Shown piece by piece: positions 1 to 64,000 of a DNA stretch of 64,000 nucleotides. A model generated the notes under the pieces. The model made no database searches and was not told the origin of the DNA. It saw only the letters and a list, made by a program, of their open reading frames with translations. Both the position numbers and the translations under genes were made by a program. The stretch is taken from assembly GCF_027925385.1 (NCBI RefSeq), contig NZ_AP027142.1, positions 2,966,501 through 3,030,500 on the forward strand. Reading direction: 5' to 3'. The DNA is from Methylocystis iwaonis. GTDB taxonomy: Bacteria; Pseudomonadota; Alphaproteobacteria; Rhizobiales; Beijerinckiaceae. Position 1 is the first letter of the stretch. Each line of letters opens with the position of its first letter.

Positions 1-309
1 CGCGATGAGCTTGTGGGAGCCGTCCGGCTGCGCCGCCTCCTCGAAGACGCGCCACACCATGCCGGAGCGGATCGTCTGCGAATCATTGGCGCCGAGCGTC
101 GCGCTCAAGCGCAGCGTCGCTAAGCCTTCCGTATTCGCGGGCGCCGCCGGCGCCGGAGATTGCGACGGGGCCGATGGCGCGGGCGGGAGCTGCCCGCGCC
201 GGGCAAGCGCCTGATCGGTCGCGGCCGGCAGGGCAAGCGCCACGGCGAGAATAGGGCCAATCCTGCGGAAGTCTCTCTTGCTCATCGCCCGTTCTATTGC
301 GCCGATCAT
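1..309 (-). CDS. Secreted hypothetical protein (3' end outside window)
   Basis: This is the N-terminal part of a minus-strand gene whose reading frame stays open to base 1. The ATG at 309 overlaps the TGA of the upstream CitE-like gene by four bases (ATGA), which suggests translational coupling; a second in-frame ATG at 285 gives a tidier signal peptide. A hydrophobic stretch (IGPILAVALALPAA) is followed by a Pro/Ala-rich linker and then a segment reading LRLSATLG and IRSGMVWRVFEE. I recall similar segments in uncharacterised rhizobial periplasmic proteins, but I cannot name the family with certainty. It is probably exported; its function is unknown. Confidence 0.6.
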   Translation of the reverse strand, partial: MIGAIERAMSKRDFRRIGPILAVALALPAATDQALARRGQLPPAPSAPSQSPAPAAPANTEGLATLRLSATLGANDSQTIRSGMVWRVFEEAAQPDGSHKLIA

Positions 310-980
310 GGCCTTTTGTCGATTGCGCCCCCAAAGATCGCCTCGATCGCTGCGATCTCCGCCTCGGAAAAGGCGATGACGCCCGCAAACCCCTCGCGCC
401 GGGCAGCCGCGAGCGCGCCCTCGCCTGACACTGGCGCCATATCGAGGGCGGAAACGCCCGCCGCCGCAGCGCCGAGAGCAAGAAGCGCCCGCGCCGCCGC
501 CCGGGCCTGCGCGCCGCCCGGCAGCGCGCTCTCGTCCATCGCCAGCGCGGCAAGACGGCGCGAGGCGCCCTTGTAGCAGCCAAGCTGAAAGACGGCGGCC
601 GGCGTCTGCGCAGCCAGCGCAACAATCGCCAGCGCGCCGGCCGGCAAGCCGGCCTCTGCCTCCCTGACAGAAAGCTTGACGGAAAGCCCCTGAACGTCGC
701 CGCGCCCCTCGCAGCCTTCGAGGAAAACGCCGTCGAGGCCCGCGCATACGATTGCTTCGAGGTCGCCGTCGATCTCCCGGCTCTCTACAGGCGCGACTTG
801 AACAAAGAGTCTCGGCCGCTCGCCGCGCATCCGCGCCGCCTCGACAAAGGCCCGCGCCCGCGCCCGCGCATCGTCGCGGGAATGCGCGCCGCCGAGGCGC
901 AGCAGCAGCGCGGCAGCGCCGCATTCCAGCGCGCGCATTGGAAGCGGCCCATCGGCCGAGAGAATGAGCACAGAGCGCAT
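306..980 (-). CDS. HpcH/HpaI aldolase / CitE-like family protein
   Basis: The 224-residue protein begins MRSVLILSADGPLPMRALECGAAALLLRLGG, which resembles the start of CitE-type (citrate lyase beta / malyl-CoA lyase) TIM barrels (RSVLFVPAD..., then ALxxGADALILDLED). It is shorter than the usual 270-300 residues. The DLED metal-binding acid appears to be replaced (LLRLGG), so classical lyase activity is doubtful. I chose the ATG at 980 because it lines up with the family N-terminus; the frame extends further upstream but is Arg-rich and not protein-like. Its stop overlaps the start of the secreted protein downstream, so the two probably form an operon. It is divergent from the DUF2336 gene. The specific substrate is unknown. 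Confidence 0.55.
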   Translation of the reverse strand: MRSVLILSADGPLPMRALECGAAALLLRLGGAHSRDDARARARAFVEAARMRGERPRLFVQVAPVESREIDGDLEAIVCAGLDGVFLEGCEGRGDVQGLSVKLSVREAEAGLPAGALAIVALAAQTPAAVFQLGCYKGASRRLAALAMDESALPGGAQARAAARALLALGAAAAGVSALDMAPVSGEGALAAARREGFAGVIAFSEAEIAAIEAIFGGAIDKRP

Positions 981-1087
981 TTGCCAAGATTTTTCAGAAG
1001 CGAGGCCGAGGTTTAAGCGAGAATTTACCATAAATCGCCATTGTTCGTTTACGTAAGCCGCTGCGTTAACGGAGGTCCGAGGCGTCC

Positions 1088-2344
1088 ATGATCGTGCGTA
1101 ATTTCCTGTCTTGGGCGCAGACGGCGAATGCGGCGCAGCGGGCCGAGGGCGCCGGGGCGCTGGCGCGGGCCTATCTCTACGGCGACATCGAGCCCCAGGA
1201 GCGGCGCGCGGCGGAAATCGCGCTGATGTCGCTTCTCGACGACCCCTCGCCGCTGGTGCGCCGCGCCCTCGCCGATAATCTCGCGAGCGCCGTCGACGCG
1301 CCCCACGCCATCGTCTCCGCGCTCGCCGCCGACCAGTCGGATATTGCCGCGCCGATTCTGTCACGCTCGCCGCTCCTCACCGAGGCCGAGCTGATCGACT
1401 GCGCCGCCATCGGCGACGCTTTCGCCCAGAGCGCCATCGCCTTGCGCGCCCGCGTGCCGGCCGGCGTCTGCGCGGCGCTGGCGGAAGTCGGCGCGCGCGA
1501 GGCGGCGATTTCGCTCGCGGTCAACCCCGGCGCCGACCTCCCGGAATTTTCCATGCGCCGCATGATCGAGCGCTTCGGCGACGACGCCGAAATGCGTGAA
1601 GCTTTGCTCGCCCGCCCCTGGCTGCCGGCGACAGTGAGGAACGACCTCGTCAAAGCCACAGCGGCGAGCCTTTCCGCCTTTGTCGTCGACTGCGGCTGGC
1701 TCACCCATGAGCGCGCCGAGCGCCTCTCTCGGGAGGAGCGCGACAAGGCCAATGTCATCATCGTCACGCAGACCGCCGAGCGCGACGGCCGTCAGGGCGT
1801 CCGCGATCTCGTCTCACATCTGCGCGCCTCGCAGCAGCTTACCGCCGGCCTTGTGCTGCGCGCGCTGCTCAGCGGCAATCGCGACCTCTTCGAGGCGGCG
1901 CTCGTTGAGCTTTCCGGCTTGCGCGAGGAAAAAGTCGCGGGGTTGCTGCGCGACTTCCGTGGCGCCGGCTTCGCCGCGCTCTACCTTCGCGCCGGGCTGC
2001 CGGAGAAATTCCTGCCGGCCTTCCGCGCCGCGCTCGAAGCCCAGCGCGAATACGCCGATATCCATGGCGGCGAGACGCGTCTCTCGCTCATGATGATCGA
2101 ACGCGTGCTGACCGCCTGCGACGAAATCAACGGCGGCGAACTCGATCGGCTGATGGCGCTGCTGCGCCGCTTTGAGATGGAAGCGGCGCTCGACGACGCC
2201 CGGATGGAAGCCGCGCGCATCGCCGCCGAGGCGCAAGCGCCCGAGATTACGGCGCCCGCCGCCTTCTCCGGCGTGCCGGCCCGTTCGGCGCCGCTCATTG
2301 ATCTCGTGGCGTTCGAAGCGGAGCTGATGCAGATCGCGGCGTGA
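1088..2344 (+). CDS. DUF2336 domain-containing protein
   Basis: The 418-residue protein is made almost entirely of short helical repeats of HEAT type (for example ALMSLLDDPSPLVRRALADNLA and ALAADQSDIAAPILSRSPLLTE). This is the hallmark of the alphaproteobacterial DUF2336 family. No enzyme motif, signal peptide or membrane segment is visible, so it is probably a cytoplasmic scaffold or regulatory protein; no biochemical role is established for the family as far as I know. The start ATG at 1088 follows a purine-rich GGAGGT stretch about a dozen bases upstream. It is monocistronic and is followed by palindromic repeats. Confidence 0.75.
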   Translation: MIVRNFLSWAQTANAAQRAEGAGALARAYLYGDIEPQERRAAEIALMSLLDDPSPLVRRALADNLASAVDAPHAIVSALAADQSDIAAPILSRSPLLTEAELIDCAAIGDAFAQSAIALRARVPAGVCAALAEVGAREAAISLAVNPGADLPEFSMRRMIERFGDDAEMREALLARPWLPATVRNDLVKATAASLSAFVVDCGWLTHERAERLSREERDKANVIIVTQTAERDGRQGVRDLVSHLRASQQLTAGLVLRALLSGNRDLFEAALVELSGLREEKVAGLLRDFRGAGFAALYLRAGLPEKFLPAFRAALEAQREYADIHGGETRLSLMMIERVLTACDEINGGELDRLMALLRRFEMEAALDDARMEAARIAAEAQAPEITAPAAFSGVPARSAPLIDLVAFEAELMQIAA

Positions 2345-2412
2345 TCAATGCGCGCCTGAAGGCGCGCGGTCCGGGGCCGCGCGCTTGGACCGCGCGCCTT
2401 CAGGCGCGCCAG
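2345..2412. repeat. Palindromic intergenic repeat, family E copy 1
   Basis: Arms reading GCGCCTGAAGGCGCGCGGTCC and its complement (GGACCGCGCGCCTTCAGGCGC) surround a short centre, giving a long hairpin directly after the DUF2336 stop codon. A second member with the same design (GGACCGCGAGCCTTCAGGCTCG arms) lies at 35783-35842. It could act as a terminator, but no U-tract follows. Confidence 0.7.
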
Positions 2413-2439
2413 TTTGTTGGCCAACTCCCGAGGCGGCCT

Positions 2440-2561
2440 CGTCCTTCGAGACGCGAGCTTCGCTCGCTCCTCAGGATGAGGCCTAAGTGTTTGGCATAGA
2501 TGCAGAAGCCCCTCATGCTGAGGAGCCTGCGCAGCAGGCGTCTCGAAGCACGAGGGGCGTC
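2440..2561. repeat. Imperfect palindromic repeat (family F, single copy)
   Basis: CCTCGTCCTTCGAGACGC at the left pairs with GCGTCTCGAAGCACGAGG at the right, and inner arms CTCCTCAGGATGAGG and CCTCATGCTGAGGAG pair as well. It lies between the convergent DUF2336 and pdxJ genes. Only one copy occurs in this window; similar elements are common in Hyphomicrobiales genomes (recollection). Confidence 0.65.
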
Positions 2562-2573
2562 AACGCCACTCTG

Positions 2574-3326
2574 TCAGCAGCCCGCCCGCCCCTCGTCCAT
2601 CGCCTCGCGCATCTGGCGGATCGCCTCGACCAGGCCCACAAATACCGCCTCGCCGATCAGGAAATGGCCGATATTGAGTTCGACCACCTGCGGCAGCGCG
2701 GAGACCTGCCGCGCGGTCTCGTAATCGAGGCCGTGACCGGCGTGGACTTCGAGCCCGCGCTCGCCCGCATAGGCCGCGGCGGCCGTCACCCGCGCAAACT
2801 CGCGCTCGGCCAGCGCCGCATCGCCGACCTCGACCGCATGGCACCAGGCGCCCGTATGCAGCTCCACGACCGGCGCCTTGATGGAGACGGAAGCGTCAAT
2901 CGCCTCGATCGACGGCTCGACGAAGAGCGACACGCGAATGCCGCCGCGCGCGAGCTGGTCGACATAGGGAACGAGGTAATCATGCCCGCCGACGACGTCG
3001 AGCCCGCCCTCCGTCGTGCGCTCGGTGCGCTTCTCGGGCACGAGGCAGACGGCGTGCGGGGCGGTTGCGAGGGCGATGTCGAGCATCTGCCCGGTCGCCG
3101 CCATTTCGAAATTGAGCGGCTTGGAGATGGCCGCCTTCAGCCGCGCCATGTCGGCGTCGAGGATATGACGGCGATCTTCGCGCAGATGGGCGGTGATCCC
3201 ATCGGCGCCGGCTTCGATCGCGAGCAAGGCCGCGCGCACGGGGTCGGGCCTGGGGCCGCCGCGCGCGTTGCGGATGGTGGCGACATGGTCGACGTTGATT
3301 CCGAGACGGAGGGGTTTGGCGCTCAT
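2574..3326 (-). CDS. pdxJ: Pyridoxine 5'-phosphate synthase PdxJ
   Basis: PdxJ condenses 1-deoxyxylulose 5-phosphate with 1-amino-acetone 3-phosphate, the last ring-closing step of DXP-dependent vitamin B6 synthesis in the cytoplasm. The 250-residue length fits the family. Diagnostic stretches are [19 protein letters not shown] at the N-terminus (catalytic His in DHVATIR), [24 protein letters not shown] and GHGLDYET followed by [12 protein letters not shown] near the C-terminus. The ATG at 3326 is the usual start; another ATG ten bases upstream is out of frame. The usual neighbours acpS and lepB are absent. It is convergent with the DUF2336 gene across repeats. Confidence 0.95.
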
Positions 3327-3545
3327 GCGCTTTCATAGCGCAGGGATGGCGCGCTTGTCATTGGGGCGTGGGTGGAGCGCGACGCGCCGGAACAACCGCC
3401 CTCCAACTTTATAACCATGGGTCGCGCCGCTCGCCTGACAGCCGCTTTACAGCAGCCAGATAGCGACAACGTCAGCTTTACCGAATCTGCATCCTTTCAG
3501 CCTTGAATGCCGCGCAAGTCTCCAGACAATCAGCGGCAGGTCAGC

Positions 3546-5162
3546 ATGAATTTTACCTTCGGTCGGCTTGCGAGCCTTATCGCTTTTTCACTCCTGGCCG
3601 CCGCGCCGGCTCCGCGCGCGCTCGCGGCACAACAAGACCCTGCGATCGTCAAAACCGATAAAGGAGGCGTGCGCGGCGTCGTGCATGACGGGCTGCGCGA
3701 ATTCAAGGGAATCCCCTATGCCGCGCCGCCCACGGGCGAGCTGCGCTGGGCGATGCCGCAGCCGGCGCGCGCCTGGAGCGGAATTCTGGACGCGACCAAA
3801 TATAAGAGCGCCTGCCCGCAGGCGGCGCGCTATGGCATCCCCGAAGCCAGCGACGACGAAGACTGCCTCTACGCCAATGTGACGGCGCCCTGGGCCGGAA
3901 AGGCCGACAAGCGCAAGCGCCCGGTCATCGTGTGGATTCACGGCGGCGCTTTTGTGGGCGGATCGAGCGCGCTTTATCCGCTCGATCATCTGGCGCGATC
4001 CGGCGACGCGGTCGTCGTGTCCTTCAATTACCGGCTCGGCGTCTTCGGCTTCATCGCCCATCCCGCCTTCGCACCGGATCACAACGGCGGATATGGGTTG
4101 GAGGATCAGCGCGCCGCGCTCCGTTGGGTGAAGCGCAATATCGCGGCCTTCGGCGGCGATCCGAATAATATCACCGTCGCCGGCGAATCCGCCGGCGGGG
4201 CGGGCGTCTGCATGCATCTTCTCGCGCCCGAAGAGACGACGGGCCTCTATAACAAGGCGATCGTTCAAAGCGCGGGCTGCGTCACGCCGCTCCCGACCGT
4301 CGCGGAAGGCAAGGAGATCGGCAAGAAGATGTCCGATCTCGTCGACTGCAAGGACGAGTCGACCGCCCTTGCCTGCCTTCGAAAGAAGCCCGTGAAGGAT
4401 TTACTCGACGCCGGCGTGACGATCGCCGGCGGCAATATCGTGACCTTCCTGCCAGTCACCGGCACGAAGACTGTGCCCCTGCCAGGCGCCGAAGCGATCC
4501 CTCAAGGGAAATTCGTGCATGTGCCGGTGATAATGGGCGGCACGCGCGACGAGCTTCGCCTCTATGTCGCTTACGCAATTCAGGCGGGCCTATCCGTGAC
4601 GAAAGACAATTACGTCGCTGAGCTCACGCAGACCTATGGCAAGAACGCAGACGCGATCGCCGCCAAATATCCGCTCGCCGACTACTCCTCGGCCCCTGCC
4701 GCTCTCGGCACGGTGTGGTCGGATTTCCGCCCGGATGTCGGCATCAACAATTGCATTTATCTCCAGACCGCGAAGCTTTTGAGAAAGTCCGTCCCCGTCT
4801 ACGAGTTCGTTTTCGCCGACCGCAACGCGCCGGCCGTCACGACCAATCCGGGTTTCGAGATGGGCGCCGTGCACTCGTCGGAGCTGCCTTATCTCTTCCC
4901 GCATTTCGACAACACGCGCCAAGTCGCGGGGCCGGACCTCCAAGGCGGGTCGAAGCTGATCGCCGAGCAGATGACCGCCTATTGGACGAGCTTCGCAAAG
5001 ACCGGCCGTCCGGTCGCGGGCAACGCGCCAACCTGGCCACTCTTCACCGCGGACAGCGACGTGATGCGCTTCGCGCCCGGCGAGACAGCACTTTTCGACG
5101 CGTCGAGCGCGCATAAATGCGGCTTCTGGAAATCACTCTATCCTTCGATCCTCACGCAGTAG
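3546..5162 (+). CDS. Type B carboxylesterase, secreted
   Basis: This alpha/beta hydrolase of the cholinesterase/carboxylesterase B family has about 538 residues. It has a Sec-type signal peptide (SLIAFSLLAAAPAPRALAAQQ), so it acts in the periplasm or outside the cell. Family landmarks are FKGIPYAAPPTGELRW, EDCLYANV, VIVWIHGGAFVGGS (oxyanion hole) and the nucleophile elbow GESAGG with Ser215. The later GAVHSSELPYLF segment carries the catalytic His region. The substrate cannot be deduced. I chose the ATG at 3546 because the signal peptide follows directly; an in-frame ATG at 3507 would add 13 polar residues. It is a single gene with no operon partners. Confidence 0.88.
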   Translation: MNFTFGRLASLIAFSLLAAAPAPRALAAQQDPAIVKTDKGGVRGVVHDGLREFKGIPYAAPPTGELRWAMPQPARAWSGILDATKYKSACPQAARYGIPEASDDEDCLYANVTAPWAGKADKRKRPVIVWIHGGAFVGGSSALYPLDHLARSGDAVVVSFNYRLGVFGFIAHPAFAPDHNGGYGLEDQRAALRWVKRNIAAFGGDPNNITVAGESAGGAGVCMHLLAPEETTGLYNKAIVQSAGCVTPLPTVAEGKEIGKKMSDLVDCKDESTALACLRKKPVKDLLDAGVTIAGGNIVTFLPVTGTKTVPLPGAEAIPQGKFVHVPVIMGGTRDELRLYVAYAIQAGLSVTKDNYVAELTQTYGKNADAIAAKYPLADYSSAPAALGTVWSDFRPDVGINNCIYLQTAKLLRKSVPVYEFVFADRNAPAVTTNPGFEMGAVHSSELPYLFPHFDNTRQVAGPDLQGGSKLIAEQMTAYWTSFAKTGRPVAGNAPTWPLFTADSDVMRFAPGETALFDASSAHKCGFWKSLYPSILTQ

Positions 5163-5207
5163 ACGCAGGCGGAATCAATCCATTTGGACCGCCCGCATCG
5201 GGCTCCT

Positions 5208-5311
5208 GTCATTCCCGGCGGGCCGAAGGCCCGACCGGGAATCCAGAGCCACAGAAGCGCTGCTTCTGCTCTGGATTCCCGATCGCTCGCTGCGCGAGCG
5301 TCGGGAATGAC
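5208..5311. repeat. Palindromic repeat, family A copy 1
   Basis: Two hairpin halves, GTCATTCCCGGCGGGCCGAA to GACCGGGAATCCAGAGC and GCTCTGGATTCCCGATCGCT to GCGTCGGGAATGAC, form a palindrome of about 104 bp. Full copies recur at 6323-6425, 48292-48395 and 53779-53882, and partial ones at 13263-13300, 17350-17448 and 30337-30376. This copy occupies most of the gap between the esterase and the AraC gene. Confidence 0.85.
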
Positions 5312-5409
5312 AGCGGCCAACTGAGTGGATCGCAGGTCCATCTGGGCTGGCAACCTGCTACGCAAAAAGCAATCTCGGTCAGGAAGCGAAAGCCCGGTTC
5401 CATTACTGT

Positions 5410-6297
5410 ATGCGTATGGAACAAGAAGCGACCCGCCAGGAACGAGATTATGCGCGACGCATCAATCGCGTGCTCGATTACATCGACAAGCATCTCGATG
5501 AAAAGCTTTCGGTCGACCGCCTGAGCGCGGTCGCCAATTTTTCGAAATTCCACTTTCACCGGCAATTCTCCGAATATTGCGGGATAAGCCTCTCCCGCTA
5601 CGTTCAGCTCATGCGGCTCAAGCGCGCCTCCTATCGGCTCGCCTTCAATCCGCACGCGCAGATTATCGACATTGCGCTCGACGCCGGGTTCGAAAATCCG
5701 GAGTCCTTCTCCCGCGCCTTCAAGAACAGTCTGGGCCAAACCCCAAGCGCGTTCCGCAAAAAGCCCGATTGGGCCTCGTGGAGCGAACGCTATCGCATTC
5801 CCCTCCCCCCTCGTGAAAGGACCAATGAAATGGAGGTCAAAATCGTTGAAGTCGAACCTGTCTTGGTCGCGGCGCTGGAACATCGCGGCCCCCACACTTT
5901 GCTCAACGCCTCGGTGCAGCGTTTCATCGAATGGCGGAAGGCCTTCGGCCTCTCCCCGATCAACGAATGCGAAACCTACGGCGTTCCGTACAATGACCCG
6001 AACGTCACGCCGCCAGACGAATTCCGTTTCGACATCTGCGCTTCGCTGACGGAACCCGCGCCCGCCAATCCGCAAGGGATCGTAACGAAGACAATCCCGG
6101 GCGGGCGCTGCGCCCTGACCATCCACGCCGGCTCGCGGGAGCGGATCAGCGACAGCGTCTATGCGCTCTATCGAGAGTGGCTACCGAAAAGCGGCGAGGA
6201 GCTTCGCGATTTTCCGGTCTATTTCCACTATCTCAATCTCGACCACGATACGCCAGAGCAGAGCCATCTGACCGAAATTTATTTGCCTCTCAAGTAA
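5410..6297 (+). CDS. AraC-family regulator with GyrI-like effector domain
   Basis: The 295-residue cytoplasmic transcription factor has an N-terminal double helix-turn-helix of AraC/XylS type at about residues 10-110. Key segments are LDEKLSVDRLSAVANFSKFHFHRQFSEYCG, IDIALDAGFENPESFSRAFKNSLGQTPSAFR. A C-terminal GyrI-like/SOUL-fold ligand-binding domain follows from about residue 140 (MEVKIVEVEPVLVAALEHRGPH...), as in Rob and SbmC-type proteins. Such proteins usually sense small lipophilic molecules or drugs, but the ligand and target genes here are unknown. An ATG two codons downstream (5416) is an equally possible start. It lies between two family A repeats. Confidence 0.88.
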   Translation: MRMEQEATRQERDYARRINRVLDYIDKHLDEKLSVDRLSAVANFSKFHFHRQFSEYCGISLSRYVQLMRLKRASYRLAFNPHAQIIDIALDAGFENPESFSRAFKNSLGQTPSAFRKKPDWASWSERYRIPLPPRERTNEMEVKIVEVEPVLVAALEHRGPHTLLNASVQRFIEWRKAFGLSPINECETYGVPYNDPNVTPPDEFRFDICASLTEPAPANPQGIVTKTIPGGRCALTIHAGSRERISDSVYALYREWLPKSGEELRDFPVYFHYLNLDHDTPEQSHLTEIYLPLK

Positions 6298-6322
6298 TAT
6301 CATTGCGCTCGAATGGCTCGTT

Positions 6323-6425
6323 GTCATTCCCGACGCTCGCGCAGCGGGCGATCGGGAATCCAGAGCAACCATCGCTCTTTTGGGCTCTGGATTCCCGATC
6401 GGGCCTTCGGCCCGTCGGGAATGAC
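6323..6425. repeat. Palindromic repeat, family A copy 2
   Basis: GTCATTCCCGACGCTCGCGC starts the element and CCCGTCGGGAATGAC ends it, with CCAGAGC and GCTCTGG flanking the centre. It sits in the 309-base gap between the AraC-type regulator and the MOSC gene. Apart from this element I see nothing else in the gap. Confidence 0.85.
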
Positions 6426-6606
6426 AAATCCCCATGCGCGCTGTCCAAGCGGAACGGGCGTCCGCTCTCGGAGCCAGCGCCCGCGCCGTGATTGGCGCGC
6501 CAAACTCCCTGCTGGACCAACCGAAATTACCCTGTGTGGCGCTAGGAGTTCGAGCGAAGTCGCTTCAATTGACGCCCACGGCCTCAACTTAAGATGGGCG
6601 ACAGCC

Positions 6607-7455
6607 ATGACTCTTTCCCCCTCATTATCCGTTTCCACCGTCTGGAGATATCCGGTCAAATCCATGATGGGCGAGGAGCTGACCGCTTCCGTCGTCACGC
6701 CCGCGGGCCTGCTCGGCGATCACGCCTTCGCGCTCGTCGACGTCGAGACCGGCAAGGTGGTCAGCGCCAAAAATCCCAAGAAATGGCCGGATTTCTTCTT
6801 CTACCGGGCCGCCTATGCGTCGCCGCTCGATGCGCAGTCCATTCCGCCGGTCTGGATCAGCCTGCCGTCCGGACAAATGGTCCGCACCGACGCTCCCGAC
6901 GTCGAGGACGTGCTCTCGGCGGCCTTGTCGCGCCGCGTGCGTCTCAGCGCCTCGGCGCATCAGAAACCGACGCTGGAGCAATATTGGCCTGAGAATGAGG
7001 GCGAAGCCAACGAAGTGAGCGAGGAAGCCGTCGCCGCAGACGCACCGGCGGGCACCTTTTTCGATTACGCCACGGTGCATCTGCTGACCACCGGAACGAT
7101 CAATCGCTTGCGCGAGCTTTATCCCGAAGGCCGTTTCGAAGCGCGGCGCTTTCGCCCCAATATCGTTATCGACACCGGCGCGGCGGCTGAATTTGTCGAA
7201 AATGACTGGGTCGGTAAAACCATCCGCATTGGCGAGGTTCGCCTGCAGATCACCGACCCCTGCCCCCGCTGCGTCATGCCGACGCTCGCCCAGGGCGATC
7301 TGCCGAAGGACCTGGGCATCCTTCACAAGGGGGTCTTGCAGAACAAGGTCTATGTCCCCTTCGCCGGCAAAGCGCTTCCCTCGGCGGGCGTCTATGCGAG
7401 AGTGCTCTCGGGCGGCGCGTTGAAGCGCGGCGATGCTGTCGAGATAGAAGCCTAA
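6607..7455 (+). CDS. MOSC domain-containing protein
   Basis: The 282-residue protein has an N-terminal MOSC beta-barrel (VSTVWRYPVKSMMGEEL... GLLGDHAFALVDVETGKVVSAKNPKKWP) and a MOSC core toward the C-terminus (RFRPNIVIDT, then DPCPRCVMPTLAQGDLPKD). This arrangement matches YcbX-like or mARC-like proteins without the ferredoxin domain. MOSC proteins handle the molybdenum cofactor sulfur ligand or reduce N-hydroxylated compounds. The Cys in CPRC is the conserved family cysteine and the likely Mo ligand. I chose the ATG at 6607 because it starts just ahead of the domain; the open frame upstream runs back through repeat A2 and is not protein-like. Confidence 0.85.
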   Translation: MTLSPSLSVSTVWRYPVKSMMGEELTASVVTPAGLLGDHAFALVDVETGKVVSAKNPKKWPDFFFYRAAYASPLDAQSIPPVWISLPSGQMVRTDAPDVEDVLSAALSRRVRLSASAHQKPTLEQYWPENEGEANEVSEEAVAADAPAGTFFDYATVHLLTTGTINRLRELYPEGRFEARRFRPNIVIDTGAAAEFVENDWVGKTIRIGEVRLQITDPCPRCVMPTLAQGDLPKDLGILHKGVLQNKVYVPFAGKALPSAGVYARVLSGGALKRGDAVEIEA

Positions 7456-7654
7456 AAGCATTTTTGCTCGAAGGCATGGGCGCCGGAACTGTTCGAATTG
7501 AGAAAGATCAAGTCGAACTGGGCCGGCGTCTCAGAATAATGTGCATTAAAAGCGCAGCAGTTCTTTGTCGTCGAATAAAACGACGGCGATCCGCCATGAC
7601 TCCGCCTCATAAAGTTGCATTATCACGCAAGGTTGCTCGTTTAAGAGCCTCTTT

Positions 7655-7729
7655 TTGATCTTTTTCAAGATTCGACATCATTCGAGGTTTTATGAGCAGC
7701 CTTTTCGAAGCAACGCCGACTAGCGGAGG
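7655..7729 (+). promoter_or_regulatory. FNR/FixK-like box and promoter of the cytochrome c peroxidase gene
   Basis: TTGATCTTTTTCAA at 7655-7668 matches the FNR/FixK consensus TTGAT-N4-ATCAA at nine of ten positions. A weak -10 (TATGAG, 7691-7696) would put the start point near 7703, about 41 bases from the centre of the box, the geometry of an FNR-activated class II promoter. A strong GGAGG ribosome site at 7725-7729 precedes the ATG at 7736. Bacterial di-haem peroxidases are often FNR/ANR controlled (family knowledge); regulation here is inferred. Confidence 0.5.
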
Positions 7730-7735
7730 CGTATT

Positions 7736-9088
7736 ATGACGAAATATAAAGCGTATTTCTTCCCGCTCAAGCTGTGGACAATTCTCGCCGCAACATCCTC
7801 GCAACCCGCGGCGGCTTTGGAGCGTTTGCTGACGCCGGGCGAATTTGAATCGATCCGGCATGAGCTTCAGGACGACCTCCAGCATTTGCCCTTCAACCCG
7901 GACAAAGAAACGCGAAACTGGCCGGAGCGCCTTCTCGGCGAGAAGCTATATTCGGACAACAATCTTTCCCTCCAAAGAAACCAGTCCTGCGCGACGTGTC
8001 ATCAGATCACGCCGGCAATCAATCCGGAGACCGGGCAACCCTACCAGGCGCCTGGGTTTGTCGACGCCGATAATGTCGAGAAAGGCACGCCCGTATCAGA
8101 TGGCTCGGTTGCGGGAGCCTTCGGCGCCCTCAATGCGCCCAGCGCCGGTTACGCCTCCTTCACCCCGCCGTTTCATTGGGACCAGACGCAAAAGGCTTAT
8201 GTCGGCGGCCAATTCTGGAACGGTCGCGCCTCCACGCCCGCCGAACAAGCCGGCGGGCCGCCGCTCAATCCGGCGGAAATGGCGATGCCCAGCAAAGCCG
8301 CGGTCATCGAGCGGCTGAAGGAGAACGCCGCCTATCGCGCACTCTTCTGGGCCGCCTATCGGCTGAATATCGCCGGCCTGCTATCCGCTGCGGAAACGGA
8401 CGTCGCCTATAACGCCATGGGGAAGGCGATCGCCGCTTTCGAGCGGACGCGCTCCTTCGGTCCGTTCACGTCCAAATATGATTACTTCTTGGCCGGCAGA
8501 ATCGAATTGACGCCGCAAGAACGGCTCGGCCTCGATCTCTTCAACAATAAAGCCCAATGCGCGAGCTGCCATGTCAGCGCGCCCAAGAAGAACCGCGAGG
8601 GGACGTGGACGCCGGCGCTGTTCACCGACTACGGCTACGACAACATCGGCGCGCCGCGAAATCTGGACATCCCCGGCAATCCCGAACCCAATAAGGGATT
8701 GGGCGGCCGGCCCGACATCGCGGCCCGCGATCCGCAGGGGCTCGAAATCGGCAAGCACAAGACAATGTCCCTGCGCAACATCGCCATCACGGCGCCCTAT
8801 GGGCATAATGGCGTCTTCAAGTCACTCGAGCAGATCACGCATTTCTACAACACGCGCGACACGCTCGGGCGCGTGGCCGACAACCGCGACCCGGGCTTCG
8901 GGATCAAAGGCTGGCCGCTTCCCGAGGTTCCCCAAAACGTCAACGCAAGTTCGATCGGAAACCTTGGTCTCACCGCGCAAGAGGAAGCCGCGATCGTCGC
9001 ATTTCTGAAAACGCTGACCGACGGCTATCCAATCTGGGGACGCGATCCGCGCGTGTCGTCCAATGACCCGGGGCCGTATGAGCGCTGA
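7736..9088 (+). CDS. Di-haem cytochrome c peroxidase family protein
   Basis: This periplasmic protein of the CcpA/MauG family has 450 residues, clearly longer than typical CCPs of about 330-350. A signal peptide ends near PAAALE. Two c-type haem motifs are visible: CATCH with its first Cys at residue 85 and CASCH at residue 275. The conserved QAGGPPLNPAEMAMPS segment and a TMSLRNIAITAPYGHNGVFKSLEQITHFYN motif near the C-terminus, with the haem-ligand region, support the family. The reaction is probably H2O2 reduction with electrons from cytochrome c, although MauG-like oxidation of a protein partner cannot be excluded. A good ribosome site (GGAGG) fixes the start. An FNR-like box upstream and a terminator downstream bracket a single-gene unit. 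Confidence 0.9.
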   Translation: MTKYKAYFFPLKLWTILAATSSQPAAALERLLTPGEFESIRHELQDDLQHLPFNPDKETRNWPERLLGEKLYSDNNLSLQRNQSCATCHQITPAINPETGQPYQAPGFVDADNVEKGTPVSDGSVAGAFGALNAPSAGYASFTPPFHWDQTQKAYVGGQFWNGRASTPAEQAGGPPLNPAEMAMPSKAAVIERLKENAAYRALFWAAYRLNIAGLLSAAETDVAYNAMGKAIAAFERTRSFGPFTSKYDYFLAGRIELTPQERLGLDLFNNKAQCASCHVSAPKKNREGTWTPALFTDYGYDNIGAPRNLDIPGNPEPNKGLGGRPDIAARDPQGLEIGKHKTMSLRNIAITAPYGHNGVFKSLEQITHFYNTRDTLGRVADNRDPGFGIKGWPLPEVPQNVNASSIGNLGLTAQEEAAIVAFLKTLTDGYPIWGRDPRVSSNDPGPYER

Positions 9089-9104
9089 GCGCTGAGCATG
9101 ATGA

Positions 9105-9140
9105 GAGCGTCCGCTCGCTAAGCGGGCGCTCTTCTCTTGT
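9105..9140 (+). terminator. Probable rho-independent terminator after the peroxidase gene
   Basis: GAGCGTCCGCT and AGCGGGCGCTC form an 11-bp stem with one G-U pair and a five-base loop. The stem is followed by the T-rich TTCTCTTGT. It begins 16 bases after the stop codon. Confidence 0.6.
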
Positions 9141-9153
9141 CGAATAGGAACTC

Positions 9154-9232
9154 GTCATTGCGAGCGAAGCGAAGCAATCCAGGGCCGTAGCGTAGCTCTG
9201 GATTGCTTCGTCGCTACGCTCCTCGCAATGAC
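9154..9232. repeat. Palindromic repeat, family B copy 1
   Basis: GTCATTGCGAGCGAAGCGAA at the left pairs with the complementary GCTACGCTCCTCGCAATGAC at the right, with AGCAATCCAG and CTGGATTGCT inside. Copies of about 80 bp occur at 17255-17335, 43998-44077 and 49070-49148, with truncated copies at 51274-51338 and near 56296. Confidence 0.85.
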
Positions 9233-9266
9233 GGCGGGTGTCGCTTCTCAGCCTATAATGCGCGCG

Positions 9267-11483
9267 TCATCCGATCACGCGCTCAACTTTGCTCACCAGC
9301 GGGGATCCTCGCAGCCGGGTGAGCACCTCCGTCAGATGCTTCAGATCCGCGACCTCGAGATCAAAGGTCATCTCTCGGAAATCCGGCGAATGGGCCCGGA
9401 AAGTGATGTTGTCGATATTGGCGTGGGTCTCGCCGATGAGGCTCGCGAGGGCGCCGAGCGTGCCCGGCTCGTTGATCGCGGTGGCGATGACGCGCGCCGG
9501 GAACAGTGCGCGGGTTTCGGGGTCGACGTCCCAGCGCACGTCGAGCCAGCGCTCGGGCTGATCGTCGAAGGCCATGAGCGAGGGGGATTGGATCGGGTAG
9601 ATCGTAATCCCCTCGCCCGGCGAGAAAATGCCGACGATGCGGTCGCCCGGCACGGCGCCGCCCTCGGGCGCGAAACGCACCGGCGAATCCCCTCGCAGCC
9701 CGCGAATGGGGATGGCCCCGGCGGCGCCGTCCCCCACGGCGCCCGGCGCCTTGAAGACGACATTGGCGTTGGCCTTCACGCCGAACCAGCCGGGCTCGCC
9801 CGGCGCAATCGGCGCCATCGGCGCCTTACGCTCCTCGGTGAAATCCGGATAAACCGCCTTCACGACATCGCCCGAATAGATTTCGCCGCGCCCGACCGCC
9901 GCCAGAACGTCCTCGACCGAAGGCCGCGCCAGACGCGTCAGCGCCGCCCTCAGCTTGTCCTCCGAATAGGGTCGGGCGGCGCGCTCGAAGGCGCGCTCCA
10001 CGATCTGACGCCCGAGCCCGGCATATTGTTGACGCACCGCCTCGCGCGTGGCGCGGCGGATGGCGGCGCGGGCCTTGCCGGTCGCGACTGCGGCCTCCCA
10101 GGCGGCGGGCGGCACATGGCCCTCGGCGCGGATGATCTCCACCTCGTCGCCATTTTGAAGATGCGACAGCACGGGTGCGACCCGGCCATTGATCTTGGCG
10201 CCGACCGCCGAGTCGCCGAGTTTCGTATGCACGGCGTAAGCGAAATCGATCGGCGTCGCGCCGCGGGGCAAGGCGATGAGCCCGCCCTTGGGCGTGAAGC
10301 AGAAGACCTGGTCCTGAAACAACTCGAGCCGCGTATGCTCGAGAAATTCTTCGGGATGGCTGTCGCCATGGGCGAGCAGCTCCAGCGTCTCCTGCAGCCA
10401 GCGGAAAGCGCGGCTCTCCTTGGCGAGCTCTTCGCGCCCCTCGTCTCCGGTGGCGTCTTTGTAGAGCGCGTGCGCAGCGATGCCGAAGCGCGCGATCTCG
10501 TGCATCTGGGCGGTGCGGATCTGCAGCTCGACGCGCTGATGGCCGGGGCCGATCACCGTGGTGTGGAGCGAGCGATAATCATTCTGCTTGGGGGTCGAGA
10601 TGTAATCCTTGAAGCGGCCCGGCACGCTCGGCCATTTGGTGTGGATGACGCCCAGCGCGCGATAGCAGTCCTCGACAGAACCCACGATGATCCGGAAGCC
10701 GAAAATATCCGAAAGCTGCTCGAAGGAGATAGATTTGCGCTCCATCTTGCGCCAGACGGAATAGGCCGTCTTCTGCCGGCCGGTGACCGCCGCCTCGATG
10801 CCGCGCTGAGAAAACTCGCCCGTCAGCTCTTCTTCGATCCGCTTGATGATGCGCCCGTTTTTCGTGCGCAGATCATGCAGGCGCTGTTCGATCGTGCGAT
10901 GCGCCTCCGGCATGAGATGCCGGAAGCCCAGGCCCTCCAATTCCTCACGCAGGCGCTGCATGCCCATGCGCCCGGCGAGCGGCGCGTAAATATCGAGGGT
11001 CTCCTGCGAAATCCGCGCGCGCTTTTCCGGCGGCACATAATGCAGCGTGCGCATATTGTGGAGACGGTCGGCGAGCTTCACCAGCAGCACGCGCACGTCG
11101 TCGGCGACGGCGAGCAGGAGCTTGCGGAAATTCTCCCCCTGCCGCGCCTGCTTGGAGACGAGGTCGAGCTTCTCGATCTTTGTGAGGCCGTCGACGAGCT
11201 TGCCGATCTGCACGCCGAAGAGACGATCGATTTCCTCGCGCGTCGTCTCCGTATCTTCGATCGTGTCGTGCAAAACCGCGGCGACGATTGTCGCGTCGTC
11301 CAGTTTGAGATCGGTGAGGATCGCGGCGACTTCGAGCGGATGGGAAAAATAGGGGTCGCCGGAGGCGCGCGTCTGCTGGCCATGCGCCTTCATGGCGTAG
11401 ACATAGGCGCGGTTCAGCAAATCCTCGTCGACGTTCGGATTATATTTCCGAACGCGCTCGACGAGCTCGTATTGACGCATCAT
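9267..11483 (-). CDS. rsh: Bifunctional (p)ppGpp synthetase/hydrolase (RelA/SpoT homologue)
   Basis: This single alphaproteobacterial Rel/Rsh makes and degrades the stringent-response alarmone. At 738 residues it has the full domain set: the HD hydrolase (DPYFSHPLEVAAILTDLKLD, HDTIEDT, LVKLADRLHNMRTL) at about residues 25-180; the synthetase (RFKDYISTPKQNDYRSLHTTV) at about 230-350; a TGS domain (VFCFTPKGGLIALPRGATPIDFAYAVHT) at about 385-450; and a C-terminal ACT domain ending the protein. Both catalytic halves look intact. The start is one of two adjacent ATGs (11483/11480). The gene lies downstream of rpoZ in the same direction, separated by a family C repeat, a common arrangement in this order. 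Confidence 0.95.
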   Translation of the reverse strand: MMRQYELVERVRKYNPNVDEDLLNRAYVYAMKAHGQQTRASGDPYFSHPLEVAAILTDLKLDDATIVAAVLHDTIEDTETTREEIDRLFGVQIGKLVDGLTKIEKLDLVSKQARQGENFRKLLLAVADDVRVLLVKLADRLHNMRTLHYVPPEKRARISQETLDIYAPLAGRMGMQRLREELEGLGFRHLMPEAHRTIEQRLHDLRTKNGRIIKRIEEELTGEFSQRGIEAAVTGRQKTAYSVWRKMERKSISFEQLSDIFGFRIIVGSVEDCYRALGVIHTKWPSVPGRFKDYISTPKQNDYRSLHTTVIGPGHQRVELQIRTAQMHEIARFGIAAHALYKDATGDEGREELAKESRAFRWLQETLELLAHGDSHPEEFLEHTRLELFQDQVFCFTPKGGLIALPRGATPIDFAYAVHTKLGDSAVGAKINGRVAPVLSHLQNGDEVEIIRAEGHVPPAAWEAAVATGKARAAIRRATREAVRQQYAGLGRQIVERAFERAARPYSEDKLRAALTRLARPSVEDVLAAVGRGEIYSGDVVKAVYPDFTEERKAPMAPIAPGEPGWFGVKANANVVFKAPGAVGDGAAGAIPIRGLRGDSPVRFAPEGGAVPGDRIVGIFSPGEGITIYPIQSPSLMAFDDQPERWLDVRWDVDPETRALFPARVIATAINEPGTLGALASLIGETHANIDNITFRAHSPDFREMTFDLEVADLKHLTEVLTRLRGSPLVSKVERVIG

Positions 11484-11650
11484 GGGCGAGAGCCACGGCA
11501 GTGCAACGCGGGCGCCGCATGGCGCGCTCAGCGCGCGGCTTCGCCCGACAAAGCGGCGCGAGGCCGCAGGGATCCAAGAAGAAGTGTAACCCAGCTTCGC
11601 CGCCGCCTCTAGTGCGGCGCAAAAAGAGGGTGGGCAATCGGGCGAGCGCC

Positions 11651-11740
11651 GGGCATGAGCCCATCCCTCCCCTTTACGGGGAGGGTGGCCCCGCGTCAGC
11701 GGGGTCGGGTGAGGTTCGCGCCCCACCGCCATCGTTGGGC
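11651..11740. repeat. Palindromic repeat, family C copy 1 (partial)
   Basis: CCATCCCTCCCCTTTACGGG is followed by GAGGGTGGCCCCGCGTCAGC and a GTCGGGTGAGGTTCGCGCCCC tail. This is roughly half of the longer element seen at 23679-23833 and 62660-62815. It lies in the 303-base gap between rpoZ and rsh; nothing else is evident in that gap. Confidence 0.75.
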
Positions 11741-11786
11741 GCGACGCCAATTGCTATTGACCCGATTGTCTTGAAGAAGACGCGAC

Positions 11787-12173
11787 TTACTCGCCGTCCT
11801 CTTCGACTTCGGCCGGCGGAACGAGGCCTTCGAGGCCGCGCAGCAAGTCTTCCTCGGTCATGCGGTCGAACTGCGCCTCGCCCTCGATATCGCCGCCGAC
11901 GGCGGGGGTGAGCGCCGGAGCGGCCTCGGCCTCCGGCTCGTCGACCTCGACATGGCGCTGCAACGAATGGATGAAATCTTCCGACAGATCTTCCGGAGAA
12001 AGATGAGTCTCGGCGATTTCGCGCAAGGCGACCACGGGATTTTTATCGCGGTCGCGATCGACCAGGATCGGCTGGCCGGAGGAGATCAGCCGCGCACGAT
12101 GCGCCGCGAGCAGAACCAGATCGAAGCGGTTTTCAATCTTGTCGATGCAGTCTTCGACTGTGACGCGCGCCAT
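11787..12173 (-). CDS. rpoZ: RNA polymerase omega subunit
   Basis: Omega assists folding and assembly of the beta' subunit and is the binding platform for ppGpp on RNA polymerase in many proteobacteria. The 128-residue protein starts [31 protein letters not shown] and contains [15 protein letters not shown], both diagnostic. The acidic C-terminal tail (from about residue 75) is longer than in E. coli omega and typical of Alphaproteobacteria. It is encoded immediately ahead of the alarmone synthetase rsh on the same strand, a functional pairing also seen in E. coli (rpoZ-spoT). Confidence 0.95.
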
Positions 12174-12616
12174 TTTTCTCTGGCTCCTACTTGAAGAGGG
12201 GGAAGAGCGCTGCTACAACAGCTATGCAGATTAATCAATCACATTTGCGCCGCTTCCGGATCGCCCGCCTTCATTTGAAATCGAACTCGACTGTAGCGAG
12301 GCTGGAAGTTTTTCGCCTTTTGGGCAATCATTTATGGTAAAAGTGTATCTATCCTCTTGACCTCGCGCCCGAGAGCGGCAATTTATCGAACATGACGCTT
12401 TGGCGTCTCGACTTCGACAAATAATCGCTATGGCGGTCGCGCCGGCGACGTGAGTCGACGGTAAGCCGCTTTCAAACCTAAAAGATTTGAAGTCGGCCCG
12501 AGAGCCGAGCCAGTTGCGCTGAAATTGGACGCCCAACACTCACCACGATCTCGAAAGTCGCGTGGCGGGCGACAGAGATCAGGCAATGTTACACACAGCT
12601 TGAACGCGAGAAAAAA
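12174..12616. other. 443-base intergenic region between rpoZ and the NYN gene
   Basis: This stretch separates two divergent genes and must hold both promoters. I see no repeat family, convincing ORF or RNA gene. A minus-strand open frame at 12231-12539 (102 codons) has no recognisable protein features. AT-rich stretches near 12225-12245 and 12320-12350 are possible promoter elements, but I cannot assign boxes. Confidence 0.4.
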
Positions 12617-13228
12617 ATGGCAGATATCGAACGAATTGCGCTATTCATTGACGGCGCGAATCTCTATGCGACCGCCAAATCGCTGGGATTCGATATTGAC
12701 TATAAACGTCTCCTACGCGAATTCCAGGGCAAGGGTCGCCTGATCCGCGCCTTTTACTATACGGCGCTGATCGAAGATCAAGAATATTCTTCGATCCGTC
12801 CTCTGATCGACTGGCTCGACTATAATGGCTATGCCGTCGTGACCAAGCCGACGAAGGAATTCGTCGACTCTCTCGGCCGCCGCAAGGTCAAGGGCAATAT
12901 GGACATCGAGCTCGCGGTCGACGCGATGGAGATGGCCGAGCACATCGACCACATGGTGCTCTTCTCCGGCGACGGCGACTTCCGCTCCCTGGTCGAGGCC
13001 GTGCAGCGCAAGGGCGTGCGCGTCTCGGTGATCTCGACGATCACAACCCAGCCGCCGATGATCGCCGACGAGCTGCGCCGCCAGGCGGACGAGTTCATCG
13101 ACCTCATCCATCTCGTCGGCAAGATCGGCCGCGATCCCGGCGAGCGCGCCGAGCGCATGCAGCGCTATCAGGAACGCCGCCCCATGCCTGCGACGGCTCC
13201 GGTCGGACACGAGGAAGACGAGGAGTAA
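12617..13228 (+). CDS. NYN domain protein, LabA/DUF88 family (putative ribonuclease)
   Basis: The 203-residue cytoplasmic protein belongs to the LabA-like PIN/NYN fold family, predicted metal-dependent RNases. The acidic active-site positions are visible: Asp12 in ALFIDGANLY, the Asp in GNMDIELAVDAMEMA and the Asp pair in VLFSGDGDFRSLVEAV. The characteristic KGVRVSVIST strand follows. The C-terminal tail is charged and probably disordered. The gene is well conserved in Alphaproteobacteria beside smpB/dapA or rpoZ, as here (recollection). It is convergent with smpB and shares a terminator with it. Its RNA target is unknown. Confidence 0.88.
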   Translation: MADIERIALFIDGANLYATAKSLGFDIDYKRLLREFQGKGRLIRAFYYTALIEDQEYSSIRPLIDWLDYNGYAVVTKPTKEFVDSLGRRKVKGNMDIELAVDAMEMAEHIDHMVLFSGDGDFRSLVEAVQRKGVRVSVISTITTQPPMIADELRRQADEFIDLIHLVGKIGRDPGERAERMQRYQERRPMPATAPVGHEEDEE

Positions 13229-13262
13229 TCCTGTTTTCGCGTGAGCGGCTCACTCGAGCCGC

Positions 13263-13300
13263 GTCATTCCGGGCGGGCAAGCGGCGGCCCGACCGGGAAA
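13263..13300. repeat. Family A repeat fragment
   Basis: GTCATTCCGGGCGGGCAAGC and GGCGGCCCGACCGGGAA resemble the left half of the family A element. The right half is missing. Confidence 0.5.
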
Positions 13301-13324
13301 GTACCAGCAAACGGATTTCTCATC

Positions 13325-13356
13325 AAAAAAGCCCGGTCTTAGGCCGGGCTTTTTGC
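13325..13356. terminator. Bidirectional rho-independent terminator
   Basis: GCCCGGTC and GGCCGGGC form an eight-pair stem (one G-U) around a TTA loop, flanked by AAAAAA on the left and TTTTT on the right. It can terminate both the NYN gene (plus) and smpB (minus), which converge on it. Confidence 0.9.
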
Positions 13357-13383
13357 ATTCCTATTGGGAGAGAAGAGAGGGGC

Positions 13384-13860
13384 TCACCCCTTCTCGCGCA
13401 TGAGCCGACCCTTTTCGCGGCTCCAATCGCGCTTCTTCTCGACTTCACGCTTGTCGTGGATCTTCTTGCCGCGCGCCAGCGCGATCAGCAGCTTCGCCCG
13501 GCCCTTGTCGTTGAAATAGAGCTTGAGCGGCACGATCGTCATGCCCTCGCGCTCAATGGCCTGCGACAGCTTGGCGAGTTCACGCGTCTTCAACAACAGC
13601 TTGCGCGGCCGCTTGGGCTCGTGATTGAAACGATTGCCCGAGAGATATTCCGGAATATTGGCGTTCACCAGCCAGGCTTCGCCATGCCGGTCGACATGGG
13701 CGTAGCTCTCGGCGATCGTCGACTTGCCGCTGCGCAGCGACTTGACCTCCGTGCCGGTCAGCGCAAGCCCGGCCTCGAAGGTCTCGCCGACTTCATAATT
13801 GAAGCGGGCTCTGCGGTTGTCGGCGACGACCTTGTGATTTGGCTCTTGCTTAGCGGCCAC
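13384..13860 (-). CDS. smpB: SsrA-binding protein SmpB
   Basis: SmpB binds tmRNA and delivers it to stalled ribosomes for trans-translation. The 158-residue length is standard. Signature segments are [61 protein letters not shown] and the basic tail [23 protein letters not shown] that inserts into the mRNA channel. It lies nine bases after dapA on the same strand, so the two are probably cotranscribed; the shared terminator at 13325-13356 closes the unit. The ssrA gene itself is not in this window. Confidence 0.95.
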
Positions 13861-13869
13861 GGATTACCT

Positions 13870-14763
13870 TCAAGCCGGCAGCACGCCGGCGTGGATCATT
13901 GCGGCGCGGATGCGGTCCTTCGTCGGCTGCGTCGAGGGAACGAGCGGAAGACGCACTTCCTCGCGCGCCTTGCCGAGCAGCGACAGACCATATTTGGCGC
14001 CCGTCACGCCGGCTTCCAGGAAGGTCGCGACGTGAAGCGGCACAAGTTTATCCTGAATTTCCAGCGCCTTGGCGTAATCGCCGGCCAGGCAGGCGTTCTG
14101 CAGATCGGCGCAGAGCCGCGGCGCGATATTGGAGACCACGGAAATACAGCCATGCGCGCCCGCCGCCATGCAGGACAGCGCGGTGAGATCATCGCCAGAG
14201 AGCTGGATGAACTCCGGCCCCATCGCGTCGCGCTGCAGGGAAATGCGTCCGATATTGCCGGTCGCGTCCTTCACGCCCACGATGTTCTTGAGGTCGGAGA
14301 GCCGCTTCATCGTCTCGACGCTCATATCGACCACCGAGCGCGGCGGGATATTATAGATGATGATCGGGATCGAGACGGCGTCGTTGATCGCCTTGAAGTG
14401 CTGATAAAGCCCTTCCTGATTGGGCTTGTTGTAATAAGGCGTGACGATCAGCAAGCCGTCGGCGCCGGCGCGCTCGGCATGGCCGGCGATGGCGATCGCT
14501 TCGCGCGTATTATTCGAGCCGGCGCCCGCGATGACCGGCACACGCCCGCGCGCGGCGCGGATCGTCTCGGTGATGACGCGGCCATGCTCTTCGTGGGAGA
14601 GCGTCGGACTTTCACCGGTCGTGCCGACCGGCACGAGCCCGTGAGTCCCTTGCTCGATCTGCCACTCGACGAGAGCCCGGAGCGCCTCGAAATCGACCTC
14701 TCCATTGGCGAATGGCGTGACGAGAGCGGTGTTCGACCCGTGAAAAATAGGCTTTGTTCTCAT
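13870..14763 (-). CDS. dapA: 4-hydroxy-tetrahydrodipicolinate synthase
   Basis: DapA condenses pyruvate with aspartate semialdehyde, the first committed step of lysine and diaminopimelate synthesis, supplying peptidoglycan. The 297-residue TIM barrel contains the family signatures [53 protein letters not shown] (with the active-site Tyr) and the Schiff-base Lys in [12 protein letters not shown]. The ATG at 14763 gives the usual N-terminus ([18 protein letters not shown]); the open frame extends another 74 codons upstream without protein character. It is divergent from the lytic transglycosylase gene and upstream of smpB. Confidence 0.95.
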
Positions 14764-14969
14764 AGAATCAGGAACTTCCCTGCGCCTCACAGCCGCCGTA
14801 TTCGCGTCCGTATCATGGAAGCGCCCTTCATAGCCGCTGGGCGCTTGGGAGAAAAGCCCCACCTGCGCCCTACATGTCTCGGGCGAGGCCGGAGCGCGGC
14901 GGCGGGAAGTATGGTTGACGCTTCGTAAATGATTAGAGAGCAGCTTCTGCGCAACGGGGACCCACGCTG

Positions 14970-17234
14970 ATGACGTTGCCTCCACGCGTCTCGATCCGCC
15001 TCCATATTCTCGCGACGGCGACCGCCATCGCCGTCATCACGCCTGCTTTCACGGGTCTTGACGCCCTGCGCGACAAGGAGGCGGCGCCAAGGACGGCGCG
15101 CTGGGTTCCCTATATCCCCTTCAGCCTCGGCGCCTGGCGCACGCGCGTCGGCAATCTCGAAGAAACGCTGCGCGGATTTGTCACGGGCGCGCCGCCACAC
15201 ACGGAGGCGGCGCATCCCGCGCAGCCGGCGCTCTTTGGCTCCGACGACCCCACATCGACGCCCCTCGCCGATTACGCGCCGCCGGAGGGCTGGCTGCGCG
15301 AAACGACGGCCGCGCTCGACCCGGCGACGATCCTCGGCGGCGATTGGGAAGCCTTCTCCCATGCGCTCGCCGCCTTCAAGAGCGCCGACTTCGCGGCGGG
15401 CGACGCCGCCGCCGCCAATCTCACGAGCGGGCTCGCCCATACGGCGGTTCATTGGACGGCGCTCAAGCGCCACCCGCGCGAGGCCGGCTTCAAGCGGATC
15501 ACCGCCTTTCTCGAAACGCATCCAGATTGGCCGGCGGCAGACTGGCTGCGCCGCCGCGCCGAAGAAGCCCTCGTCGCCGAGCACCAGCCCGACAAGGTCG
15601 CGAAATCCTGGTTCGAGGACAAGCCGCCGCTCACGCCTTACGGCAAATATGCGCTGGCCAAGGCGCTCGGCCGCGACGGCGATTTCGACACGGCCGCCTT
15701 CTACGCCCGCGACGCTTGGCGGGAAGACGATCTCGGCGGCTTCGAAAACCAGTTCCTCAAAGAGCTCGGCGAGCTTCTCACCCCCACCGACCATAAATAT
15801 CGCGCCGACCGGCTGCTCTACGCCGGCAAGAACGCCCAAGCCCTGCGCGCCGCGGAGCTGGCCGGCAAGGATGTGACCCTGCTGGCCCGCGCCCGCATCG
15901 CGGCGAATGTCGGCGCCGCCGGCGACAAGGTTTTTGCCTCCGTGCCGCCGGCGCTGCAGAACGATCCCGGCCTGTTGTTCTCTCGCGCGCGCATGCTCAA
16001 CAACGCCAAGAAATTCGCCGACGCGGGCGCGCTGTTGAAGAAGGCGCCCACTGATCCCGGCAAGGTGATCGACGGCGACGCCTGGTGGGCCGAGCGGCGT
16101 CAGACTTCGCGCAAGCTGCTCGACCTCGGCGATGCGGACAGCGCTTATATCGTCGCCGCCCAGCACAACGCCCGTTCGACCAGCAACAAGGTGGAAGCCG
16201 AGTTCCAGGCCGGCTGGATTGCCCTGCGCTTCCTGGACGATCCCTCCCGTGCCGCCCGCCATTTCGCGGCGCTCGAGCAGGTCGCCGAAACGCCGCTGCA
16301 GAAGTCACGCGCGCTTTATTGGCGCGGCCGCGCGGCGGAAGCCTATCGCACGCCGGACGACGACGCGAGCGCGCGCGACTTCTACCGCCGGGCCGCCGCC
16401 CATTCGACGACCTTCTACGGCCAGCTCGCCTGCGCCAAGCTCGGCGCGGAAGATCGCCCGCTGCGCCCTGCCCCCACGGCGGCAAAGGACACTGACCGCC
16501 ACGAGGCCGTGAGAGTGGTGGAGCTGCTGCTTGCCACCGGCGACAAGGACGTCGCCGCGCCGCTCGCGCTCGACGCCGCCAAGAACATGAGCGACATCGC
16601 GCAGGTCGCTGCGCTCGGCGAGGTCGTCTCGAAACAACGCGACGCGAAAATGTCCCTCGTCTTCGGCAAGAGCGCCTCCTACCGCGGCGTGCCGCTCGAC
16701 GACGTGGCCTTCCCCTCCTATGGCATCCCGAATTTCGACGCGCTGCCGAATTCGGCGCCGCGCTCGGTCGTCTACGCCATCGCGCGTCAGGAAAGCGCCT
16801 TCGATCCGAAAGCGGTTTCGTCCGCCGGCGCAATGGGCCTGATGCAGATGATCGCCTCGACCGCGCGCCACACCGCCTATACGCATGGCGTCGCCTTCGA
16901 TCTCCCGCGCATGCTGAGCGAGCCCGCCTTCAACGCCAAATTGGGCGCGGCGCATCTCGGCATTCTGCTCGGCGAATATAGAGGCGCTTATCTCCTTACC
17001 TTCGCGGCCTATAACGCCGGCGGCGGCCGTGTGAAGCAATGGATCGACGCCTATGGCGATCCGCGCAAGCCCGGCGTCGATCCGATCGACTGGGTCGAGC
17101 GCATCCCCATCTCCGAGACGCGCAATTACGTGCAACGCGTGATGGAGAATTTCGTGGTCTATCGCGCCAAATTCGGCGACCGCGACACGCGCGCCCCGCA
17201 GGTGGAGCTCGCGCATGCGGGCGTGCGGCTGTGA
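14970..17234 (+). CDS. Soluble lytic murein transglycosylase (Slt70-like)
   Basis: This periplasmic enzyme cleaves the MurNAc-GlcNAc bond of peptidoglycan to give 1,6-anhydro-muropeptides. The 754-residue protein begins with a hydrophobic export signal ([15 protein letters not shown]) and continues with a long alpha-superhelical region of TPR-like repeats. It ends with an SLT domain: [27 protein letters not shown], where Glu608 is the catalytic acid, then [10 protein letters not shown] and the ETRNYVQRV motif. It is larger than E. coli Slt70 (645 residues), mainly because of an N-terminal extension. It lies beside dapA (divergent), a common pairing in rhizobia. Confidence 0.92.
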
Positions 17235-17254
17235 GCAATTCCATTTGAACAGCC

Positions 17255-17335
17255 GTCATTGCGAGGAGGCGGAGTCGACGAAGCAATCCAGGGCCGCATC
17301 GCCGCCCTGGATTGCTTCGCTTCGCTCGCAATGAC
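17255..17335. repeat. Palindromic repeat, family B copy 2
   Basis: GTCATTGCGAGGAGGCGGAG at the left and TCGCTCGCAATGAC at the right, with AGCAATCCAGGGC and GCCCTGGATTGCT inside. It starts 20 bases after the transglycosylase stop codon. Confidence 0.85.
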
Positions 17336-17349
17336 GGGCTCTGGGCAAA

Positions 17350-17448
17350 ACCAGCGCTCTTGTGGCTGCCCGCCGGGAATGACACGCGCCCGATGCGAGC
17401 TGTTCAAACGCAAATGGTATGACACCGAACCAATCAAGCGGATTTCGG
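17350..17448. repeat. Family A repeat remnant with outer motifs
   Basis: A degenerate right half (CGCCGGGAATGAC) is followed by GCGAGCTGTTCAAAC and by AACCAATCAAGCGGAT at 17428-17443. The same two outer motifs flank the intact family A copies at 48292-48395 and 53779-53882. This shows the element is longer than its palindromic core and that the core is largely missing here. Confidence 0.6.
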
Positions 17449-17480
17449 ATGACGCGTCTGTGAAAGCCTGCCGGTTCAGT

Positions 17481-18176
17481 TCACTTGGATATCTGCCGAA
17501 GTCGTTCTTCGAAGGTCACTATCGTTCCATGGATGGAGTCGAGCCCCCGCTCTACCAGAGAGCGAAATTGAACGGCTTTGTCGATCGGCACTATGGAAAG
17601 GCCAATCCCAAAACCGATCGCTCCGGCAATAGAAGCAATGATCACGAAAGAAAACAAACCGCGCAGCATACTATGCGCGTCTCCAACTCGAACATTCTCC
17701 GCCTCCTCGAGGGTGCGGTTTTTCAAACGAGCCCTCTGTAGCCTGACTTGTTCGTCGAGCGTCACAGTTGCAGCCGCCTCTGGCTCGAGCCCTCGCTCAT
17801 CGGCGTGGCGGACGGCTTCTGCCTGTTGGCGCACGATCCTCGCTTCGCCAAGCTCAGTCGAGTCGTTGAGAAACGCCTCCCTGTTGCCGTGCTTTTCCTC
17901 CAGCAATTGGGGGCGCGCCGCCTGAGGCGGCTCGGGCTGTTCTTTCTGACGCCGCTCTTCTTCTCTTTTTTCCAGAGCTGCGAGCCTTTGCTCTATAGAA
18001 GCGAATCTTTTTTGTAGACCGGCGACGGTCCACTCGCCGCAAAGTATTTCATTGCCGCGCTGCTTTTCCTCGCTCGACCGGACGTGAGCCGCCTCGTCCC
18101 GCTCCTTGCTGCGGCGCTCTTCCTCTCTTTGTTCGAAAGCGTCGAGAGTCCAGTCGCTGAGGAAAGCTTTTTTCAT
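17481..18176 (-). CDS. Hypothetical coiled-coil protein with one membrane segment
   Basis: I do not recognise a family for this 231-residue protein. The first half is highly charged and helical, with an internal repeat: FLSDWTLDAFEQREEERRSKE near the N-terminus recurs as CGEWTVAGLQKRF followed by LEKREEERRQKE at about residues 47-80, and a third weaker copy AFLNDSTE appears near residue 100. The C-terminal part has one hydrophobic segment (SFVIIASIAGAIGFGIGLSIV) followed by about 40 residues, so it is probably anchored in the inner membrane. It stands alone, and no RBS or promoter is obvious. Codon use is less GC-rich at third positions than in its neighbours. Confidence 0.6.
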   Translation of the reverse strand: MKKAFLSDWTLDAFEQREEERRSKERDEAAHVRSSEEKQRGNEILCGEWTVAGLQKRFASIEQRLAALEKREEERRQKEQPEPPQAARPQLLEEKHGNREAFLNDSTELGEARIVRQQAEAVRHADERGLEPEAAATVTLDEQVRLQRARLKNRTLEEAENVRVGDAHSMLRGLFSFVIIASIAGAIGFGIGLSIVPIDKAVQFRSLVERGLDSIHGTIVTFEERLRQISK

Positions 18177-18703
18177 GCGTCACTCCCGTTCGTCAGTTTC
18201 TTATGACTTGCCAGATTGAACTTCCGGCTTTTTTGCCCCGCAAGATGCAAAGCGCTGGCGTTGCAGTTGGAGCTCCTATCAACTCTACGTCTCTGTCAGA
18301 CGCGGAACAACTTCCGCCGCCGTCGGACACGGAGAGCGCTTCTCAACTTTCATTACTCAGATCGAAAGCTGCTACCTGGAGAAAGGAAGAAGCAAACCAG
18401 GCGAATTTGTGAAGAATCCGCTTCCGCGCCGAACAATCTCGTTACACAAGTTCTCGGACGCACATCTTGGTTGCAGTCGCGATCAAGCCTTTCATAGGAG
18501 GGGCCATTTTTGGCGCCACGCGGTCCAGTGCGGAAGGCTGCTCTTGACCCGGAAGCCGCCATTGGCAGTGTCTCAGTTTAAAGTTCAGCATTGGGGAAGG
18601 GGATCTTGGTCCAATCAAATGGACGTCCTGCCGGACGGTATCGTATGGGCCCCCAGGAGACATCCCAGGGGCCTCAATGTCCGCGCAACTTGCCTGCCCC
18701 ATC
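18177..18703. other. 527-base region without a convincing gene
   Basis: It lies between the coiled-coil protein (start at 18176) and the end of the hydrolase gene (18704), both on the minus strand. Open frames here (for example 18203-18412 and 18216-18497 on the plus strand) lack family features and overlap one another. It presumably holds the promoter of the coiled-coil gene; I see no repeat element or RNA gene. Confidence 0.35.
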
Positions 18704-19867
18704 CTATGGGCACTGGGGAGTCGTTGGCGGGCGCGGGAATCTCGAGGGATTGGCCACGCTTTCGCGGAGCGCGCCCAGCAAACGACGTCCTGCTTGATCG
18801 AGAGCGGTCCCTGGGTGCGCGGCTTTGTTCCCACCACTCGTATTGCCAAACAAGAAAACGCCGATTTTGGCGCCTTGATCAAAGGCCATGTAGGTTTCAT
18901 AGCCGCTGAGGCCGCCGTTCTTGTCGAGGTAGTCATTCGACAATTGCCACCCAAGGCCCATGGAAAGTCCCTCGGATCCGGCGTAGGCTTGCTGGGTCTC
19001 GGTCATTGCTGCGCCGAGGGGATTGGGCGGCGGGCTGATGGAAGCCTCCAAGAACGTCAGCATGTCCTCAAGCGTCGATGACAGCGCGCCCGCGCCGAGG
19101 CCCGCAGACGTCAGCGCCCAATTGGGCGGATCGACGCGATTATACGCTGGCCCGCCGGCAGCGTCGGTATAGATATGGCCCTGCGCCACCCGCCCAGATA
19201 CATTGCTGTAGTCGACTTGTGTACTTGCCATCCCGAGCGGCGCGGAGATGTTGTCGACCACCACTGCCGGCCAGTTCTGATATGTGGCGTCCCAGTCCGA
19301 GCTCGCGCCGCCGCCATAGGCATGTGACAGCAAAACGCCCAGAAGAGCGAAGCCTTGATTGCTGTAGACCCAATATTTGCCCGGCGTATAAGACGGCTCG
19401 AAGTTACTCAGAAATCGCCCCATCAATGTGAATGAATAGTCGCCGAACGGGTGAGCGCCGCACGTCCCGTCCGGATATCCGGCGCTGTGCGTGGCCAGGT
19501 GCCAAAGGAGAATTTCGCCATACGGTTGGTTGATGCTGACATTCGATGGCAGAAGGCTCGCGACAGATGTTGAGGGTGTGACGGGATTATTCGCCGACGA
19601 AGCCGCGAGCGCCAGCAAGGTCGCTGTAAAGACCTTGCTGTTCGAGCCAATGAAAAACACGATATCCTTGATGTGGACGCTCTCCCTTATTTGGGCGCTT
19701 CCGCTTGCCAGATCAACTTGACCGTAGTGGTAGTAGTATCGAACGCCGCCATAGGTCACGCCGACGAGGATCCCTACGGATTTATTCGGTTCTGGATCTT
19801 TTAATGATCCGATCAGTGGAGAGATATTGTTCTTAACGAGCTCACCAATTTGGTTTGGGTTCAACAT
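18704..19867 (-). CDS. Serine hydrolase of the beta-lactamase / penicillin-binding fold
   Basis: This 387-residue protein belongs to the class C beta-lactamase-related family (Beta-lactamase, PF00144). The active-site SxxK is SNSK in FFIGSNSKVFTATLLA (about residue 75). The YxN motif is YSN in YTPGKYWVYSNQGFALLGVLLS, and the third box is probably NGGLSGYET in place of KTG. No signal peptide is visible at the N-terminus, unlike true beta-lactamases, so an esterase or peptidase role is more likely than antibiotic resistance. It is a single gene with no functional context. Confidence 0.8.
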   Translation of the reverse strand: MLNPNQIGELVKNNISPLIGSLKDPEPNKSVGILVGVTYGGVRYYYHYGQVDLASGSAQIRESVHIKDIVFFIGSNSKVFTATLLALAASSANNPVTPSTSVASLLPSNVSINQPYGEILLWHLATHSAGYPDGTCGAHPFGDYSFTLMGRFLSNFEPSYTPGKYWVYSNQGFALLGVLLSHAYGGGASSDWDATYQNWPAVVVDNISAPLGMASTQVDYSNVSGRVAQGHIYTDAAGGPAYNRVDPPNWALTSAGLGAGALSSTLEDMLTFLEASISPPPNPLGAAMTETQQAYAGSEGLSMGLGWQLSNDYLDKNGGLSGYETYMAFDQGAKIGVFLFGNTSGGNKAAHPGTALDQAGRRLLGALRESVANPSRFPRPPTTPQCP

Positions 19868-20098
19868 TGCCGTCCTCCTGAAAGCATAAGAAATTCCTGT
19901 AAAAACTCAACGAGCCTTCCCTCCCTCTCATCGAGTCTCCGGCGAGACTACATCGCCCGAGGCGAGGGGTGGGCCGTTCCATAATCACCGTCAACACGGC
20001 TGCGCTACGCACGCGCGTGTCCCTACGCTATGTCCAAAGCGGTCGTGCGCAAACCCGCGACCGGAGTCTGCTTGTGGCGCTTTACTGTACTTTGACCA

Positions 20099-21211
20099 TT
20101 AAAACACCAAAGCCCCTGCGGCCGCCGCGCCAAGCAGGCATACATCGTGTAATGCGAGCGCAAGCCGCGACGGGCGCGCGCCTTCATGCAGAAGACGCAG
20201 AGCCGCAACATTCACGGCGCCCCATCCCATCCCGATCGCAAGCAGCCCCGCAGTCACACTCGCGACCGATGCGGCAGAAAGCACTGCGGCGGCGCCCAAA
20301 AGCATGGCGGCAAGCCCGATTCCAACGATCGGCAGCGGCGGGAAAAGCGCCGGCCAACGCGCGGCAAGCGCCGCCGGTCCATACATCGAGAAGAGATGCC
20401 AGCCCATGGCGCCGCCGATGAAGGCAGGCGCGGCCGAACAGACGGCGAGCGTCAGCGGCCCGTGCAACATGCCCGCCGACATCACGAACCAGGCGAGAGC
20501 GCCCGCGATCGTCGCAATCACGAAAGCGCGCGAGAGGCGCCTTTCGACTGGGCCCGGCTTGCCGAAGCGGGCATGCGGCATGCGCACCGAGAGCGCGAGC
20601 GCCGCGATATGCAGGCCTGCGGCGGCCAGCAGCATGGCGCCCGGACTCTCTAAGAGCGACACGAAGAGCGGCGTCAGCAACGCCGCGCCGGCGCCGCCGG
20701 CTAGTACGATCAGCCCGTCGCGCGGCGCGCCTTGCGCGGCGATATGGCGGTAGAAGAGCGCGAAGCCCTGCGCGAGCCCGAGCCAGAAGGCGCCGAGGCA
20801 CAGGCCGAAGAAATTGCCTTTGCTGATGGCGAAAGCGCACAGCGCCCCGCCTGCCGCGCCAAGGCTCGCGCCAAGTCCGAAAGCCGCGCGCCGCCCGAAA
20901 GAGTCGACGAGCATTGCAGCGGGAAAGCTTGCCATCGCCGCGCCGATGAGGAGGAGCGTGAAGGGCCAGCCAACGCGCTCGGCGCTCGGCGCGATGAGGC
21001 GACTTTGCTCGGGGAGAACGGTGAGAACCAGCGCCTGCGCCAGCACAGCGAGCCCGAAGCCCATTGCCAGCGTCAGCCGATGATCGGTGATGTCGGCGCG
21101 CGGCAGCGAGGCCGGACAGGCGCAGACGATCTGGCCGGCGCGCATGGCCGTTGCGCCGTCTTCGTCCTGCGAAGCCGACCCCAGAACGAGATCATCGAGA
21201 TTAACACTCAC
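20099..21211 (-). CDS. ccoA: MFS transporter, CcoA-type copper importer
   Basis: The 370-residue protein is a multi-span MFS permease. It contains MSAGM (Met244, Met248) and HLFSM (His272, Met276). CcoA of Rhodobacter capsulatus has MxxxM and HxxxM motifs in adjacent helices that are needed for copper uptake for cbb3 oxidase, and as I recall they have the same 28-residue offset between the first Met and the His. A GTG start overlaps the TGA of ccoS (GTGA), so it is translationally coupled to the oxidase assembly genes. The inference is that it imports the copper used at the CcoN haem-CuB site. A cytosolic N-terminal extension of about 45 residues with CACP is unusual. Confidence 0.75.
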   Translation of the reverse strand: MSVNLDDLVLGSASQDEDGATAMRAGQIVCACPASLPRADITDHRLTLAMGFGLAVLAQALVLTVLPEQSRLIAPSAERVGWPFTLLLIGAAMASFPAAMLVDSFGRRAAFGLGASLGAAGGALCAFAISKGNFFGLCLGAFWLGLAQGFALFYRHIAAQGAPRDGLIVLAGGAGAALLTPLFVSLLESPGAMLLAAAGLHIAALALSVRMPHARFGKPGPVERRLSRAFVIATIAGALAWFVMSAGMLHGPLTLAVCSAAPAFIGGAMGWHLFSMYGPAALAARWPALFPPLPIVGIGLAAMLLGAAAVLSAASVASVTAGLLAIGMGWGAVNVAALRLLHEGARPSRLALALHDVCLLGAAAAGALVF

Positions 21212-21363
21212 TTTTTACCCTCGAGGTCGTCATCCATCAGCACGCGATGCGCCGCGCCATCGAGATCGTCGAACTGCCCGCGCTTGAGCGACCACATGAA
21301 GGCGACGAGCGCAAGCAAGCCGAGCAACAATGCGAGCGGGATGAGAAAGAGAAGCACCGTCAT
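21208..21363 (-). CDS. ccoS: cbb3 oxidase assembly protein CcoS
   Basis: This 51-residue protein, too small for ordinary ORF cut-offs, has one N-terminal membrane helix (LLFLIPLALLLGLLALVAFMWSL) followed by the conserved KRGQFDDLDGAAHRVL and DD motifs of CcoS/FixS. CcoS is needed to insert haem and CuB into CcoN. Its ATG overlaps the ccoI stop codon by four bases and its stop overlaps the GTG of ccoA, so ccoI-ccoS-ccoA are translated as a coupled unit. Confidence 0.93.
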   Translation of the reverse strand: MTVLLFLIPLALLLGLLALVAFMWSLKRGQFDDLDGAAHRVLMDDDLEGKK

Positions 21364-23651
21364 TCCGCCGCCTCCAATCTGGTCACGTGTTCCCGCGCAT
21401 CGGCGGAGGCGACATCCTGCTCTCTCTCCCGCGAAGCGGGGGAGAGGTGGAGAGGGGGCGCTTGGGGAGATGGCGATCGTTCGCCACCTGCCCCTGCCCG
21501 CAAGGCGTTCAACGTCACCAGGATCGACGATCCCGACATCGCCGCCGCCGCGATCAAAGGCGTGAGAAGCCCCGCCATGGCGAGCGGCACAGCCAAAACA
21601 TTGTAGATCACCGAGAGCGCCAGATTCTCGCGCATCAAGGCGCGCGCCCGACGCGCGACCTCCAGCGCGGTGAGGACAGGCGCGAGGCGTTCGCCGAGAA
21701 ACACGGCGTCGGCCGCCGCCTGGGTGATCTGCGTGGCGTCGATCGGCGAGATGGACACATAGGCCGATGCGAGCGCCGGCGCATCGTTCAATCCATCGCC
21801 GACCATCAAAACCTTGCGGCCCTCGGCGCGCAAGGCTTCGAGCCGCGCGACCTTCCCGGCCGGCTTCAAGGCGCCGGACCAGGTCGAGACGCCGAGCGCG
21901 CGGGCGATTTTTTCGACAGCCTCAACACGGTCGCCGGACAGGATTTCGATCGCGACGCCGCGCTCTTTCAGGGCCGTAATGGCCTCGACGGCGTCGCTGC
22001 GCAAGACCTGCCGGATCTGGAAAAGCGCCTGCGCGTCGCCATGCCGGAAGGCGACGAGCGAGACATCCCCGTCGAGCGCATCGAGACGCGCAGCCTCGTG
22101 ATCGAGCCCGCAGAAATGCGGCGAGCCGAGCCGCGCCTCGACGCCCGCGACCATGGCGCAGACGCCCTGCCCATGATCCTCGCGCGCGTCGAGCGCCGTT
22201 GCGCGTGGCCGCTCCTGCGCGACGGCGCGCGCGAGCGGATGGCTGCTCGCCCGCGCGAGACGCGCCGCTAGGTCGATGACTCCCGCATCGATCTCACGAG
22301 CGTTGACAACGCGCGGCTCGGGCGTGGTCAGCGTGCCGGTCTTGTCGAAGACGATCGTGTCGGCCTCTGCAAGACGCTCGATGGCGTCAGCGCTGTTGAG
22401 CAGCACGCCGGCGCGAAACAGCGCGCCGCTCGCCACGACCTGCACCGCCGGCACGGCGAGCGCCAGAGCGCAGGGGCAGGTGATGATGAGCACGCAGATC
22501 GCCGTAATGAGCGCATGATGCAGGCTTGCGCCATGCCACATCCAAAAGAGCGCCGTGGACAGCGCCGCGAGATGAACCATGGGCGCATAAAGCCGCGACA
22601 CTCGGTCGGCGAGGCGCCGATAGCGCGAGCGCGCATTGGTCGCCTTTTCCAAGAGCCGCTCGATGTCGTCGAGCAATGTCTCGCCATTGCCGGCTTCAAC
22701 GCGGATGGTGAGCGCACCGTCGTAATTCATGCTGCCGGCGTAGACTTGGTCGCCCGATAGAACCGCGCGCTGCTTCGTCTCGCCGGTGATCAGGCTTTCG
22801 TCGAGTTGCGACGCGCCTGTTTCGATCACGCCGTCGACGGGAAGGCGCTCGCCCGGCTTCACCCGCACGATGTCGCCGGCGGCGATTTTAGCGAGCGGAA
22901 CGAGCGTCTCGGCGCCGTCGCTGGACAGGCGGCAGGCAAGCGGCGCGCGCAACGCCGCAAGATTGGCCGCAACCGCGCGCGTCTTGCGCCGCATGGCGTG
23001 ATCCAGGAAGCGGCCCAGCAGCAAGAAGGACAGCAGCATGGTCGCGCTGTCGAAATAGGCGTGCTCGGCATGCGTCAGCGTCTCATAGACGGACATGCCG
23101 AGCGCCAGCAACACGCCGAGCGAGATCGGCACATCCATATTGAGCCGCCCGGCACGCAACGCGCCGAAAGCGCTCTTGAAGAAAGGCTGGCCGGCGAAAG
23201 CCGCCGCCGGCAGCGCGATGAGCGCCGAAACGCCGTGGAAAAGATCGCGCGTCGCCGGATCGATGTCGCCGCCGACCCAGACGCCGACGGAGAGCAGCAT
23301 GATGTTCATCGCCGCAAAGCCGGCGATGGCGAGGCAGCGCAACAGGAAGCGCGAGGTTTCGATCTCCTCGCGCTCGCTCTGCGCGAGTTCGAAAGGATGC
23401 AGCGTATAGCCCATGCGGCGCAGGCGCTCGAAGGCGGCGGCGAGATCGAAGGAGTCGCCGCGCCATTCCAACGCCAGACGACGGTTGCCGTAATTCACGC
23501 GGGCATGATCGAGGCCGGGAAGATCGCTCAAGCCGTGCTCGATCTCGCCGATGCAGGCGGCGCAAGTCATGCCGTCGATTGCCGCCTCGAAGCGGCGCGC
23601 GCCATTTTCGCTGCGGGTGACGAGAGAGTCGAGATCGAAAGCGGCGGTCAT
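21360..23651 (-). CDS. ccoI: Cu+-exporting P-type ATPase for cbb3 assembly
   Basis: CcoI/FixI is a P1B-type ATPase that moves Cu+ out of the cytoplasm for assembly of the cbb3 CuB centre. The 763-residue protein has an N-terminal metal-binding domain (GMTCAACIGEIEHGL), eight predicted membrane helices, the CPC ion site (ITCPCALALAVP), the phosphatase loop LITGET, the phosphorylated Asp in FDKTGTLTTPE, and VGDGLNDAPALA. The core ends at about NALRAGAG. The last 40 or so residues (ERSPSPQAPPLHLSPASRER...) are Pro/Ser/Arg-rich and are encoded by a family D repeat, so they are probably a recent, non-conserved tail. Copper supply links it to the downstream ccoA gene. Confidence 0.95.
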   Translation of the reverse strand: MTAAFDLDSLVTRSENGARRFEAAIDGMTCAACIGEIEHGLSDLPGLDHARVNYGNRRLALEWRGDSFDLAAAFERLRRMGYTLHPFELAQSEREEIETSRFLLRCLAIAGFAAMNIMLLSVGVWVGGDIDPATRDLFHGVSALIALPAAAFAGQPFFKSAFGALRAGRLNMDVPISLGVLLALGMSVYETLTHAEHAYFDSATMLLSFLLLGRFLDHAMRRKTRAVAANLAALRAPLACRLSSDGAETLVPLAKIAAGDIVRVKPGERLPVDGVIETGASQLDESLITGETKQRAVLSGDQVYAGSMNYDGALTIRVEAGNGETLLDDIERLLEKATNARSRYRRLADRVSRLYAPMVHLAALSTALFWMWHGASLHHALITAICVLIITCPCALALAVPAVQVVASGALFRAGVLLNSADAIERLAEADTIVFDKTGTLTTPEPRVVNAREIDAGVIDLAARLARASSHPLARAVAQERPRATALDAREDHGQGVCAMVAGVEARLGSPHFCGLDHEAARLDALDGDVSLVAFRHGDAQALFQIRQVLRSDAVEAITALKERGVAIEILSGDRVEAVEKIARALGVSTWSGALKPAGKVARLEALRAEGRKVLMVGDGLNDAPALASAYVSISPIDATQITQAAADAVFLGERLAPVLTALEVARRARALMRENLALSVIYNVLAVPLAMAGLLTPLIAAAAMSGSSILVTLNALRAGAGGERSPSPQAPPLHLSPASREREQDVASADAREHVTRLEAAE
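21421..21463. repeat. Family D repeat inside the 3' end of ccoI
   Basis: CTCTCCCGCGAAGCGGGGGA with GAGGTGGAGAGGGGGCG has the same design as the family D elements at 25866-26012 and 46944-47060. It is in frame within the ccoI coding sequence and accounts for part of the unusual C-terminal tail. Confidence 0.6.
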
Positions 23652-23678
23652 GCGAGCCTCTTTGAATCAACCAGACTG

Positions 23679-23833
23679 GGGGTGAGCCCCTCTACCTCCC
23701 CTTTACGGGGAGGTCGGCGGTCGTAGACCGCCGGGTGGGGTTCTCGCCGCTACGGCTGGGGTTGGGGCGGGCCCCACCCGTCGCGCTACGCGCGCCACCC
23801 TCCCCGTAAAGGGAAGGGATGGGCTCACGCCCA
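23679..23833. repeat. Palindromic repeat, family C copy 2 (full length)
   Basis: CTCCCCTTTACGGGGAGGTC opens the element and CTCCCCGTAAAGGGAAGGG closes it; inner arms GGCGGTC/GACCGCC and GGGTGGGG/CCCCACCC pair as well. At about 150 bp it fills the whole gap between ccoH and ccoI and therefore interrupts what would otherwise be a continuous ccoGHIS operon. Confidence 0.85.
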
Positions 23834-23848
23834 CCGTCGCCAATACCC

Positions 23849-24379
23849 TTACTCCACGTCGATCCTGTTCTTCGAGCGGAACACTTCATCGCCGCCCCGC
23901 GACGCCGTCAAGACGAGATCGCGTTGCCCCGCGGGGATTACGGCCTTGCCCGCATAGCGCCCCGACGCGGTCTGCTCGAGCTTCACGCGCACATCCTTCG
24001 AGAGATCCGCGGGCGCCGCGAACAGCGCTGTCATCTGCGCGCCGGACACGTCGGCCCCGTCGCCATCGCGCGCGACGACGCGGATTTCCGTCTCGCCGGA
24101 AGCCAGGCGCGACAGCCGCGCGTCGACCTTCCAGTCGCGCATCGCCTGCTCTCTCGCATGCGCAATGTCACGATTATAGGCGAGGCCGCGCTCATAAGGA
24201 CGCGCCACCACTTCGCCCGAAAAGGTCTTCAGCGCCTTGTAGATCATCACGCCATTGACGGCGCCGACGAAGAGGAAGAAGCCGACCATCATCGCCAGCA
24301 CCTTCCGCCCGCTGAGCGGCCTGCCGCCGGCCTCGTAGTCGGATTTCATATTGCGCGGATTGCTCATGACCATGCTCAT
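23849..24379 (-). CDS. ccoH: FixH/CcoH family protein
   Basis: CcoH is a membrane protein required for stable assembly of cbb3 oxidase. The 176-residue protein has one N-terminal transmembrane helix (GRKVLAMMVGFFLFVGAVNGVMIY) followed by a periplasmic domain with the family features TFSGEVVARPYERGLAYNRDIA and WKVDARL. The start at 24379 follows GAGGAAGCGAC and lies nine bases after the ccoG stop, so it is cotranscribed with ccoG. A repeat separates it from ccoI. Confidence 0.93.
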   Translation of the reverse strand: MSMVMSNPRNMKSDYEAGGRPLSGRKVLAMMVGFFLFVGAVNGVMIYKALKTFSGEVVARPYERGLAYNRDIAHAREQAMRDWKVDARLSRLASGETEIRVVARDGDGADVSGAQMTALFAAPADLSKDVRVKLEQTASGRYAGKAVIPAGQRDLVLTASRGGDEVFRSKNRIDVE

Positions 24380-24388
24380 GTCGCTTCC

Positions 24389-25840
24389 TCACGGCCAGAT
24401 GAAAACGTCCGTCACCTGCGTCGCCTCGCCGCTTACGGCGTCGGTCGTGGTGAAGGTAACGGGGGCCTGTCCCTTGCTCCCGCCCGCGCCGTGGGTCGAG
24501 AGCAGAACGCGCGCTTCGCGGGTTTGATCCGGGCCGACCTCGATCACGGCCTTGCCTTTGTTGCCCGGCGTCACGCCGACGATCTCCAACTGCGCGCCCG
24601 CGACGCCGGAGACGGCGATGGTGAAGCTCCGCGCCTCCGCCTTCTTATTGGCGAAGCGCAGCGTATAGCCATTGCGCACGCCGCCGTCTTTCAGACGCAC
24701 GGCGAGCGGATTGCGATCGTGCAGCACGCTCACATGCATGTCGTCGCGCGTCGCGAGCGTTACCGACATGAAGCCGGCGACGCCGAGAATGAGCAGGACG
24801 TAAAGCACGGTCCGCACGCGGAACGGCTTGTAGATCGCGCTCTCGCCGCATTGGCGGCGCTTGACGTTCATCTCCGTATCGTAGCCGATGAGCCGCGCCG
24901 GGCGATGAATTTTCTCCATGATCGCGTCGCAGGCGTCGATGCAGAGGCCACACTGAATGCAGCCGAGTTGCGACCCCTTACGGATGTCGACGCCCGTCGG
25001 ACAGACGGCGACGCATTGGCCGCAATCCACGCAATCGCCCGACGGCAGATTGGCCGCGCGTGCCGCGGTCGCTTGCTTAAGCGACATGCGCGGCTCGCCG
25101 CGATCGTAGCGATAAGTGACATTCAGCGCATATTCGTCCGTCAGAGCCGCCTGAATGCGCGGCCAGGGGCAGGCGTGCAGGCAAAGCTTCTCGCGCATCA
25201 CGCCGGCGAAGACGTAAGTCGTGAAGGTGAGAATGCCGATCCAGAGATAGGTGTCGAAGGCGCCGTTTCGGAATGTCGCCAATTTCCACACGACTGTCGG
25301 CGCGTCGGTGAAATAGAGCACCCAGGCGCCGCCGGTCCACCAGGCGATGAGCAGCCACAAGAAATGCTTCGAAACCTTTTTGCGGATTTTATCGCGCGTC
25401 CACGGACTTTCGTCGAGCGTGACGCGGTCGCGCGCATCGCCCTCGATCCAACGCTCGGTCGTCAGATAGAAATCGGTCCACACCGTCTGCGGGCACATAT
25501 AGCCGCACCAGATGCGGCCGGCGACGGCGTTCATGAGAAAAAGCGCCAGCGCCGCGAGGATCAGAAGGCCGGTGACGTAATAGACTTCCTGCGGCCAGAT
25601 CTCGATGAAGAAGAAATAAAAGCGCCGGTGCGGGAAATCGACGAGAACGGCCTGGCTCGGCGCGTTGAGCCCACGATCCCAGCGCACGAAGGGAAGAAAA
25701 TAATAGATTGCGAGCGTCGCGAATTGAATGCCCCATTTGATGCGGCGGAATTGTCCGTCGACCTTCTTGGGATAGACCTTGTGCGGCGCTTCGACGATGG
25801 GGTCGTCGAGAAGAATTGATTGGGTTTCCGCGCTGGACAT
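24389..25840 (-). CDS. ccoG: cbb3 oxidase accessory ferredoxin-like protein CcoG
   Basis: CcoG (FixG/RdxA) is a membrane-bound iron-sulfur protein proposed to reduce Cu2+ to Cu+ during cbb3 assembly. The 483-residue protein has the expected transmembrane helices in its N-terminal half and two 4Fe-4S motifs, CVDCGQCVAVCP and CIQCGLCIDACD. The conserved CPWPRIQAA segment and a C-terminal immunoglobulin-like domain (FixG_C) complete the architecture. It lies downstream of ccoP, separated by a repeat of about 150 bp, and directly upstream of ccoH. Confidence 0.95.
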   Translation of the reverse strand: MSSAETQSILLDDPIVEAPHKVYPKKVDGQFRRIKWGIQFATLAIYYFLPFVRWDRGLNAPSQAVLVDFPHRRFYFFFIEIWPQEVYYVTGLLILAALALFLMNAVAGRIWCGYMCPQTVWTDFYLTTERWIEGDARDRVTLDESPWTRDKIRKKVSKHFLWLLIAWWTGGAWVLYFTDAPTVVWKLATFRNGAFDTYLWIGILTFTTYVFAGVMREKLCLHACPWPRIQAALTDEYALNVTYRYDRGEPRMSLKQATAARAANLPSGDCVDCGQCVAVCPTGVDIRKGSQLGCIQCGLCIDACDAIMEKIHRPARLIGYDTEMNVKRRQCGESAIYKPFRVRTVLYVLLILGVAGFMSVTLATRDDMHVSVLHDRNPLAVRLKDGGVRNGYTLRFANKKAEARSFTIAVSGVAGAQLEIVGVTPGNKGKAVIEVGPDQTREARVLLSTHGAGGSKGQAPVTFTTTDAVSGEATQVTDVFIWP

Positions 25841-25865
25841 GGCTTCAACTCACTGGTTCAGATGA

Positions 25866-26012
25866 TCGGGCTCCCCCTCTCCCGCTTGCGGGAGAGGGCG
25901 GCCTCTCCCGCTTGCGGGAGAGGGCGGCCCTCGCGTGAGCGAGGGTTGGGTGAGGGCCCTCATCCGTCACCGCTTCGCGGCGACACCTTCTCCCGCAAGG
26001 GGGAGAAGGAGA
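25866..26012. repeat. Palindromic repeat, family D copy 1 (with internal tandem)
   Basis: CTCTCCCGCTTGCGGGAGAG occurs twice in tandem, followed by GGCCCTCGCGTGAGCGAGGG and a closing CTTCTCCCGCAAGGGGGAGAAG. It fills the gap between ccoP and ccoG. The tandem duplication of the first hairpin is directly visible. Confidence 0.8.
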
Positions 26013-26020
26013 ATCCTCCC

Positions 26021-26926
26021 TTACTGCCCGCCGCCGAGCGAATGCACATAGACGGCGAGCGCTTTGATCGTCGTGTCGTCGAGCCTGCCTTTCCAGGCCG
26101 GCATCACCGCGCCGCCGCCATTGGCGATGCGCGCGACGATGGTCGGCTTGTCGGCGCCATAGAGCCAGACCTGATCGTAAAGCGCCGGCGCGCCCATCTC
26201 GGGATTGCCCTTGCCTTCGACGCCGTGGCAACTCGCGCAGTTCTCGGCGTAGAGCTTCTCGCCCTGCGGCGTCGGCGCATCCGAATCCGGCGTCTCGGCA
26301 TAGGTGCGCACGTGATCGGCGACGATCGCGATCTGCTCCGGCGTCAGAATGCCGTCGCGCCCAAAGGCCGGCATGGCGGAGGAGCGGGTCGCCTTATCGG
26401 CGTCCCAGCGCACGCCATGCTCGATCGTCTGCTTTATGTCGGCGAGCTTGCCGCCCCACAGCCAATCGTCGTCGTTGAGGTTGGCGTAGCCCTTGGCGCC
26501 CTGCCCGCCGGCGCCATGGCACGACGCGCAGTTCGTGGCGAATGCGACCTTGCCCACCATGCGCGCGGCAGCGAGAAGCTCGGGATCGGACTCGATCTTG
26601 TCGAGCGGCGCAGCGGCGATCTTTCCGAGGACGGGGCCACGCGTTGTTTGCAGATCGGCGACGTCGGAGGCCACCTGTGTGCGCGAGCTCCAGGCGAAAA
26701 GACCCTGTGTTCCGCCCGACAACGTCGGCCAGGCGGGATAGACAATCGTATAGCCGACGCCCCAGATGATCGTGATCCAGAAGGTCCACACCCACCAGCG
26801 CGGCAGCGGCGTGTTCAGTTCCTCTATGCCGTCCCATTCATGGCCCGTGGTCGGCACGCCGCTCGCCGGGTCGATTCTGACCTTGCCTGTTCTTGCCTGG
26901 CCATTCTCAAACGTGTCGTCAGACAT
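26021..26926 (-). CDS. ccoP: cbb3 oxidase di-haem subunit CcoP
   Basis: CcoP carries electrons from the bc1 complex or soluble cytochromes toward the catalytic subunit. The 301-residue protein has an N-terminal membrane helix (WWVWTFWITIIWGVGYTIVYPAWP) and two cytochrome c domains with CASCHGAGG and CASCHGVEG; Met ligands lie in SSAMPAFG and AVMPAWKG. I chose the ATG at 26926 because a GAGAGG site precedes it and because it overlaps the ccoQ stop by eight bases. Two further in-frame ATGs upstream (26935, 26962) lie inside ccoQ and are less likely. Confidence 0.95.
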   Translation of the reverse strand: MSDDTFENGQARTGKVRIDPASGVPTTGHEWDGIEELNTPLPRWWVWTFWITIIWGVGYTIVYPAWPTLSGGTQGLFAWSSRTQVASDVADLQTTRGPVLGKIAAAPLDKIESDPELLAAARMVGKVAFATNCASCHGAGGQGAKGYANLNDDDWLWGGKLADIKQTIEHGVRWDADKATRSSAMPAFGRDGILTPEQIAIVADHVRTYAETPDSDAPTPQGEKLYAENCASCHGVEGKGNPEMGAPALYDQVWLYGADKPTIVARIANGGGAVMPAWKGRLDDTTIKALAVYVHSLGGGQ

Positions 26927-27107
26927 CGTCGTCATCCTCTCGAAAGGGAATTCGGGCGTCATGTTCGAATTGCTTCCGCCGCGACGGCCAGAAGACGTAA
27001 ACGATGACGCCCAGGAAAATCAGGCCGAAGAAGATCAGACCCCAGGAGGCCGCGAAGGCGCGCAAGCTTTCATAGGTCGAGATGACTTCGGCGTTTCCAG
27101 CGTTCAT
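26919..27107 (-). CDS. ccoQ: cbb3 oxidase small subunit CcoQ
   Basis: The 62-residue protein has one transmembrane helix (WGLIFFGLIFLGVIVYVFW) followed by PSRRKQFEHDARIPFREDDD, the standard CcoQ/FixQ layout. CcoQ stabilises the interaction of CcoP with the CcoNO core. I chose the ATG at 27107 because it is five bases after the ccoO stop codon and gives the family length. It sits between ccoO and ccoP as usual. Confidence 0.95.
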   Translation of the reverse strand: MNAGNAEVISTYESLRAFAASWGLIFFGLIFLGVIVYVFWPSRRKQFEHDARIPFREDDDDV

Positions 27108-27111
27108 CGGA

Positions 27112-27867
27112 TCACCTGACATTCGCTTTATCGTCGTAGATCTTGAAATCGACCGAGACGCCGAGATGCTGCAGATAGGCGACGAGCGCATCCTCCTCGG
27201 TCACACCGGATTTCGACGGCGAGTCCGTGAAGGCGGCGTTGGGATAACGCTTCTGCATCTCGCTCGCGCCCTGCGCGTCAGCGGAAAGCTGCGCGGCGAG
27301 ATCGCCCGGCGCGTTGTCGATCTGTTCGTCGGTGTAGGGCACGCCGACGACGCGCAGCGTCCGCATCTGCTCGGCGAGATGCTCGCCGTCGAGCGGCGTC
27401 TGCGAGAGGAAGGCGTAGCCCGGCATGATCGAGGACGGCACCACCGAGCGCGGGTTGCGCAAATGATCGCGATGCCAATCGTTCGAATATTTGCCGCCAA
27501 CACGCGCGAGATCGGGCCCCGTGCGCTTCGAGCCCCATTGGAACGGGTGGTCGTACATGCTCTCCGCTGCGAGCGAATAATGGCCGTAGCGCTCGACCTC
27601 GTCGCGTAAGGGTCGGATCATTTGCGAGTGGCAGGTGTAGCAGCCCTCGCGGATGTAAATATTGTAGCCCGCGAGCTCCAGAGGCGAATAGGGCCGCACG
27701 CCTTCCACCTGCTCGATCGTGTTCTTGAGATAGAACAGCGGCACGATCTCGACGATGCCGCCGACCGACACGAGAAGCAGGATGCCGACGATGAGCAGGA
27801 TCGAATTGGTCTCTAAGATTTTCTGAAGCCCGCCGCCGGCGGGCGCATGTTGAGCGGATTGCGACAT
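27112..27867 (-). CDS. ccoO: cbb3 oxidase mono-haem subunit CcoO
   Basis: CcoO is the membrane-anchored mono-haem cytochrome c of the oxidase. The 251-residue protein has an N-terminal membrane helix ([26 protein letters not shown]), the haem motif [11 protein letters not shown] and the characteristic [16 protein letters not shown] and [11 protein letters not shown] (Met ligand) segments. I chose the ATG at 27867 because a GAGGA site lies eight bases upstream; a GTG at 27882 overlaps ccoN and is less likely. It overlaps no gene and is 11 bases from the ccoN stop. Confidence 0.95.
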
Positions 27868-27878
27868 GGCTTTCGTCC

Positions 27879-29534
27879 TCACTCGGCAGGCAGGGGAGAG
27901 GCGGCGACGTCTTGCGCGGATTCGAGCGCGGGCGAGGCGAGCGTGCGCCAGATGTTGTAGACCATGATCAGCGCGCCGATGAGGAACAGCCCGCCGCCGA
28001 TAGCGCGGATGACATATTCAGGATGCAGCGCCTCAGTGGTCTCGACGAAGGAATATTCGAGGAAGCCTTGCGGCGTATAGGCGCGCCACATCAGCCCCTG
28101 CATGATGCCCGCCACCCACATCGAGGAGATGTAGAAGACGATGCCGATCGTCGAGATCCAGAAGTGCCAGTTCACGAGCTTGAGCGAATAGAGCCGTTTG
28201 TTGAACACCCAGGGAATGAGGCAGTAGAGCGCGCCGAAGGACACGAAGGCGACCCAACCGAGGCTGCCCGAATGCACATGGCCAATGCCCCAGTCAGTGT
28301 AGTGCGACAGCGAATTCACCGCCTTCACCGACATTAGCGGGCCTTCGAAGGTCGACATGCCGTAGAAGGCCACCGACACGACCAGCATGCGCAGCACCGG
28401 GTCCGTGCGCAACTTGTCCCAGGCGCCCGAAAGCGTCATCACGCCGTTGATCATCCCGCCCCAGGAGGGCATCCACAGCACGACCGAGAACACCATGCCG
28501 AGCGTCTGCGCCCAATCGGGCAGCGCGGTGTAATGCAGGTGATGCGGACCGGCCCAGATATAAAGGAAGATCAGCGCCCAGAAATGCACGATGGACAGCC
28601 GGTAGGAATAGATCGGCCGATCCGTGCGCTTCGGAATGAAGTAATACATGATGCCGAGGAAGCCGGCGGTGAGGAAAAAGCCCACGGCGTTGTGGCCGTA
28701 CCACCACTGGATCATCGCGTCCTGCACGCCGGCCCAGACGATGACCGATTTCGGCGAGAAGACCGAGATCGGAATCTCGACATTGTTGCCGAGCACCAGC
28801 ACGGCGACCGTCACGATGAAAGCGAGGAAGAACCAGTTCGCCACATAGATATGCGGCTCGGCGCGACGCGCGAGCGTGAAGAGATAGACGAGGAGATAAA
28901 CCACCCAGACGACGACGAGCCAGAGGATCGCGTACCATTCGGGCTCGGCATATTCATGCCCGCGCGTGACGCCGAGCAAATAGCCCGTGCCCGCGATCAG
29001 GATAAAGAAGTTGTATCCCAGCACGACGAACCAGGGCGCGAGATCGCCGGCGATGCGCGCGCGGCTCGTGCGCTGCATGATGTAGAAGGACGTCGCGAGC
29101 AGCACATTGCCGCCGAAAGCGAAGATTACCGCCGACGTATGCAGCGGCCGCAGACGCCCGAAATTGGTCCAGGGCAAATCGAGATTGAGCGCCGGATAGG
29201 CGAGCTCCAGAGCGAGATAGAGTCCGACGAGAAAGCCCGCGACGCCCCAGAACAGCGCGGCGATCGAGGTGAATTTGATCGGCCCGTAATTATAGTTCGG
29301 CCGGCCGTTGATCAGAAGCGGCGGCGGCGCCGCGTCCCTGGCGCGGAAACGCAAAACGATCGCGACGACGGCGCCGAGCGACCCAACCGCGAAAAGCGCC
29401 GCGTGGAAAGCGTAAGCGGGCGTATAAGCCTTGACGGCGATGAAGGCCGAGGCAATGGCCAAGGCTACGAAAACGGCGCTGAGAGATATCTCGCCGAAAG
29501 TCATTTGCTTGGGGATGGGGAGGGTACGCTCCAT
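27879..29534 (-). CDS. ccoN: cbb3-type cytochrome oxidase catalytic subunit CcoN
   Basis: CcoN is the haem-copper subunit that reduces oxygen at very low concentration and pumps protons. The 551-residue protein has about 12-14 membrane helices. Key histidine regions are present: [17 protein letters not shown] (low-spin haem ligand), [18 protein letters not shown] (CuB His and the cross-linked Tyr in helix VII) and LHYTALPDW and [10 protein letters not shown] (haem ligands). I chose the ATG at 29534 because an AGAGGA site precedes it by eight bases. It heads the ccoNOQP operon and is preceded by an FNR/FixK-type promoter. Confidence 0.97.
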
Positions 29535-29642
29535 GATCTTGTCCTCTGGAGGTTTCCGCATGTTTTCCGCGTTTGCGAGAACTCGCCGACGCCAATAGGG
29601 CGTGACAAAGTCTCACTGCGCTTTCATCGATTCACATTGGGT

Positions 29643-29683
29643 ATTGTACTGCGCAACAATCGCCCGAATTTGACGGGCGTCAA
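29643..29683 (-). promoter_or_regulatory. FNR/FixK-activated promoter of ccoNOQP
   Basis: TTGACGGGCGTCAA at 29670-29683 is a perfect palindrome with the FixK/FNR half-sites TTGAC and GTCAA. On the minus strand a TACAAT -10 element lies at 29648-29643. The start point would be near 29635, so the box is centred at about -41, which is exactly the class II activator geometry. The predicted leader to the ccoN ATG is about 100 bases. FNR/FixK control of cbb3 operons is well established; no fnr or fixK gene is in the window. Confidence 0.8.
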
Positions 29684-29715
29684 AAAAACTCAAGTCGAAC
29701 AGCTTCTGCGCGCAA

Positions 29716-29729
29716 TTGTCACAGATCAA
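29716..29729. promoter_or_regulatory. Possible second, weaker FNR-like site
   Basis: TTGTCACAGATCAA has a perfect right half (ATCAA) and a left half with two mismatches (TTGTC). It lies 46 bases upstream of the main box in the 332-base gap before ccoN. It could add to FNR control or be chance. Confidence 0.25.
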
Positions 29730-29866
29730 ATCTATGTAAAGGCGATTGTCTCAGGCGCGCCAGCATTTTCGTGCAGCAAACACTGCGATGGCGACATTTC
29801 GCCAACGCGCCTGAACAACGCTTTGTGCCTATATGTCGCAGCCGCGAGAGGCCGGAATCGGCCCGC

Positions 29867-30268
29867 TCAGCAGGGGTAGAATCGGTGGTAGCCGAGAAGC
29901 GCCCCCAGCGGCTCGCTATGGCGCAATTGCGCGAGCGGACGCGTGAAGAAGTCATTGCTGCCCGAATAAGGATAGCCATAGTCGCAGGTCGGATCCGGCG
30001 ACGGCTGATCGCTCGGCGACGCAGCGACGAGCTGCGCGTAGGGCGCATAGAAACGCCGTCCCTCGAATGCGACCGGAACCCATTTGTCGCCCTCGCCAAG
30101 TATAATGAGTTCGGCGCCGGCGGGGACGGTCAGCGCAATGGGACGCCTGGCGCCCGGCCGCGTTCGCAAATCCACAGGGTCATGAAGCGTCAGCGCCCCC
30201 GCGAAAGCCGCGCTTATCGGGGCGATGAGAGCGACAATAAAAGCCAGTGTGCAAATGAAGCGCCGCAT
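29867..30268 (-). CDS. Secreted SH3-like domain protein
   Basis: The 133-residue protein has a signal peptide (CTLAFIVALIAPISAAFAGA) and a bacterial SH3-like fold core: LHDPVDLRTRPGARRPIALTVPAGAELIILGEGDKWVPVAFEGRRFYAPYAQLV. This pattern (a basic -LRTRPG- entry and -W-PV-... G--G-A) is common in SH3_3 domains that bind peptidoglycan or act in envelope maintenance. The C-terminal part has several Tyr/Phe residues and two cysteines that could form a disulfide. I chose the ATG at 30268 for the signal peptide. It lies just upstream of the ccoN promoter on the same strand with no evident operon link. Confidence 0.7.
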   Translation of the reverse strand: MRRFICTLAFIVALIAPISAAFAGALTLHDPVDLRTRPGARRPIALTVPAGAELIILGEGDKWVPVAFEGRRFYAPYAQLVAASPSDQPSPDPTCDYGYPYSGSNDFFTRPLAQLRHSEPLGALLGYHRFYPC

Positions 30269-30627
30269 ATTGTCTCCTAAGGCGTCGTCAAACAAAAACT
30301 GACAACCGCTCCCTTTCGAACGGCTCGTCGGGCGCCGTCATTCCCGATCGCTCGCTTCGTGAGCGTCGGGAATGACAACGGTGTGCAACCGGGCGGCGCA
30401 CGCGGACCAATGACGCGGACGACGCACCAGGACGCCGGCCTGTGCGCCAGCGCAACTTCTCTCTTCCTCACATAGTCTAGAAGAAAAACGGCTCGTCTCA
30501 AATTCGGACGAAGGAGCGCGTCATGGCAATGGGGAACAAGCCGTCGGACGGCCTCGACTCCTGCGCAAAGCTGGTCCTATCTTCCTGTCGCGGCGGCTGC
30601 GCCGCGCGCGTTTATTATGGTGGCCTC
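30269..30627. other. 359-base gap before the giant envelope gene
   Basis: It contains a short family A hairpin at 30337-30376 and the upstream region of the giant gene. An in-frame ATG at 30523 has a good AAGGAG site (30511-30516), making it an alternative start. I see no other features. Confidence 0.5.
30337..30376. repeat. Family A half-element
   Basis: GTCATTCCCGATCGCTCGCT and its complement CGTGAGCGTCGGGAATGAC form a single 40-base hairpin. This corresponds to one arm of the full 104-base element. Confidence 0.7.
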
Positions 30628-33600
30628 ATGCGGCGCATTGCTTTTTCCCTTCTGGCTGCGGGCGCAGCCTATTTCTTCTCCTCCAGCTTCTCCCTCGCCA
30701 AGGACAAAATTGCCGAGGTCCGGCCTGCCGCCGCCGCCATAACGGTCTCGCCAAAAGAGGTTGCGCTCGACAAGGACGGCGCCAGCCTGCTGACGATCCC
30801 CGCGCCCGGCCGCTATTCCATCCGCGCCAAAAGCCCGACAGGCGCGCGCATCGAGCTCGTCGACATGATCGCAGGGCCGCTGGAATCAGCCGGCGCGGCG
30901 GGGTTGCGCGACGGGCGGATCGATGCGCTGCTCGACAAGGGCGTCTATAAATTGCGCATCGGCGCCGTGAAGAACGCGAGCGGCAAGGCGAGCGTCGCCG
31001 TCGAGCCCTTCGCCGAAGTCGAGACCGCGCGCCCGACGCTGGGCCCCGGCGTGACGCAGAGCGGCGAGCTGGGCGATCTGCAGCAGCGCTCCTATGAGCT
31101 CAACGTAACGACCGACAAGCCTGTCTATCTGGAGGCCGTCGGTCGCGCCCTGCAGGATCTTCGCGTCTGGCAGGCCGATGGCGCGCTGGCCGATCTCGCC
31201 TTCGAGCGCACGACGATCGAGACGCGGCCGGGCCATTCCGTGAACCGCGTACGACTCGAAGGGAAGCTCCCCGCCGGCCGCTATGTCGTCACCGCCTATG
31301 GCGGCGAGAAGCTCGTCTGGCCGGACGGCTCCCCTGCGCAACCCTTCGCGCTGCACATGGCGGAGCCCGCGCTGCTTGCGGCCGGCGTCGCCGAGGGCGT
31401 GATCGGCCCCTCCGGCTCGGCGCGCTTCGAGGCGCCGGCAAGCTATGATTCCTTCCGTCTCGAACTGCCGCAACAGGCCTCGGCGCGCCTCGAAGCGAAA
31501 CGCGGCGGCGCGCGCGATGTCGCCTCGATCGGCAAATCCAGCCGTGCGCCCGTCGCCACGCTGCGTCTTGCCGGCGACAGCGTCTCGCCCGCGCGCCTGG
31601 AAGTGACCGGCTATGAGGGCCAGTCCTACACGCTGCACGCCGTTCATCAATCGAACCGCGAGACTTTCGAGGGCGCCGGCCCGCATCTCGTCTCGATCGA
31701 CGTCGCCGGAGAAGGCGGCGACGAGGCGCCTCTCACCGCGCTCTTCGCGCGCATCGAGAGAGACGGGCGCACGCGCGTTCTCGCCTCGGATATGCCGCGC
31801 ATCGGCGCCGGTAAGGCGTGGCGCGGCAAGTTCAATCTGCTCGGTCCCGTGTCGCTGCTCTTCGAGGCGACGCGCGACGGCCAGGTCGCGATCAACGCAA
31901 AGGGCGTGCGGCTGCATGCGAGCGTCGAGCCGGCGCTGGGCAATCTCGCCCCACACGCGACAGCGAAGGATTCGAACGTCTACGATCTCGTCGCGGGCTT
32001 TTATCTGCTCACGCTGGAGCCCGTGAACGGCGCCGGCGGCGTGGTCGACGTCACGCTCGGGCCCCCCGGCCTCACCGCGCCCCAGCCCACGGCTTTGCCC
32101 TCGCGCGCGTCTCTCTCCTTCGGCGAGCAGACGTTGGATTCGAACGGCGCCTATCTCATCCTCACGAATGTCGCGCCGCAGCTTCTCACCGGCCCGCGCG
32201 TCGTCCCGCTGCCCGCCGATCTGACCAAAGCGCCGCTCGCGCTGCATCAAGCGGCCGGGCAGGAAATCTCGGTGACGCTGCGCGCGCCCAATGGCGGAAA
32301 GATCGTCGCGCGCGACGCCACCGGCGCCGATGTGCCTCTCTCCTTCCCGCAGGAAAAGGCGGAACGGGATTACCGCATCCTCACGGCGACGATCGCCCCC
32401 GCCGCCAAGGAGCGCGCGCTCGCCATCATCTATCTGCCCGAGACGCTCGTCTCCATGCCGGAGACGCCCGATGGCGCCGAGATCGCCAAGACGCGCGCGG
32501 CTTCTGGTCGCCCCGCCTTCTTCGATCTCAAGCGGGATGAAACAAAAAACGTCCCCTTCGATGTCGCGCAGGGCGGGCTCTATCGGCTCGAAACGCTCGG
32601 ACGCATGAAGACGGCGCTGCGCATCGGCGCGATCATGTCGCCCAAGCTTGCCGAAGGAGAAGCCAACGGCCCCGGCAATAATGCGCTGGTCACCACTTTT
32701 CTGCGCGCAGGCGCTTATCGCGCCGTCGTCACGGCAAAAGACTCCGCCGGCCATCTTGGCCTTTCGGTCGCGCCGGCGTCGCTGACGCCAACCCCCAAGA
32801 TCACCGACAAGGGCGTTGCGCGCGCGACACTCGCGCCGGCGAACGGCGCCATCGTTCCGATCGAGATCACCCGCGCGGGCGATTATCGCCTGGAGCTTTT
32901 CAGCCTGACGCAGCAATGGCAGGCGCGTCTCGAAGACGCCGACGGCTGGCCGCTGACCAAGCCCGGCGCCTTCAAGCGCGAGACCCAACATTTGGAGCCC
33001 GGCGCCTATCGCCTTGTGGTGAGCCCCGCCGACGCCGAAGCAAGAATGATCGCGCGCGTGACGCCGATCGTCGCCGAGGCGGCGCTCGAAGGCCATGGCC
33101 CGCATCCCCTGCCCTTCGAGAAGCCCCAGAAGCTGCAATGGCGCGAGCCGCAGGCGAAGGACGCGCCGCGCGCGCCGGACGTCTGGCGCTTCACCCTGCT
33201 GGGCGACTCCGACATCGAGCTTTCGATCGGCGAAGGCATGATCGGCGATATCGTGAAGGGCGACGCCGAGAACGTTGGCAAAGTGGTGGGCGACCGTCCC
33301 TTCAAGGGCAAGCTCGGCGCCGGCGATTATCGGGTCGAGGCGCGCAGCCTCGCGCATGATGACCGGCTCGATTACGAGATCACGCTGTCGTCCGATCAGT
33401 TGCAGCCCGGCGCGCCGCAGCGCGTCGACCTGCCGGCGACGCTCGACTTCAATCTGGCCAAGGAAAGCGTCGTCGATCTCTCGACTTTCGGCGACAAGGA
33501 AACGATCGGAGTTCTGAAAACCGCCGCAGGCGACTTGGTGGAGCGCCTCGAACCGCGCGCCAGTGACTGGAATGTGGCGCTCGCCCGCCGCTTGCCCGCC

Positions 33601-35766
33601 GGCGCCTACAAGCTGGAGCTGGAGGAACTTGGCGCAACGCGCAAGGCCGCGTCGGACGCGGCGAGCGACACGCAGGCGTCCGACGATTCGGAAGCGGATT
33701 CGGGCGAGGAATCCGCTTCGACTGACAACGCCGCCTCCGACGAAAACACGCAGACGGAAAGCGAAGAGGATGACAGCGGCGTCGAGGTTCGTCTCGCGAT
33801 CATGAGCGAGACGGATGGCGCGCCGCTTGCCGCGAGTGGCGAGGCGGTTCTGACGGGCGCCGGCGCGCAGCGGCTCGCTTTGCCCGCCACGCCCGCCGGC
33901 GCGCTGGCGCTTGTCGCCGCGCGTTCGACCGCAGAAGTCGCCATTTCCATCGAGCATCGCGAGACCAATGGCGAGTGGCACGTGATCGGCGCCGACCGCG
34001 GCCTCGCGCCCGTCGCCGCATGGCCGTCTACGGGCGACAAGAGCGAATGGCGCGTGACCGCATGGCCCGTCGGCGGCGGCGCGGAGCCCATCACGATTGC
34101 GGCGCGCGCCATCGACCGCCGCGCGCGCAGCCCCGGCGACATTGCTTTCGAAACGGTGAGCGACGTCGCGCCTCAGCTCTGCGTCGCCAAGATCGACACG
34201 CCCAGCGCGGCGCTCGTCGACGTGACGACGACCGACGCCCTTATCGCCGGTTCGACGCAAGGCCGCCTGCTGCGCCCCGTGCGCTCGGGCGCGCTCGCGC
34301 CGCAATCGCAGGCGCTGTGGCTGATGACGCGCGACTGCAAGACAAAACCCCGCGTCGCCGCCTTCGAATGGCTCGGCGAGGAGATCGCGCTCGACATCGG
34401 CGAAGGCGAACGCGCCTTCCTGCCGCCGCTCGGCGCGCCGCGCGGCAAGACGCGGCTGTGGCTGACGCGCTCGACCTTCACGCAGTCGGCGATCGACGCC
34501 GCAAACGGCATGGGCGTCGCTGAGGGCGCCGCGCTGGCCCTTGCAAGCGACGCCGCCCCACAATTGTGGAACGCGAGCAACGCCAGCGCGATGCGCGCCA
34601 CGCTTTCGGCGATGGACGTGGAGACGCGCCCGGCGCTGAATGGCGGCGCGCTCTTTGCGGGCGTCATTCCGCCGATGAGCGCGCAGCCTGTAGACATGGA
34701 GAAATCCGACGCGCCGCTCGCCCTCGACCTCGCCGGCGGCCTCGCAGCCTTCATCGACAAACGCGGCGTCTTCGGCGACGGCGCCTCCGTCTCGCGAACG
34801 ATCCACGGCGCCGGCGCGCATGTGCTGCTCGTCAACACGACGAATGCGCCGCTGCCCGCCCGCATTGCGCGCGCAACCGAAGCAAGCGTCACTCTTAACA
34901 CGAAGACCGCACTCAAGCGCTTCTTCGGCGTCGCCGGCCAGCTCTCTCTCCCGGCCGACGCGCAGAAGGGCGATCGCCTCATCGTTATCGGCGCCGACGC
35001 GACCTTCGTCTCGCAGAGCGGGCGCATTCTTCGTGGGCGCGACCTCTCACTCGACGGCGCCGGCGAAGCCATACTCGATTACAAGCCCGGCCTCGTCGCC
35101 GCCTGGATCGAACGCAACGGCGCCGCGCCTTGGACGCTTCCAACTGCGCACGCGATCGACTTGCCGCAACGCGTCACGCTCGAAGGCCAGGCCATGCGAT
35201 TCGCGATCAAGCGCGAGGCGCCCGCGATGCTCACCGCGTCGAGCGGCTCCCCCGCGCTGATCTCCTTCACGCAGAACGGCAAGCGCGAAACCTTCGCCTT
35301 CCCCGCGGGCGTCGAATTCCGCCACTATGCGGCGGCGGGCGACGCTGCGCTCGACATCTATGCGCCGAATGAGGGCGCGCTTTCGGGTGCGCTCGACCTC
35401 GCCGCACAGAAGGTGATTGAGGCGCATGAAGGCGTGAACGACGCCATCGCCGTTGCACCCGGCGCCAGCGCGCTTTTCTCCTTCGAGACGAAACGCGACG
35501 CCGACGTCGGCATTGGCATACGCGCCGAGCCCGACCGCGTGAGCGCACGGCTTCTCGACGCGAGCGGCAAGACGCTCTCCGAAGGCGTCAACCAAATCAC
35601 GAAGCTCGCGCCGAGCCGCTATTTCGTGGAAGCGCGCGTCCCTGCCGACGCCAGCGCGACAACCATTCGCGCTGCGATTGTTGGCCTATCGCCCCCGCCT
35701 GCGACGCCGCCGGAAGAAGCCGTCGCCGACCTCCTCGACAAGGCCGGCATGAGGAAGAGCAAATGA
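30628..35766 (+). CDS. Giant secreted beta-rich protein of unknown function, next to alpha-2-macroglobulin
   Basis: I do not recognise a family for this 1712-residue protein. A signal peptide (RRIAFSLLAAGAAYFFSSSFSLA) predicts export. Short strand motifs of the form (A/P/R)-G-x-Y-x-(L/V) recur about eleven times (APGRYSIRA, DKGVYKLRI, PAGRYVVTA, QGGLYRLET, RAGDYRLEL, EPGAYRLVV, GAGDYRVEA, PAGAYKLEL, among others), suggesting repeated beta-sandwich modules like pre-peptidase C-terminal domains. An acidic Ser/Asp/Glu linker lies at about residues 1003-1050. No protease, glycosidase or thioester motif is visible. The ATG at 30628 starts the signal peptide; the ATG at 30523 has a better ribosome site but adds 35 residues. 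The A2M gene follows after 121 bases on the same strand, suggesting joint action in the periplasm. Confidence 0.75.
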   Translation: MRRIAFSLLAAGAAYFFSSSFSLAKDKIAEVRPAAAAITVSPKEVALDKDGASLLTIPAPGRYSIRAKSPTGARIELVDMIAGPLESAGAAGLRDGRIDALLDKGVYKLRIGAVKNASGKASVAVEPFAEVETARPTLGPGVTQSGELGDLQQRSYELNVTTDKPVYLEAVGRALQDLRVWQADGALADLAFERTTIETRPGHSVNRVRLEGKLPAGRYVVTAYGGEKLVWPDGSPAQPFALHMAEPALLAAGVAEGVIGPSGSARFEAPASYDSFRLELPQQASARLEAKRGGARDVASIGKSSRAPVATLRLAGDSVSPARLEVTGYEGQSYTLHAVHQSNRETFEGAGPHLVSIDVAGEGGDEAPLTALFARIERDGRTRVLASDMPRIGAGKAWRGKFNLLGPVSLLFEATRDGQVAINAKGVRLHASVEPALGNLAPHATAKDSNVYDLVAGFYLLTLEPVNGAGGVVDVTLGPPGLTAPQPTALPSRASLSFGEQTLDSNGAYLILTNVAPQLLTGPRVVPLPADLTKAPLALHQAAGQEISVTLRAPNGGKIVARDATGADVPLSFPQEKAERDYRILTATIAPAAKERALAIIYLPETLVSMPETPDGAEIAKTRAASGRPAFFDLKRDETKNVPFDVAQGGLYRLETLGRMKTALRIGAIMSPKLAEGEANGPGNNALVTTFLRAGAYRAVVTAKDSAGHLGLSVAPASLTPTPKITDKGVARATLAPANGAIVPIEITRAGDYRLELFSLTQQWQARLEDADGWPLTKPGAFKRETQHLEPGAYRLVVSPADAEARMIARVTPIVAEAALEGHGPHPLPFEKPQKLQWREPQAKDAPRAPDVWRFTLLGDSDIELSIGEGMIGDIVKGDAENVGKVVGDRPFKGKLGAGDYRVEARSLAHDDRLDYEITLSSDQLQPGAPQRVDLPATLDFNLAKESVVDLSTFGDKETIGVLKTAAGDLVERLEPRASDWNVALARRLPAGAYKLELEELGATRKAASDAASDTQASDDSEADSGEESASTDNAASDENTQTESEEDDSGVEVRLAIMSETDGAPLAASGEAVLTGAGAQRLALPATPAGALALVAARSTAEVAISIEHRETNGEWHVIGADRGLAPVAAWPSTGDKSEWRVTAWPVGGGAEPITIAARAIDRRARSPGDIAFETVSDVAPQLCVAKIDTPSAALVDVTTTDALIAGSTQGRLLRPVRSGALAPQSQALWLMTRDCKTKPRVAAFEWLGEEIALDIGEGERAFLPPLGAPRGKTRLWLTRSTFTQSAIDAANGMGVAEGAALALASDAAPQLWNASNASAMRATLSAMDVETRPALNGGALFAGVIPPMSAQPVDMEKSDAPLALDLAGGLAAFIDKRGVFGDGASVSRTIHGAGAHVLLVNTTNAPLPARIARATEASVTLNTKTALKRFFGVAGQLSLPADAQKGDRLIVIGADATFVSQSGRILRGRDLSLDGAGEAILDYKPGLVAAWIERNGAAPWTLPTAHAIDLPQRVTLEGQAMRFAIKREAPAMLTASSGSPALISFTQNGKRETFAFPAGVEFRHYAAAGDAALDIYAPNEGALSGALDLAAQKVIEAHEGVNDAIAVAPGASALFSFETKRDADVGIGIRAEPDRVSARLLDASGKTLSEGVNQITKLAPSRYFVEARVPADASATTIRAAIVGLSPPPATPPEEAVADLLDKAGMRKSK

Positions 35767-35782
35767 GTCGGCCGAACATTTG

Positions 35783-35842
35783 GACCGCGAGCCTTCAGGC
35801 TCGCCGGAGAGGTGCGAGCCTGAAGGCTCGCGGTCCAACTCG
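35783..35842. repeat. Palindromic intergenic repeat, family E copy 2
   Basis: GGACCGCGAGCCTTCAGGCT and AGCCTGAAGGCTCGCGGTCC are complementary arms separated by about 14 bases. It begins 16 bases after the stop of the giant gene and may attenuate transcription into the macroglobulin gene. Confidence 0.85.
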
Positions 35843-35887
35843 CGCCGAACGCCCGTCCTTCAACCCAATTTTTGCATGATTGAGCCA

Positions 35888-38800
35888 ATGAAAGTCGCAG
35901 CGATGAAAAAGACTCTTGCTCTGTGCTTTTTGGCGGCGGTCTCTTTCGCTGCGCCGCTGCGCGCCGAAGCGCCGCCGGTTTTCGACCGCGCGCAACGCGC
36001 CGACGGCGCCCGCATTACGCCCGACCGTTTCCTGCGCGCCTATGATCCGCTGACGATCTTTTTCCCCGGCGACGTCGGCCCCAAAGCCGGCGGCCCCGAG
36101 GACTTGCCCGCGAAATACGCTTCCATCACGCCACAACCCGCCGGCGAATGGCGCTGGATTGGCGCGCGCGCCCTGCAGTTCCGCCCGGCCGAGCCCTGGA
36201 AGCCGCTCTCGCATATCACAGTGAAAAGCGGCGGCGCCGAGCAGAAGCTCGTCGCATTGCTGCCGACGCCTGTTTCCAACAATCCTTCAGCGAGCGACGA
36301 TCCGACGCCCGAATTGACGCAGGTCGCCCTCACTTTTGCGCAACCCGTCGATGTCGCCGCGCTCGCGCGGCTCATGACGGTCGAGCTGCGTCCCGCGCCC
36401 GGCGTCTCGGCGCAGGGCGGACAGATTCTAAGCCCCTCCGCCTATGATATTCGCCCCCTGGAGCGTGCAGGCGCCGCCGCCGAACAGACCTATGTGCTGC
36501 GGCTGCGCGACAGCATCAATGATGGCCGCGTTGCGATTTTGCGACTGAAGCTCTCTGACGAGCCTGGTCTCGACGACGAAATTTACGAGCTGCGCATTCG
36601 CACCGCCCTTCCCTTCGCCGTGACGGAAACGACATGCGGGCGCGGCTGGAGCGACGAGAGGCTCGGCGGCGTGCTGCGCTGCGCGGCGAATGGCGATGCG
36701 CCGGCGCCCGAAAGCGGCGACGAGGAAGGCGGCGACGCCGCTTCGACCTATAATCCCACAGCCAGACGCCGCCTCACCTTGAGCCTCAACGCCGAGCCCG
36801 AGACGCTTGATATTTTGCGCGCGCGCGACGCCTTGCGCATCACGCCGCCGGTCGACGATCTTGCCGTTGAATCCGACTCGAGCCATCTCAAGATCACCGG
36901 CAAATTCCTCTCCGACAAAGCCTATGAGCTGTCGATCGCGCCCGGCGCCATCAAGGACAAGCGCGGCCGTCCGCTCGCCGCGCAATTCACGCAGCGCTTC
37001 GCCTTCACGCGCGACAATCCGGCTTTGCAATGGGACGCGGGCTATGGCGTCGTCGAGCGTTTCGGCGCGCAGCTCCTGCCGTTGCGCGGTCGCGGCTATG
37101 ACCGCGCCGACATCCGCATCCACGCTATCGATCCGCTCGCGCGCGACTTCTGGCCCTTCCCGGAGCATGGCGCCGAAACCATCGACGCCGAAACGCCGCC
37201 GCTTCCCGGCAATGAGCCTTCGCGCTGGAGCGAGAGCGGCAATATCGAAGCCGAGGCCATCAAGGAGCGGATTAAAATGTTCGGCTCGCCGGCGGTCTCT
37301 CGGCTTGTCGATCTGCCGATCAAGCGCAATGGCGTGGACGCCAAATTCGGCGTTGATCTGAAAGACGACTTCGCGCGCGTTGCGGGCCGCGAGCAGCCGG
37401 GAACCTATCTCGTCGGGCTTCGCGCCGTCGACAGCGACAAGCGCAAATGGCTGCGCGTGCAGGTGACGGATCTTTCGCTTTCCGCCATTGAGGAGCCCAC
37501 GCGCGTGCGTTTCGCCGTGACGTCGCTCGCCACGGCGCAGCCGATCAGCGGCGCGCAAATCCGCGTCGAAGGCGTGAAGGACGACAAATTCACTACGCTC
37601 GCGAACGGCGTGACCGACGCGAACGGCTTTTTCTCATGGAGTCCGATCAAGCGCGGCGACGGCGAATTGCGCCGCGTGGTCGTGAGCAAGGGGCTCGACA
37701 CGCTGGTGATCGATCCAGATAGCGCGCCATCGGAATATTCCAGGGAACTATGGTCGAAGCCCGAGGCGCAATGGCTCTCCTGGGTTTCCGAAACAGATTC
37801 GCAGCGCGCCGAGAAACCGCGCACGCTCTGCCATGTGTTTTCGGAGCGGCCGATCTATCGGCCGGAGGAGCCCGCCCATATCAAGGGCTTTGTGCGCAGC
37901 TATGTCGGTGGCGCGTTGAGGCTCACGAAAACCGGCGGCACGCTCGTCGTCACGGCGCCGAACAATCAGGAATGGCGCGTGCCGGTGAAGCTCGACGCCA
38001 GCGGCAGCTTCTATCACAAATTCGACGCGCAGACGCAGGCGACCGGAGATTATTCGGTGAAGTTCGAGCCCGATGCGCCGAAAGCAAAAAAGCCTGAGAA
38101 GAGCGAAGAGGCAGACTCCGCCGAGGGCGAAACGGCGGAAGTCGCGCAGGATACGTCCTGCGGACAATTCACCTTCAAAAAGGAGGCTTACCGCCTGCCG
38201 ACCTTCGAGGTCGTGCTCAACGCGCCGCAGACAGTCGCGCTCGACGGGACCTTCGACGTGGATCTTCTCGCACGCTATTTCGCCGGCGGCCTCGCGGCGG
38301 ATCGGCCCATCAAATGGCGCGCCGCGCAATTCCCGCATGTGTTCACGCCGCCGAACCGCGAGGGCTTTCTCTTTTCCACTGACGCACGCTTTTCGAGCGA
38401 CGGCAAATTCAAATCGACGGCCGTGCTGGAACGCGACGCGCGCACCGACGCCGGCGGCGCCGCGCGCATGACCTTCGACACGACGATCGAGCCAACCGCG
38501 CAGCCGCGCCGCTACTCGATCGAAGCAACGGTGACGGGCGATGATGGAATCGAAGTGCGCAACGTCCAGAACGTCATCGCACTGCCGCCCTTCGTGCTCG
38601 GCGTGAAGACGCCGCGTTACGTCGAAAAGCCCGGCGCCGTGACGCCGGAGCTCATCGCGGTCGACGGCAAGGGAGAGACGATCGCGGGCGTCGAGATGAC
38701 GCTGCGGCTCATCAAGCGCAATTGGATTTCGACGCTGCAGGCGAGCGACTTCGCGCAAGGCGCCGCAAAATATGTCACGCAGGTGCAGGACGAGACCGTC

Positions 38801-41725
38801 TTCGAGCGCAAGGTGACGAGCGCCAAGGAGGCCCAGAAGATCGAGCTGACGACGAAGGACGCGGGCGTCTATGTCGTGCAGTTAGAAGCCTATGACAAAT
38901 TGAAGCGCCGCCAGCAGGTGAGCGTCGATTTCTTCGTCGGCGGCGACACGCCCGTCACCTTCGCGCGCCCGCCGGCCGCCTCGGCCACGATCACCACCGA
39001 CAAGGAGAAATATGCGCCCGGCGAGACGGCCACGCTGGTCATCCAGTCGCCGTTTCAGAACGCGCGCGCGCTCGCCATCGTCGAGCAGCCGAACGGCGTC
39101 TATGACTACAGCTACGTCGACATCGCCAATGGCTTCGGCCGCTTTACTTTGCCGGTGAAGAAGGAGCAGACGCCCAAGCTCGCCGTGCATTTCCTGATCA
39201 TGCGCGGGCGCCTCAAGGACAGCGCGCCGCTGCCCTCTAGCAATTTCGATCAGGGCAAGCCCGTCACCATCGCCGCGACCAAATGGGTCGAGGTGACGCC
39301 GGTGAAAAACATCGTGAACGTCAAGCTGGAAGCCCCCGCAAAGGCGCGCCCCGGCCAGGAGGTCGAGGTGACATTGAAGCTCGCCGACGACACAGGCAAG
39401 CCGATCGCGGGCGAAGCGACCTTCTGGATGGTCGATCAGGCGGTGCTCTCGCTCGCCAAGGAGCGCCCGCTCGATCCGCTGCCGGATTTCATCGTGGCGC
39501 GCGAGACGAAAATGGCGGCGCGTGACACGCGCAACATGGCCTTCGGCGTCATTCCGCTCGAAGAGATTGCGGGCGGCGACGCCGAGCTTCAGGAATGGGG
39601 CGCGGAGAACAACATCTCCGTGCGCAAGAATTTCACGCCCGTGCCGATCTATCTGCCCAGCGTGAAAGTTGGCGACGACGGCGTCGTAAAAATCAAGGTT
39701 GCGCTGCCCGATACGCTCACCGTGTTCAAGCTGCGGGCCAAGGCGGTGAGCGGGCCGGATCGTTTCGGCGCCGCGGGCGGCGAGATGTTCATCCAGCAGG
39801 AGCTCGTCGCGCAGCCGGCTTTGCCGCGCTTCATCCGCCCCGGCGATTCTTTCGACATCGGCCTCGTGGCGCGCGTCGTGGAGGGCCCCGGCGGCGCCGG
39901 CAAGGCGGCGATCTTTGCGCCGACGCTGAAACTCGCAGGTGAGACGAGCCGCAAGATCGAGTGGGCGCAGAACAAGCCGGTGCGCGTCGATCTGCGCGCG
40001 GAGGCGCCGGCTTCGCTCGAAGACAGCGTGAAGCTCAACTTCCGTATCGACCGCGACGTCGACCGTGCGAAAGACGCTGTCGAGATCGACCTTCCCGTGA
40101 AGCCCGATCGCGAGCCCACGCGCCGCTATGAGGTTGTCGAAATCGCACAGGGCGAAACCAAGACGCTTGCCGTAACGGGCGAAGCAAGCCGCCCCAAGAC
40201 CTTCTCGCGCAACATCGTCGTCGCAGCCGATCCGGCGATCGTCAAGCTGGTCGCCGGCCTCGACATGCTCGTCGATTATCCCTACGGCTGCACCGAGCAG
40301 CGGCTTGCGCTGGCGCGCGCCAGCCTGTCGCTCAAGGGCTTCTCGCCAATCCTCTCGGCGGCGGGCCTGCAGGATCGCGTCTCCGCGAGCGTGCGAAACG
40401 CGGCGATGCAGATCGAGCAATCGGTCGACAGCGACGGGCTCGTGGCCTTCTGGCCGCGCGCGCGCGGCAATGTGCTGCTCACCGCCTGGGCCTACGCCTT
40501 CCTCGCGCACGCCGATCGCGCGGGCGAGCCGGTCGACAAGACTCTGATGGATCGGCTGGCCAACATTCTGAAACTCTCGCTGCGTTCCGACTATGCGCGC
40601 CTGCTCGGCGGCGAAGAAATGCGCGAGCGCGCGGCGGCGCTCGCAGCGCTTGCGGAAGGCGGCAAGCTCGACGAATCTTACGTCGCGGAATTCGCGCGCC
40701 GCGCCGATTTCCTGCCGAATGAAAGCGTCGCCGAAATGGCGGCGGCGGCTGCGCGCCTTGCCAATGTCGATCAGCGCATTCTCGCTTCTCTCATGGAGAC
40801 CATGTGGGGCCGCGTGAAATTCGCGAACCGCGGCGGCGCGCAAGTCTATGCGGGCATGGCGGGCGAAAGCGCTTCCGACGTCATCCTGCCCTCCGAGACG
40901 CGCAGCCTCGCGGAGATGCTGCGCGCGGCGGCGCTCGCCGCGCCCTCCGATCCGCGCGCGCCGGTGCTACGCGACGCGCTGCTGCGGCTGGGCGAAGGCG
41001 ACGGCTGGGGCAGCACAAACGCCAACGCCAGCGCCATCGAAGCGCTCGCCGAAGGTTGGCGCCGCCCCGTGACGCCGATCACCGTCGCCTTCGCGCAAGG
41101 CGGCGCGCCCGAGACTGTCACGATTGACGCCAACAATCCCGTGGCGCGCCATGCGAGCGACAAGGACGCGCCGCTGACCATCGCCAACACATCGAACGCG
41201 CCACTGATCGCGCTCGTAGAGACGCGCTACATGCCCGCCGAGACCGGCGCCAAAGCGCAGGCTGCAAGCGAAGGCTTCGTCATTACGCGGCAGAGTTGGC
41301 GCGTGAAAAACGGGCTGGCCCCGGAGAAGTTAGAGGCGGCCAATGGCGCCTTGCGCGTGAACCAGGGCGACGTCATCGAGGAGACGGCGGAAGTCGTGAA
41401 CCCTGAAGATCGCACTTATGTCGCGATCTCTTTGCCGCTCGCGGCGGGCTATGAGCCGCTCAATCCCAATATCGCGACGGCGCCCGCCGAAGCCCAGCCC
41501 TCCAGCGCGCCAACGCTCGCGCCGACCTGGGTCTCGTATGGCGATGATCGCGTGCTCTATGCGTATGACTCGCTGCCCAAGGGCAATTACCGCTTCGCCT
41601 TCCGCCTCAAGGCGCAAACGGCGGGGGCCTATACGCAACCGCCCGCGCTTGTGGAGACGATGTACAAGAAAGGCCTGCGCGGCCAGAGCGCCGGCGCGCG
41701 CGTGGAAATCGCCAAGCAGCCATGA
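35888..41725 (+). CDS. Bacterial alpha-2-macroglobulin, large (YfhM type)
   Basis: Bacterial A2M traps foreign proteases in the periplasm and covalently binds them through a buried thioester. The 1945-residue protein has a signal peptide (LALCFLAAVSFAAPLRAEA), several MG-type beta domains, the A2M domain (AEATFWMVDQAVLSL ... LPDTLTVFKLRAKAVSG) and the thioester motif YPYGCTEQR with Cys1468 and Gln1471 intact, followed by the helical thioester domain. E. coli YfhM is a lipoprotein; here there is no lipobox, so the protein looks soluble. An acidic insert lies near residue 735. The stop overlaps the pbpC start (ATGA), the classical A2M-PBP1C coupling. Other in-frame starts are 35876 and 35903. 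Confidence 0.93.
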   Translation: MKVAAMKKTLALCFLAAVSFAAPLRAEAPPVFDRAQRADGARITPDRFLRAYDPLTIFFPGDVGPKAGGPEDLPAKYASITPQPAGEWRWIGARALQFRPAEPWKPLSHITVKSGGAEQKLVALLPTPVSNNPSASDDPTPELTQVALTFAQPVDVAALARLMTVELRPAPGVSAQGGQILSPSAYDIRPLERAGAAAEQTYVLRLRDSINDGRVAILRLKLSDEPGLDDEIYELRIRTALPFAVTETTCGRGWSDERLGGVLRCAANGDAPAPESGDEEGGDAASTYNPTARRRLTLSLNAEPETLDILRARDALRITPPVDDLAVESDSSHLKITGKFLSDKAYELSIAPGAIKDKRGRPLAAQFTQRFAFTRDNPALQWDAGYGVVERFGAQLLPLRGRGYDRADIRIHAIDPLARDFWPFPEHGAETIDAETPPLPGNEPSRWSESGNIEAEAIKERIKMFGSPAVSRLVDLPIKRNGVDAKFGVDLKDDFARVAGREQPGTYLVGLRAVDSDKRKWLRVQVTDLSLSAIEEPTRVRFAVTSLATAQPISGAQIRVEGVKDDKFTTLANGVTDANGFFSWSPIKRGDGELRRVVVSKGLDTLVIDPDSAPSEYSRELWSKPEAQWLSWVSETDSQRAEKPRTLCHVFSERPIYRPEEPAHIKGFVRSYVGGALRLTKTGGTLVVTAPNNQEWRVPVKLDASGSFYHKFDAQTQATGDYSVKFEPDAPKAKKPEKSEEADSAEGETAEVAQDTSCGQFTFKKEAYRLPTFEVVLNAPQTVALDGTFDVDLLARYFAGGLAADRPIKWRAAQFPHVFTPPNREGFLFSTDARFSSDGKFKSTAVLERDARTDAGGAARMTFDTTIEPTAQPRRYSIEATVTGDDGIEVRNVQNVIALPPFVLGVKTPRYVEKPGAVTPELIAVDGKGETIAGVEMTLRLIKRNWISTLQASDFAQGAAKYVTQVQDETVFERKVTSAKEAQKIELTTKDAGVYVVQLEAYDKLKRRQQVSVDFFVGGDTPVTFARPPAASATITTDKEKYAPGETATLVIQSPFQNARALAIVEQPNGVYDYSYVDIANGFGRFTLPVKKEQTPKLAVHFLIMRGRLKDSAPLPSSNFDQGKPVTIAATKWVEVTPVKNIVNVKLEAPAKARPGQEVEVTLKLADDTGKPIAGEATFWMVDQAVLSLAKERPLDPLPDFIVARETKMAARDTRNMAFGVIPLEEIAGGDAELQEWGAENNISVRKNFTPVPIYLPSVKVGDDGVVKIKVALPDTLTVFKLRAKAVSGPDRFGAAGGEMFIQQELVAQPALPRFIRPGDSFDIGLVARVVEGPGGAGKAAIFAPTLKLAGETSRKIEWAQNKPVRVDLRAEAPASLEDSVKLNFRIDRDVDRAKDAVEIDLPVKPDREPTRRYEVVEIAQGETKTLAVTGEASRPKTFSRNIVVAADPAIVKLVAGLDMLVDYPYGCTEQRLALARASLSLKGFSPILSAAGLQDRVSASVRNAAMQIEQSVDSDGLVAFWPRARGNVLLTAWAYAFLAHADRAGEPVDKTLMDRLANILKLSLRSDYARLLGGEEMRERAAALAALAEGGKLDESYVAEFARRADFLPNESVAEMAAAAARLANVDQRILASLMETMWGRVKFANRGGAQVYAGMAGESASDVILPSETRSLAEMLRAAALAAPSDPRAPVLRDALLRLGEGDGWGSTNANASAIEALAEGWRRPVTPITVAFAQGGAPETVTIDANNPVARHASDKDAPLTIANTSNAPLIALVETRYMPAETGAKAQAASEGFVITRQSWRVKNGLAPEKLEAANGALRVNQGDVIEETAEVVNPEDRTYVAISLPLAAGYEPLNPNIATAPAEAQPSSAPTLAPTWVSYGDDRVLYAYDSLPKGNYRFAFRLKAQTAGAYTQPPALVETMYKKGLRGQSAGARVEIAKQP

Positions 41726-43944
41726 GCCGCCTAGCGCTTCTCGTCGCGCTCGCTTTCGTCGCGACGGCGCTACGCGGCGGGCTCATGATCTGGCAGGAGG
41801 CCGCGCGCGGCGCCGATCTTACTGCGCCGCCCGCGAGCCAGATCGTCTATGACCGCAACGGCGCCTTTCTCACGCAGATCGGCAACGCGACCCAGGGCGA
41901 GAAAGGCGAGAAGCGCGTCGACTACGGCTATTGGCCGCTGGAGCGCATCCCCGAGCGCGTCGCCCGCGCGACGCTCATTCTCGAAGACCGGCGCTTTTAC
42001 GCGCACTCCGGCGTCGATCCGCGCGCCGTGGCGCGGGCGCTGTGGAACAATCTCGCCCATCGCCGCCAAATGGAGGGCGCCTCGACCATCGCCATGCAGG
42101 TCGCGCGCATGCAGCGGCCGGGGCCGCGCACATACGCCAACAAATTCTGGGAAGCGGCGACAGGGCTCGCGATCGTTGCGCGCCAGGGGCGCGAGGCGAC
42201 GCTCTCCCATTATCTGCGCCTTGCGCCCTATGGGCTCGGCAGCCACGGTATTTCGCACGCTGCGCGCTTCTATTTCGACAAGCCGGTCGATGATCTCTCC
42301 TGGGCGCAGGTGGCGCTGCTCGCCGCTATTCCGCAATCGCCGGGCCGCATGAACGTCACGCGCGAGAGCGGCCTGCGGCTCGCCGTCGAACGCGCGCGCT
42401 ACGCCATTGCGCAGCTCGAAAAAGAGGGCGCGCTCGACGCCGCCCAGGCCGAATTGGCGCGGCGCGAGCTTGCCGCCATGCGGCCGCTCGCGCCCAAGCG
42501 CCGCCCGGAGACGCTGCATCTCGCCTTGCGCTACGAACGCCTTGCGCGCGAAGGCCGCGTGCGCGCGACCTCGCAATATGATCCGCGCATCCATGCGACC
42601 ATCGACCTCTCCATCGAGCGCGAGGCGACGCAGCTCGCGCGCCGCTACCTCTCCATCTTTCGCAACGCCGGCGCGCGGCAGGTAGCGATCATGGTGGCGG
42701 AGCGCGGCTCCAACGCCATCATCGCCGATGTCGGCTCCGCCGATTATAACGATCCGCGCGCCGGCGCCTTCGATTTCACCCGCGCGCCGCGCTCGCCCGG
42801 CTCGACGCTCAAGCCGTTCATCTATGCGCTCGCTTTGGAGCGCGGCGCGCTGAAGCCCACCGACCTTCTCGACGATCTTCCCGAAGGCGCCTCGGGCGTT
42901 TCCAACGCCGACGGCCTCTACCTCGGGCCGCTGACGCCGCGCCAGGCGCTCGCCAATTCGCGCAATGTGCCGGCGACCAACCTGCTGCGCCGCGTGGGTC
43001 TCGAGGCAAACTTCCTGTTCCTGCACGAGCTCGGCCTGCACGATCTCGAAGCGACGCCGGAAAGCTTCGGCGTCTCCATGGCGATCGGCGCCTTGCCGAC
43101 GCGGCTCGAACGCCTGATGCGCGCCTATGCGGCGCTCGCCGACGACGGCGTGATGCGCGATCTCTCTTTCGCGCGCGACGAAGAACGCGCGCCCCCGCGC
43201 CGCGTCATGTCGCTCGACACGGCGCGGCTGGTCACGTCGTTCCTCGCCGATCCACAGGCGCGCCTGCCCTCCTTCCCGCGCTACGGGCCGCTCGAATATC
43301 CTTTCGCCGTCGCCGTGAAGACCGGCACCTCGCAAAATTATCGCGACGCCTGGGCGCTCGCTTTCTCGCACAAATTCATTGTCGGCGTCTGGATCGGACG
43401 CGGCGACGCGAGCGGCATGCGCGCCCTCACGGGCGCCAGCTCAGCGGCGCGGTTGGCGCATGCGATGATGACGAAGCTGCATGGGACGAAACCCGGCGAC
43501 CTCGCGCCCGAGGCTTTCGCGCCGCCGCCTGGGCGGGTCGCCATCGATCTCTGCCGTGCGGACGCCGGGCCGGAGTGCCCGCAGACGCTGCGCGAATGGG
43601 TGCGGCCCGACGAGATTTCCGCCCGGCCCGCCGCGCACGCCCCGGCGGCCGTCGAAGAGGCGCTCGCAGCGGAGAGCGGCGCGCTCGTCATCGCGACGCC
43701 CGAGCACAATATGCACATCTGGCGCAATCCGGAGCAGCCGGCTCCCTTGAACAAGCTCGCTTTGAAGCTCGCTGATGGCGGAAAGGACGCCCAAATCGTC
43801 TGGTTGGTCGACGGCGCGCCTTTCACGGTTGCGCAGGCGGATGAGACCGTCTTCTGGCCGATGACGCCCGGCGCGCATCGTATTCAGGCGAGATTGGCTC
43901 TGGCCCCCGTGGCGTCGCGCCCGGTGCGGGTGATCGTTGAGTGA
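41722..43944 (+). CDS. pbpC: Penicillin-binding protein 1C
   Basis: PBP1C is a bifunctional-looking peptidoglycan synthase anchored in the inner membrane, functionally paired with alpha-2-macroglobulin and thought to repair the wall after attack. The 740-residue protein has an N-terminal membrane anchor (LALLVALAFVATALRGGLMIW), a GT51 glycosyltransferase domain (ILEDRRFYAHSGVD with catalytic Glu88; GASTIAMQ) and a transpeptidase domain with SPGSTLKP (Ser361), SRN (Ser413) and KTGTS (Lys533). The C-terminal BiPBP_C domain (from about residue 650) is the PBP1C hallmark. It overlaps the A2M gene by four bases. Confidence 0.95.
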   Translation: MSRLALLVALAFVATALRGGLMIWQEAARGADLTAPPASQIVYDRNGAFLTQIGNATQGEKGEKRVDYGYWPLERIPERVARATLILEDRRFYAHSGVDPRAVARALWNNLAHRRQMEGASTIAMQVARMQRPGPRTYANKFWEAATGLAIVARQGREATLSHYLRLAPYGLGSHGISHAARFYFDKPVDDLSWAQVALLAAIPQSPGRMNVTRESGLRLAVERARYAIAQLEKEGALDAAQAELARRELAAMRPLAPKRRPETLHLALRYERLAREGRVRATSQYDPRIHATIDLSIEREATQLARRYLSIFRNAGARQVAIMVAERGSNAIIADVGSADYNDPRAGAFDFTRAPRSPGSTLKPFIYALALERGALKPTDLLDDLPEGASGVSNADGLYLGPLTPRQALANSRNVPATNLLRRVGLEANFLFLHELGLHDLEATPESFGVSMAIGALPTRLERLMRAYAALADDGVMRDLSFARDEERAPPRRVMSLDTARLVTSFLADPQARLPSFPRYGPLEYPFAVAVKTGTSQNYRDAWALAFSHKFIVGVWIGRGDASGMRALTGASSAARLAHAMMTKLHGTKPGDLAPEAFAPPPGRVAIDLCRADAGPECPQTLREWVRPDEISARPAAHAPAAVEEALAAESGALVIATPEHNMHIWRNPEQPAPLNKLALKLADGGKDAQIVWLVDGAPFTVAQADETVFWPMTPGAHRIQARLALAPVASRPVRVIVE

Positions 43945-43997
43945 CGACGCTCCACCCAACGGCCCTCACCGACCGGGAAGCCAGGGCGACCACTGTC

Positions 43998-44077
43998 GTC
44001 ATTGCGAGGAGCGTAGCGACGAAGCAATCCAGAGCAGCTACTGCGGCCCTGGATTGCTTCGCTTCGCTCGCAATGAC
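43998..44077. repeat. Palindromic repeat, family B copy 3
   Basis: GTCATTGCGAGGAGCGTAGC at the left and its partner GCTTCGCTCGCAATGAC at the right enclose AGCAATCCAGAGC and CCCTGGATTGCTT. It lies between pbpC and the zinc operon. The rest of that 285-base gap holds the Zur site near its right end. Confidence 0.85.
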
Positions 44078-44194
44078 GGGTGGATTGCACGCTGCTCATA
44101 AACACACTGCGACTCCTCTCCCCGCTTGCGACCGTAAACGGGAGAAGGAGTGCTCATCATCTGCGCTAAACCAGGCGCAAAGCGAAAGCAGCCC

Positions 44195-44222
44195 TTGTTC
44201 TTATCAGGCGTTATATTATAAC
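44195..44222 (+). promoter_or_regulatory. Zur-type operator and promoter of the zinc operon
   Basis: GTTATATTATAAC at 44210-44222 is a perfect 6-1-6 palindrome matching alphaproteobacterial Zur boxes (TGTTATA-type half-sites). TTGTTC (44195-44200) and TATAAC (44217-44222), 16 bases apart, could be the -35 and -10, so Zur would cover the -10. The start point would then be at about 44228-44230, right at the ATG of the first gene (44230), implying a leaderless or nearly leaderless transcript. The factor identity is inferred from sequence and from the downstream genes. Confidence 0.75.
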
Positions 44223-44229
44223 ATCAAGC

Positions 44230-44424
44230 ATGACCGACGCGACCCAAGGCCACCGCCACGCCCACGACCACGCGGTCCTGCGCGCGCAAGGGCTTGCCCA
44301 ATCGGCGGACCGCGCGCCCCCCGCGCGCGCGTCGCTGCTCGAAGCTTCAGCCGTCGCGCGTCTTTCCGGCGTTTCGCTCGCCATCGCCGCCCTTTGGGCC
44401 GGCGTTTATTGGGCGCTCCATTGA
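44230..44424 (+). CDS. Small His-rich single-span membrane protein of the zinc operon
   Basis: The 64-residue protein has a His/Asp-rich N-terminus (GHRHAHDHAV), a middle helical part and one C-terminal hydrophobic segment (LSGVSLAIAALWAGVYWAL). I know no named family. It starts eight bases after the Zur palindrome and ends five bases before znuC, so it is the first gene of the zinc-uptake operon. The His cluster suggests metal binding at the membrane, perhaps as a small regulator or chaperone of the transporter; this is inference. No Shine-Dalgarno is visible, consistent with a leaderless mRNA. Confidence 0.65.
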   Translation: MTDATQGHRHAHDHAVLRAQGLAQSADRAPPARASLLEASAVARLSGVSLAIAALWAGVYWALH

Positions 44425-44429
44425 GGAGC

Positions 44430-45194
44430 ATGGCGTCGCCGGGGCCGATTCGCCTCGTCAATCTCACGCTCGGCTATGACCGCCGCCCCGCCGTCCATCA
44501 CCTCGAAGGCGAGATTGCGCCCGGCGCCGCGCTCGCCGTCTGCGGCCCGAACGGCGCAGGCAAATCCACTTTGTTGAAAGCCCTCGCGGGCCTCCTCCCG
44601 CCGCTTGGCGGGCGCATCGAGCGCGGCGGCGCAACGGCGCGCGAGATCGCCTATCTCCCGCAGCTCGTCGACATCGACCGCTCCTTCCCGATCAATGTGC
44701 GCGATTTCGTCGCCATGGGCGCCATGCGTCGGGTCGGGTTGTTCGGCCGCCTCGACGCCGGAGAGCGGGAGCGCGCCGCGCAGGCCATCGACCGCGTCGG
44801 CCTCGCCGGCATGGAGGATCGCCCGATCGACACGCTTTCCGGCGGCCAGATGCAGCGCGTGCTGTTTGCCCGGCTCATCGTCCAGGACCAGCGCGTGATT
44901 CTGCTCGACGAGCCCTTTGGCGCCATCGACGAAGCGACGACCGACGATCTCCTCGGCCTCATCGCGCAGTGGCGCGGCGAGGGGCGCACCATCGTCGCCG
45001 TGCTGCATGAGCTCGATCTCGCCCGCCGCGCCTTCCCGCAGACCCTGCTGCTCGCCCGCGAGCGCATCGCCTGGGGCGAAACCGGCGCGACGCTCTGCGC
45101 CGACAACCTCGCCCGCGCGCGGGCCATGTCGGAAGCCTATGACCGGCAGGCGCGCGAATGTCTGAGAGACGAAGAAGCGGCTCATGCTCACTGA
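44430..45194 (+). CDS. znuC: Zinc ABC transporter ATP-binding protein
   Basis: This is the ATPase of a cluster 9 (Zn/Mn) ABC importer. The 254-residue protein has Walker A GPNGAGKST, Q-loop (LPQ), signature LSGGQMQR, Walker B VILLDEPFGAID and the switch His in VLHELDLA. I chose the ATG at 44430, preceded by GAGGAG; the open frame upstream overlaps the small His-rich gene and is not protein-like. The stop overlaps the start of znuB by 11 bases. Zinc specificity is inferred from the Zur box and the CobW gene. Confidence 0.9.
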   Translation: MASPGPIRLVNLTLGYDRRPAVHHLEGEIAPGAALAVCGPNGAGKSTLLKALAGLLPPLGGRIERGGATAREIAYLPQLVDIDRSFPINVRDFVAMGAMRRVGLFGRLDAGERERAAQAIDRVGLAGMEDRPIDTLSGGQMQRVLFARLIVQDQRVILLDEPFGAIDEATTDDLLGLIAQWRGEGRTIVAVLHELDLARRAFPQTLLLARERIAWGETGATLCADNLARARAMSEAYDRQARECLRDEEAAHAH

Positions 45195-46053
45195 GATCCT
45201 TGTCTCGCCCTTCCTCGACTATGAATTCATGCGCCGCGCGCTCGTGGGTTCGCTGGCGCTTGCGGTTTCCGGGGCGCCGCTCGGCGTGTTTCTCATTTTG
45301 CGCCGCATGTCGCTTGCCGGCGACGCGCTCTCGCACGCTGTGCTTCCGGGCGCGGCGGTCGGCTATCTCGTCGCGGGCCTCTCACTGCCGGCCATGACCT
45401 TCGGCGGGCTTGTCGCGGGGCTCGTCGTCGCCATCGCCACAGGAGCCGCCTCACGCTTCACCACATTGCGCGAAGACGCCTCGCTCGCCGCCTTCTACCT
45501 CGTCTCGCTTGCGCTGGGCGTCGTTCTGGTGTCGCTGAAAGGCTCGAGCGTCGATCTTCTGCATGTGCTGTTTGGCTCGGTCTTCGGCCTCGACGATTCC
45601 GCGCTCGTCATGCTCGCCGGCGTCTCGACGCTGACGCTCGTCGCTCTCGCCGTCTTCTATCGCGCACTCGCCATGGACACGCTCGACCCGCTCTTTTTGC
45701 GCCAGACGAGCCGGCTCGGCGAATTCATCCCTTTCCTGTTCCTCGGCCTTGTCGTGCTCAATCTCGTCGCAGGCTTTCAGGCGCTCGGCACGCTGATGGC
45801 GGTCGGCCTCATCATGCTGCCCGCCGCCGCCGCGCGGCTCTGGACCCATGAGCTTGCCGTCGCTCTGCCGCTCGCCGCCGGCGTCGCGGCGGTCTGCGTC
45901 TATGCGGGCCTCGTCTTTTCCAATGAGACGGGCGCGCCCACCGGCCCGGCGATCATTCTCGCAGCCGGCCTCGTTTATTTCGCTTCGCTTATTTTTGGCT
46001 CCGCCGGCGGCGCGCTGCGGCTCAAGCGGCCGCGCCGGCATCTCGAAGGATGA
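45184..46053 (+). CDS. znuB: Zinc ABC transporter permease
   Basis: This is the membrane subunit of the ABC-3 family (ZnuB/MntB/TroC). The 289-residue protein has about eight transmembrane helices and the family segments LILRRMSLAGDALSHAVLPGAAVGY and LGFIPFLFLGLV-like / LMAVGLIMLPAAAARLW. It overlaps znuC (11 bases) and znuA (ATGA), a tight translational unit. Confidence 0.92.
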   Translation: MLTEILVSPFLDYEFMRRALVGSLALAVSGAPLGVFLILRRMSLAGDALSHAVLPGAAVGYLVAGLSLPAMTFGGLVAGLVVAIATGAASRFTTLREDASLAAFYLVSLALGVVLVSLKGSSVDLLHVLFGSVFGLDDSALVMLAGVSTLTLVALAVFYRALAMDTLDPLFLRQTSRLGEFIPFLFLGLVVLNLVAGFQALGTLMAVGLIMLPAAAARLWTHELAVALPLAAGVAAVCVYAGLVFSNETGAPTGPAIILAAGLVYFASLIFGSAGGALRLKRPRRHLEG

Positions 46054-46934
46054 TATTCATGCTGACACGCCGCGCCTTTGTCGCCGCCTTCGCCGCTGCG
46101 CTCGCGGTCCCGGCTTACGCGGGACCGGAGAGCCTCCCCGTCGTCGCAAGCTTCTCGATCATCGGCGATTTCGTCCGGCAGGTCGGCGGCGATCGCGTCA
46201 CGGTGACGACCCTCGTAGGTCCCGACGGCGACGCCCATGTCTATCAGCCGACCCCGGCCGACGGCCGCAAGATCGCGCAGGCCAAGCTCATTTTCGTCAA
46301 TGGCCTGGGGTTCGAAGGCTGGCTCGAACGCCTCGTCGCCGCGGCCAAGAGCAGGGGAACTATCGTCACGCTCGGCAAGGGCGTCGCCGCCCGGCCCGGC
46401 GAGGAGGGAACCGACCCGCACGCCTGGCAGGATGTCGCCAACGCCAAGGTCTATGTCGCCGAAATCCGCGACGCGCTCGCGGCCGCCGATCCGGCAGGCG
46501 CCGAGGCCTATAAGACGAACGCCGCCGCCTATCTCGCCAAGCTCGACGCGCTCGACGCCGAGATCGTCAAAGCGCTCGACGCCATCCCCAAGGAGCGCCG
46601 CCGCGTCGTCTCGACCCATGACGCCTTCGGCTATTTCTCGGCGCGCTATGGCGTCGAATTCATCGCCCCTCAGGGCGTTTCGACCGAGGCTGAGGCCAGC
46701 GCCCGCGACATCGCCCGCATCATCGATTCCGTGAAACAGCACAAGGTCGGGGCGGTGTTTTTGGAGAATATCGCCGACCCCCGGCTCGCCAAGCGCATCG
46801 CGGCCGAAACCGGCGCGAAGATCGGCGGCACGCTCTATTCCGACGCCCTCTCCGGTCCCAAGGGGGACGGCGCGAATTATATCGACATGATGCGCCACAA
46901 TGTTAGAGAATTGAGCAAAGCCCTGGCGCCGTAG
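46050..46934 (+). CDS. znuA: Zinc ABC transporter substrate-binding protein
   Basis: This is the periplasmic binding protein of the cluster A-I metal family. The 294-residue protein has a signal peptide (AFVAAFAAALAVPAYAG). Three metal-ligand histidines are visible: His63 (AHVYQP), His124 (PHAWQD) and His190 (THDAFGYF), with an acidic fourth ligand expected near the C-terminus. The His-rich loop of E. coli ZnuA is absent, which is also true of AztC-type zinc and of some manganese proteins, so the metal is assigned as zinc mainly from context. It overlaps znuB by four bases; an alternative ATG lies three codons downstream. Confidence 0.9.
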   Translation: MIFMLTRRAFVAAFAAALAVPAYAGPESLPVVASFSIIGDFVRQVGGDRVTVTTLVGPDGDAHVYQPTPADGRKIAQAKLIFVNGLGFEGWLERLVAAAKSRGTIVTLGKGVAARPGEEGTDPHAWQDVANAKVYVAEIRDALAAADPAGAEAYKTNAAAYLAKLDALDAEIVKALDAIPKERRRVVSTHDAFGYFSARYGVEFIAPQGVSTEAEASARDIARIIDSVKQHKVGAVFLENIADPRLAKRIAAETGAKIGGTLYSDALSGPKGDGANYIDMMRHNVRELSKALAP

Positions 46935-46943
46935 GCTTCCCCC

Positions 46944-47060
46944 TCCCCACCCCTCCCCCACTTCGTGGGAGAGGGAGCAGACGGCGGCCTTCATGACGTT
47001 CCGCCCACCCCGATCATGAGCGTCCCCTCTCCCGCCTAGCGGGGGAGGGACAGGGAGGGG
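46944..47060. repeat. Family D repeat copy 2
   Basis: CCCTCCCCCACTTCGTGGGAG and CTCTCCCGCCTAGCGGGGGA hairpins are separated by a spacer of about 50 bases. The element fills the gap between znuA and the CobW gene. The GGAGGGG at its right edge also serves as the likely ribosome site of the CobW gene. Confidence 0.7.
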
Positions 47061-47070
47061 GCGACAGCAT

Positions 47071-48216
47071 TTGGAGCACGCGGCGTTGACCGACAAAATT
47101 CCCGTTACCGTCATCACCGGCTATCTCGGCGCCGGCAAGACGACTCTCCTCAACCGCATCCTCACCGAGCAGCACGGCCGCCGCTACGCCGTCATCGTCA
47201 ATGAATTCGGCGAGATCGGCATCGACAACGACCTCATCGTCGGCGCCGACGAAGAAGTCTTCGAGATGAACAACGGCTGCATCTGCTGCACCGTGCGCGG
47301 CGATCTCATCCGCATCATCGAAGGGCTCATGCGCCGGCGCGGCAAATTCGACGCCATCATCGTCGAGACCACCGGCCTCGCCGACCCCGCCCCCGTCGCC
47401 CAGACCTTCTTCGTCGACGCCGATGTGAAGGACGCGGCGCAGCTCGACGCCGTCGTCACCGTGGCCGACGCCAAATGGCTGAGCGAGCGCCTGAAGGACG
47501 CGCCGGAAGCCAAGACGCAGATCGCCTTCGCCGACGTCGTCATCCTCAACAAGACCGATCTCGTGACGCCGGAGGAGCTCGAAGAGACCGAGGCGCGCAT
47601 CCGCGGCATCAATCCCTATGCGAGCCTGCATCGCGCCGTGAAGGCCAATGTGCCGCTGAACGCCGTGCTGGAGCGCAGCGCTTTCGATCTCGACCGCATC
47701 CTTCAGATCGAGCCGAATTTCCTCGTGGCCGAGGAACATGATCACGACCATCATCACCACCATGGTCACGATCACGAATGCGGTCCCGAGTGCGATCACG
47801 ACCATGAGCATCATGCGCATGATCACCACGATCACGACCATGAGTGCGGGCCGGAGTGCGAGCACGAGCATCATCATCATGACCACGACGGCCACGGCCA
47901 TCTGAAAGCGATCCACGACAGCGAGATGCAGTCGATCTCGCTACGCCATGCGGGCGAGGTCGATCCTGAGCGTTTCGTGCCCTGGCTCAACGAGCTGGTC
48001 CAAAAAGAGGGCGCGGACATTCTGCGCTGCAAGGGCATCGTGGCCTTCAAGAACGAGCCGCGGCGCTTCGTCTTCCAGGGCGTTCACATGATCCTCGACG
48101 GCGATCTGCAGCGCGAATGGAAGGACGACGAAAAGCGCGAGTCGCGCCTCGTCTTCATCGGCCGCAAGCTCAAGGAAGACGCGATCCGTAAGGGTTTCGA
48201 GGCGGCCGTCTCCTGA
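47071..48216 (+). CDS. CobW/COG0523-family GTPase with large His-rich metal-binding insert
   Basis: COG0523 GTPases (ZNG1-like) deliver zinc or other metals to target proteins. The 381-residue protein has Walker [12 protein letters not shown], the metal motif CICC ([11 protein letters not shown]), NKTD and the CobW C-terminal domain. Between them, at about residues 225-275, is an exceptionally His-rich segment with two copies of an HECGPEC unit. I chose the TTG at 47071, with a GGAGGGG site ten bases upstream; a TTG at 47086 is possible. It follows the Znu genes and probably supports zinc allocation under limitation. Confidence 0.92.
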
Positions 48217-48291
48217 ACCACCCGTGACTGAATCCAGAGCAAACACGACCGTCTCCGCCTTCTGATACGAGATCCGCTTGATTGGTTCGCT

Positions 48292-48395
48292 GTCATTCCC
48301 GACGCTCGCGAAGCGAGCGATCGGGAATCCAGAGCTAAACCAGCGCTTTTGGGGCTCTGGATTCCCGATCGGGCCTTTGGCCCGTCGGGAATGAC
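48292..48395. repeat. Palindromic repeat, family A copy 3, with outer motifs
   Basis: The core is GTCATTCCCGACGCTCGCGA to CCCGTCGGGAATGAC. On its left, ATCCGCTTGATTGGTT (48272-48287) is the complement of AACCAATCAAGCGGAT, and on its right GCGAGCTGTTCAAAC follows. This is the arrangement of the copy at 53779-53882 in the opposite orientation. It sits between the CobW gene and the UPF0114 gene. Confidence 0.85.
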
Positions 48396-48513
48396 ACGTC
48401 CCCATGCGAGCTGTTCAAACTGCAATGGTTTGATAGCTTGGGTGGCGTTGCCGCCTTGCCCTCGGCCCCTAATTCCATCCGGAAGCGGCGCGCCAGCCGC
48501 GCCCGGAGCCGCC

Positions 48514-49056
48514 ATGCTGAAGCGCCTGTTGGAGCATTATCTGTTCCTGTCGCGCTGGCTGCTCGCGCCCTTCTTCATCATGCTGACGCTCGGGCTCTTC
48601 GCCCTGATGGTGAACGCCGGGCGCCATCTCGTTTCGATCGTAACGTCTCTGGGCTCGACCAGCGAGGACAGGGTCATTCTCGAGCTGCTCGGCCTCATTG
48701 ACCTCACGCTCACCGGCGCGCTGGTCATGATCGTGACGATCTCACTCTATGAAAACTTTGTTTCGGGCGTTCCGGCGACGACGCGCGAAGGCTGGCCGAG
48801 CTGGATGGGCGGCATCGACTTCACGCAGTTGAAGCTGAAGCTGCTCACCACCATTGTCGCCATCTCGGCGATCAAGCTCCTCGAAGTTTTTATGGACGTG
48901 CCGAAGCTGGACGAGCGCGACCTCAATTATTACATCGCCATTCACATCACCTTCGTGGTCTCGACCTTCCTCTTCGCCTTCTCCGACAGGGTGACGATCT
49001 CGGGGCAGGCGGAAAAGAAGACGTCCGACGAGACCGGGCCGAAGAACGGGGCTTAA
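48514..49056 (+). CDS. UPF0114 (YqhA) family membrane protein
   Basis: The 180-residue integral membrane protein has four predicted helices. It matches the UPF0114/YqhA family: LFLSRWLLAPFFIMLTLGLFALM near the N-terminus, LLGLIDLTLTGALVMIVTISLYENFVS and KLLTTIVAISAIKLLEVFMDV. No function is established for the family as far as I know. I chose the ATG at 48514, after a CGGAGCC stretch. It is a single gene between family A and B repeats. Confidence 0.88.
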   Translation: MLKRLLEHYLFLSRWLLAPFFIMLTLGLFALMVNAGRHLVSIVTSLGSTSEDRVILELLGLIDLTLTGALVMIVTISLYENFVSGVPATTREGWPSWMGGIDFTQLKLKLLTTIVAISAIKLLEVFMDVPKLDERDLNYYIAIHITFVVSTFLFAFSDRVTISGQAEKKTSDETGPKNGA

Positions 49057-49069
49057 AAGATCGCAAGCC

Positions 49070-49148
49070 GTCATTGCGAGCGAAGCGAAGCAATCCAGAG
49101 CCACGCCTCGGCTCTGGATTGCTTCGTCGCTACGCTCCTCGCAATGAC
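49070..49148. repeat. Palindromic repeat, family B copy 4
   Basis: GTCATTGCGAGCGAAGCGAA with partner GCTACGCTCCTCGCAATGAC, and AGCAATCCAGAGC/GCTCTGGATTGCT inside. It is nearly identical to copy 1 at 9154-9232. Confidence 0.85.
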
Positions 49149-49197
49149 GACGCGCGTTCCCCGTTGACGCACCAGGAAAAACCCGCCTAGTACCGCC

Positions 49198-51261
49198 ATG
49201 GCTTCTACGACCCCACCCCTGCAAAGCGCCAAGCCGCTTTTTTCCTACCGGAAATACTGGGCGCATCGTTTCGGCGTCGCGCCCTTCCTGCCCATGTCGC
49301 GGGCGGAGATGGAGGCGCTCGGCTGGGATTCCTGCGACATCATCCTCGTTACCGGCGACGCCTATATCGACCATCCGAGCTTCGGCATGGCGATCGTCGG
49401 GCGCCTGCTGGAAGCGCAGGGCTTTCGCGTGGGCATCATCTCGCAGCCAGACTGGCGCGACGCCTCGGACTTCAAAAAGCTGGGCAAGCCGAACCTCTTC
49501 TTCGGCGTCACCAGCGGCAATATGGATTCGATGGTCAACCGCTATACGTCGGACCGTCGCATCCGCAGGAACGACTCCTACACGGCGGGCGGCGAGGGCG
49601 GGAAACGGCCGGACCGCTCGGTTATCGTCTACGCCCAGCGCGCCCGCGAAGCCTTCCCCGAGACGCCCATTGTGCTGGGCGGCATCGAGGCCTCGCTGCG
49701 CCGCATCGCCCATTACGACTATTGGTCGGACAAGGTGCGTCGTTCCATCCTGCTCGACGCCAAGGCCGATCTGCTGCTCTACGGCAACGCCGAGCGGGCG
49801 CTGATCGAGGTCGCGCATCGCATCGCCAAGCGCGGGCTGGCGCAGGATTTCTCCGACATTTGCGGCCTCGCTTTGCTGCGCGACGCGACGCCCGAAGGAT
49901 GGGTCGAAGCCTCGGCCGAAGATATCGACAGCGCCGACGAAGGGCGTCTGCGCAAGGACGATGCGCGCAGCGGCGCCGATGTCGTCATCCGCCTGCCCTC
50001 ATACGAACAAGTATCGAGCGACCCGGAAGCTTATGCGCGCGCCTCGCGCGTGCTGCACAAGGAGAGCAATCCCGGCAACGCCCGCCCGCTGACGCAGCGG
50101 CACGGCAACAAGGACGTCTGGCTCACCGCGCCGCCCATTCCACTCACGACGGCGGAGATGGACGCCGTCTATGACCTGCCCTTCGCGCGCGCGCCGCACC
50201 CGTCTTACGAGGGCGCCAAAATCCCCGCCTGGGAGATGATCCGCCATTCGGTGACGATCATGCGCGGCTGCTTTGGCGGCTGCTCTTTCTGCTCGATCAC
50301 CGAGCACGAAGGCCGCGTCATCCAATCGCGTTCGGAAGCCTCGATCCTCAAAGAGATCGAGATCATCCGCGACAAGACGGAAGGCTTCACCGGCATTATC
50401 TCCGACATTGGCGGGCCGACCGCCAATATGTATCGCATGGCCTGCCGCGACAAAGAGACCGAGGCCCTGTGCCGGCGCCCGTCCTGCGTCTATCCCGACA
50501 TCTGCAAGAACCTCAACACCAGCCATGACGCGCTGATCGAACTCTATCGCAAGGCGCGCGCGCTTCCCGGCGTGAAGAAGGTGATGGTGGCTTCCGGCGT
50601 GCGCTACGACCTCGCGGTGAAAAGCCCGGCCTATATACGAGAGCTCGTCGAGCATCATGTCGGCGGCTATTTGAAGATCGCGCCCGAACATACGGAAAGC
50701 GGCCCGCTCTCCAAGATGATGAAGCCGGGCATCGGCTCCTACGACCGCTTCAAGCAGTTATTCGACGCGGCGGCGCGGGCGGCGAAGAAGGAATATTACC
50801 TCATCCCCTACTTCATCGCGGCGCATCCGGGCACGACGGATGAGGACATGATGAATCTGGCGCTGTGGCTGAAGCGCAATAAATACCGCGCCGATCAGGT
50901 GCAGACCTATCTGCCCTCGCCCATGGCGCTGTCGACAGCCATGTATCACTCGGGCTTCAATCCGCTGAAACCCGTGCGGCGCGGAGCGTCCGAGCAAGTC
51001 GACGCGGTGAAGGGGATAAGGCAGCGGCGCCTGCACAAGGCTTTCCTGCGCTATCACGATCCCGAAAACTGGCCGATGCTGCGCGAGGCGCTGAAAGCCA
51101 TGGGCCGCGCCGACCTCATCGGGCCCGGCAAGCATCAGCTCGTGCCGAATTGGCAGCCGAAAGGAACCGGCGAGGGCGGCCCCTCTATTAGGCGCGGAGC
51201 GTCAGGCGAGCGTAAGTTCCTCACGAAGGGCGTCGTCTATCGGAAGCCGGCCGTCAAATAA
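49198..51261 (+). CDS. YgiQ family radical SAM protein
   Basis: The 687-residue protein is a full-length member of the UPF0313/YgiQ radical SAM family. The 4Fe-4S cluster motif CFGGCSFCS supplies Cys358, Cys362 and Cys365. An N-terminal domain (about residues 20-330) precedes the radical SAM barrel, and the conserved C-terminal segment ([25 protein letters not shown]) is present. The reaction of the family is unknown; recollection of any assigned substrate is lacking. The start ATG at 49198 is the first in the frame after the repeat. It stands alone between family B repeats. Confidence 0.92.
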
Positions 51262-51273
51262 ATAATCACCGCC

Positions 51274-51338
51274 GTCATTGCGAGGAGGCGGAGCCGACGA
51301 AGCAATCCAGGGCCGCATCGCCGCCCTGGATTGCTTCA
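51274..51338. repeat. Family B repeat, truncated
   Basis: GTCATTGCGAGGAGGCGGAG and AGCAATCCAGGGC are followed by GCCCTGGATTGCTT, but the outer right arm (TCGCAATGAC) is missing. It lies just after the YgiQ stop codon. Confidence 0.75.
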
Positions 51339-51464
51339 CACTCGGCCAGCCGCTTTTACTCGAGAGTCGCAAAGCGCCGTCGTCATTTTGTCAAAGCCCC
51401 GTCACCAGTGTGTCGTTGCCCCTTGTTAGTGAGCCCCGCAAGCACAGCCTTGGGGGCCGACACA

Positions 51465-53579
51465 ATGACCGCAAGTAACCGCCGCGATTTTATGCGCCTT
51501 GCTGGTACCACAGCGCTCGCCACGAGTTTTCCGCCGAGCATCGAACGCGCGCTGGCGCTGCCGGCGAATAAGCGGACGGGCACCATCCAGGACGTCGAAC
51601 ATATCGTCGTCCTGACCCAGGAGAACCGCTCCTTCGATCACTATTTCGGCAGCCTGCGCGGCGTGCGCGGGTTTGGCGATCCGCGTCCGGCCTTTCTGCC
51701 ATCCAAGAAATCAGTGTTTCATCAGCCCTATGGCGCCAGCGAGCTCCTGCCCTATCGTCCCGACGCGCATCCGGTGGGATCGCAGTTCCTGGCCGGCACG
51801 CCGCACAATTGGCCGGACGCCCACAAGGCCTGGAATAATGGTCAATACGACCAGTGGGTCGCGGCCAAGGGCCCGCTGACCATGGCCTATATGACCCGGG
51901 AAGACATTCCGTTCCATTACGCCTTGGCCGACGCCTTCACCATTTGCGACGCTTATCACTGCTCCTTCATGGGAGCGACCGACCCCAACCGCTATTACAT
52001 GTGGACCGGCTGGGTCGGCAATGACGGCGCCAATGGCGGGCCCGTCCTCGACAATTCCGAGGCCGGCTACGACTGGCGCACCTATCCGGAGCTTTTGGAA
52101 AAAGCCGGCGTGTCCTGGAAGGTCTATCAGGACATCGGGGCGGGACTGAACGACGCCGGATCGTGGGGCTGGACGACCGATCCCTATATCGGCAATTACG
52201 GCGACAATTCGCTGCTCTATTTCCATCAGTATCAGAACGCACAGCCGGGCGCGCCGCTCGCCGACAAGGCGAAGACCGGCACGAACATCGCCGTTGGCGG
52301 CGCGTTGTTCGACATTCTTCGCGACGACGTGCGTCGCAATGCGCTGCCGCAAGTCTCCTGGATCACCGCTCCCGAGGCCTATACCGAACATTCGAACTGG
52401 CCGGTCAATTACGGCGCCTGGTACATCTCGCAAGTTCTCGACGCGCTGACCTCCAATCCGGAAGTCTGGAGCAAGACCGTCCTGATCATCAATTACGATG
52501 AGAACGACGGCTTCTTCGACCACGTCGTTGCGCCTTATGCGCCGCAATCGCCGTCGCAAGGTCTCTCCACGGTCGCCACGACGCACGAGATTTATGCGGG
52601 CGGCGCGAAATACGCCGCGGGCCCCTACGGCCTCGGCGCGCGCGTGCCGCTGTTCGCCGTCTCGCCCTGGAGCAAAGGCGGTTATGTCTGCTCCGAATTG
52701 TTCGACCACACCTCGGTCATTCGCTTCATCGAGCGTCGCTTCGGCGTTGTCGAAACGCAAATCTCGGCGTGGCGCCGCGCCATCTGCGGCGATCTGACCT
52801 CGGCCTTCGATTTCACGCGGCCCGACAAACGCTTCGTCGCCCTGCCGAGCACGGCGTCTTACGCGCCGCCGGACCGGCAGCGACATCCCAGCTACGTCCC
52901 CACCCTGCCGACCCAGCAGGCGATGCCGAAACAGGAAAGCGGCGCGCGCTACGCCCGCCCACTGCCCTATGCGCTCGATGTGAAAGGCGCCCTCGACCTC
53001 GCGAAGACGTTCCACCTCGAAATTGCCAACAAAGGCAAGGCGGGGGCCTGGCTACAGGTGCGTTCGGGCGACGCTTCCTCTGGCCCATGGAGCTATACGG
53101 TCGAGGCCGGCAAGTCGCTTTCCGACAGCTTGAAGGTCCCGGTCAGCGGCCTGTACGATTTCTCGGTTTATGGCCCGAACGGCTTCCTTCGCACCTTCAA
53201 GGGCGGCGTCGCGGCTGGCTCGGCCGACTTCTATGTCGGCGCCCATTACGAGAACGAGGAGGAGGAGGCGTATCGCGAATTCGAGATCGTCGTCGCAAAT
53301 CGCGGAGCGAGCGCCCGCACCGTCACGATCTTCAACGCCTATACTGGCCACACGGCAAAGCGGCGTCTTTCCCCGGGCGAGCGTTTCGAGAAGTCCTGGC
53401 CGCTGGAAGCCAGCTTCGGCTGGTACGATCTGCTGATCACCATCGATGAGGACAAGAGCTTCGAGCGCCGTCTCGCGGGCCATATCGAAAACGGCAAAGA
53501 CAGCGTCAGCGACCCGGCCTTCGGCTCGAACGGCGGCAAGCGTGTCAAATCCGCCGAGGTCGAACACGAGAACGAATAG
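51465..53579 (+). CDS. Phospholipase C, phosphocholine-specific type, Tat-exported
   Basis: The 704-residue enzyme of the phosphoesterase (acid phosphatase AcpA/PLC) superfamily hydrolyses phospholipids such as phosphatidylcholine to diacylglycerol and phosphocholine. A twin-arginine signal (NRRDFMRLAGTTALATSF) directs folded export. The catalytic region shows ENRSFDHYFGSLRGVRGFGDPR, and metal or substrate residues occur in GATDPNRYYMWTGW, NYDENDGFFDHV. Two DUF756 domains form the C-terminus (FHLEIANKGKAGAWLQV and FEIVVANRG...). I chose the ATG at 51465 because it directly precedes the Tat signal. A role in phosphate acquisition from lipids is plausible. Confidence 0.92.
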   Translation: MTASNRRDFMRLAGTTALATSFPPSIERALALPANKRTGTIQDVEHIVVLTQENRSFDHYFGSLRGVRGFGDPRPAFLPSKKSVFHQPYGASELLPYRPDAHPVGSQFLAGTPHNWPDAHKAWNNGQYDQWVAAKGPLTMAYMTREDIPFHYALADAFTICDAYHCSFMGATDPNRYYMWTGWVGNDGANGGPVLDNSEAGYDWRTYPELLEKAGVSWKVYQDIGAGLNDAGSWGWTTDPYIGNYGDNSLLYFHQYQNAQPGAPLADKAKTGTNIAVGGALFDILRDDVRRNALPQVSWITAPEAYTEHSNWPVNYGAWYISQVLDALTSNPEVWSKTVLIINYDENDGFFDHVVAPYAPQSPSQGLSTVATTHEIYAGGAKYAAGPYGLGARVPLFAVSPWSKGGYVCSELFDHTSVIRFIERRFGVVETQISAWRRAICGDLTSAFDFTRPDKRFVALPSTASYAPPDRQRHPSYVPTLPTQQAMPKQESGARYARPLPYALDVKGALDLAKTFHLEIANKGKAGAWLQVRSGDASSGPWSYTVEAGKSLSDSLKVPVSGLYDFSVYGPNGFLRTFKGGVAAGSADFYVGAHYENEEEEAYREFEIVVANRGASARTVTIFNAYTGHTAKRRLSPGERFEKSWPLEASFGWYDLLITIDEDKSFERRLAGHIENGKDSVSDPAFGSNGGKRVKSAEVEHENE

Positions 53580-53778
53580 CCGTCTGGCGTAAGATTTCGC
53601 GGGGCCGCCGCTCTGGCAATTGAGCGGCGGCCTTGTCGCATTCGCCCCGAGGCAAGCGGCGCATGATTTCGACGATCGAGATGAGCTTGCGCCTCAGCGC
53701 CAACCACTGACGGCCGCGCGTCAAACTTGCCGCGCGCCCCTTATACCGTTTCCGTTTGAATAGCTCGGATTGGGGCTT

Positions 53779-53882
53779 GTCATTCCCGACGGGCCGAAGG
53801 CCCGATCGGGAATCCAGAGCCACAAAAGCGCTGGTTTGGCTCTGGATTCCCGATCGCTCGCTGCGCGAGCGTCGGGAATGAC
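53779..53882. repeat. Palindromic repeat, family A copy 4, with outer motifs
   Basis: The core is GTCATTCCCGACGGGCCGAA to CGAGCGTCGGGAATGAC. CCGTTTGAATAGCTCG-like sequence lies on its left and AACCAATCAAGCGGAT on its right (53887-53902). It takes up most of the 329-base gap between the phospholipase and the following minus-strand gene; nothing else is evident there. Confidence 0.85.
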
Positions 53883-53908
53883 GCCGAACCAATCAAGCGG
53901 ATCTCGTA

Positions 53909-54223
53909 TTACTCGATGCCCTCCCGACGGCTTCGAGTGTTGTAAGCCTCGCGAAAGCGCCTGTCGATTTCGCTCGGCTCAACGGGCGCCGGCTGCGCGG
54001 CTGCGAGGGCGCCGCGGACCGCCGAGGCTTCTTCCGCGGTCAAGACGAGCGGTCCCGCCATATGCGTCGCATTGGGCACACTCGCCAGGATCGCTTTGCG
54101 ATTGGGATGGGTCGCGATCTCGACGATCCCGTCGGCGACCGGCTCGCGCGCCACGCAGACATAGGGACCGATGACTTCGATTGCGCGGCCATCTGACGTA
54201 TTCCGGATGAATGTGACTTGCAT
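53909..54223 (-). CDS. Hypothetical protein, 104 residues
   Basis: I do not recognise a family. The protein reads MQVTFIRNTSDGRAIEVIGPYVCVAREP, with a beta-rich first half and a helical, charged C-terminus (EPSEIDRRFREAYNTRSRR). There is no signal peptide or membrane segment. It is divergent from mosB. Codon use matches the genome. It may be an accessory protein unrelated to molybdenum. Confidence 0.55.
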   Translation of the reverse strand: MQVTFIRNTSDGRAIEVIGPYVCVAREPVADGIVEIATHPNRKAILASVPNATHMAGPLVLTAEEASAVRGALAAAQPAPVEPSEIDRRFREAYNTRSRREGIE

Positions 54224-54617
54224 CTTCTCGACTGCCCCACGCTCGAGGGATCGTCGGCTTCTTCGTCACCGAGACGAAGGAAGCCTCTCTCATGTGATTT
54301 CCGCCCGAGCAGCTCGCGTAACGAGCCAATCAAGCGGATTTGATGTCGCACGCCGGACGTGTGGGAAGTCGGTCGACAACCCCCGTTTCGCCTGGCAGCA
54401 CTGCCAAGCAATTTTGATGCCCTGCTTGGGGATGTGACCGCGCGAAGCCGCATCGCAAATTCGGCGCAGGCGTTTTCCATCATCTTTTCCGGCGAAGCAT
54501 TTGCCGTGTTTTCCGCGCAGTAAAAGAAGCAGAATTTCTACATATTGCGAGGTAATTGTCGAAGCTGTATCGAGACAGTGGAATAAAAAATTGTAAATAT
54601 CACGAAAGGTTGCCCTC
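54224..54617. other. 394-base divergent region upstream of mosB
   Basis: It must contain the mosB promoter. AGCCAATCAAGCGGAT at 54324-54339 is a one-base variant of the family A outer motif without a core. TGGCAGCACTGCCA at 54393-54406 is a 14-base inverted repeat (TGGCAG/CTGCCA) of unknown meaning. The last 75 bases are AT-rich. No ModE-like or sigma-54 (GG-N10-GC) pattern is clear. Confidence 0.45.
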
Positions 54618-55430
54618 ATGGCCAATACGACGGCCGCGCTCGACGCCCTCCTCATGCAGCGATCGCTGACCGACGCGCAGCTTCTGGCGGCGGCCGAATC
54701 CGCCGCCGATTTCCGCATTCTGCCGGACGCGAGCGTGATCAAGATCGGCGGGCAAAGCGTCATCGACCGTGGCCGCGCGGCGGTCTATCCGCTGGTGGAC
54801 GAGATCGTCGCCGCCCGCAAAGCCCATAAGCTGCTGATCGGCACCGGCGCCGGCACGCGGGCGCGGCATCTCTATTCGATCGCGGCGGGGCTCGGCCTGC
54901 CGGCGGGCGTGCTCTCGCAGCTCGGCGCCTCGGTCGCGGACCAGAACGCCGCAATGCTTGGACAGTTGCTCGCCAAATACGGCGTCTCCGCCGTCAACGG
55001 CGCCGCGCTCTCGGCGGTGCCGCTCTACCTCGCCGAGGTGAACGCCGTCATCTTCAGCGGCATGCCGCCCTACAATGTCTGGATGCGCCCCGCGCCCGAG
55101 GGCGTCATCCCGCCCTATCGCACCGACGCCGGATGTTTCCTCGTCGCCGAGCAGTTCGGCTGCAAGGCGATGATCTTCGTGAAGGACGAAAACGGCCTCT
55201 ACACCGCCAATCCGAAAACCGCGAAGGACGCGAAGTTCATCCCGAAGATTTCGGTCGATGAGATGAAGGCGCAGGGGCTGCACGACTCGATCCTCGAGTT
55301 CCCCATGCTCGATCTGCTGAAAGCCGCGCGCCACGTCCGCGAAGTGCAGGTCGTCAACGGCCTCGTCCCCGGCAATCTGACACGCGCGCTGGCCGGCGAG
55401 CATGTCGGCACGATCATCACCGCGAGCTAA
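54618..55430 (+). CDS. mosB: Molybdenum storage protein subunit beta
   Basis: MosB and MosA form the hetero-hexameric molybdenum/tungsten storage protein, which packs polyoxomolybdate clusters at the cost of ATP in the cytoplasm. The 270-residue protein has the amino-acid kinase fold ([41 protein letters not shown]) and is strikingly close to my recollection of Azotobacter vinelandii MosB, including [25 protein letters not shown] and the C-terminus [18 protein letters not shown]. An AAAGG site precedes the start. mosA follows after 14 bases. Confidence 0.95.
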
Positions 55431-55444
55431 AAGAGTTTTTTCCC

Positions 55445-56272
55445 ATGACCGACGCCAATAGCATCAAGCACGTCGCCTCGCCGCTCGCGCGCCAGACCCT
55501 CCTCGACGGCGATCTCATCCGCCCGGTCGCCGGCCGCCGCCCGATCCGGCTCCTCCCCTGGCTGCAGGTCGTGAAGATCGGCGGCCGCTCGATCATGGAT
55601 CGCGGCGCGGACGCCATCCTCCCGATCGTCGACGAAATCCGTAAGCTCCTGCCCGAGCACCGTCTGCTGATCCTGACCGGCGCGGGCGTGCGCGCTCGCC
55701 ACCTCTATGGCGTGGGGCTCGATCTCGGCCTGCCGGTGGGCTCGCTGGCCCCGCTCGCGGCGAGCGAAGCCGGCCAGAACGGTCATATCCTCGCCTCGCT
55801 GCTCGCGCCGGAGGGCGTCTCCTATGTCGAGCACCCGACCATCGCCAACCAGCTCGCCATCCATCTCTCCGCGGCCCGCGCGGTGGTCGGAAGCGCCTTT
55901 CCGCCCTACCACCACCACGAATTCCCACACTCGCGCATCCCGATGCACCGCGCGGACACCGGCGCATTTCTGCTCGCCGACGCGCTCGGCGCGGCTGGTC
56001 TGACGATCGTGGAGGACGTGGACGGGGTCTATACGACCGACCCCAAAGGCCCCGGCGGCGAGCGGGCCGAGCTGATCCGCGAGGCGAGCGGCGCCGAGCT
56101 TTCGAAGCTCGATGCGCTGCCTTTCGACCGCGCGCTCCTCGAGGTCATGGCGAATGCGCGGCATCTCGAGCGGGTGCAGGTGGTCAACGGACTCGTTCCG
56201 GGCCGGCTGACCGCCGCGCTGCGCGGCGAGCATGTCGGGACAATTGTCCGCACCGGCGCGCAGGCGGCCTGA
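55445..56272 (+). CDS. mosA: Molybdenum storage protein subunit alpha
   Basis: This is the alpha subunit of the Mo storage protein. The 275-residue protein has the nucleotide-binding [13 protein letters not shown] and [42 protein letters not shown] segments and the triple histidine His156-His158 in PPYHHHEFP. That loop lines the polyoxometalate pocket in the Azotobacter protein. The C-terminus [19 protein letters not shown] parallels MosB, showing the two are paralogues. It is cotranscribed with mosB. Storage of molybdenum usually serves nitrogenase. Confidence 0.95.
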
Positions 56273-56382
56273 GCGCTACGGATTTAGCGCTCACCCGTCA
56301 TTGCGAGCGATCGGCAATCGGGGGCGCAAGCACTTCCTGACCCTCCGGGGTAACGCCGAACGCCGGGCGTGAGCCCATCCCT

Positions 56383-56393
56383 CCCCTTTACGG
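56383..56393. repeat. Target-site duplication, left copy
   Basis: CCCCTTTACGG, identical to 57856-57866, directly abuts the left end of the insertion sequence. Confidence 0.85.
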
Positions 56394-57855
56394 CTATCGA
56401 ATGCACACATCGTGATTGCCTCGGTCGGGTCTGTTTGATTCCGTGGGTCGCGTTTTGATTCGCGGGGTGGGGCATGGCGATTTCGTATGGACTGGGGCGG
56501 TTCGGCGACCGCCGCCTGGAAAAAGGGGGGTCTCGTTGCATCGGGGCCTCGTCGCGCGGCCGTGCGCGCGCATCCGTCGGATCGCCGGCGGGCGGCGGGC
56601 GCAGGAGGTGCGGCTCGCGCGCTTCCTGCGCAATCCTGCGGTGACCGCCGAGGAGATGGCGCGGCACGCCGCCGGGCTCACAGCGGCGCGGGCGGCGGGT
56701 CGCGACATAGTGGTGGCGCAGGACACCAGCGAGCTGGCGCTCGGCGGCAAGCGCGCGCAGGCGAACGGCTATGGGCCGGTCGGCAAGGGCGGCGGGACGC
56801 GCGGCCTTTTGCTGCACGCGGCCCTGGCGCTCGACGCCGGCACGGGCGCGCTGCTCGGCCTCGCTCATGCCGAGGTCTGGAACCGCGACACGGGGGCCAA
56901 GGTCGCGGCGCGGCGCTCGCGCGCGCTCGCGGACAAGGAATCGCAGCGCTGGCTCGATGTGGCGACGCATGCGCGCGAGGATTTCGCGGCGGCGAAGCGG
57001 ATCACTGTCGTCTCGGATCGGGAGAGCGACATCTACGCGCATCTCGCGCAGCGTCCGGGCGGCGTGGAGCTGATTGTGCGCGCCTGCCAGAACCGGACGA
57101 TCGCCGCAGACGGCGAGGATGCGATCGAGCTTTTGTTCCCCTTCGCCGACGGATTGGCCGAGGCGGGCCGCTTCGTCGCCGAGATCCCGGCGGCTCCGGG
57201 ACGCAAGGCGCGCAAGGCGGCGCTCGCGGTCCGCGTCTCGCCGGTCACTTTGCGCAAGCCGCGCCACGGCGCGCGCGACTTGCCGGACGCGGTCGGCGTG
57301 ACTTTGGTCGACGTGCGCGAGGTCGGGGCCGCCGAGGGCGTCGCGCCCATTCATTGGCGGCTTCTCACGACCCATGCGGCGACGAGCCTGGCCGAGGCGC
57401 GCCGGGTGATCGACCTCTATCGAATGCGCTGGACCATCGAGGAATTCTTCCGCACGCTGAAGACGGCGGGCTTCGAGATCGAGCAGGCCGACATCTGCGA
57501 TCCGAAAGTGATGATCAAGCTGGTGGCGGCGACGGCGGTCGCCGCTGTGACGGTCATGCAACTGGTCAAGGCGCGCGATGGCGCGACCGACCAGTTGCTG
57601 ACGGACGCTTTCGAGCCCGAGGACGAAGCGCTGCTCGAGGCCGTCTCGGCGAAGCTCGAGGGCGCGACGGCCCGCCAGAAGAACCCCCACCGCAAAGGCA
57701 GCCTCGCCTTCGCCGCCTGGGTCGTCGCCAGGCTCGGCGGCTGGACCGCCTATTACGGAAAGCCCGGCCCCAAAGTAATGCGCCAGGGCCTCGACGACTT
57801 TCGACGAATAAAGTTCGGAGCCGCGCTGACCTTCTACGATGTGTGAATCCGATAG
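56394..57855. mobile_element. IS4-family insertion sequence (1462 bp) with terminal inverted repeats
   Basis: The left end is CTATCGAATGCACACATCGT, and the right end read inward is CTATCGGATTCACACATCGT, 18 of 20 matching. Direct flanks are CCCCTTTACGG on both sides (56383-56393 and 57856-57866), an 11-bp target duplication; moving the ends out by one base gives 9 bp. The ends resemble Tn5/IS50 ends (ACACATC). The element interrupts a family C repeat. Confidence 0.9.
56474..57846 (+). pseudogene. IS4-family (Tn5-like) transposase, frameshifted
   Basis: The DDE transposase has the N-terminal DNA-binding motif ISYGLGRFGDRRLEKGG encoded from the ATG at 56474. The rest (SLHRGLVARPC... to FYDV*) continues in the -1 frame; the switch falls at an A5G6 run (56520-56530). 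One more G would restore the frame. Catalytic residues are present: Asp in VAQDTSELAL, Asp in VVSDRESDIY and Glu in TIEEFFRTLKTAG. It may be an inactive copy, a homopolymer sequencing error, or a gene expressed by slippage at the run. The protein would be about 457 residues. Confidence 0.8.
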
Positions 57856-57866
57856 CCCCTTTACGG
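57856..57866. repeat. Target-site duplication, right copy
   Basis: CCCCTTTACGG follows the right end of the insertion sequence and matches 56383-56393. Confidence 0.85.
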
Positions 57867-57990
57867 GGAGGGTGGCCCCGCGTAAGCGGGGGCGGGTGGG
57901 GTAAAGCCCACCACTGCCGTTGCGGCGCGAGCCCCACCCGGCGGCCTTCGGCCGCCGACCTCCCCGTAAAGGGGAGGTATGGGGATCATG
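57856..57990. repeat. Palindromic repeat, family C copy 3 (split by the IS)
   Basis: CCCCTTTACGGGGAGGGTGG to CTCCCCGTAAAGGGGAGG, with GGCGGCC/GGCCGCC inner arms. Its left edge (GCGTGAGCCCATCCCTCCCC) lies at 56368-56387 on the other side of the insertion sequence, so the IS transposed into an intact element. Confidence 0.8.
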
Positions 57991-58027
57991 ACGCCAAATC
58001 GCTATCACTAATTACGCAGCCTGCGGC

Positions 58028-58552
58028 TCACTCGTAGCAGATGATCTCGCGCTCGCCGGCGAAGACCTCGGCCATGCGGGCGGCGACGCCCGTCTTGCGG
58101 CGCGTGAGGAAACGCGGGCGACGGCTGCGCAGGCTGGAGGCGCCCCGGCGCGGGAGGGCCGCGAGCGACGAAGTCGCCGCATCCACCCTGGCGAGCTTGC
58201 CGTTCTCGGCCGCGAGCCGCGGCAAGGCGAGCCAGCTCGCCCAATATTTCCAGTCCGCCGCGGCGTCGCCGCTGTCCTGGGTTTCCGCCAGCACGACGTC
58301 GAGATCGCGGTCGCGATGCGCCAGCGAGAGGCGGTAGCAGGGGGCCCCATCCTGCCCCTCGACCACGTCCAGCACGACGCCGCAATAGGCCGGCGCAGGC
58401 ACGGCGATCATCATGTCGACGCCGTTGAAGCGCCGCGAGATGAGGATGTCGCTGCGCGTGACGCGCACGCGCCGCACGCCGCCATCCGCACGCCAGTCGC
58501 GTTGAACGAGAAACGCTTCATCGATCTTGCGCGCATTGCCGGCTTCGAACAT
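58028..58552 (-). CDS. DUF6101 family protein
   Basis: The 174-residue cytoplasmic protein matches my recollection of the rhizobial DUF6101 family: RADGGVRRVRVTRSDILISRRFNGVDMMIAVPAPAYCGVVLDV, then WKYWASWLALPRL, a basic stretch SSLRSRRPRFLTRRKTG and the terminal GEREIICYE. The function is unknown. I chose the ATG at 58552 because upstream residues in the open frame show no conservation-like pattern. It is divergent from the inositol-phosphatase-like gene. Confidence 0.75.
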   Translation of the reverse strand: MFEAGNARKIDEAFLVQRDWRADGGVRRVRVTRSDILISRRFNGVDMMIAVPAPAYCGVVLDVVEGQDGAPCYRLSLAHRDRDLDVVLAETQDSGDAAADWKYWASWLALPRLAAENGKLARVDAATSSLAALPRRGASSLRSRRPRFLTRRKTGVAARMAEVFAGEREIICYE

Positions 58553-58778
58553 GGCTTCACTCCTCGGGCTCGGGCTGTTCCTTTTGTCCCCACGATCCTG
58601 CCGCGCGAGCCCCGGCAAAGTTGCTAAAAACCCTGGTGAATGCAGCGTAAACCATTGCATTTGAGCCGTTATCACGACTCCAAGGTAAATGCGGGGAAAC
58701 ACATTTGATCAAATTGTCGGCAATTCGCATCCGCGAATGTCTTGCAGGCAAGCCGCGGCTCCCCTACTGCTTCTCGTG

Positions 58779-59603
58779 ATGCCGCTCGTCGAATCCGACC
58801 GTCCCGCCTTCCTGTCGCGCCTCGAAGCGATTACGCGCGAGGCCGGCGACATCGCCATGGCCTATTTCCGCCCAGGCGCCTGCACGGCGGCGGCGATCTC
58901 CTACAAAGGCGGCGGCTCGCCGGTGACCGAGGCCGATTTCGCGGTGGACCGTTTCCTCTTCGAGGAAATGCGCCGGCTCGCGCCCGAGGCCGGCTGGCTC
59001 TCCGAGGAAACCGCCGACACTGACGCGCGCCTGTCGCGCGAGGCGATCTTCGTCGTCGATCCGATCGACGGCACCCAGGCCTTCACCCGCGGCGACGAGC
59101 GCTGGGCGGTCTCCCTCGCCTTCGTCGAGCGCGGACGGCCGACGATCGGCGTCGTCCATGCGCCGGCGCGCGGGGAAACATTTACCGCCGCGCGCGGATT
59201 AGGCTCCTTCCTCAATGGCGAGCGTCTCTCGCCGCTCGGCCGCGCCACGCTCGCCGGCGCCATGGTCATCGCGCCGCGGCCGCTGCATGAGCGTATCGCC
59301 GCTCTGCCGCACAATATTGCGATCGCGCCGCGCACGCCGTCCCTGGCGCTGCGGCTCGTGGATATTGCCGCCGGGCGTCACGATCTCGTCATCTCTTCGC
59401 CCAATGCACGCGATTGGGATATCGCCGCGGCCGACGTCATTCTGGAGGAGGCCGGGATCGCGCTCGAAGAAGTCGAGGGGGGCGAGATCACCTATAATCG
59501 CAGCTCCTCGAAGCGCGGCATGCTCGTCGCCGCGCCCAAGCCTCTCATCGAGGACACGAGAACGATAGCTCTGGACGTTTCGAAAGGAATAAAGTGGTCA
59601 TGA
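58779..59603 (+). CDS. Inositol monophosphatase family protein (CysQ / FBPase-like)
   Basis: The 274-residue protein belongs to the Li+-sensitive, Mg2+-dependent phosphatase family. The motifs are GGGSPVTEADFAVD, the metal site WLSEETADT, the signature VVDPIDGTQAFTRG and the second signature ARDWDIAAADVILEEAG. Members hydrolyse inositol 1-phosphate or 3'-phosphoadenosine 5'-phosphate; context near waaA does not decide. I chose the ATG at 58779 to place the domain start; an upstream in-frame ATG at 58689 adds a non-conserved segment. It overlaps the DUF4170 gene by four bases (ATGA), so the two are coupled. Confidence 0.88.
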   Translation: MPLVESDRPAFLSRLEAITREAGDIAMAYFRPGACTAAAISYKGGGSPVTEADFAVDRFLFEEMRRLAPEAGWLSEETADTDARLSREAIFVVDPIDGTQAFTRGDERWAVSLAFVERGRPTIGVVHAPARGETFTAARGLGSFLNGERLSPLGRATLAGAMVIAPRPLHERIAALPHNIAIAPRTPSLALRLVDIAAGRHDLVISSPNARDWDIAAADVILEEAGIALEEVEGGEITYNRSSSKRGMLVAAPKPLIEDTRTIALDVSKGIKWS

Positions 59604-59854
59604 CAAAGAAGGCGACGCCCGCGAAACAGGACAAGCAGCTTCTGCATCTCGTCTTCGGCGGCGAGCTGGAGGCGCTCGACGGCGTGACCTTCCGCGATCC
59701 CGCAAAGCTCGACATCGTCGGCGTCTATCCCGACAATGACAGCGCCGTCGCCGCCTGGAAGGCGAAGGCGCAGGCGACCGTCGACAACGCGCATATGCGT
59801 TATTTCGTCGTCCATCTCTACAAGCTTCTCGACCCCGAGCACGACAAGCTCTGA
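59600..59854 (+). CDS. DUF4170 family protein
   Basis: The 84-residue protein matches the Hyphomicrobiales DUF4170 family: LHLVFGGELEALDGVTFRDPAKLDIVGVYPDN, then AWKAKAQATVDNAHMRYFVVHLYKLLDPE. The function is unknown; it is often found near waaA and lpxK, which suggests a link to lipid A/KDO synthesis. Its ATG overlaps the stop of the phosphatase gene, and waaA starts about 120 bases downstream. Confidence 0.85.
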   Translation: MTKKATPAKQDKQLLHLVFGGELEALDGVTFRDPAKLDIVGVYPDNDSAVAAWKAKAQATVDNAHMRYFVVHLYKLLDPEHDKL

Positions 59855-59977
59855 CCGAGCTTGGCGCTTTCCAAAATCCGCCGGTTTTGGGAGCATTATT
59901 CTCTATCGGGGAAGCGCGACGCCGCTTAGGCCAGTCGGCGCGGCCTCGGGCCGAAGCGTTTGCGTAGCACGGTAAAC

Positions 59978-61255
59978 ATGCCGCTCCTGAAGCTTTATCG
60001 ATTGGCGACCATCGCCGCGACGCCCTTTGCCGGAGCCGGCCTCAACTGGCGCGCCTCCCACGGCAAGGAAGACCGAGACCGGCTCGACGAACGTCTGGGC
60101 GTCGCCTCGCGCGAGCGGCCGGAAGGGCGCCTGATCTGGCTGCATGGCGCGAGCCTTGGCGAGACGGTCTCGCTGCTGCCGCTGGTCGAGCGCTTCATCC
60201 AGCGCGGCGCGGAAGTGCTGGTGACAAGCGGAACGGTCTCCTCGGCGCGCATTCTCACGCAGCGGCTGCCGGCCGGCGCCTTCCACCAATATGTCCCGCT
60301 CGACGCCCCACGTTTCGTCAACCGCTTCCTGGATTATTGGCGCCCGGACATCGCCGTCTTCGCCGAGTCGGAGCTGTGGCCGAATATGGTCGCCTCGCTG
60401 CGCACGCGGGGGGTGGCGTTGCTGCTCGCCAACGCCCGCATCTCGCGCAAATCCGCGGAGCGCTGGAGCGGCCTGCCGAGCGCCGCCCGCCGTGTGTTCG
60501 GCGCGATCGATCTATGCCTGGCGCAGGATTCCGAGAATGCGGCGCGCTTTCTGGCGCTGGGCGCGCCCTGCGTGCGCATCGCCGGCAATCTGAAATTCGA
60601 CGTGGCGCCGCCGCCTGTGGACGCCGCGCGTCTCGCCGAATTCAACGGCGCGGTCGGCGCGCGTCCGGTGTGGGCGGCGGTCTCGACGCATGCGGGCGAG
60701 GAGGAATTGATCCTCGCCGCCCATGCCGAGATCAGCAAACAGATTCCCAATCTGCTGACGGTCATCGCCCCGCGCCATCGCGAGCGCGGCGTGGAAATCG
60801 CGGAGCTGGCGCAAGCGCAAGGCTTTGCGACCGCGCTACGAACGCGCGATGGCGAGCCGCGCCGCGAGACGCGGATCTATGTCGCCGACACGATCGGCGA
60901 GCTCGGCCTCTTCTTTCGCAGCGTCGGCGTTGTCTTCATGGGCAAATCGCTTGTTCCCGGCGGCGGGCAGAACCCGATCGAGCCGGCGAAGCTCGGCTGT
61001 GCGGTGCTCTATGGGCCGCATATCGACAATTTCAACGAGATTTACACGGAGTTGGCGGCCGCCAAGGCGGCGGCGCGCGTCGCCGACGCCGCCGCGCTGG
61101 CGCGCGCCGCGCAATATCTCCTCTCCGAACCCGCCCGCATGCGCCGCATGGGCCGCGCCGGCGCCGAAGCGGTCGACAAGCTCGGCGGCGCCTCGCGCGC
61201 GATCATGACGGCGGTCGAGCCCTTTCTCGCGCAAGTCGCCGCCTCAGAGCGCTGA
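59978..61255 (+). CDS. waaA: 3-deoxy-D-manno-octulosonic acid transferase
   Basis: WaaA (KdtA) transfers KDO from CMP-KDO to lipid A at the inner membrane, the first core step of LPS. The 425-residue protein has an N-terminal membrane-associated helix, WLHGASLGET near the active site, and PDIAVFAESELWPNM, the typical GT30 segment. FFRSVGVVFMGKSLVPGGGQNPIEPA is the CMP-KDO binding motif. I chose the ATG at 59978 (LLKLYRLATIAATPF follows). lpxK begins six bases after its stop codon, so the two form an operon. Confidence 0.94.
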   Translation: MPLLKLYRLATIAATPFAGAGLNWRASHGKEDRDRLDERLGVASRERPEGRLIWLHGASLGETVSLLPLVERFIQRGAEVLVTSGTVSSARILTQRLPAGAFHQYVPLDAPRFVNRFLDYWRPDIAVFAESELWPNMVASLRTRGVALLLANARISRKSAERWSGLPSAARRVFGAIDLCLAQDSENAARFLALGAPCVRIAGNLKFDVAPPPVDAARLAEFNGAVGARPVWAAVSTHAGEEELILAAHAEISKQIPNLLTVIAPRHRERGVEIAELAQAQGFATALRTRDGEPRRETRIYVADTIGELGLFFRSVGVVFMGKSLVPGGGQNPIEPAKLGCAVLYGPHIDNFNEIYTELAAAKAAARVADAAALARAAQYLLSEPARMRRMGRAGAEAVDKLGGASRAIMTAVEPFLAQVAASER

Positions 61256-61261
61256 ACGCTC

Positions 61262-62251
61262 ATGCGCGCGCCCGCATTCTGGCGCACGGAAGGGGGCGCC
61301 TCCCGCCTGCTCTCGCCCTTTGGCCATCTCTATGGCGCGCTCGCCCGCGGCCGTCTCGCCCGCAAGGCGCCGCGCGCCGCGTTGCCGACCATCGTCGTCG
61401 GCGGCTTGACCGCTGGCGGCGACGGCAAAACGCCGCTCGTCATCGCGCTGGCGAAGCTGCTTTCCGCGCAAGGCGAACGTCCCGCGCTACTCACACGGGG
61501 CTACGGCAGGCGCGGCGGCCGCACCGAGCCCTTCGCCGTTTCACCAAAGGACGATGTGACGACGGCCGGCGACGAGACGCTGCTGCTTTCGCGCCATGGG
61601 CTCGCCATTGTCGGCGCGGATCGCGCAGCAAGCGCGGCGTTCGCGCGCGGCCTGGGGGCAACCCTTCTCATTTTGGACGACGGCTTCCACAGCCAGAGGC
61701 TCTCGCCAGACCTCTCGCTGCTCGTGATCGACTCGGACTATGGCGCGGGCAATGGCCGCTGCCTACCCGCCGGCCCGCTGCGCGCGCCGCTCGAGGCGCA
61801 GATGGCGGTCGCCGACGCTCTGATCGTCATCGGCGAGGGCGCTGCCGGGCGGGTGCTTAGCAGGTCTTGCAAAAAGCCGGTTTTCGAGGCGCAAATCGTT
61901 CCCGACCCGCAAGCGGCAAAGGCATTAGCAGGCAGGCGAGTCATCGGCTTCGCCGGAATCGGACGCCCTGAAAAGTTCTTCCACACCCTGGCGGAGACAG
62001 GCGCCGACGTCGTTGCGACCCGGGCCTTTGCCGATCATCATCGCTACAGTGAAAACGACCTCGCCGAGCTGACGGCGCTCGCGCGCCGGCAGGGCGCCAC
62101 GCTCGTCACAACAGAGAAGGACGCCGTCCGCCTCCCGCCCGCGTTCGCCGCAGAGGCTCTGCCCATTAGCCTCGCCATAGCCGAGCAGGAGGCCGTCCTG
62201 GAGACGCTCGACGCCGCGCTTTCCCGCGCGCGCCTCAGTCGGGCTTCTTGA
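61262..62251 (+). CDS. lpxK: Tetraacyldisaccharide 4'-kinase
   Basis: LpxK phosphorylates the 4' position of the lipid A disaccharide at the inner membrane. The 329-residue protein has an N-terminal hydrophobic helix, the Walker-A-like GGLTAGGDGKTPLV, TRGYGRRGG, and LILDDGFHSQRLSPDLSLLVID (the LpxK-specific acidic motif). Its last 17 bases overlap the convergent DUF2093 gene. It directly follows waaA, a usual pairing in this order. Confidence 0.94.
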   Translation: MRAPAFWRTEGGASRLLSPFGHLYGALARGRLARKAPRAALPTIVVGGLTAGGDGKTPLVIALAKLLSAQGERPALLTRGYGRRGGRTEPFAVSPKDDVTTAGDETLLLSRHGLAIVGADRAASAAFARGLGATLLILDDGFHSQRLSPDLSLLVIDSDYGAGNGRCLPAGPLRAPLEAQMAVADALIVIGEGAAGRVLSRSCKKPVFEAQIVPDPQAAKALAGRRVIGFAGIGRPEKFFHTLAETGADVVATRAFADHHRYSENDLAELTALARRQGATLVTTEKDAVRLPPAFAAEALPISLAIAEQEAVLETLDAALSRARLSRAS

Positions 62252-62456
62252 CCCCGAGCTTCATGAGCTTGGCGTGCGGGCCGGCGTATGGCTCCTGAAG
62301 ATCGACGTTCCAGTAGCGCAGATCCTCGAGCGGGATGGGCTCGCCGGTCACGGCGCAGCGCACATAGGCGCCGGGCTTGCGGATGCGATATTCGCCGTCG
62401 AGATACTCGATCTCGGCTTCCCCGGCCGGCTGCGGCGTGCGTTCGTAGCGGTTCAT
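62235..62456 (-). CDS. DUF2093 family protein
   Basis: The 73-residue protein matches DUF2093: GEAEIEYLDGEYRIRKPGAYVRCAVTGEPIPLEDLRYWNVDLQEPYAGP. It is probably a small cytoplasmic protein; the function is unknown. It is often adjacent to lpxK in rhizobia. I chose the ATG at 62456. It overlaps lpxK tail to tail by 17 bases. Confidence 0.85.
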   Translation of the reverse strand: MNRYERTPQPAGEAEIEYLDGEYRIRKPGAYVRCAVTGEPIPLEDLRYWNVDLQEPYAGPHAKLMKLGVKKPD

Positions 62457-62659
62457 TCGATATCTTCTGTTGAAGCGCCGCGTCAGCGGCTGACCTGTCA
62501 GTCGTCGGATCGACGAGATGATCGACCTCATGGGCGTCGCCCTCTCCGGCCGGCCAATTTGACGGAAAGTCTACAACCCCACGGGCGCCAAAGGAAGCGC
62601 GAACAATCGTGGGGAGCGTGTCGCCAGAGTTTCCAGTTCACGCCAAACTGCGTCGTTAG

Positions 62660-62815
62660 CCGCAAATACCTCCCCTTTACGGGGAGGTCGGCGGCCAAAG
62701 GCCGCCGGGTGGGGCTCACGCCGCAATGACTCTGATGGGGCTTTACCCCACCCGACCCCGCTTTCGCGGGGCCACCCTCCCCGTAAAGGGGAGGGAAGCG
62801 TTCACGCCCAGCGTT
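62660..62815. repeat. Palindromic repeat, family C copy 4 (full length)
   Basis: CTCCCCTTTACGGGGAGGTC at the left and CCTCCCCGTAAAGGGGAGGG at the right, with GGCGGCCAAAGGCCGCC and CCCGCTTTCGCGGG as internal hairpins. It lies inside the 503-base gap between DUF2093 and the DGQHR gene. The remainder of the gap shows no clear gene. Confidence 0.85.
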
Positions 62816-62959
62816 CGTCCAATTGCCCGAATAAGAAACACAGCGGTCTTGTTCCCGTCGTCATTCGCGCCTAGCCTTTCGCGCAAGTGCCGATTTTTGA
62901 TTCGTCGAGTCAGCCTTTCGCGAACGCTGTCAAGTTCGCGCTTCGATGGGATCACGATA

Positions 62960-64000
62960 ATGGATCGGGACACCATAGGCGATCTGGCCGATTCCCACCC
63001 CCTGCCCCACGACGCCGAGTTCTCCGCCGCCAGCCCGCGCGACGCCGCCAAGGCCAAAACGATCTCAGAGCGCGCGTTGATCGTCACCCAGGGCAAGCAT
63101 CGTTTCTATTCGCTCGTGCTGCCGAGCGATCTTCTCGCCCAGACCTGCACGGTCGAGGCTCGGGCCGAAAATCCGGCGGACGGCTTCCAACGCCTGCTCG
63201 ACGAGCGGCGCGCAAGATCGATCGCGCGTTACATCGACGCGGGCTTGGGCACCGTGCCCGGCGCCGTAGTGCTCTCGGCGCAGACGCGCGCGCATCTCTC
63301 CTTTGACAAGGACGAGGGCGCCCTTACCTTCCGCAAGGACCCGAAAGCCTTTCTCATCATCGACGGGCAGCATCGCGTCTTCGGCTTCAAGCTCGCCAAA
63401 TCCTCGGTGAGCGTGCCAGTTGTGATCTACAACCGCCTGACGCGCGCGCAGGAATGCCGGCTGTTCATGGACATCAACACCAAGCAGCGTCCGGTGCCTA
63501 ACGAGCTTTTGCTGGATATCCGTCGACTCTCGGAATTGGAGACGGAAACCGAAGCGCTGCTGCATAATGTTTTCGACGCCTTCCATACGCGCGAAGATTC
63601 TGCGCTCGCCGGCTTCCTCAGCCCCGCCGAGCGCAAGAAGGGCATGATTTCCCGCGTGACCTTCAATGCGGCCCTGCGGTCGATCAAAGGCGCCTTCGAC
63701 GGCGCGCCGGCCGAGGAAGTCTATGTCGTTCTCAACGCCTATATTCTCGCCTGCCGTCACGGCCTGGGGCTTCACGCCATCGATCAGAACATCGCCAATC
63801 CCGTCCTGTTCAAGGCGCTGATGCTGCTGTTCACTAATGTCGCGGGGCGCGTCGCCGACCGGCATGGCGGCCAATATACGGTGCGCAATTTCGAGGAAGT
63901 GCTCGTTCCCTTCTTCCGCCGGCTGAAGAAGAGCGACCTACCGCGCGCCGGCATGACGCATATCATGCTGCACGAGCATTACAGCAAGGCGCTAAGCGCC
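62960..64000 (+). CDS. DGQHR domain protein (DndB-like), 3' end outside window
   Basis: The frame is open from the ATG at 62960 to the last base, giving 347 visible residues. It contains the core motif FLIIDGQHRVFGF, followed by INTKQRPVPNELLLDI and RFYSLVLPSDLLA near the start. This matches the DGQHR family, which includes DndB, the regulator of DNA phosphorothioation, and related proteins in other DNA-modification or defence loci. The partner genes would lie beyond the right edge, so specific assignment to Dnd is not possible. The gene may mark the start of an accessory or defence region. Confidence 0.8.
   Translation, partial: MDRDTIGDLADSHPLPHDAEFSAASPRDAAKAKTISERALIVTQGKHRFYSLVLPSDLLAQTCTVEARAENPADGFQRLLDERRARSIARYIDAGLGTVPGAVVLSAQTRAHLSFDKDEGALTFRKDPKAFLIIDGQHRVFGFKLAKSSVSVPVVIYNRLTRAQECRLFMDINTKQRPVPNELLLDIRRLSELETETEALLHNVFDAFHTREDSALAGFLSPAERKKGMISRVTFNAALRSIKGAFDGAPAEEVYVVLNAYILACRHGLGLHAIDQNIANPVLFKALMLLFTNVAGRVADRHGGQYTVRNFEEVLVPFFRRLKKSDLPRAGMTHIMLHEHYSKALSA

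Follow-up and report, generated by a model that had tools for sequence, protein, structure and literature searches.

Does the very large protein encoded directly ahead of an alpha-2-macroglobulin (A2M) and a PBP1C belong with them, or is it a chance neighbor? The function of bacterial A2M in free-living cells, and the reason PBP1C keeps it company, are still matters of proposal, and Budd 2004 is said to be the founding paper on the A2M-PBP1C pair. For the type I bacterial pair, the proposed role is protease trapping and wall repair (PMC4498604). In the window (the whole 64,000-nucleotide stretch of DNA analyzed here), an earlier note had placed a 1712-residue protein, here called X, in a row with A2M and PBP1C, 121 bases upstream of A2M on the same strand; the open reading frames at 30628, 35888, and 41722 bear this out, and the gap length is correct. 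The features are as follows.

30628..35766, plus strand: X, open reading frame from ATG 30628 with its stop at 35764-35766, 1712 aa, predicted to be exported
30628..30705, plus strand: residues 1-26 of X, a signal-peptide-like N-terminus with its boundary drawn by eye
35780..35838, no strand: 25-bp perfect inverted repeat with a 9-base loop, within the X-A2M gap
35888..41725, plus strand: X-associated-type A2M, 1945 aa, with a signal-peptide-like start and a bait region
40289..40300, plus strand: thioester motif CTEQ of A2M, residues 1467-1470, numbered from base 35891
41722..43944, plus strand: PBP1C-like bifunctional transglycosylase/transpeptidase with a BiPBP_C domain, from domain matches

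The start of X at ATG 30628 gives a MRRIAFSLL-type signal peptide that is common to many X relatives. An alternative start, ATG 30523 (1747 aa), has GGAG directly 5′ of it, and some database records are equally long; the 35-residue extension that it adds is poorly conserved. A2M most likely starts at ATG 35888 and stops at 41725, so that its stop and the PBP1C start overlap by 4 bases (41722 vs 41725). The A2M translation from 35891 (1944 aa) was used for the domain, family-sample, PDB, lipobox, and identity analyses, and that from 35888 for the trees and the comparison with canonical A2Ms. In the X-A2M gap, the arms of the inverted repeat occupy 35780-35804 and 35814-35838; its 16-base core has 109 copies in the genome (53 + 56, at most one mismatch allowed), making it a dispersed palindromic repeat with no sign of a part in module function. 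Promoter and terminator scans gave about the shuffle level (1 vs 0.9; 16 vs 13.8 ± 3.6).

Both partners of X pass Pfam domain cut-offs, which upholds the earlier assignment of an A2M-PBP1C pair. The window A2M has MG2, bait-region, A2M, and bMG10 domains, all four above cut-off, and keeps the CXEQ thioester motif as CTEQ. It had no match among PDB sequences at E 0.001 and shares 20-30% identity, over parts of its length, with the canonical A2Ms recovered. A simple pattern search found no lipobox in it, and one X-type locus (L068) has a lipobox in the A2M signal-peptide region; since one is likewise missing from most of the canonical A2Ms in this bacterial family, the lipobox does not separate X-type from canonical A2M. 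The window PBP1C matches Transgly, Transpeptidase, and BiPBP_C above Pfam cut-offs. Against the NCBIfam equivalog TIGR02073, it scores 438.4 bits, under the 494.2 cut-off, and this is still its best family; judged by its sequence, it is a diverged PBP1C.

We found X in 48 of the 298 genomes of the bacterial family sample, and in all 48 it is adjoined by the same type of A2M on the same strand, at a median distance of 29 bases between matched stretches (for G155, the place of A2M was taken from a different search). As 29 of the 48 belong to the window's own genus, they are not 48 independent cases. On 7/7 Rhizobium plasmids, X, A2M, and PBP1C lie in order, with module flanks that differ in part among four annotated records, and in G721, a genome of the Magnetococcales, no more than about 50 bases separate the C-terminal end of X from an X-type A2M. 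X occurs in only 2/397 genomes of the order sample. In the phylum sample, where the X and A2M searches are taken, from their equal settings, to cover the same 397 genomes, A2M was matched in 177. The three with X-type A2M (>2700 bits) are the three with strong X, the window itself and one genome of its genus among them; the other 174 score at most 145 bits and lack a strong X match. The neighborhood survey that the earlier note had proposed thus returned an adjoining A2M in every X genome of the family set, the plasmid set, and the strong phylum set, and neither outcome that it had set as refuting, X mostly without A2M or a known unrelated family for X, appeared in the samples. X stands as a third member for one A2M-PBP1C subtype; as a member of A2M-PBP1C systems generally it does not, given the 174/177 genomes without strong X. 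The X profile also gave six weak matches across the phylum sample (E from 3e-7 to 9e-4). Three were re-scored; the other three, studied in more detail, are PPC-like-domain proteins of about 500-560 aa and not X, two of them with PF04151 above cut-off and one with it under cut-off.

Upstream of canonical A2M, X had no match at the 11 loci with visible upstream sequence (L075-L085). These come from the 15 family genomes without X that have a weak A2M match, of which 14 were examined (G309 was left out); at L086 and L087 the sequence ends at A2M, so that the upstream is not covered, and L088 holds a short A2M match only, with no PBP1C. One X genome (G322) has an additional weak, canonical-looking A2M piece. 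In three genomes (G007, G185, and G207), PBP1C lies elsewhere while X and A2M are still together; X-A2M linkage is tighter than A2M-PBP1C linkage. Of 42 loci tried, 20 were readable, and 13 of these show a 4-base overlap between the X stop and a candidate A2M start; the 42 were chosen by the X-tail pattern and hence give no measure of tail conservation.

The three genes also go missing together. Three genomes (G003, G008, and G033) lack both X and A2M (no bMG10 match), and a search of them for PBP1C returned only other PBPs, the best at 159 bits; in the other five relatives searched, the PBP1C orthologs score 699-973 bits. Trees were built from 23 of the 43 X-type loci (window, L031-L044, L055-L074, L092-L098, L108) and 11 of the 14 canonical loci, leaving out L096, whose genes are broken, and L086-L088, which are canonical pieces, and local support was read for the X-type/canonical split only. 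The A2Ms of X loci form their own clade apart from the canonical pairs (local support 0.96), as do the PBP1Cs (0.84), and the X, A2M, and PBP1C trees all nest the Rhizobium set within the X loci of the family. Between window and Rhizobium, identity is about 42% for X and 58% for A2M, by which measure X is the faster evolving of the two. X, A2M, and PBP1C appear to have been gained, lost, and moved as a set. In 5/5 aligned Rhizobium plasmid A2Ms, the thioester Cys is replaced by Ser or Pro with X retained, which argues against a tie between X and thioester chemistry.

X itself is an array of about 15-17 beta-sandwich domains (counted by eye, with borders d1-d17 drawn by eye from models and motifs) and has an acidic disordered linker near residues 1004-1048. 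Some of the domains have a PPC/collagen-binding-like fold. Domain-profile comparison relates at least six domains to one another; only 7/136 pairs exceed probability 50, too few to establish a common origin for the whole set. The C-terminal tail G(L/I)xPPxxxPP...L..G is kept in 13/13 aligned rows. Repeated G-x-Y motifs, remarked on in the earlier note, are indeed in excess (11 occurrences vs 2.4 ± 1.5 expected, with a maximum of 9 in 2000 shuffles). In an alignment of 50 sequences, that of X among them, ten of these sites are conserved in 26-50 sequences, and the one left, residue 507, in 17. No curated family model matched X above its cut-off (best in Pfam E 0.036, under cut-off), in keeping with the earlier note, which could name no described family for it. 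PF04151 (PPC) was not matched by window X in Pfam even at E 1, and one relative (P0173) matches it under cut-off at E 0.04. Profiles of both half-lengths of X found nothing in the PDB below E 0.16. Relatives from Rhodoblastus, Rhizobium, and others carry an LprI (PF07007) domain at the N-terminus, to which neither window X nor its genome gives a match; the Archangium/Myxococcaceae relatives P0178 and P0179 are 26-33% identical over 13-48% of the query. A reading of X as an array of A2M-like MG domains was set aside as poorly supported: Foldseek placed C3/A2M chains in several of its top rows with TM-scores of 0.04-0.10 and rmsd >30, which indicates mere superposition of long beta chains, and Pfam MG families gave no match in X at E 1. 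The leading rows from a viral structure library were likewise large proteins with low TM-scores. The PPC/collagen-binding fold makes a role of X in ligand or protein binding reasonable, as far as the modeled domains go; the more specific adaptor or decoy function proposed in the earlier note is conjectural. X shares this fold with the PPC/collagen-binding domains of ColG and ColH (PF04151), but it lacks the PF04151 match and has no protease attached.

The window module resembles the type I pair (E. coli yfhM-pbpC; Salmonella SaA2M) in that PBP1C follows a thioester A2M on a shared strand. It differs in its third gene, X, upstream, a conserved neighbor of every A2M of the X type in the family sample; in its diverged A2M of 1945 aa; and in its PBP1C, which falls in a separate clade. 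Canonical A2M-PBP1C pairs without X occur in many genomes. A second likeness is to the type II operon magABCDEF of Pseudomonas aeruginosa, whose A2M has additional operon genes. These extra partners bind MagD 1:1 and stabilize the A2M, and MagB fixes the place and stability of MagD (PMC5764988). In contrast to that operon, the window A2M retains its thioester and PBP1C belongs to the set; X, one 1712-residue beta-domain array, is probably distinct from MagA, MagB, and MagF. No membrane anchor is visible in X, so it is no copy of MagB anchoring.

X is probably the third part of a protease-trap system and not a chance neighbor. The computed evidence for this comprises gene order, co-inheritance, co-loss, signs of joint transfer, matching A2M and PBP1C subtypes, and the folds of some domains; linkage and co-loss indicate a shared pathway, stopping short of X-A2M contact. 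On this evidence, and by analogy with the mag partners, we lean, with slightly better than even confidence, toward a three-gene periplasmic defense module, a variant of A2M-PBP1C with X as the A2M scaffold. X would be exported and fold into a long string of PPC-like binding domains. As an obligate scaffold, it would physically bind its A2M, lending it stability and fixing its periplasmic position. Peptidoglycan or PBP1C may be the point of attachment, and the conserved tail at the C-terminus would be a putative docking element. Proteases entering the periplasm would then be trapped beside the wall-repair site.

Other readings give X a different task. It is possible, but doubtful, that X blocks or captures wall-cutting enzymes or their carriers while A2M traps proteases, covalently or mechanically, and PBP1C rebuilds, the three forming a mobile periplasmic immune module that X keeps together as one complex. 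If so, free-living and plant-associated bacteria carrying the module would be shielded from predators, injected effectors of rivals, or host enzymes. We think it rather improbable that the many domains of X serve specifically to inhibit enzymes that cut peptidoglycan, whether lysozymes, delivered muramidases, or lytic transglycosylases of the cell itself, in a three-way shield with A2M against proteases and PBP1C for repair. The Pli lysozyme inhibitor families carry an SG-type loop motif (PMC5507604), but this motif (SxSGxxY, SGxxY, or SGxY) is absent from X and occurs at no single site in as many as 10 of the 50 aligned sequences, and on this count X was rejected as a lysozyme inhibitor by motif. 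The likeness of X to PliG is tied with that to non-inhibitor folds, and the PPC fold is common. LprI offers no support, being unmatched in window X and its genome, and the LprI protein ScwA conferred no lysozyme resistance and altered the level of a lytic transglycosylase (PMC7933661).

That X forms a wall- or polysaccharide-binding envelope layer, co-regulated with A2M and PBP1C and out of contact with them, seems to us unlikely. PPC/collagen-binding-like domains do serve as binding modules in collagenases, and X is long with at least six mutually related domains, but such a layer accounts poorly for the pairing with one A2M subtype, for co-loss, and for loci where PBP1C leaves and X stays. 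A role as an export or folding helper of A2M, absent from the finished complex, is very unlikely: X is the first gene, with possible translational overlap with A2M in 13/20 loci read, yet its size and domain make-up are, in our judgment, unlike those of known chaperones. Neutral retention through common descent is scarcely credible. The weight of the window's genus among positive family genomes (29/48) favors it, but gene order is kept on Rhizobium plasmids despite partly different flanks, the X-A2M pair is present in Magnetococcales, and three genomes lack all three genes.

The literature searches turned up no description of X together with A2M, a statement that covers those searches only. 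With X, a distinct A2M-PBP1C subtype has a third gene that shares its inheritance, its loss, and apparently its transfer, and this offers a direct handle on the pair. If X binds A2M, as the scaffold reading holds, the system is a complex; if it blocks wall hydrolases, it would be the missing link in the pair's double role of protease defense and wall repair. Carriers of the module include Rhizobium plasmids and cultivated methanotrophs.

The X, A2M (alpha-2-macroglobulin) and PBP1C (bifunctional transglycosylase/transpeptidase) genes lie together on the plus strand, as the earlier note had observed, and the defining Pfam domains of A2M and PBP1C were found. Unlike these two, X, the exported 1712-residue protein, gave no domain in a Pfam scan.

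29867-30295, minus strand: small divergent gene upstream of X, with a weak SH3_3 match below the cut-off
30628-35766, plus strand: X, an open frame with no Pfam domain
35888-41725, plus strand: A2M, defining Pfam domains present
41722-43944, plus strand: PBP1C, defining Pfam domains present

X occurs once in the 4.48-Mb genome, which has Methylocystis as its closest named relatives, and a bMG10 model search found a single A2M. An alternative X start at 30523 has a better Shine-Dalgarno-like sequence than 30628, and relatives in public records include both shorter and longer N-terminal forms. A 1311-residue open frame runs antisense to X (30886-34821, minus strand); because long antisense frames are common in the window, we take it as an artefact. 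By eye, the upstream flank (26021-29561, minus strand) is presumably a cbb3-type cytochrome oxidase cluster and the downstream flank (43941-48216, plus strand) presumably encodes a metal ABC transporter and a CobW-like GTPase rich in histidine. The small divergent gene has a relative at that position in each of 14 loci of one set and in none of the remaining 20 (34 in total).

X was present in 48 of 298 Beijerinckiaceae genomes, spread over 8 of 41 genera; the window's own genus accounts for 29 of these genomes. The window's A2M matched 63 of the 298, 48 strongly and 15 weakly (at most 30% identity). The strong genomes were exactly those with X, and X and A2M were adjacent on the same strand in each (in G155, the A2M position was taken from a separate flanking-gene search). 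The earlier note's proposal that X is a third member of the A2M-PBP1C system stands in part: it is supported for X-type A2M, the subtype paired with X (48/48 family genomes, 7/7 plasmids), but not for canonical loci. No X match was found in the 14 of 15 weak-A2M loci fetched (upstream cut off in two), 13 of which carry PBP1C. X-A2M-PBP1C is a new three-component variant on the known pair, and X an uncharacterised family with a known fold in at least part of the protein.

In a flanking-gene search of 34 loci, PBP1C followed A2M wherever the contig extended, except in L061, L062 and L074, whose genomes retain a 65-66% identical PBP1C elsewhere, apart from X-A2M. Three window-genus genomes (92-99% complete) had no X, no bMG10 A2M and no PBP1C ortholog; the best PBP1C-search matches there were other PBPs (at most 159 bits), at most 31% identical over most of their length and reaching 37% across the transglycosylase region.

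In the order sample, X occurred in 2 of 397 genomes, both of the window's genus and one of them its own genome. In the phylum sample, 177 of 397 genomes had some A2M match, above 2700 bits in three and at most 145 bits in the rest. Strong X matches fell in the same three: the window's genome, another of its genus and G721, assigned to Magnetococcales from its A2M record, where X ends within about 50 bases of A2M. Judging by record names among the best 120 of 521 matches (P0183-P0301), the long A2M type associated with X is widespread beyond Alphaproteobacteria, in Desulfobacteraceae, Gammaproteobacteria, Acidobacteria and Myxococcales; this A2M type extends further than X could be traced.

X was found in 7 of 72,556 plasmid records, all Rhizobium and all in the order X-A2M-PBP1C. 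Among 76 plasmid A2M matches (40 listed), query coverage was at least 80% in the same seven and lower in the other 69. The four annotated X plasmids have different flanking genes, two sharing some. The A2M thioester Cys is replaced in all five aligned plasmid loci (Ser in L092, L093, L094 and L098; Pro in L095), alongside an intact three-gene order, and a CXEQ pattern search in the A2M of L096 and L097 found none. L096 (Rhizobium sp. C104 plasmid, 14001-27436) is a decaying copy, with X, A2M and PBP1C each broken into several frames. In trees of 23 X-type and 11 canonical loci, rooted on the canonical set, the X-type versus canonical split had local support of 0.96 for A2M and 0.84 for PBP1C. 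The main groups agree among these and the midpoint-rooted X tree, and the Rhizobium set is nested among the family X loci, which fits a module that would have moved as a unit into Rhizobium plasmids.

An established proposal is that A2M traps periplasmic proteases and PBP1C repairs the wall (PMC4498604, PMC5764988). In the type II mag operon of P. aeruginosa (PMC5764988), A2M is bound by partners, one of which, MagB, sets its location and stability. By analogy, X, which remains with its A2M where PBP1C departs, would fit best as an A2M-binding partner of this kind. That X instead inhibits wall hydrolases seems unlikely; this reading rests on a PliG-like fold and on the LprI domain of relatives. 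An N-terminal LprI domain (PF07007) is present in 12 of 16 X relatives (P0105-P0120) and in P0149. By alignment, X of L063, L064 and L065 matches the LprI-bearing N-terminus; Methylocella-like L066 and L068 apparently keep just a cysteine-containing remnant, and none was seen in X of Methylocystis and Methylosinus. However, the motif of the Pli lysozyme inhibitor families is absent from X, and the LprI protein ScwA gave no lysozyme resistance in Salmonella (PMC7933661), so wall-hydrolase inhibition stays a rival and the boldest open reading.

Frame disruptions, either assembly errors or real lesions, were seen in four genomes: A2M is split over two frames in G014 (C85) and X in G034 (C269), and the A2M matches of G010 (C6) and G036 (C1) contain an internal TAG. 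Positions 35780-35838, in the X-A2M gap of the window, form a perfect inverted repeat (25-bp arms, 9-base loop), a REP-like dispersed palindrome whose 16-base core has 109 copies in the genome (53 + 56, at most one mismatch). The distance between the matched stretches of X and A2M is just 12-29 bases in 25 of the 48 genomes. Of 42 loci tried, 20 were readable by script, and 13 of these show a 4-base overlap between the X stop and a candidate A2M start.
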